51,858 bases of DNA from Actinomycetospora sp. (GTDB taxonomy: Bacteria > Actinomycetota > Actinomycetes > Mycobacteriales > Pseudonocardiaceae). Every line of letters starts with the position of its first letter. Position 1 is the first letter of the stretch. The position numbers and the translations under genes are program-made. This document shows positions 1 through 51,858 of this stretch, piece by piece. The stretch lies in contig JAQSWW010000002.1 of assembly GCA_029266415.1 (NCBI GenBank), positions 1 to 51,858 on the forward strand, read 5' to 3'. A model generated the notes under the pieces. It did not search any database. It worked only from the letters and a program-made list of their open reading frames with translations, and was not told the DNA's origin.

Positions 1-33
1 ACGACACCGGGTCCTCGTCCCCGGGAGCACCCT

Positions 34-452
34 GTGTCCTCGTCCGTCGACCTCGCGCCCGCGCGGGGGGTCCCGTCCGCACGGCACGGGGCGCTCCGCG
101 GGCCGCGCGAGCACACCCACCGGCGCCCCGGGGCCATCCTGGGCCTCGCCGGGGCCGTGCCCTACCCGGCGTGGCGCACCCCGCCCTCGATGGGCCCGCC
201 GCTGACCGTGCTGATCCCGTCCCACATCGAGGAGGCGGCGCTCCCCGCGGCGCTGGCCCCGCCCTGTTCGTCACCGAGCGGGTGTGGACCGTGCGGCGGC
301 AGGGGCCGAAGGCGATGGCCCTCGCCGCACCGATCGTCATCGAGTTCGTCTACGACCTGTTCCAGCAAGCCGTCTACCTGCGCGCGGCCGCCGACTCGCT
401 GTTCCGCCGCACCACCAGCTGGCACCACGCCAACGACACCCTCGGGAGCTGA
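34..452 (+). pseudogene. Family 2 glycosyltransferase remnant (N- and C-terminal ends fused by a deletion)
   Basis: Two pieces of one glycosyltransferase lie in different frames. The first (frame of base 34) carries LTVLIPSHIEEAALPAAL at about 199-252, which matches the N-terminal nucleotide-binding strand of GT2 enzymes (TVLIPxHNEEA). The second, ending at 450-452, reads FVTERVWTVRRQGPKAMALA and then LFQQAVYLRAAADSLFRR, typical of the C-terminal end of membrane GT2 enzymes. The whole catalytic middle with its DxD and QxxRW regions is absent. The join lies near 252-262. I infer loss of several hundred bases, so the product cannot be active. The 5' end is uncertain: GTG at 34 and ATG at 190 are both possible. 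The stop lies 1 bp before the next ATG, so this was probably the first gene of a sortase operon. Confidence 0.6.
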
Positions 453-453
453 C

Positions 454-612
454 ATGTACGGGAAGATCGGCAGTACCGCCCTCGCCGCCGGCGCACCGGC
501 CGCCACCCTGGCCTACACCGGCCTGCCCCTGCTCTTGCTGATCGTGTCGGCGCTGACGCTGCTCGCGGCCGGGTTCGCGCTCCTGCGCCTGGTGCCCCGT
601 GGGCAGCGGTAG
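454..612 (+). CDS. 52-residue LAYTG sorting-signal protein
   Basis: A tiny protein made almost only of a cell-wall sorting signal. It has about 18 N-terminal residues, then LAYTG (residues 19-23), a hydrophobic segment (about 24-43) and a basic tail ending VPRGQR. Class E sortases are known to prefer LAXTG over LPXTG, and the next gene is a class E sortase whose start lies inside this gene (14-bp overlap), so enzyme and probable substrate are encoded together. GGGAG lies about 7 bases before the ATG. There is no classical signal peptide ahead of the motif. The mature part after cleavage would be under 25 residues, too short for a normal surface protein. It could be a sorting-signal remnant of a larger protein, a lipid-II-linked peptide or a sortase decoy. 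Function unknown. Confidence 0.6.
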   Translation: MYGKIGSTALAAGAPAATLAYTGLPLLLLIVSALTLLAAGFALLRLVPRGQR

Positions 613-1456
613 ACCCGGGCGGTCGGCCGCCCGGCGGCTCGTGCGGGGCGTCGCGCTGGTGCTGGTGACCCTGGGCGTCGTCGTCCTGCTCTACGCGGGC
701 CACGAGCTCTACGGCACCGGCGTGGCGTCCGACCGCGCCCAGCAGACGGCCTCGCGGCTCCTCGAGCAGGAGTGGGCCACCCCGACCGGCGTGGTGCCGA
801 CGGCCGACGACGCCCCGCGGCACGGCGAGCCCGTCGCCCGGATCCGCATCCCCGCCCTCGGTCCGGACTGGTCGTACACGGTGCGCGAGGGCACCGACGA
901 GGACGTGCTCGCGGACGGTCCGGGCCACTACACCGGCACCGCGCTGCCCGGCGAGGCCGGCAACGTGGCGATCGCCGCGCACCGGGTCGGCCACGGCGCG
1001 CCCTTCGACGGTCTCGGCACCCTCGCCGGCTGCGAGGAGGTCGTCCTCGAGACCCGTGACCGGTGGCTGGTCTACCGGGTGCTGCCCGACGCCGCGACCG
1101 CCTGCGCCGGGGTCGCCGCGCCCTCCGGCCCCTACGCGGGTCTCGTCGGGCGCGAGGTCGTCCCGCCGACCCGGACCGACGTCATCGCTGCGGTGCCGGG
1201 GCGACCCGACCTCGTCCCGGACGAGCCCGCTCACCTGCTGACCCTGACCACGTGCCACCCGCGCTTCTCCGCCCGCGAGAGGCTGGTCATCCACGCGGCC
1301 CTCGCCGAGGGTGCCCAGGTCCGCGCGGGGACAGCCGCTACTCGACGTCCTCGTCGTCGCGGGCGAGGAAGGTCGCGAAGCGGTCGGCGGCGCCCGCGTG
1401 CTCGGGATGGGCGTCGACGAAGGCGCGGAGGCGGTCAGCCAGCCAGGCCAGGCTGA
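599..1456 (+). CDS. Class E sortase
   Basis: Membrane-anchored transpeptidase that joins LAXTG proteins to the cell wall. An N-terminal basic stretch and one membrane segment (about 19-39) precede the extracellular sortase domain. Catalytic residues are visible: His128 in NVAIAAHRVGHG, Cys219 in LTTCHPRF, and an arginine nine residues later (R228) in SARERL, the spacing seen in sortase E. The GTG start at 599 lies inside the upstream LAYTG gene, so translation is probably coupled. The domain ends near residue 240. The frame then stays open for about 45 Arg/Gly-rich residues that are antisense to the DUF6104 gene at 1338-1514. That tail may be a real extension created by convergent overlap, or the true stop may have been lost. 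The family call is firm; the 3' end is not. Confidence 0.85.
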   Translation: MGSGRPGRSAARRLVRGVALVLVTLGVVVLLYAGHELYGTGVASDRAQQTASRLLEQEWATPTGVVPTADDAPRHGEPVARIRIPALGPDWSYTVREGTDEDVLADGPGHYTGTALPGEAGNVAIAAHRVGHGAPFDGLGTLAGCEEVVLETRDRWLVYRVLPDAATACAGVAAPSGPYAGLVGREVVPPTRTDVIAAVPGRPDLVPDEPAHLLTLTTCHPRFSARERLVIHAALAEGAQVRAGTAATRRPRRRGRGRSRSGRRRPRARDGRRRRRGGGQPARPG

Positions 1457-1514
1457 CCTCCTCCTCGCCCCGCCGGTCCTCGAGCTCCTCGATCCCGCGA
1501 TCGGTGAAGTACAC
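1338..1514 (-). CDS. DUF6104 small protein, downstream of kgd
   Basis: 58-residue acidic protein that begins VYFTDRGIEELEDRRGEEEV, the hallmark of the DUF6104 family. It continues with a WLADRLRAFVD helix and an acidic end (ARDDEDVE). Family members have about the same length and are commonly encoded next to the oxoglutarate decarboxylase gene in actinomycetes. Here the gene follows the kgd stop codon by 16 bp on the same strand, so co-transcription is likely. The GTG at 1512-1514 is chosen because it gives the family's (M)YFTDRGIEEL start. No biochemical function is known. The 3' two thirds overlap the end of the sortase frame on the other strand; coding strength favours this gene in the overlap. 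Confidence 0.85.
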   Translation of the reverse strand: MYFTDRGIEELEDRRGEEEVSLAWLADRLRAFVDAHPEHAGAADRFATFLARDDEDVE

Positions 1515-1530
1515 GGCTAGTCCGCAGCCA

Positions 1531-4500
1531 CTAGTCGGACAGCGCCTCGGCGATGAGCGCCTTCTGCTCCACCTCGTGCACCTTGGCGACGCCGGCCGCC
1601 GGGGCGGCCATGCGGCGCCGGGAGACGCGCGTGAGCGAGGGCAGCCGGCCGTCCATCCGCTCCGGCAGCCACAGGCCCAGGAAAGGCCAGGCGCCCTGGT
1701 TGGCCGGCTCCTCCTGCACCCACCGGACGTCCTGGCGGGCGTTCGGGTACCGGTCGAGGACGGCGGCCAGCTCCTCGGTGGCCACCGGGTAGAGCTGCTC
1801 CATCCGCACGATCGCGGTGTCGTGCGTGCGGCCCGCCTTCTCGCGCGCGGCGACCAGCTCGTAGTAGATCTTGCCGGCGCAGAGCAGGAGTCGCGTGACG
1901 CCGTCCGTGCCGCCGTCGGCGAACGCGGGGTCGTCGAGGATCGGCCGGTAGCCGCCCGAGGTGAAGTCCTCGACCCGGCTGACCGCGGCCTTGTTCCGCA
2001 GCATCGACTTCGGGGTGAACACGATGAGCGGGCGGCGCACGCCGTCGGTGGCGTGGCGGCGCAGCAGGTGGAAGTAGTTCGCTGGGCTCGACGGCACCGC
2101 GACGGTCATGGACCCCTCGGCGCACAGGGTCAGGAACCGCTCGATACGCCCCGAGGTGTGGTCGGGACCCTGGCCCTCGTGGCCGTGCGGCAGCAGCAGC
2201 ACGACGTCCGAGGTCTGGCCCCACTTCGCCTCACCGGACGAGATGAACTCGTCGATGATCGACTGGGCGCCGTTGACGAAGTCGCCGAACTGCGCCTCCC
2301 ACAGCACCAGCGCGTCGGTGTTGGCCACCGAGTAGCCGTACTCGAACCCGACCGCGGCGAACTCGGAGAGCGCCGAGTCGTAGGGCATGAACTTGCCCTG
2401 GTCGGCGGTCAGGTTGCGCAGGGGGTAGTACTCGGCGCCGGTGTGGCGGTCGATGACCACCGAGTGGCGCTGGACGAACGTCCCGCGCCGCGAGTCCTGG
2501 CCGGACAGGCGCACCAGCTTGCCGTCGATGAGCAGCGACCCCCAGGCCAGCAGCTCGGCGTAGGCCCAGTCGATGCCCTCGTCGCTGTCGACCGCCGCGG
2601 CCTTGCTGCGGCGCTCGAGCACCGGCTTGACGCGCGGGTGCACCGCGAAGCCCTCGGGCAGGTCGACGTGCGCGCGGGCGATGCGCTGGATGACCTCGAG
2701 CGGCACCGCGGTCTGCAGGGAGTTCGGCACCGCCTGCTCGTACTCGACCGACGGGCTGGGCGCCGGGTCGGCCTTCTCGAGCTCGCGGACCTCGTTGAAC
2801 ACGTGCTCGAGCTGGCTGCCGTAGTCGCGCAGCGCGTGCTCGGCCTCCTCGAGCGAGATGTCGCCGCGGCCGATCAGCGACTCGGTGTAGGTCTTGCGCA
2901 CCGAGCGCTTGGCGTCGATGACGTCGTACATCTCCGGCTGGGTCATCGAGGGGTCGTCGCCCTCGTTGTGGCCCCGGCGCCGGTAGCAGATCATGTCGAT
3001 CACGACGTCGGAGTGCCAGCGCTCGCGGAACTCGACCGCGAGGCGCGCCACCCAGACGCAGGCCTCCGGGTCGTCACCGTTCACGTGGAAGACCGGCGCG
3101 TCGATCATCTTCGCGACGTCGGTGCAGTAGTGGGTCGAGCGGGTGTGCTCGGGCGCGGTGGTGAAGCCGACCTGGTTGTTGACGACGACGTGCACGGTGC
3201 CGCCGGTGCGGTAGCCGCGCAGCAGCGCGAGGTTCAGCGTCTCGGCCACCACGCCCTGGCCCGCGAACGCGGCGTCGCCGTGCATGGCCACCGGCAGCAC
3301 CGTGAAGCCGTCCGGGCCCTTGTCGAGGATGTCCTGCTTGGCCCGCGCGATGCCCTGCATCACCGGGTCGACGGCCTCGAGGTGCGACGGGTTGCTGGTC
3401 AGCGACACGGTGGTCTCGCCGTCGCCGAACATCCGGAAGAACTTGCCCTCGGCGCCGAGGTGGTACTTCACGTCGCCGGAGCCGTGCGCCTGGCCCGGGT
3501 CGAGGTTGCCCGAGCCGCCCGCGGTGCGGCATGCCGATGACGACCTCGTCCAGCTCGTGCGCCGCCGCCGTGTCGAGGACGGCGTCGAGCAGCGGGATGA
3601 CCGTCTCGGCGCCCTCAAGCGAAAAGCGCTTCTGTCCGACGTACTTGGTCTGCAGGAACGCCTCGAACGCCTCGGCCGCGTTGAGCTTTGACAGGATGTA
3701 CTTCTGCTCGGCGACCGGCACCTTCTCGTGCGGCTTCTCGATGCGCTCCTGCAGCCACGCGCGCTTGGCGGGGTCGAGGATGTGCATGTACTCGACGCCG
3801 ATGGTGCGGCAGTACGAGTCGCGCAGCCGTCCGAGGACGTCGCGCAGCTTCATGCAGCCGCTGCCCGCGAACCCGTCGACGGGGAACTCGCGGTCGAGGT
3901 CCCACAGCGTGAGCCCGTGCGAGGCGATGTCCAGGTCGGGGTGCTTGCGCTGCGGGTGGCTCAACGGGTCCGTGTCGGCCATGAGGTGGCCGCGCGTGCG
4001 GTACGCGTCGATCAGCTCGATGATCCGGGCGGTGCGGTCGATCTGCGACGACGGCAGGTCCTGGCGCCAGCGGATCGGCTCGTAGGGGATCCGCAGCGAC
4101 GCGAAGATGTCGTCGTAGAACTCCTCCTCGCCGAGCACGAGGTGGTGGATCCGGCGCAGGAAGTCGCCCGACTCGGCGCCCTGGATGATCCGGTGGTCGT
4201 ACGTGGACGTCAGCGTGATGATCTTGCTGATGCCCATCTCGGCGAGCTTCTCCTCGCTCGCCCCCTGGAACTCCGCGGGGTACTCCATCGCACCGACACC
4301 GACGATGCAGCCCTGGCCGACGGTCAGGCGCGGCACCGAGTGGTTGGTGCCGATCGTGCCCGGGTTGGTCAGCGAGATCGTGACGCCGGCGAAGTCCTCG
4401 GCGGTCAGCTTGTTGGTGCGCGCCTTGCGCACCATGTCCTCGTACGCGGCCCAGAACTGCGAGAAGTTCATGTTCTCGCAGCCCTTGAGGGCGACCACCA

Positions 4501-5374
4501 CGAGCGAGCGCGACCCGTCCTTGGCCTTCAGGTCCATCGCCAGGCCGAGGTTGACGTGCCCCGGGTCGACGACGGCGGGCTTGCCCTTCTCGTCCTCCCC
4601 GAAGTGGCGGTTCATGTTCGGGAAGTCCGCGAGGGCGCGGACCATCGCGTAGCCCAGCAGGTGGGTGAACGACACCTTCCCGCCGCGCGAGCGCTGCAGG
4701 TGGTTGTTGATCACGATGCGGTTGTCCGCGAGCAGCTTCGCCGGCACCGCACGCACGCTCGTCGCCGTCGGCAGCTGCAGCGACGCGGTCATGTTCTTCG
4801 CGATGGCGTTCGCGGCACCACGCAGCGGACGGGTGGTCTCGGCGGTGCCGTCGCCGGCGCCGGGCTGCGCGGACTTCGCGGGGCTCGTCGTGCCCGCCGC
4901 CGGCTTGCTCGTGGGGGGCTCCTCGCCCGTGCGCGACGACGTCGTGCGCCCCGAGCCCGCGGCCGCCGACGACGGGGCAGCGCTGTCGGTGTCGCCGCCG
5001 GAGGTGGCGCTGCCGTTGCCGCTCGACCCGCTGCCGGCACCGCCCGACCCGTCGGTGCGCGCCTGCCCGTTGCCGGACGAGGGGGCCGGGGTGTCCGCCG
5101 CGGGCGCGGTGGCGCCGGAGGTGGTGTCGGCGGGCGCCGGAGGTGCCGAGCCGCCGCTGCCCGAGGCGTCCGGGGCGGACGCGGGCGACGACGCGGACGA
5201 GCCCGCGGAGACAGTCGTCGCCCCCGCGTCGGCGCTTTCGGCGGGGGCGTAGTCGGCGAAGAACTCGTGCCAGGCCGCGTCGACCGAGTCGGGGTCGGCG
5301 AGGTAGCGCTGGTACATCTCGTCGACCAGCCACTCGTTGGGTCCGAACTGCGCGGTCGAACTACTACTCGACAC
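1531..5374 (-). pseudogene. kgd: Multifunctional 2-oxoglutarate decarboxylase/dehydrogenase E2-E1 (Kgd), broken by an internal deletion and frameshift
   Basis: TCA-cycle enzyme that decarboxylates 2-oxoglutarate (thiamine diphosphate E1) and carries an N-terminal acyltransferase domain, as in mycobacterial Kgd (about 1,230 residues). The 5' frame begins with the [16 protein letters not shown] helix, then a long Ala/Ser/Gly/Thr/Pro linker, then the E2 core with [14 protein letters not shown] and [14 protein letters not shown]. It enters E1 and reads [11 protein letters not shown] before leaving frame near 3511. The other frame resumes at [20 protein letters not shown] and runs intact to the stop, including [17 protein letters not shown]. 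Compared with the family (GRLNVLANIVGKPY...EFEGNLxP), about 19 conserved residues are missing; RL is followed by one stray G, so a 3n+2 deletion (about 56 nt) fits. E1 would not be made if this is real. Loss of such a central enzyme makes an assembly collapse a serious alternative. Confidence 0.85.
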
Positions 5375-5428
5375 GACTCAGGATCGCCTCAATCAGTCGT
5401 CGCGGTGACGGTGGGAGCAGCGTCCAGA

Positions 5429-6254
5429 TTAGCGCTTGACACCGGCCGTGGTCGGTGCCGTGTCGCCTACTGCACCGGTCCATGCGACTGGTACCCGCGC
5501 CGAGGGCGCTGTCCGTCCCGCGCAGGGTTCCCGTTCGCCCACCGGCCGTACCGGTTCCGGGTCGCTCGTCGCGCCGCCCCCGGTCTCGACCCCGCCCTGC
5601 GGCATCGCGGGCATCTGGCCGGGCAGATCGACGACGATCGTGGCGACGCCGATGGTCAGGCCGCCCTGGACGGCGTCGGTGCCGAAGGCCTGGTTGAGCG
5701 CGGTCGCGGCCGTCGAGGACAGGCGGACGGTGGTGCCGGTCAGCGTGGCCGTGCCGGCCGCGACGTCGGTCTGGATCGGCTGGAGCGTCGAGCCGTCGAG
5801 GTCGAACAGCACGGCGGACTCGGCGAGGTCTGGCCGCCGGCGCTGACCTTGCCGCTCAGCGTCGCGGGGTTGCCCGGGTCGACGACGACGTCGGTGAGCC
5901 GGACCTCGGTGTCGCCCTTGGTCAGGCTCAGGCCGCTGCCGTCGTGCTCGATGCGGCCCTGCACGTAGGGGTTCGCGGTGCCCGGCGCGTAGACGGTGAC
6001 GTTGCCGCCGGTGATCGGGAACCGCACGCTCCCGTCCGCCAGCGTCGCGTCCCCGGTGACGCCCGGGGCGACCTCGAGCTGGGTCGGGCGTGGGTGAAGC
6101 CGGAGTCGAGCCGCACCGAGGTCGACTGCCCGGTGAGGTCGGGGATGGTGGCGATCGGCTCGGCGGCGACGGCGGTGCCGGTCGTAATGCCGGTCAGGGC
6201 CAGTGCGGCGGCCCCCGACACGATCACGGTGGCGAGCCTGCGAGGAATGCTCAC
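5429..6254 (-). pseudogene. Secreted protein of unknown function, frameshifted twice
   Basis: The GTG at 6254 opens a signal peptide (SIPRRLATVIVSGAAALALT, AVAA cleavage region), followed by a mature start PIATIPDLTGQSTSVRL. Three frames must be joined to read one protein. The first ends near 6086 at GFTHA. The middle runs QLEVAPGVTGDATLADGS to VSAGGQT near 5830. The last runs from AESAVLFDLDGSTLQPIQ to the TAA at 5429. Both joins are repaired by adding one base (for example gccc[t]gaccc near 6086). The C-terminal 45 residues after VDLPG are Pro/Gly/Thr-rich, as in a cell-wall linker. I recognise the layout as a common actinomycete secreted family but know no function. Two isolated one-base losses suggest sequencing error as much as decay. 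Confidence 0.6.
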
Positions 6255-6417
6255 GGGAAGGGCCTCTCCGGGCGAGGCCGGCGTCGTCGCCGACCTCCTG
6301 CCCTCCCTTCCGTTGTGCACGAGCGAACGATTCGCGGATTCACCGATCCGTCACGACGTGAACCGACACCGCCGGGAGAACGAACACTGCGGCTCGCGAT
6401 CGCGCTCCGCGCCCGTA

Positions 6418-9400
6418 TCAGCTCACGCGGGCGAGGTCGTCGCTGTCGTCGTCGTCGGCGAGGGCGCCCTCGCCCACGGCCTCGTCGATGGTCCCGGCGC
6501 CCGCGCGCCACAGCCGGGCGTAGGCGCCGTCGAGGGCGAGCAGCTCGCCGTGCGTGCCCTCCTCGAGGATGCGCCCGCCGTCGATGACCACGACGTGGTC
6601 GGCCCGCGCGGCCGTGGCCAGACGGTGCGCGACGACGAACGTGGTGCGCGGGGCGGCGAGGCGCTCGCCCGCGGCCAGGACCGCGGTCTCGGTGGCCGGG
6701 TCGAGGGCCGCGGTGGCCTCGTCGAGCAGCAGCAGGCGCGGGTCGACCAGCTCGGCGCGGGCCAGCGCGACGAGCTGGCGCTGCCCGGCCGAGAGCCCGC
6801 CGCCGCGTTCGCCCACCGGCTGGCGGAACCCCGCGGGCAGCGACGCGATCATCTCGTAGGCGCCGACGTCGCGGGCCGCCTGCTCGATGCGCGCCGGCGT
6901 GGCTTCCGGGTCGCCGTAGGCGATATTGGAGGCGACGTCGCCGACGAACAGGTGCGCCTCCTGCGGGACGACGCCGAGGCGGCGGTGCAGGGTCGGCAGG
7001 TCGTGCTCGCGGATGTCGACGCCGTCCACGAGCACGGTGCCCGCGGTGACGTCGTAGAAGCGGGCGACGAGCTTGACCACCGTCGACTTGCCCGCGCCCG
7101 TCGCGCCGACCAACGCCACCGTCCGCCCCGCCGGGACGTGCAGCGAGAAGTCCGACAACGCCGGGGTCTCCGTGCCCGCGTAGGAGAACTCGACGTCGCG
7201 CAGTTCGACCTCGCCGCGCAGGTCGTCGAGCACCACGGGGTGCGCCGGCTCCGGCACCGAGGTGGGCGTGCGGAGCAGCTCGCCGATGCGCAGGAGGCCG
7301 ATGCGGGCCTGCTGGTAGCCGTCGAAGACCTGGGAGAGCTGCTGGACCGGGCCGAAGAACATCGCCAGGTAGAGCAGGAACGCGGCGAGCACGCCGGGGG
7401 AGAGCCCGCCGGTGGCCACCCGCGCGGCCCCGACGCCCAGCACGGCCGCCTGGGCGAGGTCGGAGAGCATGGCCGCGAAGGGGAAGTACGTCGCGATGAG
7501 CCGCTGCGCGCGCAGCCGGGCGCGGCGGTAGGCGTCGCTGTTGCCGGCGAACACGGCCGCGGAGCGCCGCTCGTGGGTGTGCGCCTGCGCGACCCGCAGG
7601 CCCGCTACGTTCTCCTGCAGGTCGGCGTTGACGACGCTGATCCGCTCGCGCGCCTCGGCGTAGGCCCGCGACGACAGCCGGCGGAAGACCACCGTCGCCG
7701 CGACCAGCACGGGCATGACGGCCAGCGACACGAGCGCCAGCTCGAGGTCGGTGACGAGCAGCGCCACGGCGACGCCGAGGATCGTCAGCACCGCGACGAC
7801 GGCCTGCGCGAGCCCGGTCTGCAGGAACGACGACAGCGCGTCGACGTCCGTGGTCATCCGGGTCATGATCCGGCCGCCGAGCTCGCGCTCGTAGAAGTCG
7901 AGGCCCAGGCGCTGGAGGTGGGCGAAACTGCGGGTGCGCAGCAGGAACAGGCGTCCCTCGCCGACCCGTGCGGTGAGCACCGTCTGCGTGGCGACCACCA
8001 CCCAGTCCAGCGCCACCACGGCGACGCCCAGCCCGACGGCCAGCCAGAGCACGTCGAGCGAGCCGGCCTGGATGCCGCCGTCGACGGCCAGGCGGGCCAG
8101 CGACGGGAACGCGACGGTGGCCGCGGCGTCGAGCGCGACGCACAGGACGACGAGCGCGAGCGCCCAGCGCACCGGCCGCAGCAGCCGGCCGAGGCGGAAG
8201 TCGGGGTCGGGGGCGGTGGGGTCCTCGCCGTGCAGGTCGGGGTCCTCGGTGGCCGGCGGCAGCCGGTCGAGCGCCTTGCGGATCTCCGGGGGCGCGGTGC
8301 CGTCGACCCCGCCGAGGGCCTCCGACCCGGCGGCGACCACGGCCGGCGCCGGCGCGGGCGCCGGCCGGTGGGGCTCCGGCGCGTCGGGCCACAGGGACCG
8401 AGTGATCGCCGTGCCCACGGTGGCGGGGGTGTCGGCGGGCTCCGGCTCGTCCTCGGGCACCCAGCCGGTCTCGTCGATGCGCTCCGCGGGCCCGGCCAGC
8501 AGCTCGCGGAACAGCCGGCAGCGCCCCTCGAGCTCCTCCCGGGTGCCCACGTCGACCACGCGCCCGCCGTCGAGCACGGCGATGCGGTCGGCGAGCGCCA
8601 GCGTCGAGCGCCGGTGCGCGATGACCAGGGTGGTGCGCTGCGCGGTGACCGTGCGCAGCGTCTCGCCGATCGCCGCCTCGGTGGTGGCGTCGACCGCGGA
8701 GGTGGCGTCGTCGAGGACGAGGATGCGGGGGTCGTAGAGCAGCGCGCGGGCGAGGGCCACGCGCTGGCGCTGGCCGCCCGAGAGGGTCAGGCCGCGCTCG
8801 CCGACGCGGGTGTCGTAGCCCTCGGGCAGCTCGCGGATGAACCCGTCGGCCTGCGCGGCGACCGCCGCGGCGCGCACCTGGTCGTCGGTGGCGTCGGGGG
8901 AGCCGTAGGCGATGTTGGCGAACACGGTGTCGGAGAAGAGGAAGGCCTCCTCGAACACCACGCCGACCGCGCGGCGCAGGGCGTCGAGCCGCAGGTCCCG
9001 CACGTCGACCGCCGCACCCGGCGGCCCGATGCGCAGGGCACCGCCCTGCAGGTCGTAGAACCGGGGCGCGAGCAGCGAGATCGTCGACTTGCCCGAGCCG
9101 GCCGTGCCGACCACGGCCATCGTCTCGCCGGGCGCGACCGTGAGCGACAGCCCGTCGAGCACCGGCTCGCTGCGGGCGTAGCCGAAGCGCACGTCGTCGA
9201 GCTCGAGGCCCAGCGGCCCGTCCGGGACGTCGCGAGCGCCCGGCGCGTCGACGATCTCGGGCTGGGAGTCGATGAGCTCGTAGACCCGCTCGACGCCGGC
9301 GCGGGCCAGCTGGCCGGTGACCACCAGGCTCGCGACCAGGCGCGCCGGGCCCACGAGCGCCGCGATGTAGGACGTGAACGCGATGAACACGCCGAGCGTG

Positions 9401-10128
9401 ATCTGCCCGTTCAGGGCCATCACGCCGCCGAGGGCGAAGACCCCGAGCTGCCCGACCGTGGGCAGGGCGGAGAGCGTGGGCGTGAGGCGGGAGTTCAGCC
9501 ACGCCGCCCGCAGCCGCTCGGCGTAGAGGCGGCGGGCCGCCTCGCGCAGCCGGCCGGTCTCGTGCGCCTCCTGCCCGAAACCCTTGACGACGCGGACCCC
9601 GGTGACGGCCTCCTCGACGTTCTGGGCGACCTCGGCCGCGCGTTGCTGCGCCGCCCACGTGGCGGGGAAGAGCTTGCGGCGCATGCGGCCGGTGAACACG
9701 ATCCCGGCGGGCAGCACGACCAGCGCGACGAGTGTGAGCAGCGGCGAGAGCCACAGCATGATCGCGATCGAGACCACGAGCTGCCCGAGCGTGCCCGCGA
9801 CCAGCGGGACCATGCCCAGCAGGCCCTGCACCTGCTGGAGGTCGGAGTTGGCGCGCGAGACCACCTGGCCGGTGCGCAGCGCGTCCTGCTTCGGGCCGTC
9901 GAGGCGCGACACCGAGGCGAACACGCGGCGCCGCAGGTCGTGCTGGACGCCCAGCGACAGCCGCCCGCCCAGGTAGCGGCGCAGGAAGGCCGCCCCGAAG
10001 CGGACGACGGCGATGACCGCCATGGCCGTGACGAGGACGCCGAGCCCGGCGGTGGAGCCGGCGACGGCGCGGTCGACCGCCGTCCCGATGAGCAGGGGGC
10101 CGATGGCCTCGAGACTGACCCCCAGCAC
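6418..10128 (-). CDS. Double-length ABC exporter (TMD-NBD-TMD-NBD)
   Basis: Single-chain ABC exporter of the same build as mycobacterial Rv0194 (about 1,200 residues), a multidrug-efflux type. Half 1 is a six-helix domain, then an ATPase with Walker A GTAGSGKST (about 338-346), signature LSGGQRQRVALARAL and Walker B ILVLDD. A charged Pro/Ala-rich linker follows (about 550-620). Half 2 repeats the layout with Walker A GATGAGKST (about 1007), a degenerate signature LSAGQRQLVALARAE and LLLLDEATAALD. One canonical and one altered signature is common in heterodimer-like exporters. Start problem: GTG 10128 begins inside the first membrane helix. In frame upstream there are about 63 sensible codons (WVRRLARDCWRHRALTAAAL) back to a CTG at 10317, and a TGA further up, with no ATG, GTG or TTG. 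The true start may be CTG 10317 or lie beyond a missing base. Confidence 0.85.
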   Translation of the reverse strand: MLGVSLEAIGPLLIGTAVDRAVAGSTAGLGVLVTAMAVIAVVRFGAAFLRRYLGGRLSLGVQHDLRRRVFASVSRLDGPKQDALRTGQVVSRANSDLQQVQGLLGMVPLVAGTLGQLVVSIAIMLWLSPLLTLVALVVLPAGIVFTGRMRRKLFPATWAAQQRAAEVAQNVEEAVTGVRVVKGFGQEAHETGRLREAARRLYAERLRAAWLNSRLTPTLSALPTVGQLGVFALGGVMALNGQITLGVFIAFTSYIAALVGPARLVASLVVTGQLARAGVERVYELIDSQPEIVDAPGARDVPDGPLGLELDDVRFGYARSEPVLDGLSLTVAPGETMAVVGTAGSGKSTISLLAPRFYDLQGGALRIGPPGAAVDVRDLRLDALRRAVGVVFEEAFLFSDTVFANIAYGSPDATDDQVRAAAVAAQADGFIRELPEGYDTRVGERGLTLSGGQRQRVALARALLYDPRILVLDDATSAVDATTEAAIGETLRTVTAQRTTLVIAHRRSTLALADRIAVLDGGRVVDVGTREELEGRCRLFRELLAGPAERIDETGWVPEDEPEPADTPATVGTAITRSLWPDAPEPHRPAPAPAPAVVAAGSEALGGVDGTAPPEIRKALDRLPPATEDPDLHGEDPTAPDPDFRLGRLLRPVRWALALVVLCVALDAAATVAFPSLARLAVDGGIQAGSLDVLWLAVGLGVAVVALDWVVVATQTVLTARVGEGRLFLLRTRSFAHLQRLGLDFYERELGGRIMTRMTTDVDALSSFLQTGLAQAVVAVLTILGVAVALLVTDLELALVSLAVMPVLVAATVVFRRLSSRAYAEARERISVVNADLQENVAGLRVAQAHTHERRSAAVFAGNSDAYRRARLRAQRLIATYFPFAAMLSDLAQAAVLGVGAARVATGGLSPGVLAAFLLYLAMFFGPVQQLSQVFDGYQQARIGLLRIGELLRTPTSVPEPAHPVVLDDLRGEVELRDVEFSYAGTETPALSDFSLHVPAGRTVALVGATGAGKSTVVKLVARFYDVTAGTVLVDGVDIREHDLPTLHRRLGVVPQEAHLFVGDVASNIAYGDPEATPARIEQAARDVGAYEMIASLPAGFRQPVGERGGGLSAGQRQLVALARAELVDPRLLLLDEATAALDPATETAVLAAGERLAAPRTTFVVAHRLATAARADHVVVIDGGRILEEGTHGELLALDGAYARLWRAGAGTIDEAVGEGALADDDDSDDLARVS

Positions 10129-10317
10129 CGACGCGGTGAGCGCGGCGGCCGTGAGGGCCCGGTGGCGCCAGCAGTCGCGGGCGAGACGGCGGACCCAGCC
10201 CCGCGTCCGGTCGGCGCCGTGCTCGCGGGTGTGGCCGAGGGTGCGCTCGGTGGTGCGCTCCGTGGTGTCCTCCGGCAGGTGGTGGTGGGCGGGGCGGTCG
10301 GGGCGCCGCCGTTCCAG

Positions 10318-10620
10318 GTTAGGACGGCACCCTGACAGCCCGCCGTGCCGCGACGAGGCTCACGGGCGACCGGCGACCCGGAGACGACGTACCCCGGGCC
10401 CCGTGGTCCAATGACGCCGTGCGCCACTTCCTGCTCGGCCCCCTCTGGGAGAGCCGCCGCGCGCACGTGTTCGACCAGTGGTGTCCCCGGGCCTGACGAG
10501 CTGATCGTCGCGCCGCCCGGCCGCGACGTCCCCTCGCCCGCGCGACGCACCCTCGACCACTCCGGCCCCACCTGCCGGTGACGTGCGTGCGCGGACGCCC
10601 GTACCCGGAGGACGAGTCCC
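10318..10620. other. Divergent intergenic region, ABC exporter / cysteine dioxygenase
   Basis: Non-coding gap that should hold the promoters of the minus-strand exporter and of the plus-strand sulfur operon. I see no strong palindrome. A short GTG frame at 10419-10496 (25 residues, one Cys near its end) could be a leader peptide but has no ribosome site and no run of cysteine codons. The only convincing signal is the GGAGGA at about 10606-10611 serving the GTG at 10621. Confidence 0.4.
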
Positions 10621-11244
10621 GTGACCACGCTGGTCGACACCCCCGTGCGCCCCGCCGCGCCGGCCCCCACCGGCCCCTTCGCCCGGCCCCGGACCCGCCG
10701 CGCCGACCGCCGGCGCTGGCAGGACGGCCCGACCCCCGCGAGCCTCGACGACCTCGCGGCGCTCACCCGCGAGGTGGCCGCCGAGGTCGACGCCGGGCGC
10801 CACGGCGTCGAGGTCGATCCGGTGCACCGCTGGTCGCGGCGCCTGCACGCCGACGACCACCTCGTCGTCTGGCTGATCTCCTGGACCACCGACCAGGGCG
10901 CCGAGCTGCACGACCACGGCGGGTCGATCGGCGCGCTGACCGTCGTCCGCGGCGCCCTCACGGAGTGGCGCTGGACCGCGGGCAGCGAGGACGACGGCAC
11001 CTGCCCGGCCGAGGAGCTGCACGCCCGCGGGCCGGGCCTGCGCCGGCGCGTCCTCGAGCCCGGCCGCAGCGTCGCGTTCGGCCTCGGCCACGTGCACGAC
11101 GTCACCAACCGGGCGCACGAGACCGCGGTGAGCGTGCACGCCTACTCGCCGCCGCTGTCGGCGATGTCGTACTACGGCGTCGAGGCCGGCGTGCTGCGCC
11201 GCACGCGGTCCGAGCTGGTCGCGCCCGGACAGTCACCGGAGTGA
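10621..11244 (+). CDS. Cysteine dioxygenase family protein
   Basis: Cupin enzyme predicted to oxidise the thiol of cysteine (or a related mercapto compound) to a sulfinate with Fe(II) and O2. The 207-residue protein carries the metal-binding pattern AELHDHGGSIGALTVV (His97, His99) and a second cupin motif GHVHDVTN (His157/His159). The region AYSPPLSAMSYYG near the end is typical of type I cysteine dioxygenases. GTG 10621 is preceded by GGAGGA with good spacing; the first 35 residues are Pro/Ala/Arg-rich and poorly conserved, so a later start is possible. The stop overlaps the GTG of the rhodanese gene (GTGA), and that pairing supports a role in sulfur oxidation. Substrate (cysteine or 3-mercaptopropionate) cannot be told from sequence alone. 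Confidence 0.85.
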   Translation: MTTLVDTPVRPAAPAPTGPFARPRTRRADRRRWQDGPTPASLDDLAALTREVAAEVDAGRHGVEVDPVHRWSRRLHADDHLVVWLISWTTDQGAELHDHGGSIGALTVVRGALTEWRWTAGSEDDGTCPAEELHARGPGLRRRVLEPGRSVAFGLGHVHDVTNRAHETAVSVHAYSPPLSAMSYYGVEAGVLRRTRSELVAPGQSPE

Positions 11245-11678
11245 GCGCCATCGGCGACGTCCTCGCCCGCGCCCGCGCCCGGCTCCGGCGCCTCGACCCC
11301 CGCGACGCCGCGGCGGCGGTGGACGACGGGGCGCTCCTGGTCGACATCCGCCCCGGCTGGCAGCGCCTCGACGAGGGCACGGTCCCCGGCGCGCTGGTGA
11401 TCGAGCGCAACCACCTCGAGTGGCGCCTCGACCCCACCTCCGACGCGCGCATCGCCGAGGCCACCGGCCACGACCGGCAGTGGATCGTGCTGTGCTCCGA
11501 GGGCTACACGTCCTCGCTGGCGGCGGCCGCGCTGCAGGACCTGGGCCTGCACCGGGCCACCGACGTCGACGGCGGCTTCCGGGCCTGGGCGGCGGCGGGG
11601 CTGCCGACCGGGCCGGGCTCGGACGAGCGGCCGGGGTACGCGCGTGACCCTGGCCCGACACACGACGACGCGCGATGA
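11241..11678 (+). CDS. Rhodanese-like sulfurtransferase
   Basis: Single rhodanese domain, 145 residues, cytoplasmic. It shows the N-terminal DDGALLVDIRP strand, the middle motif PGALVIERNHLEWRL, the active-site loop VLCSEGYTSSLAAA with Cys85 as persulfide carrier, and the final DVDGGFRAWAAAGLP. The loop CSEGYTS is the form commonly seen beside actinomycete cysteine dioxygenase genes. The GTG start overlaps the dioxygenase stop by 4 bp and the stop overlaps the acyl-CoA ligase ATG by 4 bp, so the three genes form a translationally coupled operon. A plausible job is handling sulfane or sulfite sulfur made from cysteine sulfinate (inference). Confidence 0.85.
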   Translation: MSAIGDVLARARARLRRLDPRDAAAAVDDGALLVDIRPGWQRLDEGTVPGALVIERNHLEWRLDPTSDARIAEATGHDRQWIVLCSEGYTSSLAAAALQDLGLHRATDVDGGFRAWAAAGLPTGPGSDERPGYARDPGPTHDDAR

Positions 11679-13336
11679 TCCGGGGCGTGGACACACCGGA
11701 GACCTGGATCACCCCGCTGACGCCGTTGTCGTTCCTGCGCCGATCGGCGGACGTGTACCCGGAGAAGGTGGCGATCGTCCACGGCACCGCGCGGCACACC
11801 TACGCCGAGTTCGCCCGCGACGCCCAGCGGCTGGCCCGCGGGCTGCGCGCGAGCGGTGTCGGGCCGGGTGGCCGGGTGGCGTGCCTGCTGCCCAACGTCC
11901 CGGAGATGCTGATCGCGCACTTCGGGGTGCCGCTGGGCGGGGCGGTGCTGGTCGCGGTGAACACGCGCCTGTCGAGCGAGGAGGTGCGCTACATCCTCGA
12001 CCACTCGGCCGCGACGGTGCTGGTGGTCGACTCGACGCTGCGCGCGGTGGTCGACCCGGTCGCGGACTCGCTGGAGACCGTGCGCGAGATCGTCACGCTC
12101 GTCGACCCGCAGGGCCCGGACGGGGGCGCGAGCGTCGACGGCACGACCTGGGACGACCTGCTCGCCCGCGGCGACTCCGGCGCGGACCTGCCCTGGGAGG
12201 TCACCGACGAGCGCTCGACAATCAGCATCAACTACACCAGCGGCACCACCGGGCGCCCGAAGGGCGTGCAGTACCACCACCGCGGCGCGTACCTGAACTC
12301 GCTGGGCGAGATCGTGCACTCCTACCACGACCCGGCGAGCGTCTACCTCTGGACGCTGCCGATGTTCCACTGCAACGGCTGGTGCACGCCGTGGGCGATC
12401 ACCGCGATCGGCGGCACCCACGTGTGCCTGCGCGAGGTGCGCGGCGACGCGATCTGGTCGTTGATCGGCGAGCACCGCGTCACCCACCTCAACGGCGCGC
12501 CCACCGTGGTCACCACGATCATGAACGCGGCGGAGGCCAGGACGCTGGACTACGCGCTGGTGGTGACCACCGCGGGCGCGCCGCCGAGCCCGACCACCAT
12601 CCTGGAGATGGAGAAGATGGGCTTCCGGATCGTGCACGTCTACGGGCTGACCGAGACCTACGGGCCCTACACGGTGTGCCAGTGGCAGGAGGACTGGCGC
12701 GGGCTCGACTCCCGGGAACGCGCCCGGCTCCAGGCCCGCCAGGGCGTCGGGATGCTCATCGCGGAGCCGGTGCGGGTGGTCGAGGTCCTGCCCGAGGACC
12801 ACGACCCCGCGCACGTCGAGCTGGTGGACGTGCCGGCCGACGGGCAGACGATGGGCGAGATCGTCATGCGCGGCAACAACGTCATGTCCGGCTACTTCCG
12901 CGACCCCGACGCGACGGCCAGGGCGTTCGCGGGCGGCTGGTACCACTCGGGTGACCTCGGGGTGATGCACACCGACGGCTACGTCGAGCTGCGCGACCGC
13001 GCCAAGGACGTCGTCATCTCCGGCGGCGAGAACATCTCGACCGTCGAGGTCGAGCAGGCCGTGCTCTCGCACCCCGCGGTGCTCGAGGCCGCGGTGGTCG
13101 GGGTGCCCGACGAGCGGTGGGGCGAGCGCCCCAAGGCGTTCGTGGTGCTGCGCCCGGGCAAGGACGCCGAACCCGACGAGATCATCGACCACGTCAAGGG
13201 CGCCATCGCGCGCTACAAGGCGCCGCGCGACGTCGAGATCGTCGCCGAGCTGCCGAAGACCTCGACCGGCAAGATCCAGAAGTTCGAGCTCCGCGCCAAG
13301 GAGTGGGGCGACTCCGGGACCCGGATCCGGGGGTAG
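11675..13336 (+). CDS. Acyl-CoA synthetase (AMP-forming)
   Basis: ANL-superfamily ligase of 553 residues that activates a carboxylic acid as acyl-AMP and then acyl-CoA. Motifs in order: P-loop INYTSGTTGRPKGVQYHH, hinge-side LPMFHCNGWC, VHVYGLTETYGPY, WYHSGDLGVMH, and the catalytic lysine region TSTGKIQKFELR. The FHCNGWC block and overall length match the medium-chain / 3-methylmercaptopropionyl-CoA ligase (DmdB-like) group. Coupling to a cysteine dioxygenase and a rhodanese makes a sulfur-containing short acid an attractive substrate (inference). ATG 11675 overlaps the upstream TGA; GTG 11687 is an alternative start. A hairpin repeat begins 4 bp after the stop codon. Confidence 0.85.
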   Translation: MIRGVDTPETWITPLTPLSFLRRSADVYPEKVAIVHGTARHTYAEFARDAQRLARGLRASGVGPGGRVACLLPNVPEMLIAHFGVPLGGAVLVAVNTRLSSEEVRYILDHSAATVLVVDSTLRAVVDPVADSLETVREIVTLVDPQGPDGGASVDGTTWDDLLARGDSGADLPWEVTDERSTISINYTSGTTGRPKGVQYHHRGAYLNSLGEIVHSYHDPASVYLWTLPMFHCNGWCTPWAITAIGGTHVCLREVRGDAIWSLIGEHRVTHLNGAPTVVTTIMNAAEARTLDYALVVTTAGAPPSPTTILEMEKMGFRIVHVYGLTETYGPYTVCQWQEDWRGLDSRERARLQARQGVGMLIAEPVRVVEVLPEDHDPAHVELVDVPADGQTMGEIVMRGNNVMSGYFRDPDATARAFAGGWYHSGDLGVMHTDGYVELRDRAKDVVISGGENISTVEVEQAVLSHPAVLEAAVVGVPDERWGERPKAFVVLRPGKDAEPDEIIDHVKGAIARYKAPRDVEIVAELPKTSTGKIQKFELRAKEWGDSGTRIRG

Positions 13337-13340
13337 GACT

Positions 13341-13395
13341 TGTCAGCGAAGTGGCGTCGCTGACGTTGAGTGTCCGTATCGGTACTTCGATCACC
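13341..13395 (+). repeat. Dispersed hairpin repeat, family 1, copy 1
   Basis: A 36-base core starting TGTCAGCGAAGTGGCG is identical to the copy at 29309. It contains an 8-bp perfect inverted repeat, GTCAGCGA (13342-13349) and TCGCTGAC (13357-13364), with a 7-base loop. After the core come 10 unrelated bases, then TCGATCACC, again shared with copy 2 at the same distance. It lies 4 bp after the acyl-CoA ligase stop, so a transcription terminator or RNA 3'-end element is the simplest reading. Confidence 0.8.
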
Positions 13396-13529
13396 GCCGT
13401 TCGCCTCGCGGCGCCGACCGCCCCGCCGCCGGGGTCCCCGCGCGGCGCGTGGGCGGGGGTGCGCGCGGGAACGGGTCCCGCGCGGCGGAGGATGTCCGTC
13501 GCCCGGTCACCCACGAGGAGCGAGGACGC

Positions 13530-14081
13530 GTGAGCGAGGAGTCGGTCGAACGGGGCGAGGCGGTCCTGGACAACGACATGACGAGCCTGGACACCGAGCC
13601 GTCCGTCATCACGGACGAGGACCGCATGGGCGCGGACCCCCTCGAGGACGGCATGGACGCCCCCGAGGGCTACAGCCGCGACGTCCGGCTCGGCGGCACC
13701 CGGGAGTGGGAGGCCACCGAGGCGAGCATCGACTACCGCCTCCCCCAGGAGCAGCCCGAGGTGACGGCCGAGCAGCCGCCCGACCGCCCCCTGGCCGCGA
13801 CGCCGATCGACGACCTCGACGAGTCGATCGACGACCCGGAGAACGCCGTCGACGGGGTCGGCGGCGGTGTCGTGCTCGACGCCGAGGGGGCCGACGGGGT
13901 CGCCGCTGACGAGCAGCTCGTCGAGGGGGCACACGAGGTCCAGCTCGGCCTCTCGTCCGCGCCCGGCGCCGCGGAGGCGACGGGCCTGCCCGCCGACGAC
14001 GCGATCGGCGAGGTCGCCGCGATCGACCGCGAGCCCGGCACGGTCGAGGAGCAGGCGCTGCGCGTGGAGCAGGAGCTCTGA
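13530..14081 (+). CDS. DUF5709 family protein
   Basis: Highly acidic 183-residue protein, rich in Asp, Glu, Ala and Gly, with no membrane segment. The blocks DEDRMGADPLEDGMDAPEGY, REWEATEASIDYRLPQE and DDLDESIDDPENAVDGVGG are typical of the DUF5709 family of actinomycetes, whose function is unknown. The C-terminal segment DDAIGEVAAIDREPGTVEEQ is also family-like. GTG 13530 is preceded by a GAGGAGCGAGGA Shine-Dalgarno region. The gap upstream (13337-13529) holds the hairpin repeat and probably this gene's promoter. Confidence 0.8.
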   Translation: MSEESVERGEAVLDNDMTSLDTEPSVITDEDRMGADPLEDGMDAPEGYSRDVRLGGTREWEATEASIDYRLPQEQPEVTAEQPPDRPLAATPIDDLDESIDDPENAVDGVGGGVVLDAEGADGVAADEQLVEGAHEVQLGLSSAPGAAEATGLPADDAIGEVAAIDREPGTVEEQALRVEQEL

Positions 14082-14119
14082 GCGCCGACGGGGCGCCGCG
14101 TCGCGCCGGGCTGCCGCCG

Positions 14120-14662
14120 GTGAGCCGGCCCGTCGTGCTCGCGGCCGGCGCGGTGGTGCTCGCCCTCCTGCTGCTGCTGGTGGGGGCGATGCTCGGCGGC
14201 TACCGGCCGTTCGTCGCGCAGCCGGACGTGCTGACGTTCGGGGCCGACGGCGACCTCGAGCAGTTCGTGCTCTTCGACGGCCAGTGCGCCCGCGGCGAGC
14301 TCACCAGCGGCGGGACCTTCGGCCCGGAGGCGGACGCCCCGTGCGGCGAGGCGCACGACGTCGAGGTGGTCGCGGCCCGCGCGCCGATCGATCAGGGCCG
14401 GCCCGTCTCGTACCCGGGCGAGGCCGCGATGCGGGACTACGGCCGGGCGTACTGCGCGCTGTTCGTCGACTCCGACCTGCTCGTGCCCACCTCCAGCGGC
14501 GTCGAGCGCGAGGACCTGCGCGTCACCGCGATCGTGCCCAGCCAGGCCGCGTTCGCCGACCCGCGGTCCACGGCGGGGTCGGCCGCCGGGGCGCGCCAGG
14601 TGAGCTGTGTGGTCTCCCGTGACGACGGAGAGCAGTTGACCGATCGCTTCTCCGTGATCTGA
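14120..14662 (+). CDS. Membrane-anchored protein with septum-formation-like domain
   Basis: 180 residues: a short N-terminus, one strong membrane helix (VVLALLLLLVGAMLGG) and an outer domain with four cysteines. The pattern Cys (DGQCARGEL), PCGEAHDVEVV, AYCALFVD and VSCVVSRDDGE resembles septum-formation (DUF4190-associated) domains, in which Cys and PHxxEV motifs recur. That assignment is tentative. GTG 14120 is chosen as the start directly ahead of the membrane helix; there is no good ribosome site. It follows the DUF5709 gene by 38 bp and may be co-transcribed. Confidence 0.6.
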   Translation: MSRPVVLAAGAVVLALLLLLVGAMLGGYRPFVAQPDVLTFGADGDLEQFVLFDGQCARGELTSGGTFGPEADAPCGEAHDVEVVAARAPIDQGRPVSYPGEAAMRDYGRAYCALFVDSDLLVPTSSGVEREDLRVTAIVPSQAAFADPRSTAGSAAGARQVSCVVSRDDGEQLTDRFSVI

Positions 14663-14730
14663 ACGGTCCAGTGCGTATGGTGCACGTGAGGTATTGCCCC
14701 GTGTGAGTGAGATCGTCACCATAGCCGACC

Positions 14731-16071
14731 ATGAGCACCCTTCCCGCCGGAGTCGACCGTCGGGCGCTCAAGCGCCGGGCGGTCGTCGCGAGCACGGTCG
14801 GCACCACCATCGAGTGGTACGACTTCTTCCTCTACAACACCGCCGCCGCGCTGGTCTTCGGGCCGCTGTTCTTCAACAACAACGAGGCCGGCGGCGTGCT
14901 GCTGGCGTTCTCCACGCAGTTCGTGGGGTTCGCCGCGCGACCGATCGGTGCCGCTGTCTTCGGGCACTACGGCGATCGCATCGGCCGCAAGTACAGCCTG
15001 GTGGCGACGCTGCTGCTCATGGGCGGCGCGACCGTGCTGATCGGCCTCCTGCCGACCTACGAGACGATCGGCATCGCGGCGCCGATCATCCTGACGCTGC
15101 TGCGTGTCCTGCAGGGCGTCGGCGTGGGCGGTGAATGGGGCGGCTCGGTGCTCATGTCCATGGAGTGGGGCACCCGCAAGCAGCGCGGGCTGATGGCCGC
15201 CTGGCCGCAGACCGGCGTGCCCATCGGGCTCGCCCTCGGGACCGCCGTCGTCTACTTCTTCGCCGGCCCGGAGTTCCTCGAGTGGGGCTGGCGCGTGCCG
15301 TTCCTCGCCAGCGTCGTGCTGATCGCGATCGGGCTCTGGGTGCGTCTGACCGTGCTGGAGTCGCCGGCGTTCGCCCAGGTGAAGAGCACCGGCAAGGTCG
15401 TGAAGATGCCGCTGACCGAGACCCTGAAGACGCAGTGGCGCGACGTCCTCAAGGCCCTGCTGGTGCGCACCGCCGAGCAGGCGCCGTTCTACCTGTTCAC
15501 CTCGTTCGTGCTGGTCTACGGCACCCAGCAGCTGAAGCTCGCCCGCGCGGACCTGCTGCTCTACCTCATCCTCGCGGCGTGCATCGGCATCGTCAGCGTG
15601 CCGTTCTTCGGCTGGCTGTCCGACCAACTCGGCAGACGGATCGTGTACGGCGCGGGCGTCGTGCTCACGGGCCTGTACGCGTTCCCGTACTTCGCCCTGC
15701 TCGACACGCGGGTCGGCGGGCTCGTGCTGCTCGGGATGATCCTCGGGCTCGTCTTCCACGACATGATGTACGGGCCGCAGGCGGCCCTGATCTCCGAGAG
15801 CTTCGGCACCGGCATCCGCTACACCGGCGCCGGCCTCGGCTACCAGCTCGCCTCGATCACGGCGGGCGGACCGGCGCCGCTGATCGCCACCGCGATCCTC
15901 GCGGGCACCGGAGGGACCACCTGGATCTCCATCTACATCATCATCTGCGCGTTCGTCTCCCTCGCCGCGCTGCTCACGATGCACCCCCGCCCGCCGGAGG
16001 CCGACGAGTTCGACAACGCCTCCGAGGAGGACGCGGACCAGGGCACGAGCCGGGGCGCCGCGCGAGCCTGA
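14731..16071 (+). CDS. MHS-family MFS transporter (metabolite:H+ symporter)
   Basis: 446-residue, twelve-helix proton symporter of the metabolite:H+ symporter family (ProP/ShiA/KgtP group). The signature TTIEWYDFFLYNTAAAL near residue 30 and the loop GHYGDRIGRKYSL are diagnostic. RVLQGVGVGGEWGGSVLMSM in helix 4-5 is also characteristic. Substrates in the family are small polar acids or osmolytes (shikimate, citrate, betaine, oxoglutarate); this one cannot be assigned. No clear Shine-Dalgarno precedes ATG 14731. The C-terminal tail is acidic (PPEADEFDNASEEDADQG). Confidence 0.88.
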   Translation: MSTLPAGVDRRALKRRAVVASTVGTTIEWYDFFLYNTAAALVFGPLFFNNNEAGGVLLAFSTQFVGFAARPIGAAVFGHYGDRIGRKYSLVATLLLMGGATVLIGLLPTYETIGIAAPIILTLLRVLQGVGVGGEWGGSVLMSMEWGTRKQRGLMAAWPQTGVPIGLALGTAVVYFFAGPEFLEWGWRVPFLASVVLIAIGLWVRLTVLESPAFAQVKSTGKVVKMPLTETLKTQWRDVLKALLVRTAEQAPFYLFTSFVLVYGTQQLKLARADLLLYLILAACIGIVSVPFFGWLSDQLGRRIVYGAGVVLTGLYAFPYFALLDTRVGGLVLLGMILGLVFHDMMYGPQAALISESFGTGIRYTGAGLGYQLASITAGGPAPLIATAILAGTGGTTWISIYIIICAFVSLAALLTMHPRPPEADEFDNASEEDADQGTSRGAARA

Positions 16072-16091
16072 GGCGCGGCATCCTGGACGGG

Positions 16092-16712
16092 ATGCCGATC
16101 CGCCCGCTGACCCCCGAGGCCCTGACCACCGAGATCGTCGCGGCGGTCGAGCGGGCGGGCCCCGGGCACGTGCGGGTGCTCGTGGACGGGGCCCCGCCCG
16201 CGCGGCCGGAGGTGCTCGCCGACGCGCTGGTGGACCCGCTGCGCGTGCGCTCGCGGCCGGTGGTGCGGGTGTCGGCGTGGGACTACCTGCGCCCGGCGTC
16301 GGTGCGCCTGGAGCGCGGGCGGACCGACCCAGATGCGTTCTACGACGACTGGCTCGACGCGGGCGGGCTCGTGCGCGAGGTGCTCGCCCCGCTCGGGGCG
16401 GGCGGCAGCGGGCGGGTCCTGCCGCGGCTGTGGGACCTCGGGACCGACCGGGCGGTCCGCGCCGAGCGGGTCGAGCTCCCGGCGTCGGGCGTGGTGGTCG
16501 TCGACGGCCCCCTGCTGCTCGGGCGCGGACTGCCCGCCGAGCTGACCGTCCACCTGGCGCTCTCGGCCACCGTCCTGGCGCGGCGCACCCCGCCCGACGA
16601 GGCGTGGACCCTGCCCGCCTACGCCCGTTACGCCGACGAGGTCGACCCGCTCGCGGTGGCCGACCTCGTCGTGCGCGCCGACCACCTCGACCGCCCGGCG
16701 CTCCAGACCTGA
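16092..16712 (+). CDS. Uridine-kinase-like protein
   Basis: 206 residues with the fold pattern of actinomycete uridine kinase-like proteins: an N-terminal VRVLVDGAPPARP where a P-loop would lie, then VVRVSAWDYLRPASVRLE, DPDAFYDDWLDAGGLVREVL, a RYWD-like LPRLWDLGTDR and the VVVVDGPLLLGRGLPAELTV strand. The first motif lacks the GxxxxGKS/T residues, so ATP binding is doubtful and the protein may have a non-kinase role. ATG 16092 starts 21 bp after the transporter stop on the same strand. The C-terminal half includes DEAWTLPAYARYADEVDP, as in family members. Confidence 0.7.
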   Translation: MPIRPLTPEALTTEIVAAVERAGPGHVRVLVDGAPPARPEVLADALVDPLRVRSRPVVRVSAWDYLRPASVRLERGRTDPDAFYDDWLDAGGLVREVLAPLGAGGSGRVLPRLWDLGTDRAVRAERVELPASGVVVVDGPLLLGRGLPAELTVHLALSATVLARRTPPDEAWTLPAYARYADEVDPLAVADLVVRADHLDRPALQT

Positions 16713-16734
16713 TCGGGGCGCACGGGGTGTGCCA

Positions 16735-16749
16735 GCGTGGGGGCCACGC
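16735..16749. terminator. Hairpin in a convergent gap
   Basis: GCGTGG (16735-16740), loop GGG, CCACGC (16744-16749). The perfect 6-bp stem lies in the 42-bp gap between convergent stop codons, with no T-run. It is a probable bidirectional terminator; short GC stems are frequent at this base composition, so confidence is moderate. Confidence 0.45.
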
Positions 16750-16754
16750 CGGCG

Positions 16755-17798
16755 TCAGACGCCAGGAAAGCCACCACGATCATCCTTGCCCTCGTCGCCG
16801 TCCGGCACGACTCCGCGGGCGTCCCGGTAGCGGGACCACACCTCGGGGCGGAGCCGGCCGCGCGCGGGGACGTCGAGACCGGCGGCACGGGCCCACGCCC
16901 GGACCTCCGCGGTCGACGGCGTGGGGGCCGTCGCCGCCGGGAGCTCCGGCCTCGCACCCGGGAGCCGCGCCCCGATGGCTTGCTCGTCCTGCGCCCAGGC
17001 CAGGGCGGCGGCGAGGAAGCGGTACGTCCACTCCTCGGCCAGCGAACGGGTCTCGGCGAAGACGATCGGGACGCCCGGCCACCGGACCTGCAGCTCGGCC
17101 AGAGAGTCGGCCACCCGGGCCGGGCGGACGCGGCGTTGGGCGAACACCTGCGACCAGCGGTCCTCGACCACCACTGCCGCCCGCGGGAGTGCGGCGAGCT
17201 CGCCGAGGGCGAACCGCAGTCGGCCGCTCGCGACGCTCGAGATCAGGTCGGGCAGCGACTTGCGCTCGACCGAGGCCACCAGGATCTCGTCGAGGACGAG
17301 GCCGTAGTCACCGGCCGGAAGGGCCCGTCGCACGGTCCGGACCGACTGGGGCGCGAAGCGGTAGGGATAGCGCTCGTGGGCGTCGACGACGATCTCGATC
17401 TCGTCGGTACCCGTCTCGGCGAGCCCGGCTGCCCGTGCCGTGGGCGTGCGGACCTGCGGGCGGGCCTGCTTGCGCGTCCGCGGCGACTGCCAGAACACCA
17501 TGTCCCGGCCACGGCCGCGGGTGTAGACGATCTGGGAACGGTTCTCCCGCGAGCGGGCGAGCACCACGTCGATGGCGGCCCCGCGTCGCGCGCACGATTG
17601 CAGCTCGACGCGTTCGACGACCTCGAGGTCGTCTCCCGTGGGCCACTCGCTGGTCTCCGCCGGGTGGCAGTACAGGGCCTTGGTGCGCGGCCAGGTGTCC
17701 GACGTGCGGAACAGCAGCCCGTCGCCGAGCGGTAGCCAGAGCAGGAAGCCGAGCGACGACCCGGGGTCGGGGTTGCGGGCGATGACGAGCTCCGCCAC
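16755..17798 (-). CDS. ERCC4-domain nuclease with C-terminal Lsr2-like DNA-binding module
   Basis: 347 residues. The centre holds an ERCC4/XPF-type nuclease core: EIEIVVDAHERYPYRF, then the catalytic ERKSLPDLISSVASGRL (ERKxxxD form) and AAVVVEDRWSQVF. After a Pro/Ala linker the C-terminus reads AEVRAWARAAGLDVPARGRL, matching the Lsr2 C-terminal domain (xxIRxWAxxxGxxVxxRGRI) that binds AT-rich minor grooves. The N-terminal 130 residues are not recognised. The combination suggests structure-specific cleavage targeted to AT-rich DNA, as in foreign-DNA control or repair (inference). It follows the FAD oxidase gene by 24 bp on the same strand. Confidence 0.8.
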   Translation of the reverse strand: MAELVIARNPDPGSSLGFLLWLPLGDGLLFRTSDTWPRTKALYCHPAETSEWPTGDDLEVVERVELQSCARRGAAIDVVLARSRENRSQIVYTRGRGRDMVFWQSPRTRKQARPQVRTPTARAAGLAETGTDEIEIVVDAHERYPYRFAPQSVRTVRRALPAGDYGLVLDEILVASVERKSLPDLISSVASGRLRFALGELAALPRAAVVVEDRWSQVFAQRRVRPARVADSLAELQVRWPGVPIVFAETRSLAEEWTYRFLAAALAWAQDEQAIGARLPGARPELPAATAPTPSTAEVRAWARAAGLDVPARGRLRPEVWSRYRDARGVVPDGDEGKDDRGGFPGV

Positions 17799-17822
17799 GA
17801 CGACGACCCTAGCGGGCGGGCC

Positions 17823-19184
17823 TCAGCGGATCGCGCACCCCGGGTTCAGGGTCCCGTCCGGGTCGAGCGCCGACCGCACGCGGCGCAGGACGTCGAGGGC
17901 GACCGGGTCGCCGAGCTCCGCGAGGTGGTGGGCCTTCGCGCGCCCGACGCCGTGCTCGCCGGACACCGCCCCGCCCAGCGCGATGCCGGCCGCGAAGACG
18001 TCGTGCAGCGTCTGCGCCAGCCGGCCGGGGTCGGGTTGGAACACCGCGAGGTGCACGTTGCCGTCGCCCGCGTGCCCGCAGCCCAGCACCCGCGCGCCCT
18101 GGGCGTCGCCGGCCGCCCGCGCGCGGGCGAGGAACGTCGCCATCGCCGAGCGGGGCACCACGAGGTCGACGATCTCGTCGGCGCCCGCGGCCTTGACCGC
18201 CCAGAACGCCTTCTCCCGCGCCTCGATCAGCCGGCGCGCGGCGCCCGCGGGCAGGTCGAACACCTCCGCCGCCCCGAGCGTGCCCAGGACGTCGGCGAGC
18301 TCCTCGGCGTCCTCGTCCACCCGCTCCTGGCGGCGCCCGGCGAGCTCGACGAGCAGGTGGTCGGCGTCGACGAGGTCCTCGGGCAGGCCCAGCGACAGCC
18401 CGGCGTTCTCGCAGATCGCGCGCATGGTCGGGCCGTCGAGGTACTCGCACACGGTCGGCGCGAGCCCGGCGCCGACGATCCGCCCGACGGCGGCGGTGAC
18501 GTCCTCGGCGGAGGAGAAGGGTGCCAGCACCGTCCGTCGGGCCGGCAGGGCCGGGTGCAGCCGCACGATCACCTCGGTGACCAGCGCGAGGGTGCCCTCC
18601 GAGCCGACGATCAGCTGGGTCAGGTCGTAGCCCGTCGACAGCTTCGCCAGCCGCCCACCCGTGCGCACGACGGAGCCGTCCGCGAGCACCGCCTCGAGCC
18701 CCAGGACGTGCGCGCGCGTGACGCCGTAGCGCACGGCGCGCATGCCCCCGGCGTTGGTGGCGACGGTGCCGCCCAGCGACGCCGACTGCTCGCCGGGGTG
18801 CACGGGGTAGGTCAGCCCGTGCTCGCCGGCCGCGGCGTCGAGCACCTCGAGGGCCACGCCCGGCTGCACGACCGCGACGGCGTCGACGGGGTCGACCTCG
18901 AGGACCCGGTCCATGCGCGCGAACACCACGAGCACCGCGCCGTCGTCGGGCGTCGCGGCGCCGGACAGCCCGGTGCCCGCACCGCGCGCGGTCACCGACG
19001 CGCCGGCCGCCCGCGCCGCGCGGACCACGGCGACCACCTCGTCCCGGTCGCCCGGCCACACGACGTACGCCGGCTTGCCCGGGGGCACACCCAACGCCTC
19101 GTCGGCGCACAGGTCCGCGACCGACGGGTCGTCGCCCGCCACGACGTGCTCCGCACCGACGGCCTCGACGAGCTGGGAGAACAT
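17823..19184 (-). CDS. FAD-binding oxidase, D-lactate dehydrogenase / glycolate oxidase GlcD type
   Basis: 453-residue flavoprotein of the VAO/PCMH family. The FAD-binding half shows VWPGDRDEVVAVVRAA, SVTARGAGTGLSGAATP and SLGGTVATNAGGMRAVRYGV. The C-terminal half carries GCGHAGDGNVHLAVF and SGEHGVGRAKAHHL, the active-site histidine region of D-lactate dehydrogenase (cytochrome) and GlcD. It should oxidise a D-2-hydroxy acid and pass electrons to the respiratory chain or another acceptor; lactate and glycolate cannot be separated. No iron-sulfur partner (GlcF) is nearby. ATG 19184 lies 11 bp from a TAGCA-N5-TGCTA inverted repeat, a possible operator overlapping its start region. Confidence 0.85.
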   Translation of the reverse strand: MFSQLVEAVGAEHVVAGDDPSVADLCADEALGVPPGKPAYVVWPGDRDEVVAVVRAARAAGASVTARGAGTGLSGAATPDDGAVLVVFARMDRVLEVDPVDAVAVVQPGVALEVLDAAAGEHGLTYPVHPGEQSASLGGTVATNAGGMRAVRYGVTRAHVLGLEAVLADGSVVRTGGRLAKLSTGYDLTQLIVGSEGTLALVTEVIVRLHPALPARRTVLAPFSSAEDVTAAVGRIVGAGLAPTVCEYLDGPTMRAICENAGLSLGLPEDLVDADHLLVELAGRRQERVDEDAEELADVLGTLGAAEVFDLPAGAARRLIEAREKAFWAVKAAGADEIVDLVVPRSAMATFLARARAAGDAQGARVLGCGHAGDGNVHLAVFQPDPGRLAQTLHDVFAAGIALGGAVSGEHGVGRAKAHHLAELGDPVALDVLRRVRSALDPDGTLNPGCAIR

Positions 19185-19194
19185 CCCCGTGGTC

Positions 19195-19209
19195 TAGCAC
19201 GGACTGCTA
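19195..19209. promoter_or_regulatory. Inverted repeat TAGCA-N5-TGCTA between divergent genes
   Basis: TAGCA (19195-19199) and TGCTA (19205-19209) flank CGGAC in the 72-bp gap between the FAD oxidase (minus) and the reductase gene (plus). A second weak dyad, TTGC-N5-GCAA, follows at about 19223-19235. Position and symmetry suit a repressor controlling both directions; no regulator gene is adjacent. Confidence 0.4.
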
Positions 19210-19256
19210 TGGTCCGGAGCGGTTGCAGAACGCAATCACCGAGGGAGGGCGCACCG

Positions 19257-19817
19257 ATGGGCCGGCTGACGTACGCGATGATGACCACGCTCGACGGCTA
19301 CACGGCGGACGCCGACGGCGACTTCGGGTGGGGTGCGCCCGAGGACGTCGAGCTGCACCGCTACTGCGAGGAGCTCGTCCGGCCGGTGCGGACGTACCTC
19401 TACGGCCGGCGCATGTACGAGACGATGGTGTTCTGGGAGACCGCGGATGCGCTGCCGGACGCCCCGCCCTTCGTCAAGGAGTTCGCGCGCACCTGGCAGG
19501 CGGCGGACAAGATCGTCTACTCGCGCACGCTCGAGACGGTCAGCAGCGAGCGCACCCGCATCGTGCGCGAGTTCGACCCCGACGCGGTGCGCGAGCTCAA
19601 GGCCGGCGACGGCGACCTCACCGTCGACGGCCCCGGTCTCGCCGCCGCGGCGCTGGCGGCCGGGCTGGTCGACGAGATCGGGCCGATCGTCATCCCCGTC
19701 GTCGTCGGCGGCGGCACGCCCTTCCTGCCCGCCGGGGTGCGCCTCGACCTCGAGCTCGTCGGCGAGCGCCGGTTCGCCAGCGGGGCGGTGCACCTGCAGT
19801 ACCGGGTCCGCTCGTGA
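19257..19817 (+). CDS. Dihydrofolate reductase / RibD C-terminal domain protein
   Basis: 186 residues with the RibD_C/DHFR-like Rossmann fold used by many actinomycete NADPH reductases. It begins GRLTYAMMTTLDGYTADADG, followed by LYGRRMYETMVFWE, a KIVYSRTLETV strand and the nucleotide-binding end DLTVDGPGLAAAALAAGLVD with VVVGGGTPFLP. The Shine-Dalgarno GAGGGAGG stands before ATG 19257. The family is broad (reductases of flavin or pterin-like substrates, some standing in for DHFR), so the substrate is unknown. Divergent from the FAD oxidase; the siderophore-interacting protein follows 26 bp after its stop. Confidence 0.8.
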   Translation: MGRLTYAMMTTLDGYTADADGDFGWGAPEDVELHRYCEELVRPVRTYLYGRRMYETMVFWETADALPDAPPFVKEFARTWQAADKIVYSRTLETVSSERTRIVREFDPDAVRELKAGDGDLTVDGPGLAAAALAAGLVDEIGPIVIPVVVGGGTPFLPAGVRLDLELVGERRFASGAVHLQYRVRS

Positions 19818-19843
19818 GCCGCGACGCTCGTTAGCGTGGGTCC

Positions 19844-20647
19844 ATGGTGGTCCGCGACGCCCCGGTCGTCTCGCACGTCGAGCACCCCGAGCAGGCGCGC
19901 CACCCGCGCCGGGTCGAGGTCGTCGACGTCACCGACCCGACGCCGCGGATGCGTCGCGTGCGCCTGGCGGGCGACCTCGCCGACCTCACCGTTGCCGGGC
20001 CCACCGACCACGCCAAGCTCTTCTTCCCGCCCGCGCCGGGACAGGAGCCGCCGGCGCCGGAGTTCTCGGCGCGCGGCCTCGTCGCCCCGCCGGCGGGGCT
20101 CCCGCGGCCCTACCGCGAGTACACGCTGCGCCGCCACGACCCGGGCGCCCGCACCGTGGACGTCGACCTCGTGCGCCACGGCAGCGGGCTCGCCGGGGCC
20201 TGGATCGAGGACCCGCGGGGTGCGCTGTGGCTGCTCGGGCCGCGGTCGAGCGCCGTCGTCGAGCCGCGCGACTGGTACCTGCTCGGCGGCGACGAGACCG
20301 CCCTGCCCGCGCTCGCGCGGTGGATCGAGCAGCTGCCGGCCACGGCGCGTGTGCACGTCGTCGCGGAGGTCGCCGACGCCGCCGAGGAGGCCTACCTGGC
20401 TGACGTCCCGACGCACGTCACCGTCGACTGGCGCCACCGCGACGGCGCCGCGCCGGGCACGACGACCCTGCTCGACGACGCCGTCGCCGCGTTCACGCCC
20501 CCGACGGGCGAGGGGTTCGCGTGGATGGGCGCCGAGGCCGGCGCCCTGCGCCCGGTGCGCCGGCGCCTGCGCGCGCTCCTGCCCACCGCCGCGGTCGACC
20601 TCGACGGCTATTGGCGCCGCGGCGTCGAGGGCACGGGGCTGGGCTGA
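19844..20647 (+). CDS. Siderophore-interacting protein (FAD-binding ferric-siderophore reductase type)
   Basis: 267-residue cytoplasmic flavoprotein of the ViuB/SIP family, which reduces ferric siderophores to release iron. The FAD-binding barrel shows MRRVRLAGDLADL and PRPYREYTLRRHD (the RxYTxR motif contacts FAD). The C-terminal half has WYLLGGDETALPALARWI, EGFAWMGAEAGALRPVRR and the final DLDGYWRRGVEG, all diagnostic. No siderophore synthesis or uptake genes are visible in the window, so it probably acts on siderophores imported by systems elsewhere. Followed by a hairpin repeat and a convergent membrane-protein gene. Confidence 0.85.
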   Translation: MVVRDAPVVSHVEHPEQARHPRRVEVVDVTDPTPRMRRVRLAGDLADLTVAGPTDHAKLFFPPAPGQEPPAPEFSARGLVAPPAGLPRPYREYTLRRHDPGARTVDVDLVRHGSGLAGAWIEDPRGALWLLGPRSSAVVEPRDWYLLGGDETALPALARWIEQLPATARVHVVAEVADAAEEAYLADVPTHVTVDWRHRDGAAPGTTTLLDDAVAAFTPPTGEGFAWMGAEAGALRPVRRRLRALLPTAAVDLDGYWRRGVEGTGLG

Positions 20648-20653
20648 CCGGCC

Positions 20654-20694
20654 TGTGAGCACTTTCCGCCCCGGTGAGGGCCGAGGGTGCTCAC
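20654..20694. terminator. Dispersed hairpin repeat, family 2, copy 1 (convergent terminator)
   Basis: GTGAGCAC (20655-20662) pairs perfectly with GTGCTCAC (20687-20694) around a 24-base loop. The sequence from TGTGAGCACTTTCCGCCCCG matches the copy at 27398 with one mismatch in 20 bases. It begins 7 bp after the siderophore-interacting protein stop; its right arm contains the stop codon of the convergent gene at 20691. Confidence 0.7.
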
Positions 20695-21080
20695 GTGGGG
20701 GAGGCGCGGCGGATCCAGAGCAGGCCCAGGATCGGCAGGATCACGGGGACGAAGCCGTAGCCGATGCCGAAGTCCGACCAGACGGTCGGGTCGGGGAAGT
20801 CCTCGGGGCGCAGGAGCGAGAGCGTCCCGATGCCCAGCACCCCGACGAGCTCGACCATCACGGCCACGAGCGCCACCCGCCGCGCGCCTCGGCCCAGGGC
20901 GACCGCGGCCACGAGGTACACCGCCGCCGCGAAGGCCGAGAGCAGGTAGGCCTCCGGCGCGCGCTCGAACTGCACCGCGATCTGGTAGAGCGCCCGCGCC
21001 CCCGCCGAGATCGCGAAGACGACGTAGACGACGAGCAGCACGCGCCCCGGACCGGCGGACAGCGTCCGCGTCTCAGGCAC
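20691..21080 (-). CDS. Integral membrane protein, unknown function
   Basis: 129 residues with four predicted membrane helices, including LLVVYVVFAISAGARALYQI, AFAAAVYLVAAVALG and FVPVILPILGLLWIRR. The N-terminal 12 residues are polar. ATG 21080 overlaps the stop of the preceding membrane-protein gene by 8 bp, so the two are coupled and may form one complex. I do not recognise the family beyond a general actinomycete membrane protein. The stop codon lies inside a terminator hairpin arm. Confidence 0.65.
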   Translation of the reverse strand: MPETRTLSAGPGRVLLVVYVVFAISAGARALYQIAVQFERAPEAYLLSAFAAAVYLVAAVALGRGARRVALVAVMVELVGVLGIGTLSLLRPEDFPDPTVWSDFGIGYGFVPVILPILGLLWIRRASPT

Positions 21081-21444
21081 GCGTCACCGTCCACACCTGC
21101 CCGGTGCGCAGCGACAGCACCGCCAGCGTGATCCCGGCGACGGCCAGCACCACCGAGCCGTAGCGGGTGCGCTCGCCGTGGGCCAGGGCCGCGCCGATCG
21201 GCAGCACCACGAGCGTCGCGATGAGGTAGCCGACGATCTCGACCACCGCGCCGGTCGAGCGCCCCGGCTCCACGAACAGCCCGACGCCCAGCACCAGCGC
21301 CTGCACCAGCGCCACGGTCTCGAGCACCAGCAGGCCGATGCGGTGGCGGATCGTCGGCGCCTGGCCGAACACCGCGGACACCGCGCACCACAGCGCCCAC
21401 GCCAGCGCGAGCGCGAGCACCGCGAAGGTGAGGCCGACGATCAC
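21073..21444 (-). CDS. Integral membrane protein, unknown function
   Basis: 123 residues, four predicted helices (GLTFAVLALALAWALWCAV, LLVLETVALVQALVLGVGLF, GYLIATLVVLPIGAALA, VLAVAGITLAVLSL). It begins 51 bp downstream of the carrier-protein gene on the same strand, so it may be the fifth gene of that operon, although the gap contrasts with the 4-bp overlaps upstream. Function unknown; a transport or accessory role for the pathway product is possible but unsupported. Confidence 0.65.
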   Translation of the reverse strand: MIVGLTFAVLALALAWALWCAVSAVFGQAPTIRHRIGLLVLETVALVQALVLGVGLFVEPGRSTGAVVEIVGYLIATLVVLPIGAALAHGERTRYGSVVLAVAGITLAVLSLRTGQVWTVTRA

Positions 21445-21495
21445 GCGCGGCAGCCTACGAGGGTCCTCCGGTGTCGGCCGTGCTCGAGGCCCCGC

Positions 21496-21759
21496 TCACC
21501 CCGTGACCCCGGCCTCGGCGAGGAACGCCGCCATCGCGTCCACGCTGCGGAAGCGGTCGATGTCGAAGTCGTCGAGCGGCAGCCGGCAGCCGAAGGTGTC
21601 CTCGATCCCGACGATCAGCGTCACGAGCGCCAGCGAGTCGAGCAGGCCGACCGCGACGAGGTCGGTGTCGGACGAGGGCACGTCGACCCCGAGCTGGTCG
21701 CGGACCAGGTCGGTCAGCTGCGTGATCACGTCCTCTCCGGTCGCGTCGGTCACGGTCAC
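21496..21759 (-). CDS. Acyl/peptidyl carrier protein
   Basis: 87-residue stand-alone carrier protein. The phosphopantetheine attachment site is Ser42 in AVGLLDSLALVTLIVGIED, which has the DSL motif. The four-helix pattern and closing RFRSVDAMAAFLAEAG are typical. GTG 21759 is preferred because it overlaps the stop of the adenylation-domain gene (GTGA); GTG 21753 is an alternative. It should carry the acyl or aminoacyl group activated by the upstream adenylation enzyme. No phosphopantetheinyl transferase or ketosynthase is in the window. Confidence 0.85.
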   Translation of the reverse strand: MTVTDATGEDVITQLTDLVRDQLGVDVPSSDTDLVAVGLLDSLALVTLIVGIEDTFGCRLPLDDFDIDRFRSVDAMAAFLAEAGVTG

Positions 21760-23330
21760 GGTCCTCCCGTCGTGGCGCCGGCGGGCGCGAACCGCTCCCG
21801 CAGTGCCGGTCGATCGATCTTGCCGTTGACGTTGTGGGGCAGGTCCTCGAGCTCCGCCCAGCGCGCGGGCAGCATGTAGCGCGGGACGAGGTCGGTGAGC
21901 ACGCGGCGCACCTCGGTCGGGGGCAGGACGTGGCCCTCGGCCACCGAGTAGGCGCCGCAGATCGTCGTGCCCTCGAACCCGCCGGCCTCCACGCCCACCA
22001 CGGCGCACTCGCGGATCCCCGGCACCGTGGCCAGCGCCGCCTCGATCTCGCCGAGCTCGATGCGGTAGCCGCGGCTCTTGACCTGCGAGTCCGCGCGCCC
22101 GAGGAAGTGCACGACGCCGGCGTCGTCGACGCGGGCGAGGTCGCCGGTGCGGTAGATCCGTGCCCCGTCCGGCCCGGTGACGAACGCGGCGTCGGTCTTC
22201 TCCTGGTCGCGCCAGTAGCCCGGCGACAGGCCGGCCCCGCCGATGTACAGCTCGCCGATCTCGCCGGTCGGCACCTCGCGGCCCTCGTCGAGCACCAGCA
22301 GGCGCTCGCCGTCGCACGCCACCCCGATCGGCACCGGCACGGTCTCGTCGGCGGGCACCTCGGGGACGTCGTGGAACGACGACGCGATGGTCGCCTCGGT
22401 CGGCCCGTACAGGTTGGTGAACCGCACGTGCGGCAGCTTGCGCATCCAGTGCGCGAGCACCGGCGTCGGCAGCACCTCCCCGCACCACAGCAGCCGCTCG
22501 AGCGCGGGGAAGTCGTCCTGGGCGACGGCGTCGAACCGTGCGAGGTAGGTCAGCACGCTGGGCACCGAGAACCACTGGGTCAGCGCGCGGTCGCGCAGGA
22601 ACGCCGCCGTGCCGCGCGGGTCGATGCCCAGCGACGCGGGCACCAGGTGCAGCTCCGCGCCGGCCGACAGTGTGGCGTAGATGTCGAACGTCGACAGGTC
22701 GAAGTGCAGCGGCGGGTGTCCGGAGACACGGTCGCCGGCGCGGGTGCCGAAGTGCCGCACCGCCCAGTCGACGAACGCGAGCACCGTGTCGTGGGTGATC
22801 ATCACGCCCTTGGGCACGCCGGTGGAGCCCGACGTGAACAGCAGGTGCGCGAGCTCGGCGGGCGCGACCTCCGGCGCCCCGTCCGGCGCCGCGCCCAGGT
22901 CCGCGCGCGTGAACGCCCCGGGCGCGTCGTCCAGCGACCCCACGACCGGAGGTGGGCCGGGCAGCTCGGCGAGCACGGCGTCGAGCAGCGGCCGCGACGG
23001 CGCGTCGACGAGGACGACGGCGGGCTCTGCCGCGCCGACGATCCGCGCCACGCGCGACGCGGGCCCGGCCGGGTCGACGGGGACGTACGCCCCGCCGGCG
23101 CGCAGCGTCCCGATCAGCGCGGCGATCGTCCACGGCGCCTTCTCGGCCAGCACGCACACGCGGTCGCCGTGGCCCACCCCGTGCGCGAGCAGCACGTGGG
23201 CGACGCGGTTGACCGCGGCGTCGAGCTCGGCGTAGGTCAGCACCTCGTCGGTGCCGACGATCGCGGGGCGGTCGGCGTGGCGCTGCGCCGACTCCGCCAG
23301 CAGGTCCTGCAGGTGCCGCACGCCCGTCAT
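21756..23330 (-). CDS. Stand-alone amino acid adenylation (NRPS-type A domain) enzyme
   Basis: 524-residue free-standing adenylation domain of the NRPS/DltA group. Motifs: LTYAELDAAVNRVAHVL (A1), P-loop LLFTSGSTGVPKGV at about 164-176 (A3), HFDLSTFDIYATLSAG at about 209-224 (A4), NLYGPTEATIASSF (A5), GELYIGGAGLSPGYW (A6), YRTGDLARVDDAG (A7), FLGRADSQVKSRGYRIELGE (A8), and the catalytic-lysine motif NVNGKIDRPAL (A10). The Asp in FDLSTFD is the residue that usually binds the substrate alpha-amine, so an amino acid substrate is likely. No carrier or condensation domain is fused; the carrier is the next gene. Overlaps both neighbours by 4 bp. Confidence 0.88.
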   Translation of the reverse strand: MTGVRHLQDLLAESAQRHADRPAIVGTDEVLTYAELDAAVNRVAHVLLAHGVGHGDRVCVLAEKAPWTIAALIGTLRAGGAYVPVDPAGPASRVARIVGAAEPAVVLVDAPSRPLLDAVLAELPGPPPVVGSLDDAPGAFTRADLGAAPDGAPEVAPAELAHLLFTSGSTGVPKGVMITHDTVLAFVDWAVRHFGTRAGDRVSGHPPLHFDLSTFDIYATLSAGAELHLVPASLGIDPRGTAAFLRDRALTQWFSVPSVLTYLARFDAVAQDDFPALERLLWCGEVLPTPVLAHWMRKLPHVRFTNLYGPTEATIASSFHDVPEVPADETVPVPIGVACDGERLLVLDEGREVPTGEIGELYIGGAGLSPGYWRDQEKTDAAFVTGPDGARIYRTGDLARVDDAGVVHFLGRADSQVKSRGYRIELGEIEAALATVPGIRECAVVGVEAGGFEGTTICGAYSVAEGHVLPPTEVRRVLTDLVPRYMLPARWAELEDLPHNVNGKIDRPALRERFAPAGATTGGP

Positions 23331-24340
23331 GCCCGCACCGCCGCACTCGCGCGGGTGAACACCTCGCCGGCGTGCGCGAGGTCCTCGGGGTCGGGCGGGA
23401 TGTCCAGCACGAACACGTCCGTGCCGCGCTCGAGGTGCCGGGCCACCTCGGCGGCGACGCGGTCGTGCGAGCCGACGAGGTAGGGGCAGAACGTCTTGTA
23501 GTTCTCGAACGGCCCCAACCAGTAGGGGTCGGGCTCGACGCCGAGGTCGACGGGGGCGGACGGTGCCTTCGCCCGGGTGGCCAGCTGGTGGTGCCAGTGC
23601 GAGTCCGACACACGCATGGCCATCGCGTGCGCGACCTGCCCGCCGCGGTCGGGCGGGAAGCGCTCGTGGGCCACCCGCCACGCCTCGTCGGCGTCGTCGC
23701 GGGCGATGAGCCCGACGCGCACGCCGCCGCCGGTGGGCACCTCGCCGGTCTCGGCGCCCAGCGGCTCCGGGTAGCGGATCGGGGTCGCGCCGATCTCCTC
23801 GGCCGCGGCGCGTCCGGCCGGCGACGACCCCGAGATGAGCAGCTCGGGCATCAGCTCGGGCGGCAGGGCCGGGGCCAGCTTCAGGTTCTCGACGTGGTGC
23901 CAGCGCCCGTGGTGGGTGACGGTCTCCCCGCGCAGCAGCGCGGTGAGGATCCGCGTGTACTCGACGGTGCGGGCGTAGCGGTCGTCGTGCGCGGTGTCGT
24001 CGCCGAGCGCGAGCAGGTCGTTGCGGAACCCGCCGGCGAGCATGTTGAGGTGCACCGCGCGCCCGTGCAGGTAGGCGAGCGAGGACACCATCGACGCCGC
24101 GGTGTAGGGGTGCATGTACACCGGCTGGACGGCGACGAGCGGGGCGAGCCGCTCGGTCGCGGCGATCGCGGCCTGGGCGACGAGCCACGGGTCGGCGATG
24201 CCGTTGTCGGTGTAGACGAGCATCCCCGCGCAGCCCGCCTCCTCGCTCCACCGGGCGGTGGCCGCGACGGCGGCGAGGTAGTCGCCCGCCGGCACGTCCT
24301 TGGACTGTGGGCAGGTCGAGTAGACCGTCGGCGAGCTCAT
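23327..24340 (-). CDS. LLM-class flavin-dependent monooxygenase
   Basis: 337-residue TIM-barrel oxygenase of the luciferase-like/alkanesulfonate monooxygenase superfamily, using reduced FMN and O2. Visible: EEAGCAGMLVYTDNGIADPW, the GRAVHLNMLAGGFRNDLLAL block, DDRYARTVEYTRILTALLRG and PELLISGSSPAGRAAAEEIG near the flavin phosphate site. LLM enzymes are known as tailoring oxygenases on carrier-bound intermediates, and here the gene sits between an acyltransferase and an adenylation gene with 4-bp overlaps on both sides. Oxidation of a carrier-tethered amino acid (C- or N-hydroxylation) is therefore the leading guess. No dedicated flavin reductase is adjacent. Confidence 0.85.
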   Translation of the reverse strand: MSSPTVYSTCPQSKDVPAGDYLAAVAATARWSEEAGCAGMLVYTDNGIADPWLVAQAAIAATERLAPLVAVQPVYMHPYTAASMVSSLAYLHGRAVHLNMLAGGFRNDLLALGDDTAHDDRYARTVEYTRILTALLRGETVTHHGRWHHVENLKLAPALPPELMPELLISGSSPAGRAAAEEIGATPIRYPEPLGAETGEVPTGGGVRVGLIARDDADEAWRVAHERFPPDRGGQVAHAMAMRVSDSHWHHQLATRAKAPSAPVDLGVEPDPYWLGPFENYKTFCPYLVGSHDRVAAEVARHLERGTDVFVLDIPPDPEDLAHAGEVFTRASAAVRA

Positions 24341-25446
24341 GCGGCGCCCCTCTCGTTCCAGAGCAGGTGGGGGGCCATCCACCACTCGCCGTCGAGGCGG
24401 CTGAGCAGCGCCTCGGGGGAGTCGAGAAGACCCAGCACCCTGCTGTCCTCGGCATGGACCAACGACCAGGTCGTCTGCCGGATCGTGCACCGCCGGCGCC
24501 GCACGGCGGCCACCAGCGACGGTTCGAGCCGACCGGCCACCGCCGAGGCGCCGTGCGCGTCGGCGTGGGCGATCAGGTGGTCGAGCACCGGCCCCGCGTC
24601 GGACCCGGTGGCCGCGACCTGCTGCACCTGTGAGGTGCCGGCCGTCGACAGAAAGTACACGTACCAGCCCAGGACCCGTCCCGCGGCGTTGCGCACCAGG
24701 TGGCGCACGACCCGGCCGCGGACGGGGACGACGGTGTCCAGCTCGGCGAACAGCCACCGCAGGTAGGGCTCGTCGTAGTCGGGGTACAGCCGCCACCGCC
24801 GGCCGGCGCCCGCCATCTGCTCGAGCAGCGCCTCGACCGTGAGGGGCTCCGCGGTCAGCTCGCCGGCCCCGGGGGCGCGGAGCCGGCGCCCGACGGCGGG
24901 CACCCGCCGCACCGGGCCGTCGGCCGCCGCGAGCGCGCGGGTCGCGGGGCGCGGGAGCGGGCGTCCGAGGTCACGCATGAACATCGCGAGGGCGCCGCCC
25001 GGACGCAGCGTCCGCTGCCACTGGAACGAGGCCGCGGGACGCGCCCATCCGCGCAGCGTCGTCCAGATCTGGTGCATCGAATCGGACGCGCCGTCGGTGA
25101 GCGTGATGTCCTGCGGGCCGGCCCGGTACGCGCGCGTGAGCAGCACGCCGGTCCCGGGGTGGTCCGGATCAGCCACCATCGGCCCCGAGCACGCGATCCG
25201 CAGCGGTCGCCCGTCGAGGCGCATCCGCCGCGGGTGGGACGCCACGAAGCCGACCATCCGGCCGTCGCGGCCCTGGGCGACCAGCGACGGGAGCTCGGGA
25301 TCGACCCACGGGGCGTCGAAGCAATGGCGTTCCAGGAACGACACCAGGGGTGCGGGGGGAACCGGCGAGCCGGACCGGCTGAGGCGCTCGAAGAGCGAGG
25401 CCGCGTCGGGGACGTCGTCGCGACGCATCGGTCGGATCGTGGTCAC
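24337..25446 (-). CDS. GNAT-type acyltransferase, first gene of the carrier-protein operon
   Basis: 369 residues. The N-terminal half has a GNAT-like layout: RPMRRDDVPDAASLFERLSR, MVGFVASHPRRMRLDGR, then SGPMVADPDHPGTGVLLTRA in place of the acetyl-CoA loop. The C-terminal half (LYPDYDEPYLRWLFAELD, GWYVYFLSTAGTSQVQQVAA) looks like a second GNAT-fold repeat. Such double-GNAT proteins act as N-acyltransferases in several actinomycete clusters, so acylation of an amino group is plausible but not proven. GTG 25446 is selected because GGAGG lies about 10 bases upstream; longer starts read through low-complexity sequence. Confidence 0.75.
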   Translation of the reverse strand: MTTIRPMRRDDVPDAASLFERLSRSGSPVPPAPLVSFLERHCFDAPWVDPELPSLVAQGRDGRMVGFVASHPRRMRLDGRPLRIACSGPMVADPDHPGTGVLLTRAYRAGPQDITLTDGASDSMHQIWTTLRGWARPAASFQWQRTLRPGGALAMFMRDLGRPLPRPATRALAAADGPVRRVPAVGRRLRAPGAGELTAEPLTVEALLEQMAGAGRRWRLYPDYDEPYLRWLFAELDTVVPVRGRVVRHLVRNAAGRVLGWYVYFLSTAGTSQVQQVAATGSDAGPVLDHLIAHADAHGASAVAGRLEPSLVAAVRRRRCTIRQTTWSLVHAEDSRVLGLLDSPEALLSRLDGEWWMAPHLLWNERGAA

Positions 25447-25592
25447 GCGCCGCCGACCTCCACCACGCCCGGGCCACGGGCGGCGAGCGGCGCGAGCGCG
25501 CGCTCCGGTGCGTGCGACGGTCCGCACGGTCCCAGGGCGATCACGGCACCCCCTCGGTCGCGCCCACGGCGGCGCGAGCTGCCTCAACTATG

Positions 25593-25615
25593 ACGCGGTG
25601 CTGATCGCACCGCGT
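25593..25615. promoter_or_regulatory. 9-bp perfect palindrome between divergent operons
   Basis: ACGCGGTGC (25593-25601), TGATC, GCACCGCGT (25607-25615). The dyad sits in the 297-bp gap between the carrier-protein operon (minus, starts 25446) and the ABC-ATPase-domain gene (plus, starts 25744). The surrounding bases are more AT-rich (CTCAACTATGACG). It is a strong operator candidate for a TetR/GntR-like dimer, or a hairpin. No regulator gene is adjacent. Confidence 0.5.
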
Positions 25616-25743
25616 ACGCGGGTCATCACCGGACGATGTGGCCATTGTTCGCGACAGCGGACGATCAGGACACGTGGGACCCCCGGTCGTGGGCGTGGCG
25701 GGCTCCGACGACCCGCGGCGCCGGGCCGGGCACACTGCCGGCC

Positions 25744-27402
25744 ATGGCTCCCCGCGACGACCTCGCCGGCACCCTGCGTTCGCTGGACGGCGCGAGCTAC
25801 GGGCGCTACAAGTCGCTGTCCGGGGCGTGGTCCGTGGCGGAGCAGATCGGGCTCGAGGTGCTGCGCGTGCAGGCCGACCCGTTCGCGCCACCGAGCCGGG
25901 TGCGTCTCACGGTGTCCGACGCCGGCATCCCCGCCGACCTCTGCGCCACCGCCGACCGCCGCCGCGCGCTCGCGTCGTTCCTGCTGCGCGTCCTGCGACG
26001 GGCCCTGCGCGACTCCCCGGTCCACGTCGACGCGGGCGGGCCCGAGGTGCTCGACCGCAGCGCGGGCACGGTGCGCGCGGACGGCGTCGTGGTCGTCGAG
26101 GTGGGGGTGCCGTTCCCCGGCCCGAAGCGCCGGATCCTCGGCCGCGAGGCGGCGGGCCTGCTCGGAGAGACGCTGCCCGTCGCGGCCCGGGGCGCACTGT
26201 GCTGGGACGCGGTGGACCAGCGGGCGGCGCGCGCGTTCGTCGAGACCGTCGAGGACGCCGTGGCGCTGCGCGCGGCGCTGGCCGGGCGGGGCCTGGTGGC
26301 GTTCGTCGCCGACGGCGCGGTGCTGCCCCGGCGCAGCGGGGTGGACGACCGGCCGCTCGAGAGAGCGACGCCGTTCGCCGGGCCGCCGGAGCGCGAGGTG
26401 GTGCTCGAGGCGCCGAACGCCGGGCCGGTGCGCGGGCTGGGCGTGCCCGAGGGCGTCACGCTGATCGTCGGCGGCGGCTACCACGGCAAGTCGACGCTGC
26501 TGCGCGCGCTGGAGGCCGGCGTGTACGACCACGTGCCCGGCGACGGGCGCGAGCAGGTCGTGACGCGGCCGGACGCGGTGAAGCTGCGCGCCGAGGACGG
26601 GCGCGCGGTGATCCACGACGACGTGTCGGCGTTCGTCGCGCACCTGCCGTCGGGCGAGCCGACCGACGACTTCTCGACCACCAACGCGTCGGGCTCGACG
26701 AGCCAGGCGGCGTCGACGGTCGAGGCGGTGGAGGCCGGCGCCGACGTGCTGCTCATCGACGAGGACACCTCGGCGACCAACATGATGATCCGCGACGCCC
26801 GCATGCAGCAGCTGATCGCCAGCGAGCCGCTCGTGCCGTTCGTGGAGCGCGTGCGCCCGCTGCACGCCGAGCACGGGGTGTCGACGGTGCTGGTGATGGG
26901 CGGGTCGGGCGACTACCTCGGCGTCGCCGACACGGTGATCATGATGGACGCGTACCGGGCGTCGGACGTGACCGCGCGGGCCCACGAGATCGCGGCGTCG
27001 GGGGAGTCCCGCGCGGTGGAGCACACCGGGTTCCCGGCGGTGACGCCGCGCGTGGTCGACCCGGCGTCGCTGGACCCGACCGCGAAGGGCAAGCGGCGGG
27101 TGACCGCCCGGGGCCGCGACCGGCTGAGCTTCGGCGACGACGACATCGACCTCGGCGCCGTGGAGCAGATCACGGACCGCTCGCAGGTCGCGGGCATCGG
27201 GCGGGCGCTCGCGCTGCTCGGTGACGGTGTCCTCGACGGTACGATCACGCTGGCCGAGGGCCTGGACCTGCTCGACGCCGAGCTCGACCGCCGCGGCCTC
27301 GAGGCCCTGCTCGACGGGCGGAGCGAGGACATCGCCCGCCCCCGCCGCCACGAGGTCGCCGCCGCCCTCAACCGCCTCCGCTCCCTGCGCCTCCGCATGT
27401 GA
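25744..27402 (+). CDS. ABC-ATPase domain-containing protein (PF09818-like)
   Basis: 552-residue soluble protein of the predicted ABC-class ATPase family. Visible: the N-terminal LDGASYGRYKSLSGAW, Walker A LIVGGGYHGKSTLLRALEAG at about 240, DFSTTNASGSTSQAASTVEA, Walker B ADVLLIDEDTSATNMMIRDA and the H-loop-like VSTVLVMGGSGDYLGVADTV. There is no membrane domain or classic LSGGQ, so it is not a transporter. Function is unknown; nucleic-acid or metabolic roles have been proposed only by annotation. It is divergent from the carrier-protein operon across a palindrome. The stop codon is part of a terminator hairpin. Confidence 0.85.
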   Translation: MAPRDDLAGTLRSLDGASYGRYKSLSGAWSVAEQIGLEVLRVQADPFAPPSRVRLTVSDAGIPADLCATADRRRALASFLLRVLRRALRDSPVHVDAGGPEVLDRSAGTVRADGVVVVEVGVPFPGPKRRILGREAAGLLGETLPVAARGALCWDAVDQRAARAFVETVEDAVALRAALAGRGLVAFVADGAVLPRRSGVDDRPLERATPFAGPPEREVVLEAPNAGPVRGLGVPEGVTLIVGGGYHGKSTLLRALEAGVYDHVPGDGREQVVTRPDAVKLRAEDGRAVIHDDVSAFVAHLPSGEPTDDFSTTNASGSTSQAASTVEAVEAGADVLLIDEDTSATNMMIRDARMQQLIASEPLVPFVERVRPLHAEHGVSTVLVMGGSGDYLGVADTVIMMDAYRASDVTARAHEIAASGESRAVEHTGFPAVTPRVVDPASLDPTAKGKRRVTARGRDRLSFGDDDIDLGAVEQITDRSQVAGIGRALALLGDGVLDGTITLAEGLDLLDAELDRRGLEALLDGRSEDIARPRRHEVAAALNRLRSLRLRM

Positions 27403-27440
27403 GCACTGTCCGCCCCGATCAGGGCGGAGCTCATATGGGC
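27398..27440. terminator. Dispersed hairpin repeat, family 2, copy 2 (convergent terminator)
   Basis: TGAGC (27400-27404) pairs with GCTCA (27429-27433), and inside it TCCGCCC (27409-27415) pairs with GGGCGGA (27422-27428) around CGATCA. It begins at the ATPase gene's own TGA and lies in the 41-bp convergent gap before the L,D-transpeptidase stop. The first 20 bases match copy 1 at 20654 with one mismatch. Confidence 0.75.
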
Positions 27441-27443
27441 CGG

Positions 27444-27962
27444 TCAGGGGACGATCTGCACCCGGTCGTAGACCTCGAGGCCGTTGTAGAACGCCTGGGC
27501 GTCGGGGTCGGCCATGCGCACGCAGCCCGCGGACTGGCGCGACGGGTCACCGCCGTGGAACGCGCGGCCGTTGTCGTCGAAGAAGACCGACCACGGCATC
27601 CGCGCGTTGTTGTGCTCCTTGGAGAGGTGGACCTCCTCCTTGCGCTGCACGGCGAAGATCCCGACCGGTGTCTCCTGACCCGGCGCGCCGTGGTTCATCC
27701 GCACCGGGCCGCGCAGGATCGCGCCCTTGCCGTCGGAGAGCCACGCCTCGTTGGTCGAGAGGCGCGCGCAGGCCTTGACGTTGTCCTCGCACGGCATGGC
27801 CGCGACCGGGGCCGCCATCGCCACGGCGCCGACGCCCCCCAGCCCGCCGAGGGCGACCAGCCCGAGCCCCAGGGCCGCCGCGCGCCTGCCGAGCCGCCGC
27901 CCCGCCCGCTGCACGCCCTCGCGCGCCCCGGACCGGACGTCCATCCACGTGTGCCGACCCAC
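27444..27962 (-). CDS. L,D-transpeptidase (YkuD domain)
   Basis: 172-residue exported enzyme predicted to form 3-3 peptidoglycan cross-links or attach proteins to peptidoglycan. N-terminus: RRLGRRAAALGLGLVALGG begins a signal peptide, with an AAPVAAM cleavage region. The YkuD core shows TPVGIFAVQRKEEVHLSKE and the catalytic FHGG...SAGCVRM pattern, whose Cys is the nucleophile and whose His pairs with it. Only about 120 mature residues, with no LysM or Ig-like domain. GTG 27962 is chosen over ATG 27944 because GGAGGAGCAG stands 6 bases before it. Confidence 0.8.
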   Translation of the reverse strand: MGRHTWMDVRSGAREGVQRAGRRLGRRAAALGLGLVALGGLGGVGAVAMAAPVAAMPCEDNVKACARLSTNEAWLSDGKGAILRGPVRMNHGAPGQETPVGIFAVQRKEEVHLSKEHNNARMPWSVFFDDNGRAFHGGDPSRQSAGCVRMADPDAQAFYNGLEVYDRVQIVP

Positions 27963-28337
27963 CCTGCTCCTCCCGACGGTGGGCACCGAGTCGCGGTGCC
28001 TCCCTCTCAACGGCACGGCGGGCGTCACGGACGAGTGGTCTGTCCGGGTGGACCCCGGTCGCGCTCCGTGGCGCACCGGTCGCTCTCCGCGCGTGCCGGT
28101 CCGGGACCCTCTCCCCCGGGCGGCTCCACTCCGGAGACCCCCCGCGGGCGGCGGGAAGGACCAGGAGGACGTGGTCGAGGTGTCCCGGACGGGCGTGGCC
28201 CCCGTCGCCGCCGGCGCCGTCGATGAGCCGGAAGAAGGCAGACGATCAGCAGGATCGCTCCGATGACGAGCACACCGGGGACGGCTCTGCCGAGCGGCGC
28301 ATTGCCCCGGCAGCGTCCGGCCCGCCACGCTGGCCCG
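27963..28337. other. Intergenic region without a convincing gene
   Basis: A 375-bp divergent gap between the L,D-transpeptidase and LigD-polymerase genes. On the minus strand a short frame around 28230-28280 would encode one hydrophobic stretch (VLVIGAILLIVCLLPAHRRR) followed by a long Arg/Pro-rich tail. It has a GTG but no ribosome site, and the tail looks like antisense filler. I see no tRNA or strong terminator. Confidence 0.4.
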
Positions 28338-29297
28338 GTGGCGACCAGGTCCGACGAGGAGCGCGACGGCGTCGCGCTGACCAACCTCGACCAGGAGCTC
28401 TTCACCGGCGCCGGGGTGACCAAGCGCGAGCTCGTCGACTACCTCGACGGCATGGCGCCGCGCCTGCTGCCCGCGCTCGCCGGCCGCCCGTTGTCCGTGG
28501 TCCGCGCACTGCGCGGGCAGAAGCCGTTCATGCAGAAGAACGTGCCGCGCTACGCGCCCGACTTCGTGCGCACGGTGTCGTTCTGGGCGGAGAGCTCGCA
28601 CCGGGAGGTCGCCTACGCGCTGTGCGACGACCGGCCGACGTTGCTGTGGTTCGCCAACCAGCGCGCGATCGAGTACCACCCGACGCTGACCCGCGCGGAC
28701 ACGATGGACACCCCGGAGCACCTGGTGCTCGACCTCGACCCGCCCGAGGACGCCGGGTTCGACGCCGTCGTCGCGGCCGCGCACCTCGTGCGCCGCGCGC
28801 TGGACGAGGCCGGCCTGCGGGGCGTCGTGAAGACCACCGGTGCGAAGGGTGTCCACGTGCTGGTCCCGCTCGCCCCGGGCCCGACACACGAGGACGTCGC
28901 CGGCGCCACCCGCGCGCTCGCCGTGCGCACCGAGCGGCTCGGCCCGGACGTCACGACCACCGCGTTCATCCGCGCCGACCGGGGCGGCAAGGTGTTCGTC
29001 GACCCCACGCGCGCCGGCGGCTCGACGATCGCCGCCGTCTACAGCCCGCGCGTGCGGCCCGGCCTGCCCGTGTCGTTCCCGGTGTCGTGGGACGAGCTCG
29101 ACACCGTGGTCCCCTCCGAGATCACCGTGCGCACCGCGCCCGACCGCCCGGATCCCTGGGCGGACCCGGCCGCCCACCCGGCGCCGCAGGCGCTCCCCGA
29201 CGAGCTCGTCGCCGAGGGCCGCACGATCCCGGTCGCCCGCGTGCAGGCGATGCACGAGGGCAAGCGCCGCAAGCGCGCCGCCGAGCGGGGGGAGTAG
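28338..29297 (+). CDS. LigD-type polymerase/primase domain protein (stand-alone)
   Basis: 319 residues matching the polymerase domain of the bacterial NHEJ protein LigD (archaeo-eukaryotic primase fold), which fills gaps and adds nucleotides at double-strand breaks. Motifs: LTNLDQELFTGAGVTKRELV, the catalytic metal site HLVLDLDPPEDAGFD (DxD), VVKTTGAKGVHVLVPL, and RGGKVFVDPTRAGGSTIAAV with the third acidic residue, then VSFPVSWDELDTVVPSE. No ligase, nuclease or Ku gene is adjacent, so this is a free-standing domain as found in many actinomycetes. GTG 28338 is favoured over GTG 28263, which would add 25 Pro/Ala-rich residues. A family-1 hairpin repeat begins 12 bp after the stop. Confidence 0.85.
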   Translation: MATRSDEERDGVALTNLDQELFTGAGVTKRELVDYLDGMAPRLLPALAGRPLSVVRALRGQKPFMQKNVPRYAPDFVRTVSFWAESSHREVAYALCDDRPTLLWFANQRAIEYHPTLTRADTMDTPEHLVLDLDPPEDAGFDAVVAAAHLVRRALDEAGLRGVVKTTGAKGVHVLVPLAPGPTHEDVAGATRALAVRTERLGPDVTTTAFIRADRGGKVFVDPTRAGGSTIAAVYSPRVRPGLPVSFPVSWDELDTVVPSEITVRTAPDRPDPWADPAAHPAPQALPDELVAEGRTIPVARVQAMHEGKRRKRAAERGE

Positions 29298-29308
29298 CGC
29301 CCGCCCGG

Positions 29309-29363
29309 TGTCAGCGAAGTGGCGTCGCTGACGTTGAGTGTCCGGATTCTGCCGTCGATCACC
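29309..29363 (+). repeat. Dispersed hairpin repeat, family 1, copy 2
   Basis: Same 36-base core as at 13341, with GTCAGCGA (29310-29317) and TCGCTGAC (29325-29332) forming the stem. The 10-base variable stretch (29345-29354) is followed by the shared TCGATCACC. It lies between the convergent LigD-polymerase and methyltransferase genes; the methyltransferase stop codon (29359-29361) is inside the shared TCGATCACC. Confidence 0.8.
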
Positions 29364-30123
29364 CCGGACCCCGCCGCGCGAGGACACCGCCGACCACGGT
29401 CGCGTCCCGCTCCTCGTCCCGGGCGATCGCCGCCGCGAACCCCGCCCCGACGAGCGCCTGGCGGGCCGCGTCCGCCTGGTGCTCCGCGCACTCGAGGAGC
29501 AGGTGCCCGTCCGCGCGCAGCCACGCCGGCGCCTGGTCCGCGAGCCGGCGCACCACGTCGAGCCCGTCGCCGCCGCCGTCGAGAGCCGCGTGCGGCTCGT
29601 GCTCGCGCGCCTCGGCCGGCATCGCGGCGACGGCGTCGGTCGGCACGTACGGCGTGCTCGCGACGACGACGTCGACCCGCCCGGCGAGGTCCGGGGGCAG
29701 GGCCGCGAGCAGGTCGCTCCGGTGCACCCCAGCCGCACCGGGCAGGTTCCCGCACGCGCAGGCCACGGCAGCGGGGTCGTCGTCGGCGGCGTGCAGCACG
29801 ACGTCGGGCCGCGCCGCGAGCACGGCGGCCCCGATCGCGCCGGTGCCGCAGCAGACGTCGACGACGACGGCGGCCGAACGCACCACGGCGACCGCGCGCG
29901 TCACCAGGAACTCGCTGCGGCGCCGCGGCACGAACACCCCCGGCGCCACGGCCACCCGCAGCCCGGCGAACGCCGCCCAGCCCACGACCTGCTCCAGCGG
30001 CTCGCCGGCGACACGGCGCGCGACGAGCGCGTCGAGGTCACCGCCGGCGTCGGCCAGCACTGCCGCCTCCTCCTCGGCGAACACGCAGCCCGCGGCCCGC
30101 AACCGCGCCACGACGGGGATCAC
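29359..30123 (-). CDS. HemK/PrmC-like N5-glutamine methyltransferase family protein
   Basis: 254 residues with the layout of class I methyltransferases of the HemK family: an N-terminal helical part (VARRVAGEPLEQVVGWAAFA), then GVFVPRRRSEFLV, the AdoMet motif VVVDVCCGTGAIGAAVLAA, DDDPAAVACACGNL and the substrate loop region VVVASTPYVPTDAV. In true PrmC the loop is NPPY; here it is STPY, so release-factor glutamine methylation is doubtful and another acceptor is likely. GTG 30123 overlaps the stop of the BKACE gene by 4 bp, indicating an operon with that enzyme. Confidence 0.75.
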   Translation of the reverse strand: MIPVVARLRAAGCVFAEEEAAVLADAGGDLDALVARRVAGEPLEQVVGWAAFAGLRVAVAPGVFVPRRRSEFLVTRAVAVVRSAAVVVDVCCGTGAIGAAVLAARPDVVLHAADDDPAAVACACGNLPGAAGVHRSDLLAALPPDLAGRVDVVVASTPYVPTDAVAAMPAEAREHEPHAALDGGGDGLDVVRRLADQAPAWLRADGHLLLECAEHQADAARQALVGAGFAAAIARDEERDATVVGGVLARRGPG

Positions 30124-31001
30124 CGGGCGGGCAGCCCGAGGATCGCCCGCGCCTCGGCGGGCGTCGCCGGGCGGTGTCCGAGGTCGGCGAGCAGGGCCAC
30201 GGTGCCGTCGACCAGCTCGACGTTGGTGGGCGTCGAGGGCCCGGCGTAGTCCTCGAGCCCCACGCGCAGGTGGCCCCCGCGGCCCACGGCGGTCTCCGCG
30301 AGCCCGCACGCGACGACGTCGCCACCCAGCACCGCGACCGACCACGGCAGCCCCGACGGTTCGAGCATCTCGAGGTAGGCCTCGAGCGCCGTGGTGGTCG
30401 GCGGCAGCCCGAACTCGAGCTCACCGCCGAAGTAGAGCTTGACGATCGCCCCGGGCGGCACGCGGCCGTGGCGGTGCAGCGTCAGCGCGGTGCGCAGGAA
30501 GCTCGGGTCGAAGATCGAGATGCTGGGCCCGGTGCCGTGCACCGCGCAGCGGGCGAACATGTGCTCGGTGTCGGCGTAGCTGTTGGCGTACGGGCCGGGC
30601 GCCGCCGCCTCGGGGACCACACCGTCGCTGGTCAGGCCCACGTTCACCGAGCCGGGGTCGACCAGGGAGAGCCCGCCCATCCCGCGCCGTGCCAGCTCCT
30701 CGACGTGCGCCCAGCGCTGCTCGACCGGGATGCCGCGCGCCCCGGCCGCCATCGTCGGGTAGGCCAGCACGTCCGGGTGCGCCGCGAGCACCGGCGCCCA
30801 GGCCTCGAGGTACGGCTCGACGGGGTGTACGCCGTCGGCGACGAACATCGCCTCGTGGTGGTCGTGCACGATGCTCGCGCCGCGGGCGATGCACGCCAGC
30901 ATCGCGTCGGCCACCTCGGTCGGCGTGAGCGGCACGTGCGGGTTGACCGAGCGCGGGGTGGCGCCGTTGACGGCGACCTCGAGGATCACGGGCGTGCTCA
31001 C
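30120..31001 (-). CDS. BKACE-family beta-keto acid cleavage enzyme (DUF849)
   Basis: 293-residue TIM-barrel zinc enzyme of the BKACE family, which condenses a beta-keto acid with acetyl-CoA and cleaves it to acetoacetate and a new acyl-CoA (for example 3-keto-5-aminohexanoate in lysine fermentation). Motifs: VAVNGATPRSVNPHVPLTP, the metal ligands in GASIVHDHHEAMF, LVDPGSVNVGLTSDG, YANSYADTEHMFARC and the GGHLRVGLEDYAGPS block near the C-terminus. The substrate of this member is unknown; the family is known for diverse specificities. Divergent (42 bp) from an RraA-like gene, with a coupled methyltransferase downstream. Confidence 0.85.
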   Translation of the reverse strand: MSTPVILEVAVNGATPRSVNPHVPLTPTEVADAMLACIARGASIVHDHHEAMFVADGVHPVEPYLEAWAPVLAAHPDVLAYPTMAAGARGIPVEQRWAHVEELARRGMGGLSLVDPGSVNVGLTSDGVVPEAAAPGPYANSYADTEHMFARCAVHGTGPSISIFDPSFLRTALTLHRHGRVPPGAIVKLYFGGELEFGLPPTTTALEAYLEMLEPSGLPWSVAVLGGDVVACGLAETAVGRGGHLRVGLEDYAGPSTPTNVELVDGTVALLADLGHRPATPAEARAILGLPAR

Positions 31002-31043
31002 GGCCGCCGAGCATGGTCGCCGCACCGGGCCGCGTCGAGCACC

Positions 31044-31721
31044 ATGTCGCCCGTGGATCCCCTCACCCCCGAGGAGCTCGGCCGCGTCCGGGCCCTCGCG
31101 ACGTCCTCGTTGTGCGACGCCGACAAGACGCTGCGCCTGCCCGATCCGGCGATCCGCGCGATCGTGCCGGACGTGCGGATGGCCGGCCCGGCGGTCACCG
31201 TCGTCGCCCCCGACGACCACCTGCCGGTGCTGGCCGCGGTCGGCGAGGCGCCGCCGGGCTCGGTGCTGGTGGTGGCGAACCCGCGCGGCGACCGCGCGGT
31301 GGCCGGCGAGCTCGTTGCCGCCGAGGCCCGCCGGCGCGGCCTCGCCGGGATCGTCGTCGACGGGTGGTGCCGCGACGTGGCGGGCCTTCGAGCGCTCGGG
31401 CTGCCGGTGTTCGCCCGCGGGTCGACGCCGGCGTCGGGCAGCGCCCGCGACCCGCGCGGGTGGGACGAGGCGCCGGTCGCGCTCGGCGGGGTGCGGGTGC
31501 GGCCCGGCGACCTCGTGCTGGGCGACGACGACGGCCTCGCCGTGGCCACGCCCGACCAGCTCCGGGCGGCCCTGCCCCGTGCCGAGGAGGTCGAGCGCGC
31601 CGAGGCGGCGGTCCTCGCCGGGATGGGCCGGGGCCGCTCGCTGGCCGAGCACACCACGATCGTCGAGCACCGCGTGGCCCGCGCCGCCGGGCGCGACTCG
31701 GCGTTCCGGTTCACGGTGTGA
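31044..31721 (+). CDS. RraA family protein (HMG/OMA aldolase-like)
   Basis: 225 residues. The fold markers of the RraA / 4-hydroxy-4-methyl-2-oxoglutarate aldolase family are clear: ATSSLCDADKTLRLPDP, VVANPRGDRAVAGELVAAEA (where family members read GxxxxA.(W/L)GE), GIVVDGWCRDVAGLRALGLP with the substrate/metal RD pair, and VRVRPGDLVLGDDDGLAVAT. A lyase or aldolase acting on a 2-keto acid is likely, but the family also includes the RNase E inhibitor, so the name does not fix function. ATG 31044 is the start; GTG 31053 is possible. The stop overlaps the SDR start (GTGA). Confidence 0.8.
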   Translation: MSPVDPLTPEELGRVRALATSSLCDADKTLRLPDPAIRAIVPDVRMAGPAVTVVAPDDHLPVLAAVGEAPPGSVLVVANPRGDRAVAGELVAAEARRRGLAGIVVDGWCRDVAGLRALGLPVFARGSTPASGSARDPRGWDEAPVALGGVRVRPGDLVLGDDDGLAVATPDQLRAALPRAEEVERAEAAVLAGMGRGRSLAEHTTIVEHRVARAAGRDSAFRFTV

Positions 31722-32461
31722 ACCCGGTCGTCCTGATCACCGGCGGCAGCCGCGGCATCGGCGCCGCCGTCGTGACCCGCGCCGCGGCGGCCGGCTGGAA
31801 CGTCTGCCTCACCTACCGCGGCGACGAGGCCACGGCCCACGACCTCGTGGCCCGGGCGCGAGCCGCCGGTGTCGACGCGCTCGCCGTGCGCGCCGACGTC
31901 GCGGTCGAGGCCGACGTCGAGGCCGCGTTCGCCGCGGCGGACGCGATGGGCCCGCTCGCGGGGGTCGTCGCCAACGCGGGGGTCGTGGTGCCGAAGGCGC
32001 GGGTCGACACGATGACGGCGCAGCGGGTGGCCGACGTGCTGGCGGTCAACGTCGTCGGCGCGGTGGTCACGTGCCGCGAGGCGGTGCGCCGGCTCTCGAC
32101 CGCGCACCGCGGCGCGGGCGGGTCGATCGTGCTCGTGTCGTCGGCGGCCGCGCGGCTGGGCGCGCCCGGCGAGTACGTCGACTACGCCGCGTCGAAGGCC
32201 GCCGTCGACACCCTCGGCACCGGCCTGGCGAAGGAGGTCGCCGGGGAGGGTGTGCGGGTCAACGTGGTGCGCCCCGGGATCATCGACACCGACATCCACG
32301 CGTCCGGCGGGCAGCCCGACCGCGTGGCGCGGATCGGTCCGGCCGTGCCCGTGGGACGTGCCGGCACCGCCGACGAGGTGGCCGCCGCCGTGACGTGGCT
32401 GCTCTCCGACGAGGCGTCCTACTGCACGGGCAGCGTGCTCGACATCGCCGGCGGTCGGTGA
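31718..32461 (+). CDS. SDR-family oxidoreductase
   Basis: 247-residue classical short-chain dehydrogenase. NAD(P)-binding VLITGGSRGIGAAVV, then VANAGVVVPK, catalytic Ser in SIVLVSSAAARLG, and the YxxxK site in YVDYAASKAAVDTLGTGLAK, followed by NVVRPGIIDTDIH. ITGGSRGIG with an Arg, and YRGDEA after the second strand, suggest NADP preference. Translationally coupled to the RraA-like gene (4-bp overlap), so it may reduce or oxidise the keto or hydroxy acid handled there (inference). The next gene starts 47 bp after the stop. Confidence 0.88.
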   Translation: MNPVVLITGGSRGIGAAVVTRAAAAGWNVCLTYRGDEATAHDLVARARAAGVDALAVRADVAVEADVEAAFAAADAMGPLAGVVANAGVVVPKARVDTMTAQRVADVLAVNVVGAVVTCREAVRRLSTAHRGAGGSIVLVSSAAARLGAPGEYVDYAASKAAVDTLGTGLAKEVAGEGVRVNVVRPGIIDTDIHASGGQPDRVARIGPAVPVGRAGTADEVAAAVTWLLSDEASYCTGSVLDIAGGR

Positions 32462-32508
32462 CCGGGGTCGCGGCACGGCTGTCGGAACCCCGGGGGAGGA
32501 TCACCGCC

Positions 32509-33318
32509 GTGACGAGGGAGGCCGCACCCGAAGCACCGGTCCACCGCTTGCCGCGCGGGGCGTGGCGCAGCTACGTGGCGCTGGGCGACAGCTTCACCGA
32601 GGGCGTGGGCGACCCCGACCCGGACACCGGCGTCGAGCGTGGCTGGGCCGATCGCCTCGCCGAGGTGCTGGCGCGGGAGGACGCGGGGTTCCGCTACGCC
32701 AACCTCGCGGTCCGCGGGCTGCTGCTCGACGCGATCGTGCGCACGCAGGTGCCCGAGGCGGTGCGCATGGCGCCCGACCTCGTGAGCATCTGCGCCGCCG
32801 GCAACGACCTGCTGCGCCCGGGGGCCGACCTCGACGCCCTGTCCGAGCGCTTCGAGGGCGCCGTGGCGACGCTGCGTGCGACGGGCGCCGACGTGCTGGT
32901 CTTCGCCGGCTTCGACACCCGCGAGAGCCCGCTGCTCAACCTGATCGGTCGGCGGCTGGCGGCGATGAACGACCACATCCGTGAGATCGCGCACCGTCAG
33001 GGCGCGCACCTCGTCGACCTGTGGGTGATGCCGCCGCTGGCCGACCCACGCGCCCGCACCGACGATCGGCTGCACCTCAACGCGAGCGGGCACGAGCGGG
33101 TCGCGGCCCGGGTGTGCGAGGTCCTGGGCCTGCCCACCGACGTCGACTGGCGCACGCCCTGGCCGGCGGCGGAGCCCGCGAGCTGGGGGCGCCGGCGCGC
33201 GGAGGACGTCCGCTGGGCCCGCGAGCACCTCTGGCCATGGGTGCAGCGGCGGGCGCAGGGCCGCAGCACCGGCGACGCGCGGGGGGCCAAGCGGCCGCAG
33301 CTGGCGCCGGTGCGGTGA
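32509..33318 (+). CDS. SGNH/GDSL-family hydrolase
   Basis: 269-residue esterase-like protein with the four SGNH blocks: SYVALGDSFTEGVGDPD (catalytic Ser), FRYANLAVRGLLLDAI (Gly), VSICAAGNDLLRPGADLDAL (Asn) and DDRLHLNASGHERVAARV (Asp-x-x-His). No signal peptide, so it is probably cytoplasmic. It resembles the common actinomycete SGNH hydrolases of unknown substrate. GTG 32509 is chosen because GGGGAGGA stands 8 bases before it; GTG 32458 would overlap the SDR stop but lacks a ribosome site. The C-terminal tail is basic. Confidence 0.85.
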   Translation: MTREAAPEAPVHRLPRGAWRSYVALGDSFTEGVGDPDPDTGVERGWADRLAEVLAREDAGFRYANLAVRGLLLDAIVRTQVPEAVRMAPDLVSICAAGNDLLRPGADLDALSERFEGAVATLRATGADVLVFAGFDTRESPLLNLIGRRLAAMNDHIREIAHRQGAHLVDLWVMPPLADPRARTDDRLHLNASGHERVAARVCEVLGLPTDVDWRTPWPAAEPASWGRRRAEDVRWAREHLWPWVQRRAQGRSTGDARGAKRPQLAPVR

Positions 33319-33640
33319 GCATCGTCGTCGGCGACCTCGCCGGCCCCGATCTGCTGGGCTGCGGCGCCCCGCTCGAGCTGGAGCCGGGCCACGGCGAGAT
33401 CCAGTCGATGCGCACCGCGTCGGCGCACAGGGCCGCGGGGTGGCTCGGCGCTGGTCGTCCACCTCGTCGCCGAGGGCCGCCGTTGCGCGGCTACCGCCCG
33501 CTGAGTCTCCCTACCGCGCGCCGACGGCGATCCGCCTGGCCTCGGCGATGGGCGCGCGCCCGTTCGTGCTCGCCGGGTCCGACGGCGGGCGGCCGCGGCG
33601 CCGACGCCGCCCCGGAGCAGGGCCCGGCGCGTCGGGACGA
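33315..33640 (+). pseudogene. GNAT acetyltransferase remnant with several frameshifts
   Basis: The GTG at 33315 overlaps the SGNH hydrolase stop and reads VVGDLAGPDLLGCGAPLELE, then GHGEIQSMRTASAHRAAG, the central motif of ElaA/PhnO-like GNAT enzymes (GEIKSMRTxxxxRGxGVGSALL). The match then changes frame to GSALVVHLVAEGRR and again to RGYRPLSL. A further stretch, SPYRAPTAIRLASAMGARPF, may be the decayed C-terminal region. At least two frame changes within 150 bp mean no intact acetyltransferase can be made. The N-terminal substrate-binding part is also short. The segment fills the gap before the convergent PPOX gene. Confidence 0.6.
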
Positions 33641-34111
33641 TCAGCCGCGGGAGGGTAGCGACCGGTACTCGAGGCCCCCGGCGGTGCTCCGCCAGACGAC
33701 GAGGCGGTCGAGGGTCACGACGATCGGCTGCGAGAACGTCATGAGCCAGGCGTCCAGCGGCTGGTCGCCGAGCATCGGCGCGTACTTGCGGCCGAAGGCG
33801 TCGAGGGCGCTCTCGACGTGCGCGAAGTCCGAGAGGACCGCGCGCCCGCCACCGGTGACGACGTCCGTGCCCTGCTCGGCGGTGTCGAGCGCGAGGACGA
33901 CCTCGGCGTGCTGGTGCAGGTGCCGGATCTTCGCCGTGTCCGGTCGGCTGAACACCGTGACCACGGGGTCGTCGAACGTGAACCACACGGGCACGGTGTG
34001 CGGCCGCCCGTCCGGCGCCACCGTGCCGAGCCAGATCACCGGCTCACCGGCGAGCCGCTCCCCGGCGTGGACGTCCGTCGCGACGGTCGGGTCGAGCAGG
34101 GGGGCACCCAC
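33641..34111 (-). CDS. PPOX-class F420/FMN-dependent protein
   Basis: 156-residue split-barrel protein of the pyridoxamine-5'-phosphate oxidase superfamily, actinomycete F420-dependent branch. GEPVIWLGTVAPDGRPHTVPVW is the classic N-terminal strand pair, followed by VTVFSRPDTAKIRHLHQHAE and DVVTGGGRAVLSDFAHVESA. Family members reduce quinones or biliverdin-like compounds, or bind flavins; the exact cofactor cannot be read here. GTG 34111 is the start. Divergent from the HdeD-like gene 95 bp away. Confidence 0.8.
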   Translation of the reverse strand: MGAPLLDPTVATDVHAGERLAGEPVIWLGTVAPDGRPHTVPVWFTFDDPVVTVFSRPDTAKIRHLHQHAEVVLALDTAEQGTDVVTGGGRAVLSDFAHVESALDAFGRKYAPMLGDQPLDAWLMTFSQPIVVTLDRLVVWRSTAGGLEYRSLPSRG

Positions 34112-34206
34112 ATGGTCATCGCAGCAGACCGGTCAAGCGTGCCCCTCGACACGGGGCGACGACGGCGATTCGATGTTCCCCGACGGACGGCGATGAGGAG
34201 CGACGG

Positions 34207-34755
34207 ATGACCAGCGCAGTGGGTGGGCTCGGCGTACGTCGGGAGTCGAGCGGGTGGGGCTGGATCCTGGCGTCGGGGATCCTCGGTCTGGTGGTCGGGG
34301 TGATCGCGCTGTTCAACCTGGGCGCGACCATCGTCTTCGCGGCCATCTTCTTCGGGATCGTCCTGATCATCCAGGGGGCCCTGGAGCTCGGTGCCGCCTG
34401 GCGGGGGGACACGGGGTCGACGGGGCGCGGCTGGCTCGTCGTGTTCGGTGTGCTCGCCCTCGTGGCCGGCTTCATCGTGCTCGTCCTGCCCGGAGCCGGG
34501 ATCGTCGCGCTGGCCTGGGGCCTGTTCCTCTGGTTCCTCATCGCCGGTGTCCACGACCTGCTGGTCGGCTTCACCGAGCGCGAGCACCGGGGGTGGAACC
34601 TGACGCTCGGCGCGTTGGGCATCATCGTCGCGCTCGTGTTCCTGTTCTCGCCCGGGACCGCCGTCTGGACCATCGCGGTCATGGTCGCCCTGGGCTTCCT
34701 CTTCCGCGGCGCGCTGGACGTCGGTCTCGCGCTGAGCATGCGCCGCACGCGCTGA
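34207..34755 (+). CDS. HdeD family (DUF308) membrane protein
   Basis: 182 residues with six membrane helices in three pairs, the DUF308/HdeD layout (GWILASGILGLVVGVIAL, FGIVLIIQGALELGAAWRG, WLVVFGVLALVAGFIVLVLP and so on). HdeD proteins are linked to acid resistance in enterobacteria; in actinomycetes their role is unknown. The Shine-Dalgarno GAGGAG lies 6 bases ahead of ATG 34207. The gene lies 19 bp before a hypothetical cytoplasmic protein on the same strand. Confidence 0.82.
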   Translation: MTSAVGGLGVRRESSGWGWILASGILGLVVGVIALFNLGATIVFAAIFFGIVLIIQGALELGAAWRGDTGSTGRGWLVVFGVLALVAGFIVLVLPGAGIVALAWGLFLWFLIAGVHDLLVGFTEREHRGWNLTLGALGIIVALVFLFSPGTAVWTIAVMVALGFLFRGALDVGLALSMRRTR

Positions 34756-34774
34756 CCCGTCGCATGATGGGGAC

Positions 34775-35599
34775 GTGGACGACCACGAGACCCGGGAGGT
34801 CGTGGCGCGCCGCTACGGCGAGCACCTGACCGACGCCGACCTGCTGGCCCTCTGCGGCGACCGGCCCGACCAGGTGGCGGCCCTGCGGCGCCACCCCGTG
34901 CTGGTGCTCGACCTGCTCGACCGGCCCCCGGTCGCCGAGGCGGTCCTGCGCGCCGACCACGACCGGGCGGGCCGGTTCCGCCACGTGTCGCCGTTCCTCG
35001 TGTTCGCCGCGGCGGTGCACCGCGTCGCCGGGGCGCTCGTCGGGCGGAGCCACGTCCCCGACCGCACCGCGCCGCGCTCCCGGGTGCCGGTGTTCGACGG
35101 CCCGGTGCTCGCGGCCTTCGCCGCGGACCCGGCGCACCGGCTCTTCCTCGCCGAGCTGCTCGCGTCCTACGCGCGGCTGGCCTCGGGCGTCCTGTGGCGG
35201 CGCGATCCGCAGGGCCCGCGACGTCACCGATGGGACGAGCTGGACCTGCCGGCCCTGGCCGAGCTGGTCCTCACGCTGCCCGAGGACCAGCGGGCCGGGG
35301 GCTGGCGCCGCCTCGGCGACGGCGCGCTGTTCCTGGCCGGGGTGTTCCCCGAGTACGCCGAGCGCACCTACGGCGACGCGGGCCTCACGCGGCTCGCCCC
35401 GCTCGCCGGGCCCCGCCCGGAGGGCCCGGTCACCGAGCTCCTCGAGGCGCTGGCCGGGCGGGCCTACGCGCGCGCCGGGGCGGCGGTGCCCTCGGGCGTC
35501 GTCGAGTCGCCGCACGCGGCGCGCCGGGTGCTGGCGCTCGTCGCCGACCACCACCTGCACGCGCAGGAGGGGTACGGACCGGCCACGGGCGTGCGCTGA
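34775..35599 (+). CDS. Conserved hypothetical cytoplasmic protein
   Basis: 274 residues, no membrane segment, rich in Arg, Ala and Leu helices. Notable blocks: the start DDHETREVVARRYGEHLTDA, FRHVSPFLVFAAAVHRVAG, LFLAELLASYARLASGVLWR, DLPALAELVLTLPEDQRAGG and GDGALFLAGVFPEYAERTYG. I do not recognise a named family or an active-site motif. GTG 34775 follows the HdeD-like stop by 19 bp, with GGGG upstream as a weak ribosome site. Probably one operon with it. Confidence 0.65.
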   Translation: MDDHETREVVARRYGEHLTDADLLALCGDRPDQVAALRRHPVLVLDLLDRPPVAEAVLRADHDRAGRFRHVSPFLVFAAAVHRVAGALVGRSHVPDRTAPRSRVPVFDGPVLAAFAADPAHRLFLAELLASYARLASGVLWRRDPQGPRRHRWDELDLPALAELVLTLPEDQRAGGWRRLGDGALFLAGVFPEYAERTYGDAGLTRLAPLAGPRPEGPVTELLEALAGRAYARAGAAVPSGVVESPHAARRVLALVADHHLHAQEGYGPATGVR

Positions 35600-35609
35600 G
35601 GCGCGATCG

Positions 35610-35795
35610 TCAGACCGCCGGCGCGGTGTCGTCCTCGACGGCGGGACGCGGCTCCGGGATGCGCGCCGCCGCACCTGGCTGTGGGTGGGCGGCACCGGCC
35701 CAGCGGCCGGCCAGGTGGTCCCACCAGCAGGCGGTGGTGTGCTCGTGGGCGTCGGTCGGGACGGCCACGGGGCGGAGCGGGGTGCTGAGCGACAT
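35610..35795 (-). CDS. Small hypothetical protein (61 aa)
   Basis: 61 residues beginning MSLSTPLRPVAVPTDAHEHT with a Trp/Cys-rich centre (ACWWDHLAGRWAGAA) and a Pro/Ala-rich acidic end. The ribosome site GGAGGAGGACCC directly before the ATG is among the best in the window, which supports a real gene. It is followed 10 bp later by the convergent stop at 35599. The region upstream (35796-35897) contains a CGTTCA-N12-TGAACG dyad. Function unknown. Confidence 0.65.
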   Translation of the reverse strand: MSLSTPLRPVAVPTDAHEHTTACWWDHLAGRWAGAAHPQPGAAARIPEPRPAVEDDTAPAV

Positions 35796-35862
35796 GGGTC
35801 CTCCTCCGAGCTGGAGTCACCCACGGTGACAGGAACGGGAGGAGAAGTCAGCGTTCGTCACT

Positions 35863-35886
35863 CGTTCAGAGTAAGGAAGTTGAACG
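35863..35886. promoter_or_regulatory. Inverted repeat CGTTCA-N12-TGAACG
   Basis: CGTTCA (35863-35868) and TGAACG (35881-35886) lie about 70 bp upstream of the small protein's start, in the only relatively AT-rich stretch here. A third CGTTC occurs at about 35852. The position suits an operator over the promoter of the gene at 35795. Confidence 0.4.
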
Positions 35887-35897
35887 ACCAGTGATGA

Positions 35898-38327
<2,430 letters not shown>

Positions 38328-38359
38328 CGTCCCGTCTCCGTCCGCGGGTGCGGACGGGC

Positions 38360-38779
38360 TCAGCGCACCTCGAAGATGCGGATCATGTTGCCGGCGGGGT
38401 CGCGCAGGGCGCAGTCGCGGATGCCCCACGGCTGGTCGGTCGGCTCCTGGACGACGTCGGCATCACCGGCCTGGAGGCGCTCGAAGGTGCTGTCGAGCGC
38501 GGTCGTGGCGAGGTTGATGCCGGCGAACGTGCCCTTCGCCATCATCTCGGAGATCGTCCGGCGCTCGTCGTCGGTGATGCCCGGGTCGACGGCGGGCGGG
38601 TGCAGGACGATCGAGGTCCCGGGCTGCCCGGGCGGCCCGACGGTGAGCCAGTGCATGCCCATGTACTCGACGTCGTTGCGCACCTCGAACCCGAGGGTGT
38701 CGCGGTAGAAGGCCAGCGAGGCCTCGTGGTCGTCGTGGGGGAGGAAGGCCTGGTGGATGGTGAGGTCCATGCCGCTCAT
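38360..38779 (-). CDS. VOC-family (glyoxalase/bleomycin-resistance fold) protein
   Basis: 139 residues forming two beta-alpha-beta-beta-beta repeats: TIHQAFLPHDDHEASLAFYR, TLGFEVRNDVEYMGMHWLTV, TSIVLHPPAVDPG, then INLATTALDSTFERLQAG and CALRDPAGNMIRIFEVR. The family includes metal-dependent dioxygenases, glyoxalases and drug-binding resistance proteins; the metal ligands cannot be assigned safely. ATG 38779 overlaps the AraC stop by 4 bp and the UvrA-like gene begins 32 bp after this stop, so the three are co-transcribed. Close pairing with a UvrA-like protein suggests a role in tolerance to a DNA-damaging compound (inference). Confidence 0.85.
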   Translation of the reverse strand: MSGMDLTIHQAFLPHDDHEASLAFYRDTLGFEVRNDVEYMGMHWLTVGPPGQPGTSIVLHPPAVDPGITDDERRTISEMMAKGTFAGINLATTALDSTFERLQAGDADVVQEPTDQPWGIRDCALRDPAGNMIRIFEVR

Positions 38780-39210
38780 GCTGGCCGGGGCTCCCCGCCC
38801 CGTGCTTCTCGATTCCTGACCGGTCGTGTCACCTGCTTCGCCACGCACGGCGACATCCCCGGCCCGGGCGAGCCGGCCTGCCGCCGGTACGCGCTCGGTG
38901 ACATCCCGACCAGCTCGGTGAACCGGGTGCTGAACGTGCCCAGCGACGAGGAGCCGACGGCGAAGCAGACCTCGGTGACCCCCAGGTCGCCGCGACGCAG
39001 CAGGGCCATCGCGCGTTCGATGCGCCGGGTCATCAGGTAGCTGTACGGCGACTCGCCGAACGCGCGCCGGAACTCGCGGCTGAGATAGCCGGCCGACATG
39101 TGCACCCCGTGCGCCAGGGCCTCGACGTCGAGCGGCTGCGCGTACTCGCGGTCGATCCGGTCGCGGACGCGGCGCAGCCGCGCGAGATGCTGGCGGCGCT
39201 GGGGGTCCAC
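38776..39210 (-). CDS. AraC-family transcriptional regulator (DNA-binding domain only)
   Basis: 144 residues, almost entirely the two helix-turn-helix modules of AraC proteins: PLDVEALAHGVHMSAGYLSR with EFRRAFGESPYSYLMTRRIE, and LGVTEVCFAVGSSSLGTFST with RFTELVGMSPSAYRRQ. No effector-binding domain, as in MarA/SoxS-like short regulators. GTG 39210 starts 4 bp after the GAF-ANTAR stop, and the stop overlaps the VOC start, so it is embedded in the operon it may control. The C-terminal 30 residues are basic and unconserved. Confidence 0.88.
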   Translation of the reverse strand: MDPQRRQHLARLRRVRDRIDREYAQPLDVEALAHGVHMSAGYLSREFRRAFGESPYSYLMTRRIERAMALLRRGDLGVTEVCFAVGSSSLGTFSTRFTELVGMSPSAYRRQAGSPGPGMSPCVAKQVTRPVRNREARGGEPRPA

Positions 39211-39214
39211 GGGG

Positions 39215-39928
39215 TCAGCCCTCGCGTTGCTTGTCCACCGCGCCTCGCTCGCTGACCAGCCAGCGGGCGACGTCGACCAGCTTGATGTTGGTGTCCTGCG
39301 AGCTGCTCACGAGGCGCTGGAACGCCTCGTTGTCGTCGAGGCCGAAGCGCTCCATGAGGATGCCCTTGGCGGTGCCGATGACGTCGCGCGAGGCCACGGC
39401 ACGGTCGAGCTGGGCGGCCCGCTGCGCCCCGAGCAGTGCGAGGCCCGCCTGGTTGGCGAACAGGGCCCCGAGGACGCGGTCCTCGTCGCCGAACGCGTGG
39501 GCGCGGTGGCTGAACAGGTTGAGCGACCCGGCGCGCTTGTGGTGGCTGTAGAGCTGGAACGACAGCGAGCTGTGCACGTCGAGGTCGAGGGCGCGGCGGG
39601 CGAAGGTCGGCCAGCGGTCGAGGTGCTCGCTCATGTCCTGGACGAGCACGATCTCCTCGTCGTAGATCGACTCCACGCACGGGCCCTCGTCGTACCGGGC
39701 CTGCACCTCGTCGAGCTCGTTGACCACGTGGTCGGTGGTGGCCGGCGACGTGATCTTCCCCGGCCCCTCGAGCAGCATGACGCCGGCGAGGTCCGTGGCC
39801 GGCGACGTGTCGACGGCGGCCGTGATGATGAGCTGGAGCGTCTCCTCGACGGTCGTCGCCTCGGCGAAGCGGCGGCCCGTGCTGAGGAACTCACGCAGGC
39901 GGGCATCGTCGTCGTCGGCGAACACCAC
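39215..39928 (-). CDS. GAF and ANTAR domain RNA-binding antiterminator/regulator
   Basis: 237 residues. The GAF sensor domain (about 5-160) shows GRRFAEATTVEETLQLIITA, VQARYDEGPCVESIYDEEIV and SSLSFQLYSHHKRAGSLNLF. The C-terminal ANTAR domain (about 175-230) shows RAVASRDVIGTAKGILMERF and DDNEAFQRLVSSSQDTNIKL, the form that binds paired hexanucleotide RNA hairpins to prevent termination. Start GTG 39928 (or 39925) has GAGAGGAG about 8 bases upstream. As first gene of the unit it may sense a stress signal and regulate distant RNAs; no obvious ANTAR target hairpin pair was found in its own leader. Confidence 0.88.
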   Translation of the reverse strand: MVFADDDDARLREFLSTGRRFAEATTVEETLQLIITAAVDTSPATDLAGVMLLEGPGKITSPATTDHVVNELDEVQARYDEGPCVESIYDEEIVLVQDMSEHLDRWPTFARRALDLDVHSSLSFQLYSHHKRAGSLNLFSHRAHAFGDEDRVLGALFANQAGLALLGAQRAAQLDRAVASRDVIGTAKGILMERFGLDDNEAFQRLVSSSQDTNIKLVDVARWLVSERGAVDKQREG

Positions 39929-40179
39929 GGGCTCGCTCCTCTCGGCAGGGGTACGGACGAACGGGGTGCCAGCGTAGGGGGACCGCAAGACCGCCGCGCG
40001 GCTCGGCGGTCCGCCGGGGACCCGCCGCGCGCTGGAACCACTCGGCTCACCCCATCGGGCGACACGGGTAACGCAGATGCCTGCAGGGTCGAGATCCACC
40101 CAGAGGTGCCGAGAGTAACGGCTCAGGTGCAGAGGGTGCCGAGTGCGCCTGCCGGATGCGCAGGCGAGGGGCGTGGGAG

Positions 40180-40473
40180 ATGACGACGAGCGTCGAGAGC
40201 GACCACGGGGCCGAGGTCCTGGAGTGGCGACCCGGCTACCAGCACGAAGTCGTCGTGGTCGCGAGCGTGCGCCACGTCTGCTGCCCCGGCGGGTGCGAGG
40301 AGACCCCGGCCGTGGTGCTCCGCATCGACAACCCCGACCACGCCGGCGAGATCGCGATGACCGCCGAGGACCTGTCGGGCATGGTCGACGGCCTGATCGG
40401 TCTGGGCGCTCAGCTGACCTCGCGCCGCGATGCGCCGGGCGGGCAGGCGCCATCGCCACGCGACGGCCGGTGA
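40180..40473 (+). CDS. Small hypothetical cytoplasmic protein
   Basis: 97 residues with EVLEWRPGYQHEVVVVASVR, a Cys-rich HVCCPGGCEETP, then RIDNPDHAGEIAMTAEDLSG and a polar end. The GAGGGG-like site before ATG 40180 makes it preferable to ATG 40156. I do not recognise the family. It lies divergent from the GAF-ANTAR gene across a 251-bp gap that probably holds both promoters; no strong dyad is evident there. Confidence 0.5.
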   Translation: MTTSVESDHGAEVLEWRPGYQHEVVVVASVRHVCCPGGCEETPAVVLRIDNPDHAGEIAMTAEDLSGMVDGLIGLGAQLTSRRDAPGGQAPSPRDGR

Positions 40474-40634
40474 CGGCAGGGACCGTCCCCGACGAGTTCG
40501 CATTGTCGCGAGGGGACACGCCTCGTTCTCTCAACCATCAATTCTGTTCTGCGCTCGACCTCGGTGCCCCAGTCCCCGGCGCCCCCGACGAGAGCGGCGC
40601 GATCGCTCGAGAACGGCCAGATCGAGGGGGCTCC

Positions 40635-40898
40635 ATGGGGATCGTCAGCTGGATCGGCATCGGCTGTGCGTGCTGGTTCGCGGTGAGCTGCGTCGTGGGA
40701 CTCGTCGTCGCGAAGGTCATGGCGTCGCCGGAGGACTCCGGCGAGCGGGAGCGCGCCCCCCACGGGTGGGTGCGCCTCCGCGCGAGGGCCATCCGTTCGG
40801 GCTCGGGGCGACGGCCGCGGGTGCCGACGTGCACGGCCACGGGGCGCGACCGCGTCCCGGCGGCGGACGGCCGGCGTCGCACCGGTTCGACGACGTGA
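40635..40898 (+). CDS. Small single-span membrane protein
   Basis: 87 residues: an N-terminal membrane helix (IGIGCACWFAVSCVVGLVVA) followed by a basic Arg-rich tail. GAGGGGG stands 5 bases before ATG 40635. Its TGA overlaps the GTG of the LuxR-type regulator by 4 bp, so it is probably made together with that regulator and could be its membrane partner (inference). The upstream 160 bp contain the most AT-rich stretch nearby (TCTCAACCATCAATTCTGTT), a likely promoter. Confidence 0.55.
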   Translation: MGIVSWIGIGCACWFAVSCVVGLVVAKVMASPEDSGERERAPHGWVRLRARAIRSGSGRRPRVPTCTATGRDRVPAADGRRRTGSTT

Positions 40899-41626
40899 GC
40901 GACGTCTGCGTGGTGTACGACGCCCGGCAGTGGGCGCGCCACCACATCGGCCAGATGCTCGTCGCGGTGCCCGGCGTGCGCCGCGTCCTCCTGGCGGTGA
41001 GCGTCGACGACATGGTCCGCCGCCTCGTCGAGGAGCCGGGTCGGGTGGCGGTGGTCGGGACGCGGCGCGCCCAGCCGGAGGACCTCGAGGTCGTGCACCG
41101 GGTCCTCGCGACCTGCCCCGATGTCCCGGTCGTGGTGATCGGTGCCCGTGACGACGCGGCCACCGTCCGCCTCGTGGTGGCCACCGGTGCGTGCGGCTTC
41201 CTGCGGTGGGACGCGTCCGCCGACGGCACCTCGATGCTCGTGCACGGCACGATGGGGGCCTGGTCGGCGAGCCCGCAGGCCGGTCGGGCGGGCGCCGCGC
41301 TGCGCGACGGCTCGGAGGCCCGGGGCGCGGCCGGCTCGAGCATCCTGGGGAACGTCGTCCTCCACCGCGGTGTGCAGGTCAGCCTGCGCATCTCGCCGCG
41401 GGAGATGCAGGTCCTCGACGGGATGTGCGAAGGGTTGAGCAACGCCCAGATCGGGCGCGAGCTGTACCTCTCCAACAACACCGTCAAGTCGCTCGCCCGT
41501 CGACTGTTCGCCAAGCTCGGCGTGCACGAGCGCGCGCACGCCGTGGCCCGGGCCTATCGACTCGGGCTGTTCGCTTCTTCTCTCGACGGGTCCCGACCCC
41601 GGATCTCCGAACCGACCCGCTCCTGA
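40895..41626 (+). CDS. LuxR-family regulator with degenerate receiver domain
   Basis: 243 residues. The N-terminal 120 resemble a response-regulator receiver (MLVAVPGVRRVLLAVSVDDM, VPVVVIGARDDAATVRLVVA, GACGFLRWD), but the strand that should carry the phospho-Asp reads RVAVVGTRRAQP, so phosphorylation is unlikely. The C-terminal LuxR helix-turn-helix is canonical: ISPREMQVLDGMCEGLSNAQ, IGRELYLSNNTVKSLARRLF, AKLGVHERAHAVARAYRLG. Orphan, atypical regulators of this kind (like BldM/WhiI) act in actinomycete development and stress. GTG 40895 overlaps the small membrane protein's stop. Confidence 0.85.
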   Translation: MSDVCVVYDARQWARHHIGQMLVAVPGVRRVLLAVSVDDMVRRLVEEPGRVAVVGTRRAQPEDLEVVHRVLATCPDVPVVVIGARDDAATVRLVVATGACGFLRWDASADGTSMLVHGTMGAWSASPQAGRAGAALRDGSEARGAAGSSILGNVVLHRGVQVSLRISPREMQVLDGMCEGLSNAQIGRELYLSNNTVKSLARRLFAKLGVHERAHAVARAYRLGLFASSLDGSRPRISEPTRS

Positions 41627-41638
41627 CGCGAGCCGTCG

Positions 41639-42023
41639 TCAGCCTTCCGGGGAAGCGGAGGCGTCGCCGGGTTCGGCTGCGCGCTGGCGGCCCTCGTTGG
41701 CGATGCGGAACTGGCGGGCGACGTCGACCAGCGACCGCCACTGCTCGTCGGTGAGGTGGTGGAAATCGTCGGGCATCGCGCGGACCTGGTGGGCGGGCCG
41801 GCGGAGGTCGGCGAGCAGCCGCGTTGTAGTCGAGGTCCAGGGCGAGGCACAGCGGCCTGATCGTGGCGTAGCGGGGGTGGGTGACCCGCTCCTTGACCAC
41901 GTTGTGGATGGTGCCCTCGGAGACGGGGTCCTCGAGGTCGGCGGTGAGCCGGGCGAGCTGCTTGATGTTGACGCCCCGTCGGTGCATCGCCTCGCGGATG
42001 ATCGCGCCCAGGCTCTGCTCCAT
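41639..42023 (-). pseudogene. Xre-type helix-turn-helix regulator, one-base frameshift
   Basis: ATG 42023 opens MEQSLGAIIREAMHRRGVNI, then KQLARLTADLEDPVSEGTIH and YATIRPLCLALDLDYN, a Cro/C1-type helix-turn-helix. Near 41824 the meaningful sequence switches frame and continues LLADLRRPAHQVRAMPDDFH, HLTDEQWRSLVDVARQFRIA and ends with a TGA at 41639-41641. Restoring one base (aac gcg g[c]g ctg) gives a single protein of about 128 residues. No Shine-Dalgarno precedes the ATG, so the mRNA may be leaderless. Either a sequencing error or a recent mutation; the rest of the gene is well preserved. Confidence 0.65.
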
Positions 42024-42062
42024 AGGGGGCGACTCTACGGCGGACGCGGTGTCCGTGAACCA

Positions 42063-42081
42063 CCCACTGTCACGGAGTGGG
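42063..42081. promoter_or_regulatory. Inverted repeat CCCACT-N7-AGTGGG upstream of the Xre gene
   Basis: CCCACT (42063-42068) and AGTGGG (42076-42081) begin 40 bp upstream of the Xre start, a fitting place for an autoregulatory operator. A second, looser dyad (CACTGC...GCAGTG) lies at about 42101-42128. Beyond it, AAATTCCAATTCTTACTTG (about 42186-42205) is the most AT-rich stretch of the 271-bp gap and may hold the promoter for the plus-strand gene. Confidence 0.4.
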
Positions 42082-42294
42082 CCGCCCGGGGGTACCGGCA
42101 CTGCCCGAACGGGGGATCGAGCAGTGGCCACGACTCCGCATCGCCGCGCGCTCCCTTGCGGGGGACGGGTAGCCCTCGTGAGTCTCAAATTCCAATTCTT
42201 ACTTGCGATCACGTCGGTTCCCCCAGCCCCTGGGCGCCTCGCCCTGCTCACTCGCGCTCGATGGGGGTCCTGCTGTATCGGTGAATCGCACCGG

Positions 42295-42582
42295 GTGACC
42301 CGGCGGCTCCGCGAGGTGTCGTCCGTACATCGCGGAGCACGGAACGACGGGGCGCTGAGCTCGGAGGCGGCCTCGGTGCTGGTCGAGGGCTTGCGCTCGA
42401 TCCTCACGGTGACCTACGTGCCGCTCGACGGGGTCGTGGCGGTGCTGGACACCACGACCGCCGAGTGGGCGCTGCACCTCGACGCTGACAGTCCCGCCGA
42501 GGACCACTGCTGGGTCATGATCGAGGTCCTCGACGTCCTGCGCCGGGGCCCGCACACGGCTGGGCACGCGCTCCAGGTCTGA
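42295..42582 (+). CDS. Small hypothetical protein beside Xre regulators
   Basis: 95 residues: EAASVLVEGLRSILTVTYVP, LDGVVAVLDTTTAEWALHLD, then SPAEDHCWVMIEVLDVLRRG. The regular helix-strand pattern and codon bias support a real protein; I do not know its family. GTG 42295 is the first usable start after an in-frame stop-free but poor region, without a clear ribosome site. It sits between two Xre-type genes. Its stop codon is half of a perfect palindrome shared with the convergent gene's stop. Confidence 0.5.
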   Translation: MTRRLREVSSVHRGARNDGALSSEAASVLVEGLRSILTVTYVPLDGVVAVLDTTTAEWALHLDADSPAEDHCWVMIEVLDVLRRGPHTAGHALQV

Positions 42583-42592
42583 GCACTGCTCA
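42580..42592. terminator. Palindrome containing both convergent stop codons
   Basis: TGAGCA, C, TGCTCA: the plus-strand TGA and the minus-strand TGA (read TCA on the plus strand) are the two ends of one 13-bp palindrome. TGAGCACT also begins the family-2 hairpins at 20656 and 27400, which follow plus-strand stops in convergent gaps. Confidence 0.45.
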
Positions 42593-43027
42593 GGGCCGGC
42601 CGGGAGTGCCCCCGGTACGTGGCGTCTCGGAAGGCGCCGCGCTCTTCGGCCACTCGAGCCGCAGGCCGCGCAGGGCGTCGGACCGCCCGGGCTCGAGGCC
42701 GTCCTCGCCCAGGGTCTCGGCCACCGCGGTGCGGACGAGGGTCAGGATGGCATCCCGCATCCTGTCCGAGAGCCGCTCGGTGCGGTCGGGGAGCAGGCTC
42801 GACAGGTCCGCGCTCTGCTGGCGGACGTCCAGCCCGAGGCTCTGGGCGGCGGCCAGGACGACGGTCGTGATGTCGACCTCGAGCACCTCGGAGATCACGG
42901 TGAGCGAGCCCGGGTCGGGGAACTTGCGCAGCGGGGCGCCGGCCCCCAGTTGTTGCCACCGGCCGCGGGTCAGGGCTCGCCCCGAGGCCCGCTCCAGGTC
43001 GCTGTAGGACCAGCCCCGTGCCTGCAT
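42590..43027 (-). CDS. Xre-type regulator, 5' end truncated
   Basis: 145 residues from ATG 43027: MQARGWSYSDLERASGRALT, RGRWQQLGAGAPLRKFPDPG, SLTVISEVLEVDITTVVLAA and AQSLGLDVRQQSADLSSLLP, followed by LSDRMRDAILTLVRTAVAE. This matches an actinomycete Xre family that normally has 8-12 further N-terminal residues (xxLxxLVRARM). Upstream the frame keeps only PARTR and then runs into sequence that codes, on the opposite strand, for an HTTM protein. The natural start and promoter therefore appear to be lost. A product from the internal ATG may still fold, but expression is doubtful. Confidence 0.6.
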   Translation of the reverse strand: MQARGWSYSDLERASGRALTRGRWQQLGAGAPLRKFPDPGSLTVISEVLEVDITTVVLAAAQSLGLDVRQQSADLSSLLPDRTERLSDRMRDAILTLVRTAVAETLGEDGLEPGRSDALRGLRLEWPKSAAPSETPRTGGTPGRP

Positions 43028-43032
43028 CCGGG

Positions 43033-43552
43033 TTCGCGCTGGCGAGACGGGACCGCCGTGTCGTACGCGCTGCGCATCGGCGACGTCCACCGGTTCCCGA
43101 CGCCGGGCTTCCTCGCCGACTCCGTCGTCCTGAGTGAGCTCATGACCTTCGAGACCCTGCTGCTGGAGATCTCGCTCGCGATCTTCGTGTGGAACCGCAC
43201 CCTGCGTCCCTGGGTGCTCGCCCTCGGCGTGTCGCTCCACCTGTCGATCGAGTTCACGATGATGGTGGGGTTCTTCAGCCTGCTGATGCTCACCACCTAC
43301 CTGGCGTTCCTGCCCCCGGAGACGGCCCGTCGGCTCGTCCTGGGGGTGCGCGAACGGCTGCGCCGGGGCACGGCCGCCCTCCGTCGCGCGCCGGCGTCGA
43401 GCGCTCCGAGCGGCGGAGGTCGGCGTGGCGCGTCCCGGCGACCACGAGCAGCGCCCGCGCCGCCGCCACGGCCCCGCGAGCCGGTCCGGGCGTCGATGCG
43501 CGGCCTCTCCCGCCTGACGGCGCGAGGTCGAGGTGACGTCGGGCCTCAGTAG
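43033..43552 (+). pseudogene. HTTM-domain membrane protein, 5' part missing
   Basis: C-terminal portion of an HTTM (vitamin K-dependent carboxylase-like) membrane protein. It starts abruptly at GSRWRDGTAVSYALRIGD, a conserved internal motif of the family, and continues with LAIFVWNRTLRPWVLALGVS, LHLSIEFTMMVGFFSLLMLT and TYLAFLPPETARRLVLG, then an Arg/Pro-rich tail. Complete members have roughly 100-300 more residues upstream, including several helices. No start codon or ribosome site exists at the break; GTG 43059 would be internal. The break coincides with the cut 5' end of the Xre gene on the other strand. Confidence 0.65.
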
Positions 43553-45735
43553 GTGCGGCGCAGCCGCGCTCCGAGGGGGCGGCCGTCGGGGTCGAGCACC
43601 CGGCGGTAGGCGGGGCCGGTGATCCAGCGCCGGCGCCGGGTCAGCCGGACCTGGTCGTGCGCGGGGGCGTGGCGGCGCAGGCGACCGGGTGGGCGCGGGC
43701 CGGAGGCGCCGTCGGCGTGCCACGCCTCGAGGGCAGCGACCTGCGCGCGGACGGCGGCCGCGGCGTGGTCGGGGTCGAGCAGCTCGGTGTCGTCGGTGAG
43801 GTCGAGGTGCTCGCGCATCAGCTCCAGGCGCAGACGGCGGGCGAGGCCGCGGGCGCCGTCACCCAGCCCGGCCGGGTCTGCCGGGGCGCGCCCGTCGCGC
43901 TCGTCGTCGAGGATCGCCGCGACCAGCTCGGAGTCGTGCGTCCAGGACCGCGTGTTGAAGTTGTTGCTGCCGACGGTGGCCCAGACGTCGTCCACCACGC
44001 AGATCTTCGCGTGCACGTACACCGGCCGGCCCTCGTCGTTCTCGACGTCGAGGACCTGCACGCGGTCGCCGCCCGCGGCGCGCACCATGGCCATGGCCTC
44101 GCCCTGACCCACGTCGGCGGGACTGCCGCCGCCGTCGTCGTGGTCGGGGCGGGGGACGACGGCGATCAGGTGCAGCTGCGGGGCGCGGCGCAGCGCGGCG
44201 GCGAAGATGCGCGCGACGTCGGCGGACCACAGGTACTGGTCCTCGACGTAGACCAGCCGCTGCGCCCGCCCCAGCGCCTTGATCAGCCCGCGGGCGATGC
44301 TGCGCTCGCCCCGTGGCGCGAACGGGTACGGCGGGCGCCGACGGGGATAGGTGCGCAGGACCTGCACCGCGTACCGCCCGGCCGGCGGCGGGTCCGGGCC
44401 GGGGTCCGCGAGTGGCGACGCGGTCCGGGGCAGGCGGTGGAGGCGGTCGGGGACGACGTGCCAGGGCAGCCGGACCAGCGGTGTGGGGTCGTGCCAGCGC
44501 TCGGCGAAGACCTCCTGCAGGTCCCGGACGACGGGCCCGCGGAGCTCGAGCTGGACGTCGTGGCGCGGGCTGCGGGTGTACTCGTCGCCGGACGCGGCCG
44601 ACTGCGGGTCGCCCCGGTGGTCGATGTCGTCCCGGGCGCCGAGGACGAGGTCGATGCCGCCCAGGTAGGCGACGTCGTCGTCCGCGGTCGCGTCGGTGCC
44701 GATGACGACGAGCTTCTGGTGGTGGCTGCCGAGCGGCCGGATCCGCTGGTCGAGCAGCACCTCACCACCGACCGCGCCGAGGTCCGCGGTGAGCCGGCGG
44801 TTCGGGAGCACGTGGTAGCCGAGCGCCTCCAGGTGCGAGCGCCACAGCAGCCCGCGCACCCGTGCGCCGCGTCGCGCGGCCGCCGCGAGCGCGCCGGAGA
44901 CGGTCGGTCCCGGGTCCGCGAGCTGCTGGCCGCCGTCGCCGCGCCAGCCCAGGAACAGCACCTGGTCGCCGGCGCCGGTCCTCGCGAGGCGCTCGGCGAG
45001 GGCGGCGTAGTACGCGGTGCCGTGCACGTGCAGGCGCACCGCGTTGCCCTCGGTCCAGGGGCGCAGGCGGGTGGCCGGGTTGCCGCGCTGGCCGGCGGTG
45101 AGGAACCAGTCCTCGATCGTGGGCTCGGCGCGTGCCGCACCCAGGCCCAGCGCCCCGCGCAGCAGCGGCAGCAGCTCCTCGCCGTTCGGGGCGTCGACGA
45201 ACGGCGGGCCGGTGGCGGGCCGGTCGTGCGGCTCCTCGTCGGCGTCGCCCGGGTCGAAGACCCGGCGCAGGGCGATCGCCGCGACCCGGCCGGGGTGGTC
45301 GCGGGCGAGCGCCTCGTACAGCACCGGGTCGTGGCCCCCGTCGTCGCCGATCAGGACCCACGACGTGTGCGGGTGGCTCTCGGCCAGCCGCTCGAGCGTG
45401 GCGCGCTTGTGCGCCAGACCCCCGCCCACCAGGTACCCGGAGAAGAGCCCTCGCCCCGCCATCAGCGCCGTTCCCGGCGGGTAGTGGTCGTGGCGCAGCG
45501 CGCGCAGCAGCAGGCCGGAGAGCTGCATCGGCAGGGCGGTCAGGAAGAACACCTCGGCGTCGGCGGCGTCGACCGGCATCGCCACCACGCGCTGCATGCC
45601 CAGCAACGACCGTCGATCCCGGGGGCCCCGGGTGAGCAGGGCGACCAACCGGCCCCACAACCGCCGCAGGGGCGCGATCCGCAGGGCCCCGTCGACGTCG
45701 TAGACGACCCCGAGCCGTGCCGGAGACTCGTCCAC
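43546..45735 (-). CDS. APP1-type phosphatase domain fused to phospholipase D-like domains
   Basis: 729 residues. The N-terminus (about 8-165) matches the APP1 (DUF2183) phosphatidate-phosphatase domain: GVVYDVDGALRIAPLRR in the DxDxT position (Thr replaced by Ala), RHDHYPPGTALMAG, HKRATLERLAESHPH and WVLIGDDGGHDPVLYEALA. The rest is a phospholipase D-like pair: HKD 1 SHHQKLVVIGTD (His339, Lys341) ending VAYLGGIDLVLG, and HKD 2 YVHAKICVVDDVWATVGSNN. One chain could both cut a phospholipid and dephosphorylate the phosphatidate (inference). No signal peptide. GTG 45735 has GGGGGGAG 5 bases upstream. The 3' end overlaps the HTTM remnant by 7 bp. Confidence 0.85.
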   Translation of the reverse strand: MDESPARLGVVYDVDGALRIAPLRRLWGRLVALLTRGPRDRRSLLGMQRVVAMPVDAADAEVFFLTALPMQLSGLLLRALRHDHYPPGTALMAGRGLFSGYLVGGGLAHKRATLERLAESHPHTSWVLIGDDGGHDPVLYEALARDHPGRVAAIALRRVFDPGDADEEPHDRPATGPPFVDAPNGEELLPLLRGALGLGAARAEPTIEDWFLTAGQRGNPATRLRPWTEGNAVRLHVHGTAYYAALAERLARTGAGDQVLFLGWRGDGGQQLADPGPTVSGALAAAARRGARVRGLLWRSHLEALGYHVLPNRRLTADLGAVGGEVLLDQRIRPLGSHHQKLVVIGTDATADDDVAYLGGIDLVLGARDDIDHRGDPQSAASGDEYTRSPRHDVQLELRGPVVRDLQEVFAERWHDPTPLVRLPWHVVPDRLHRLPRTASPLADPGPDPPPAGRYAVQVLRTYPRRRPPYPFAPRGERSIARGLIKALGRAQRLVYVEDQYLWSADVARIFAAALRRAPQLHLIAVVPRPDHDDGGGSPADVGQGEAMAMVRAAGGDRVQVLDVENDEGRPVYVHAKICVVDDVWATVGSNNFNTRSWTHDSELVAAILDDERDGRAPADPAGLGDGARGLARRLRLELMREHLDLTDDTELLDPDHAAAAVRAQVAALEAWHADGASGPRPPGRLRRHAPAHDQVRLTRRRRWITGPAYRRVLDPDGRPLGARLRRTY

Positions 45736-45925
45736 GGCCGCTCCCCCCTGGTCGTCCCGACGCCGGCGATGCCCTCCCCGACGCTGTGGAGACGAAGACC
45801 TCCCGGAGGGTCCTCTCGTCGTCCTCGGAGAGGTTGGTGTGGATCAGTGCAGCGACCGCCACCGGTCGACGGCCTCGAGCGACGGCCCCGTCACCTCGCC
45901 CATGCCGGGTGACCCGGTCGTCGAC

Positions 45926-46174
45926 TCAGCGCCGGCGTCGGGACAGGAGTGCACCGGTGACACCGCCCAGGACCAACATGATCGTCAGGGCCGCCCACTG
46001 CGGCATGATCACGACCGGGATCCACAGGCGGATCGCCACGGGCTGGCGGTTCTCCAGGACGAAGACCAGCGCGAGGACGAGGACGATCACGCCGAGCGTC
46101 CACCGCGATGACCACCGCGTCGAGGTCCCGGTCGTGCGGCCGGACCGCGACGCGCGCACGGATCGGTCTGCCAT
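45926..46174 (-). CDS. LapA-family (DUF1049) membrane protein
   Basis: 82 residues: a basic N-terminus, then two membrane helices, LGVIVLVLALVFVLENRQPV and WAALTIMLVLGGVTGALLSR, ending in a short Arg run. The ENRQPVxIRLW motif after helix 1 is the LapA signature. GGAGGAG stands just before ATG 46174. LapA proteins help membrane-linked assembly in enterobacteria; in actinomycetes the role is unknown. It follows the DUF7144 gene by 33 bp on the same strand. Confidence 0.82.
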   Translation of the reverse strand: MADRSVRASRSGRTTGTSTRWSSRWTLGVIVLVLALVFVLENRQPVAIRLWIPVVIMPQWAALTIMLVLGGVTGALLSRRRR

Positions 46175-46207
46175 CTCTCCTCCTCGGCGGGGACGCGCCC
46201 GGAGCTG

Positions 46208-46678
46208 CTAGAGCTGCGTGTCGCCCCAGGTCACGATCAAGGCGTAGAGCACGAAGACGTCGAGCGCGAGCAGGATGATCGACCAGATCGGGTACGCCGG
46301 CATCCAGGCCAGCTGCACGAGCATGTTCACGGCCACGAGGCCGATACCCGCCCCGCGCGCCCAGTTCGGCACCTCGCGACCGAGCAGGCTGAGCCCGGTG
46401 GCGAGCACCAACACCCCGAGGACCAGGTGAATCCAGCCCCACCCGGAGAAGTCGATGGCCAGGATGGTGCCGTCGGCCGACACGTAGGTCGTGGGCAGAG
46501 CGAGCGCGAGGATGCCCTCGATCACGGCGAAGGCGCCGATGACCGCCATGACCACTCCGCCGAAGCGGATCCAGCCTGTCTGGGCTCCGGTGGCGGCGCC
46601 CGTCTCGTGCTCGCCGCGGCGCTGTTGGGGGATCGAGGCGCGGTCCTGCGGGGGTGTGGGGATCTGCTGTCCGGTCAT
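46208..46678 (-). CDS. DUF7144 family membrane protein (paralogue 1)
   Basis: 156 residues: a 35-residue polar N-terminus and four membrane helices (FGGVVMAVIGAFAVIEGILA, WGWIHLVLGVLVLATGLSLL, GAGIGLVAVNMLVQLAW, WSIILLALDVFVLYALIVTW). The pattern VSADGTILAIDFSGWGWIHL and QLAWMPAYPIWSIILLALD defines the DUF7144 family, common in multiple copies in actinomycetes and of unknown function. GGAGG lies 5 bases before ATG 46678. Two close paralogues occur at 47783 and 50152. Confidence 0.85.
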   Translation of the reverse strand: MTGQQIPTPPQDRASIPQQRRGEHETGAATGAQTGWIRFGGVVMAVIGAFAVIEGILALALPTTYVSADGTILAIDFSGWGWIHLVLGVLVLATGLSLLGREVPNWARGAGIGLVAVNMLVQLAWMPAYPIWSIILLALDVFVLYALIVTWGDTQL

Positions 46679-46740
46679 CGTCGCCTCCGCGGGTGTGACG
46701 GGTCCGGGGTAGACGGTCCTCGTCCGGACGGGCGTTTTCC

Positions 46741-46908
46741 TCACCCGCCGCGGGTGACCTCGTCCGCGCCGGTGCTCAGGAGGACGAGGAGGCCGACGGT
46801 GCGCGCCCGCAGCACGGCGGTGCGCCGGTTGTCGGGGCCGAGCTTCTGGTGGATCGCCCGCTGACGGGTCGTCACCGTGCTGGCCCGGTGGAGGGTCGTG
46901 GCGGCCCG
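46741..46908 (-). pseudogene. C-terminal remnant of a LuxR-type regulator
   Basis: Reading the minus strand to the TGA at 46741, the last 55 codons give RRAATTLHRASTVTTRQRAI then HQKLGPDNRRTAVLRARTVG. This matches helices 3-4 of LuxR DNA-binding domains (xxTVxTHxRAIHxKLGxxNRxxAVxRAxxLGL). Upstream in this frame the helix-2 LTxREREVL motif and the rest of the protein are missing. No start codon fits. A decayed gene end, with no predicted function. Confidence 0.5.
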
Positions 46909-47084
46909 CCGCCCACCCGGCCGTCGGGCGTCGAGGAGGGCGGGGTCGCCGGACGCCCGGACTCACCCGCGCGGGGCGAGGACGAGCGCTGTCCAGCCGC
47001 CGACCATGCGGGGCGAGCTCGTTCCGCCGTCCGGAGGCCGTCATGACCGACCAGCACAGCCCGACCGCCGCTTCCCCACCGACG

Positions 47085-47786
47085 TCACCAGCCCAGTCGC
47101 CTCGAGTCCGCCGCCGATCTACAGGGCGCCCAGACCCAGCGAGGCCGCCGAGCCGAACACGGTCGCGAAGATCGCGATGATGTCGATGAGCCCCCGAGCC
47201 AACTGTCGGCCAGACGTTGCCCGATGAGCGGCACGAAGGCCGAGCTGATGAGCTGGCGACGGCCCTTGCGGAAGGTCGAGTACGCGATGGCCAGCCCGAC
47301 CACGGCGTAGATCGCCCAGGGGTGCAGCGTCCAGTGGAACAACGAGGTCGCCATCGCGGTGCGCAGGGCCTCGACCTCGTCGCCCGGCGGCACCGACCCC
47401 GGCGGGGGCGCGGTGTAGAAGGCGAGCGGCTCGGCGACGCCGTAGAACATGAGCCCGATGCCCATGCCGGCGCTGAACATCATCGCCACCCACGACGACG
47501 TGCGGAACGCCGGGCGCTCGTCGTCCCCGCCCAGGCGGATGCGGCCGAACCGGCTGAACGCGAGGCACAGCGCGAACACCACGAACCCGAGCGCGGCGAG
47601 GCTGAACGCCCAGCCGCCACCACGGATGAGCCCCTCGAGCAACGTGCCCGTCACCGACGCGAGCGACGCGGAGTCGACGACACCCCAGCCGACGAAGACC
47701 AGGGCGAGCGCACCCGCGACGCCGAACACGATCCAGTCGGGACGGACACGGGCCACCGGGGCCGTGCCGTTGCCGCGGTCGGTCAT
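47085..47786 (-). pseudogene. BCCT-family transporter, frameshifted, with a nonsense codon and 3' truncation
   Basis: ATG 47786 overlaps the DUF7144 stop and begins a betaine/carnitine/choline-type transporter: RPDWIVFGVAGALALVFVGW, SSWVAMMFSAGMGIGLMFYG, VAEPLAFYTAPPPG, FHWTLHPWAIYAVVGLAIAY and FRKGRRQLISSAFVPLIGQR. After SWLG near 47194 the match changes frame to LIDIIAIFATVFGSAASLGL, reaches GAL and meets TAG at 47119 where family members have Gln (GALQIGGGLE). IGGGLEATGLVTSVG is still readable behind it, then homology ends near 47085. Normal length is about 500 residues, so more than half is gone. Three independent lesions indicate true decay rather than a sequencing slip. Confidence 0.75.
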
Positions 47787-48250
47787 CGCCGGCCCACGGC
47801 GTGCTCGCCGCCGATGACGACGAGGGCGCGGAGGACGAGCATATCCAGGGTGATCATGATGATCGACCAGATCGGCGCGGCCGACAGCCAGGCCAGCTGC
47901 ATGAGCATGCTGAGGCCGACCACGGTGACACCGGCGATGCGCGCCCACCCCGACTCGGCGTCCCGCAGCAGACCGAGGCCGCTGAGGAACACCAGCGTGC
48001 CGAGGACGATGTGCACCCACGCCCACACGGAGAGGTCGAGGGCGAGGACGGTTCCCTGGAAGGTCACATAGGTATCCGGCGTCGCCAGGGCGGTCACGCC
48101 TTCGAAGGCCGAGAAGGCGCCGACCACGACCATCATCACGGCGCCGAATCGCACCCAGTCCGCGGCGGGGTCGACGGGGGTCCCGAAGGACGGGCCCCGC
48201 GTCGACGGCCCCCGCTGAGTCCCCGACCCCGCGGTCTCTGCTTCCGTCAT
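47783..48250 (-). CDS. DUF7144 family membrane protein (paralogue 2)
   Basis: 155 residues with the same layout as the copy at 46208: VRFGAVMMVVVGAFSAFEGV, YVTFQGTVLALDLSVWAWVH, LVFLSGLGLLRDAESGWARI and LAWLSAAPIWSIIMITLDML. ATG 48250 has GGGGGTCGGG directly upstream; ATG 48262 would add MGVG. Its stop overlaps the ATG of the broken BCCT transporter, so the pair once formed an operon; this member looks intact. It diverges from the MFS pump gene by 143 bp. Confidence 0.82.
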   Translation of the reverse strand: MTEAETAGSGTQRGPSTRGPSFGTPVDPAADWVRFGAVMMVVVGAFSAFEGVTALATPDTYVTFQGTVLALDLSVWAWVHIVLGTLVFLSGLGLLRDAESGWARIAGVTVVGLSMLMQLAWLSAAPIWSIIMITLDMLVLRALVVIGGEHAVGRR

Positions 48251-48393
48251 CCCGACCCCCATCGCGAGTCCCGGCCGTCCTCGGCCCACCTTCCGCCTCG
48301 GTGACGTCCCGGGACCTCCCCCGGCGCGGGTGATGCCGACCGGACCTCCCGGCAGCACCGTCGACGGCGAACCGGTTCGGGCAGGAGGTCCCC

Positions 48394-49992
48394 ATGGCGG
48401 AGGTGTCGCGCGGAGCGGGCGCGACGACGGGTCGCCGGGACCGTCTGCTCGCGCTGCTCCTGGCGATGGCGATGTTCGTCCTCGTGGTGGACACCTCGCT
48501 GATGAACGTCTCGATCGCCGCGGTCGTGCGCGACCTGGGCACGACCGTCAGCGGGGTGCAGTCGGCGGTCGCCCTCGAGGCTCTCGTCTCCGCCGCGTTC
48601 ATCATCATCGGGGGCAAGGTCGGCGATCTCATCGGTCGCAAGAAGGCCTACGTGCTCGGGCTGCTGGGGTACGCGGCCGGCGCCATCGCGATGACGGTGG
48701 CGCAGGGCCTCACCGTGGTCATCATCGTGTGGGCCGTGATCGGCGGCCTCGGAGCGGCGTTGCTGCTGCCCGCGATGCAGTCGCTGGTCCACGGCAACTT
48801 CGAGGGGGCGGCGCGCAAGCGGGTGTACGCGCTGGTCGGGGCGGCGGCGGCCATCGCGGCCGCGGTCGGTCCGCTCCTCGGCGGCTTCATCACGACGTTC
48901 CTGTCCTGGCGCCTGGGCTTCGCCCTGGAGGTCCTGATCATCGCCGTCGTGCTCTGCGGCCTGCGCCTCGTGCGCGACGTGCCCTACACCGGTGTGCGCC
49001 GCGTGGACCTCGTGGGCTCCGTGCTGTCGGTGGTGGGGATGGGCACGATCGTGCTGGGCATCCTCGTCTGGCAGGAGGGTGGCGAGTCGGTCGGCGCCCT
49101 CGTGACGGTCGGGGTGGTCGCGCTCGGGTCGTTGGCGTGGTGGCTGGTGCGGTGTCGCCGCCGTGGCCGGGCCGCGCTGCTCGACGTCGGCCTGTTCGAG
49201 TCACCGTGGTTCCGCCTCGGGATCTCGGCCCAGCTGCTCCAGCAGACCGCCCTCGGCGGCACCATGATCGCGCTGCCGATCTACCTGCAGATGGTGCTCG
49301 AGTACAGCGCGCTGCTCGCCGGCCTGTCGCTCGCCCCGCTCTCGCTCACGATGTTCGCGGTGGCGCTGCTCGCTGGCCGACGCGCCGGACGGCGGCGGCC
49401 GGCCACCGTGATCCGGATCGGCTTCCTGCTCCTCGTGATCGGCAACGCGATCCTCATCGCAACCGTCCCTCGCGCGGACTTCGGCTGGGCGCTCGTCCTC
49501 CCGCTGGCGATCGCCGGAGCCGGTTTCGGGCTGTTGGTGTCGCAGCTGAACGCCTACACGCTCGGACCGATGTCCGAGGAGCGGGCGAGCGAGGCCGCCG
49601 GCGTCAACTCCGCAGCGGGTTCGTTCGGGCTCTCGCTCGGCCTGGCGCTCGCGGGCGCGGTCATGCTCGCCACCCTCGCGACGACGTTCACCGCGGAGGC
49701 GCGGGCCAGCGCCGTCCTCGCGCCGGGCGACCAGGCGCGGGTCGCCGCCGCGCTGGAGCGCGACGCGGAGGTCATGAGCAACACGGGGCTCGGTGAGCTC
49801 GTCGCCGATGAGCCGCCGCCGGTGCGGGACGAGATCGTGCGGATCAACACCGAGGCGCGGCCCCCCGCGCTGCAGGTCGCCCTGCTCGTCCCTCTCGTCG
49901 CGGGGGTGCTCGGCCTGCTGTTGACGTTCCCGATGTCCCGGCGACCCGACCCCGAGCAGGGCGGCGGGGCCGAGTCGGTCCTCGCCGGGTGA
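48394..49992 (+). CDS. EmrB/QacA-type MFS drug exporter
   Basis: 532 residues, 14 membrane helices, the DHA2 family of proton-driven multidrug pumps. Key motifs: helix 1 FVLVVDTSLMNVSIAAVVRD (the LDxTIVNVALP position), GGKVGDLIGRKKAYVLG loop (motif A), and motif C-like AAAVGPLLGGFITTFLSWRL in helix 5. A long extracellular loop before the last helix (EVMSNTGLGELVADEPPPVR) is typical. The ribosome site GGAGG lies 5 bases before ATG 48394. No TetR-type repressor is adjacent, so regulation is not obvious. Confidence 0.88.
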   Translation: MAEVSRGAGATTGRRDRLLALLLAMAMFVLVVDTSLMNVSIAAVVRDLGTTVSGVQSAVALEALVSAAFIIIGGKVGDLIGRKKAYVLGLLGYAAGAIAMTVAQGLTVVIIVWAVIGGLGAALLLPAMQSLVHGNFEGAARKRVYALVGAAAAIAAAVGPLLGGFITTFLSWRLGFALEVLIIAVVLCGLRLVRDVPYTGVRRVDLVGSVLSVVGMGTIVLGILVWQEGGESVGALVTVGVVALGSLAWWLVRCRRRGRAALLDVGLFESPWFRLGISAQLLQQTALGGTMIALPIYLQMVLEYSALLAGLSLAPLSLTMFAVALLAGRRAGRRRPATVIRIGFLLLVIGNAILIATVPRADFGWALVLPLAIAGAGFGLLVSQLNAYTLGPMSEERASEAAGVNSAAGSFGLSLGLALAGAVMLATLATTFTAEARASAVLAPGDQARVAAALERDAEVMSNTGLGELVADEPPPVRDEIVRINTEARPPALQVALLVPLVAGVLGLLLTFPMSRRPDPEQGGGAESVLAG

Positions 49993-50151
49993 CCTCGACC
50001 CTGGACGCACCGCGCTCGCCCGGGCCGGAGCAGGCTCGATCACGGTCAGGGCTGCCGGGCGAGGTCGGGATCACCCACCCGGGATGAGGCCCGGGGGCGG
50101 GAGGCTCCGTGACGATCGCAGGCGCTGTCCGCGACGTCAGGGAGCGAGAAG

Positions 50152-50619
50152 ATGTCTGAGCAGGTCGACCCGACCACCTCTGCGGGGCCGCGTGGTCCCT
50201 CGGGGGCGCCCGCGCGCCACGACCGGACCTCGACGGCGGGTGGCGCTGGCGACCTGACGGGCTGGGTGCACTTCGGCGCGGTGATGATGACGATCATCGG
50301 CGTCTTCGGTGTCATCGAGGGCGTGGCCGCCCTGCTGAGACCGACCACCTACATCGCGGTGAACGGCACTGTGCTCAGCATCGACCTGGCCGCCTGGGGC
50401 TGGTTGCACCTGATCCTGGGGGCCCTGCTGGCCGTCACCGGGGTGAGCCTGCTCCGTGAGGCACCGTCGTGGGCACGGTCCCTGGGCACGGTGCTGGTCG
50501 CTCTGAGCATCCTGGTCCAGATGGCGTGGCTGCCGGCCTATCCCCTCTGGTCGATCGTCGTGATCGTCCTCGATGTGGTCGTCATCTGCGCACTCGTGCT
50601 GACCTGGGGCGACCGGTGA
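50152..50619 (+). CDS. DUF7144 family membrane protein (paralogue 3)
   Basis: 155 residues: a 40-residue polar N-terminus, then VHFGAVMMTIIGVFGVIEGV, AVNGTVLSIDLAAWGWLHLI, LGALLAVTGVSLLREA and QMAWLPAYPLWSIVVIVLDV. It resembles paralogue 1 more than paralogue 2 in the last helices (AYPxWSI...LTWGD). GGAGCGAGAAG precedes ATG 50152. The stop overlaps the GTG of the next small membrane protein, so the two are coupled. Confidence 0.85.
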   Translation: MSEQVDPTTSAGPRGPSGAPARHDRTSTAGGAGDLTGWVHFGAVMMTIIGVFGVIEGVAALLRPTTYIAVNGTVLSIDLAAWGWLHLILGALLAVTGVSLLREAPSWARSLGTVLVALSILVQMAWLPAYPLWSIVVIVLDVVVICALVLTWGDR

Positions 50620-50942
50620 CGTCCACGGACGACGGTGGGGGGCCGCTGCCGCCGGACCCGCCGACGCGAGGACACGGCGAGGACCCGGCGGCGAGCGGCG
50701 TGGACAGCGCGACCGAGCGGCCGGAGCGCTGGGAATGGCACGTCGAGATCCCGTACATCGGTCCCGTCGGCTGGCCTCTCACCGGCAGTCTCAGCTACCT
50801 GATCACCGTGAGCGCGCTCGCCGCGTTCGAGGTGATCCCCGTGCCCATCGCCGGCGTGCTCGCGGTCGGCCACATCATGGCGCGCAACCGGGACAACAAG
50901 GTCGTGAGCGAGATCGGCGCGGGCCTCAAGGTGGTCGGCTGA
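50616..50942 (+). CDS. Small membrane protein, unknown family
   Basis: 108 residues: a 50-residue Pro/Gly/Asp-rich N-terminus, EWHVEIPYIGPVGWPLTGSL, then hydrophobic SYLITVSALAAFEVIPVPIA and GVLAVGHIMARNRDNKVVSE. One or two membrane spans. GTG 50616 is chosen by its 4-bp overlap with the DUF7144 stop. I do not recognise the family; the operon with DUF7144 and a SpoIIAA-like protein is the only hint. Confidence 0.6.
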   Translation: MTSTDDGGGPLPPDPPTRGHGEDPAASGVDSATERPERWEWHVEIPYIGPVGWPLTGSLSYLITVSALAAFEVIPVPIAGVLAVGHIMARNRDNKVVSEIGAGLKVVG

Positions 50943-50986
50943 CCTCGACGTGGGTCCTCTGCGCGCGCTCGCACGGAAGGAGAGGG

Positions 50987-51367
50987 ATGCTCAAGCACAT
51001 CCAGGAGATGCCCGCAGGGACACTCGGCTTCGAGGCGATCGACAAGGTCGACGACGACGACTTCGAGGACACCGTGGAGCCCGTCCTGCGCCGGGAAGTC
51101 GCCGCCGGCAGGGCGATCAGGATGCTCTACCTCCTCGGTCCCGGGCTGCTCGAGTACGAGGGCGAGGCGCTGGGCGACCAGCTGAAGTTCGCGGCGCGCC
51201 ATGCGACGTCCTACGAGCGTGTGGCGGTCGTGAGCGACCAGGAGTGGCTGCGCCCGGCGCTGCGCGTGCTCTCCGCGCTCGTGCCGGGACAGCTGCGGGC
51301 GTTCCCGCTCGACCAGCTCGAACAGGCGAAGGAGTGGCTGGCCGGGAGGCCGGAGCAACGGACCTGA
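50987..51367 (+). CDS. SpoIIAA-like / STAS-fold protein (PF11964-like)
   Basis: 126 residues: MLKHIQEMPAGTLGFEAIDK, VDDDDFEDTVEPVLRREVAA, IRMLYLLGPGLLEYEGEALG, then LKFAARHATSYERVAVVSDQ and FPLDQLEQAKEWLAG. This is the SpoIIAA-like family, a STAS-type fold found in environmental bacteria, with no defined ligand. AAGGAGAGGG is a strong ribosome site for ATG 50987. It follows the small membrane protein by 44 bp. Confidence 0.8.
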   Translation: MLKHIQEMPAGTLGFEAIDKVDDDDFEDTVEPVLRREVAAGRAIRMLYLLGPGLLEYEGEALGDQLKFAARHATSYERVAVVSDQEWLRPALRVLSALVPGQLRAFPLDQLEQAKEWLAGRPEQRT

Positions 51368-51514
51368 CCCGCGCCTCGCGTCGCGGCCGCGACCCTCAGG
51401 TCCCACGTCCGGTCGTGATCGGGACACGGTGGTGTGACCGAGCCCCCATCGGCACGTCGCGAATCGTGCTACCATTCTTGGGCAGCTCTCGCGCTGCGGA
51501 TCGATCATTCAGGC

Positions 51515-51533
51515 AGGAATGGATGCCATTCCT
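51515..51533. promoter_or_regulatory. Palindrome AGGAATGG-ATG-CCATTCCT
   Basis: A perfect 8-bp inverted repeat with a 3-base centre, in the 393-bp non-coding gap (51368-51760) upstream of the asparagine synthetase-type gene. The gap is more AT-rich than the coding DNA and includes GTGCTACCATTCTTGGG at about 51466-51482, where TACCAT could be a -10 box. An operator for a dimeric regulator, or a hairpin. Confidence 0.45.
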
Positions 51534-51663
51534 CCGCTCGCCGCACGAACCGGCGAGCACCTGGAGCGATCGTGATCAGTAGTTGTCAGACGACGGGGAG
51601 TTCCCGAGGGTACAGGGCGGTCAGTGATCGCATCACGGGCCCTGACCAGGGGCGATGATGGGG

Positions 51664-51681
51664 GAGCGCCGCACGGCGCTC
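51664..51681 (+). promoter_or_regulatory. Hairpin upstream of the asparagine synthetase-type gene
   Basis: GAGCGCC (51664-51670), GCAC, GGCGCTC (51675-51681): a stable 7-bp stem about 80 bp before the GTG start. No T-run follows, so it is either a terminator for upstream transcription or part of the leader. A TAGGAT box at 51740-51745 would place a transcription start only about 10 bases before the gene. Confidence 0.4.
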
Positions 51682-51760
51682 GGACACGTCGCCCACACGG
51701 TTGCCCACTCTCCCCGATCGACGAAATTCGACTTCGACCTAGGATGTGTGAACCCGCCTC

Positions 51761-51858
51761 GTGTGCGGAATCGTCGCGGCGTACGGAACCATCGACCCGG
51801 AGAAGTGCGAGCGGATGCTCGCTCGTATCCATCACCGAGGACCGGACGACACGGGGCG
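51761..51858 (+). CDS. asnB: Asparagine synthase (glutamine-hydrolysing) type protein, N-terminus only
   Basis: The reading frame runs off the window end. GTG TGC GGA begins (M)CGIVAAYGTIDPEKCERMLA, then RIHHRGPDDTG. The Cys directly after the start is the nucleophile of class II (Ntn) glutamine amidotransferases once Met is removed, and HRGPDDTG is typical of asparagine synthetase B rather than of PurF or GlmS. The start is fixed by that Cys. Whether this is a housekeeping AsnB or one tailoring a natural product or cell-wall precursor cannot be judged from 32 residues. Confidence 0.8.
   Translation, partial: MCGIVAAYGTIDPEKCERMLARIHHRGPDDTG

Follow-up and report, generated by a model that had tools for sequence, protein, structure and literature searches.

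The locus lies in a 51,858-nucleotide stretch of Actinomycetospora sp. DNA (assembly GCA_029266415.1, contig JAQSWW010000002.1), referred to here as the window. Four genes on the minus strand form a compact cassette. The first encodes a 369-residue double-GNAT acyltransferase (24337..25446; GTG start at 25446, TGA stop at 24337), the proposed transferase of a carrier-bound group. It is followed by a 337-residue LLM flavin monooxygenase (23327..24340, ATG start; PF00296, 99 bits), the proposed oxidase of a carrier-bound amino acid, then by a stand-alone amino acid adenylation (A) domain of 524 residues (21756..23330, ATG start) and a stand-alone carrier protein of 87 residues (21496..21759, GTG start; PF00550, 47.9 bits). 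The carrier has the DSL phosphopantetheine serine noted in an earlier, sequence-only reading of this DNA. That reading had also described 4-bp overlaps between the genes, and direct reading of the window confirmed the coordinates and all three junctions (ATGA, ATGA, and GTGA). The LLM-to-A overlap is present in 15 of 15 congeneric loci, the A-to-carrier overlap in 9 of 15, and the GNAT-to-LLM overlap in 5 of 6. This retention shows that the tightness of the cassette is more than chance.

A Pfam scan of the four genes and six neighbors found no condensation, ketosynthase, or thioesterase domain, as had been proposed. The LLM and the A domain occupy separate genes in the window and in the 15 congeneric loci, which is not the arrangement of an LLM inserted in the A domain of a glycine NRPS module (Mox type). 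Two genes for membrane proteins without Pfam matches, M1 (21073-21444) and M2 (20691-21080), neighbor the cassette and had been noted as following it on the same strand. Eight congeneric loci have this pair; in three of these, 282 bp to 2 kb and other genes separate it from the carrier gene, and in the other seven congeneric loci the pair does not adjoin the cassette. M1 and M2 were rejected as cassette members from these positions.

Conservation of the cassette was measured within and beyond the genus, using gene calls and profiles from custom scripts for DNA outside the window. The LLM-A-carrier set was found in 16 of 18 Actinomycetospora genomes, the window's included. Two peptide patterns retrieved 143 relatives of the LLM, of which the best 80 were kept, 13 from Actinomycetospora and 67 from other bacteria. 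Outside the genus, an A domain comes immediately after the LLM in 56 of the 63 loci with at least 1 kb of downstream sequence; the seven exceptions include one (L120) in which the profile match starts late and 9 bp separate the LLM match from the start of the A frame. Of the 50 loci whose downstream sequence spans at least 3.5 kb, 45 have a carrier at most 7 kb away. LLM and A-domain distances are correlated across the 54 of 67 loci with both genes in place (r = 0.41, reached in 0 of 2000 permutations). The sequence-only reading had asked whether the genes are co-conserved outside this genome, and the comparison, run in part, found them co-conserved far beyond it. It had also asked whether homologues always accompany full NRPS or PKS modules of a known product. 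Neither this comparison, also run in part, nor the first counts against that reading: in most cases the neighboring A domain has a gene to itself, though more distant LLM relatives adjoin NRPS-type A domains or other carriers (L043-L045 and L130). Further A domains are found near one locus, L099. The four genes belong to a gene set common to very different bacteria; the conservation is measured, and the chemistry that follows is what we infer.

The A domain scores 390.5 bits against TIGR01733 (cut-off 317.4), which places it among NRPS adenylation domains. It keeps the Asp predicted to bind an α-amine (D211, equivalent to GrsA 235), and both D211 and the core Lys motif NGKIDR are invariant in 12 members of the genus. 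The binding pocket of the window protein reads DLFFLCLIA. A pocket of the form DLxF[LIMV]CL[IV]A occurs in all 61 cassette A domains read outside the genus (frames of 400 residues or fewer were dropped, seven of 68 rows were other A domains and were left out, and one of the 61, L081, is incomplete), and it holds even in A domains sharing just 32-35% identity with the window's. A literature search for the pocket string found nothing. Among the pockets compared, the closest was that of AlmE, identical at 6 of 9 positions, followed by DltA (4 to 5), LgrA A2 (4), and PltF (4); five members with the pocket DLHFLCLIA match AlmE at 7 of 9. The AlmE pocket was read from chain 4oxi, which we take to be AlmE and whose structure annotation says EntF-related. 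AlmE is a glycine enzyme (PMC12930378). An initial glycine call from a 457-bit LgrA match was rejected, because that score summed two A domains. On the pocket comparison, the substrate is predicted to be a small amino acid, most likely glycine.

The solved LLM proteins nearest in sequence are SsuD chains (1m41, 1nqk, and 7jv3), and the scores against the two SsuD NCBIfam models fall below their cut-offs (103.2 of 510 and 101.3 of 518.2 bits). Positions C54, W196, R226, H228, R297, and Y331, located from the 1m41 chain, are those we take to form the SsuD active site. In the 80 LLM relatives, C54 is replaced by Leu (53), Ile (25), or Gln (2), W196 by Tyr (80), H228 by Gly (80), R297 by Tyr (77), and Y331 by Pro (78). 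R226 is the sole residue of the six retained, as Arg in 80 of 80. Assignment of the protein as an alkanesulfonate monooxygenase was rejected, because five of the six residues are replaced in nearly all members. Oxidation of a tethered amino acid, as earlier suggested, is the likely activity on prediction. LLMs that are 44-52% identical and lie on plasmids adjoin A domains with other pockets or other carriers, as do three LLMs at 42-45% identity among 397 genomes of the order, so membership in the LLM family does not imply one particular amino acid. Within the cassette, a near-invariant A pocket and a distinct LLM active site across many phyla suggest one conserved reaction. The exact gene set was not recognized as a described pathway in the sequence-only reading, and literature searches likewise turned up no description of one.

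The window GNAT protein has no Pfam family match. Among 24 aligned sequences that include it, 13 match PF13527 and 7 match PF00583 at E ≤ 0.01, and one homologue (L132) scores above the PF00583 cut-off. An AlphaFold2 model (pLDDT 89.7, pTM 0.88) searched with Foldseek gave whole-chain matches to N-myristoyltransferase and Eis2, both tandem GNAT folds, with TM scores of about 0.5 and rmsd of 5-8. By this model, the protein is predicted to be a tandem GNAT with two GNAT domains in one chain. These fold matches and the Pfam matches of its relatives support the earlier view of the protein as an acyl transfer enzyme, as a predicted role. Profile comparisons with hhalign were discounted, because the negative control against a formyltransferase alignment gave a 99% short match; in them, the GNAT halves matched neither each other nor the single GNAT, FemAB-type proteins and cluster c329 gave no match, and clusters c62 and c328 matched. 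The double GNAT is present in 16 of 16 Actinomycetospora genomes with the LLM and in neither of the two without it, and in 21 of 50 loci outside the genus, three of these being weak partial matches (L063, L099, and L118).

Further acyl-transfer genes accompany the cassette in relatives. Close to the carrier is a slot that is filled by a formyltransferase in 18 of 50 loci, by a single GNAT in 13, and by both in none, counted with kinship ignored. Hexapeptide acetyltransferases occur in six of the 50, one of them a weak partial match (L118). The N-acyl slot is empty in the source species. A carbamoyltransferase is found in 0 of the 18 loci with a formyltransferase versus 13 of the 32 without one. 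The carbamoyltransferase was considered as another occupant of the N-acyl slot, alternative to the formyltransferase and the single GNAT, and rejected, since it co-occurs with the single GNAT in five loci. In the genus, a NodU-type carbamoyltransferase is present in 12 of the 16 LLM-containing genomes and was not found in the other four, among them the source genome (84.5% complete).

Several observations connect the cassette with surface glycans. In two congeneric species (G158 and G154), the double GNAT sits between glycosyltransferase genes in an exopolysaccharide locus; around the G154 gene, Pfam identifies Wzy_C, a weak Wzz match, four GT4-type genes, a polysaccharide deacetylase, and an epimerase. 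In clade 2, the GNAT and the LLM flank a GT2-GT4 gene and a carbamoyltransferase gene of matching orientation. Around the cassette, the density of GT4 genes is about six times that expected, with 17 found at 10 of 25 loci versus 2.8 expected from the same 25 genomes, a figure that covers 25 of the 67 loci and compares a custom profile trained on some of them with PF00534 counts. One locus (L124) is a full polysaccharide cluster. Against such a connection, 24 of the 46 loci of at least 12 kb have no glycan marker by custom profiles. No GT2-GT4 gene was found at E ≤ 1e-60 in the source genome or in six further clade-1 genomes. The congener G156, which has no LLM, has four GT2-GT4 genes.

The sequence-only reading expected one modified amino acid or a small conjugate, and a small-molecule pathway would make such a free product, perhaps a signal, an antimetabolite, or part of a siderophore, with the GNAT acylating or off-loading it. 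Two observations fit this reading: the surroundings of the window's own cassette yielded no glycosyltransferase or other glycan machinery, and the related plasmid LLMs lie in clusters that resemble metabolite pathways and include genes for a halogenase, a P450, an acyl-CoA dehydrogenase, or a phosphopantetheinyl transferase. The GT4 enrichment argues against it, and no thioesterase or exporter came to notice in passing among the conserved families. The cassette is larger in relatives, where it includes the carbamoyltransferase, a GT2-GT4 glycosyltransferase, and a formyltransferase or second GNAT; this larger set and the placement of the GNAT in an exopolysaccharide locus in two congeners make glycan tailoring the better fit, and we regard a free small product as less likely. 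Loading of proline by a PltF-like A domain, with the LLM hydroxylating or desaturating the prolyl-carrier, is improbable. PltF is the top solved match of the pocket region (E = 4.6e-26) and exceeds the best single LgrA domain (A2) over the whole A domain (291 versus 233 bits), but its pocket is less similar than that of AlmE, and a formyl- or acetyltransferase slot would suit a primary amine better than proline. We consider least probable an oxidative amidation, in which carrier-bound glycine would be acylated by a glycan or other carboxylate and hydroxylated by the LLM at the α-carbon, the carbinolamide then splitting into a primary amide and a glyoxylyl carrier. The glycine-like pocket is compatible with this chemistry, and PMC10204066 describes a precedent in the release of myxothiazol and melithiazol. 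If the formyltransferase acts on the glycyl carrier, however, only formamide would be released, and no thioesterase that would clear the glyoxylyl carrier came to notice.

We tentatively favor glycan tailoring, with the four genes as the core of a Dlt/Alm-like carrier system that has gained an oxidation and would pass a small amino acid to a surface glycan; its substrate, oxidation product, and acceptor are those we infer. In the first and well-supported step, the A domain would load the carrier with a single small amino acid that it has activated, glycine being the most likely. Where a formyltransferase or single GNAT exists, the amino group may then be N-formylated or N-acetylated. The LLM, with reduced FMN and oxygen, would probably oxidize the tethered residue; the product is more conjectural and in its simplest form might arise by hydroxylation at the α-carbon of an (N-acyl)glycyl thioester, a reaction that flavin monooxygenase domains perform in the myxothiazol, melithiazol, and solanimycin assembly lines. 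The double GNAT could then lift the group off the phosphopantetheine arm and attach it to an amine or hydroxyl on a sugar, in a precursor of an exopolysaccharide or glycolipid, and the same glycan may receive a carbamoyl group from the NodU-type carbamoyltransferase. A fuller version of this proposal is rather doubtful: a cross-phylum pathway would build an oxidized glycyl group (N-formyl-, N-acetyl-, or free α-hydroxyglycine) on a dedicated carrier, and the double GNAT would pass it to exopolysaccharides. Such a group would found a new class of substituents on polysaccharides, supplied by a stand-alone aminoacyl-carrier system of Dlt/Alm type with a built-in oxygenase. If a carrier-bound amino acid is indeed oxidized for a surface glycan, the Dlt/Alm scheme for charging polymers of the envelope would gain a step, and the exopolysaccharides of Acidobacteriota, Gemmatimonadota, and Planctomycetota in soil would become chemically more accessible. 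Because the components are small proteins that stand alone, the proposal can be tested directly in vitro.

Known systems share parts of this design. The butirosin proteins BtrI, BtrJ, BtrO, and BtrH presumably follow a similar logic of carrier, ligase, LLM, and acyl transfer to a sugar amine, with what we take to be a different ligase type and transferase; a literature search for the butirosin genes found nothing. SsuD is the nearest solved LLM by sequence, and its active site is mostly unlike that of the cassette protein. Flavin monooxygenases hydroxylate a glycyl residue on the myxothiazol, melithiazol, solanimycin, and skyllamycin assembly lines, as described in PMC10204066. In the cassette, in contrast, the LLM has a gene of its own next to a free A domain, and none of the four genes encodes a condensation domain. 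DltA and DltC, which act in D-alanylation of teichoic acids, are the second-best NCBIfam model for the A domain and the best for the carrier, with scores far below the cut-offs (304.6 of 559.85 and 307.7 of 476 bits for DltA; 35.4 of 68 and 27.3 of 52.35 bits for DltC). The A domain has the same CGEVLP and YGPTEAT segments as DltA, but the two pockets disagree at 4 to 5 of 9 positions, the cassette has an oxidase, and neither DltB nor DltD was found among ten window proteins scanned with Pfam (17823-29297). The AlmE-AlmF-AlmG system for lipid A glycinylation in Vibrio cholerae likewise uses a stand-alone A domain and carrier to load a small amino acid, and its target is an envelope lipid; the AlmE pocket agrees with that of the cassette A domain at 6 of 9 positions. 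To this plan the cassette adds the LLM monooxygenase and the double GNAT, and often a formyltransferase or second GNAT and a carbamoyltransferase.

Four consecutive minus-strand genes in the window (contig C168 of a 4.73 Mb genome in 306 contigs, 84.5% complete) form the cassette, and 4-bp overlaps read from the window sequence link all four. They encode a GNAT-like protein without a Pfam or NCBIfam match (25446-24337), an LLM flavin monooxygenase that matches PF00296 and is closest to SsuD (24340-23327), an A domain over the TIGR01733 cut-off (23330-21756) and a carrier with a DSL serine (PF00550; 21759-21496). Two small membrane proteins without a Pfam match adjoin the cassette on the same strand (20691-21444). 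Elsewhere on the minus strand (1531-5377), the overlapping frames 1531-3849 and 3074-5377 resemble fragments of what we take to be a single 2-oxoglutarate decarboxylase-type protein, and this split may reflect a frame change.

The cassette is real and conserved. The LLM (E<=1e-60) was detected in 16 of 18 Actinomycetospora genomes, the window's genome included. The GNAT profile (E<=1e-10) matched in all 16 and in neither LLM-negative genome, one of which is only 83% complete. The order LLM, A domain, carrier is kept in all 15 other LLM-positive genomes, and the LLM and A genes overlap by 4 bp at 15 of 15 congeneric loci. There are two arrangements. Clade 1 has an optional carbamoyltransferase and usually the GNAT ahead of LLM, A domain and carrier; the membrane protein pair is 80-97% identical across eight clade-1 congeners and lies 282 bp to 2 kb from the carrier gene in three of the eight. 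Clade 2 has the order GNAT, GT2-GT4 glycosyltransferase, carbamoyltransferase, LLM, A domain, carrier; at one clade-2 locus (L037), a contig end truncates the GNAT and other genes separate it from the glycosyltransferase. The carbamoyltransferase occurs in 12 of the 18 genomes, every one LLM-positive, and GT2-GT4 in 10, one of them LLM-negative (G156); neither matched in the window's 84.5% complete genome at the thresholds used. Genome G156 (97% complete) carries four GT2-GT4 homologues, one with an internal stop, and gave no LLM, GNAT or carbamoyltransferase match.

An LLM alignment scan of 84,980 species, one genome each, returned 143 relatives, and the best 80 were analyzed, 67 of them outside Actinomycetospora. 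By title, these 67 loci belong to Acidobacteriota, Gemmatimonadota, Planctomycetota, Pseudomonadota and other Actinomycetota, with several further groups supplying one or two each. Neighbors were scored with profiles built from the LLM loci themselves. An A domain lies immediately 3' of the LLM at 56 of the 63 non-genus loci that extend 1 kb or more downstream; the exceptions have the A domain upstream (L062, L074, L116), a late-starting profile match (L120) or no A domain found (L100, L102, L105). At the 50 non-genus loci with at least 3.5 kb downstream, a carrier was found within 7 kb at 45, a double GNAT at 21 (three weak partial matches), a formyltransferase at 18, a single GNAT and a carbamoyltransferase at 13 each and a hexapeptide acetyltransferase at 6 (one weak). 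Formyltransferase and single GNAT, both often located between A domain and carrier, co-occur at 0 of the 50 loci (Fisher 0.0016, a statistic that ignores kinship). LLM distances are correlated with A-domain distances across 54 loci (r 0.41; 0/2000 permutations). Nearer the window the LLM is rare: an order-level search of 397 genomes (E<=1e-60) detected it only in the genome that holds the window, a single congener and three further genomes (42-45% identity). Two of these three loci (L043, L044) are near NRPS A domains and the third (L045) is near a different carrier; a window-type cassette is absent around all three LLMs. In a second cassette type (L065, L085, L086, L091, L106, L123), the A domain has only 32-35% identity to the window A domain, yet its pocket is unchanged or almost so; the carrier is of another type, and a hexapeptide acetyltransferase is present. 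At locus L103, the stretch after LLM-A-carrier-GNAT (14087-18675) encodes another A domain, a protein of aminotransferase type and an ATP-grasp-like domain fused to a carrier.

The sequence-only reading had called the GNAT-like protein a double GNAT. An AlphaFold2 model built on a 24-sequence alignment (pLDDT 89.7, pTM 0.88) was matched over its full length by N-myristoyltransferase and Eis2 in a structure search (best E 1.7e-12, TM about 0.5). Both are tandem GNAT folds, so the predicted structure bears out the label. Close relatives are rare beyond Actinomycetospora: a single-sequence search of a 150-genome family sample found none outside the genus, and the GNAT profile matched only the window's own genome among 394 class genomes. 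In two species (G158, G154), the GNAT is away from the LLM on a separate contig, flanked by glycosyltransferase genes. The G154 locus has Pfam matches to Wzy_C, four GT4-type genes, a polysaccharide deacetylase, an epimerase and a class-III aminotransferase, plus a chain-length protein with a weak Wzz match below the Pfam cut-off. Among the hints that the pathway would end at a surface polysaccharide, this placement is the strongest.

Five glycan markers were sought at the 46 loci that span 12 kb or more: 22 carry one or more of them, 12 two or more and 24 none. A GT4 profile identified 17 genes at 10 of 25 cassette loci versus 2.8 expected (652 PF00534 matches in about 125 Mb from 25 genomes, which were picked among the 67 loci because their contigs are long), a ratio that is only approximate because the profile is not identical to PF00534 and some of the loci counted were among its training data. 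In Acidobacteriaceae KBS 96 (L124), LLM-A-carrier-carbamoyltransferase sits among genes for a sugar transferase, GT4s, a DegT aminotransferase, a PF00953 transferase and Wzy_C, an unambiguous polysaccharide cluster.

The nine pocket positions, read from alignments, are DLFFLCLIA in the window A domain. Among 61 non-genus cassette A domains, 39 have identical pocket codes and the other 22, one of them incomplete, differ solely at positions 239, 299 or 330. The same alignment gives DLHLFCLIA for AlmE, DLMTMCTVA and DLMTLCTVA for DltA, DLLYLALVC for PltF and DIANLCIIY for LgrA A2; AlmE is the nearest of the enzymes placed. AlmE is described as a glycine enzyme capable of D-Ala misactivation (PMC12930378). 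The proline enzyme PltF is the best solved match to the pocket region. The substrate would most likely be glycine, with alanine and proline also possible.

SsuD R226 is retained in 80/80 LLM members (the best 80 of 143 relatives). W196 is replaced by Tyr and H228 by Gly in all 80, R297 by Tyr in 77, Y331 by Pro in 78 and C54 by Leu, Ile or Gln. Because these residues are replaced, the LLM is a family distinct from SsuD, and a sulfonate substrate is not expected. The LLM is spread over phyla in which F420 is uncommon, and this spread points to FMN as the cofactor. Plasmid LLMs of Tritonibacter, Gemmobacter, Rhizobium and Streptomyces (44-52% identity) adjoin A domains with other pocket types; this favors a general function on amino acids attached to a carrier, with no fixed amino acid. 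The plasmid LLMs of Tritonibacter mobilis, Gemmobacter fulvus and a Rhizobium (L127, L128, L129) are surrounded by halogenase, P450, acyl-CoA dehydrogenase or phosphopantetheinyl transferase genes. Flavin monooxygenase domains of the myxothiazol, melithiazol and solanimycin assembly lines are described as hydroxylating the glycine α-carbon, a reaction also ascribed to a stand-alone enzyme in skyllamycin (PMC10204066); the likeness to the LLM drawn here is one of described reaction. The palmerolide cluster includes an LLM with a proposed α-hydroxylation (PMC8739492).

The open-licence literature searched yielded no description of this gene set or pocket string and no published name for the cassette. 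Membership tests rejected Dlt for the cassette and SsuD for the LLM, and membership in AlmEFG is possible on a pocket identical to that of AlmE at six of nine positions. The step order, amino acid, oxidation product and acceptor are what we infer. The cassette is best described as a variant of the stand-alone aminoacyl-carrier systems of the Dlt and Alm kind plus a flavin oxygenase.
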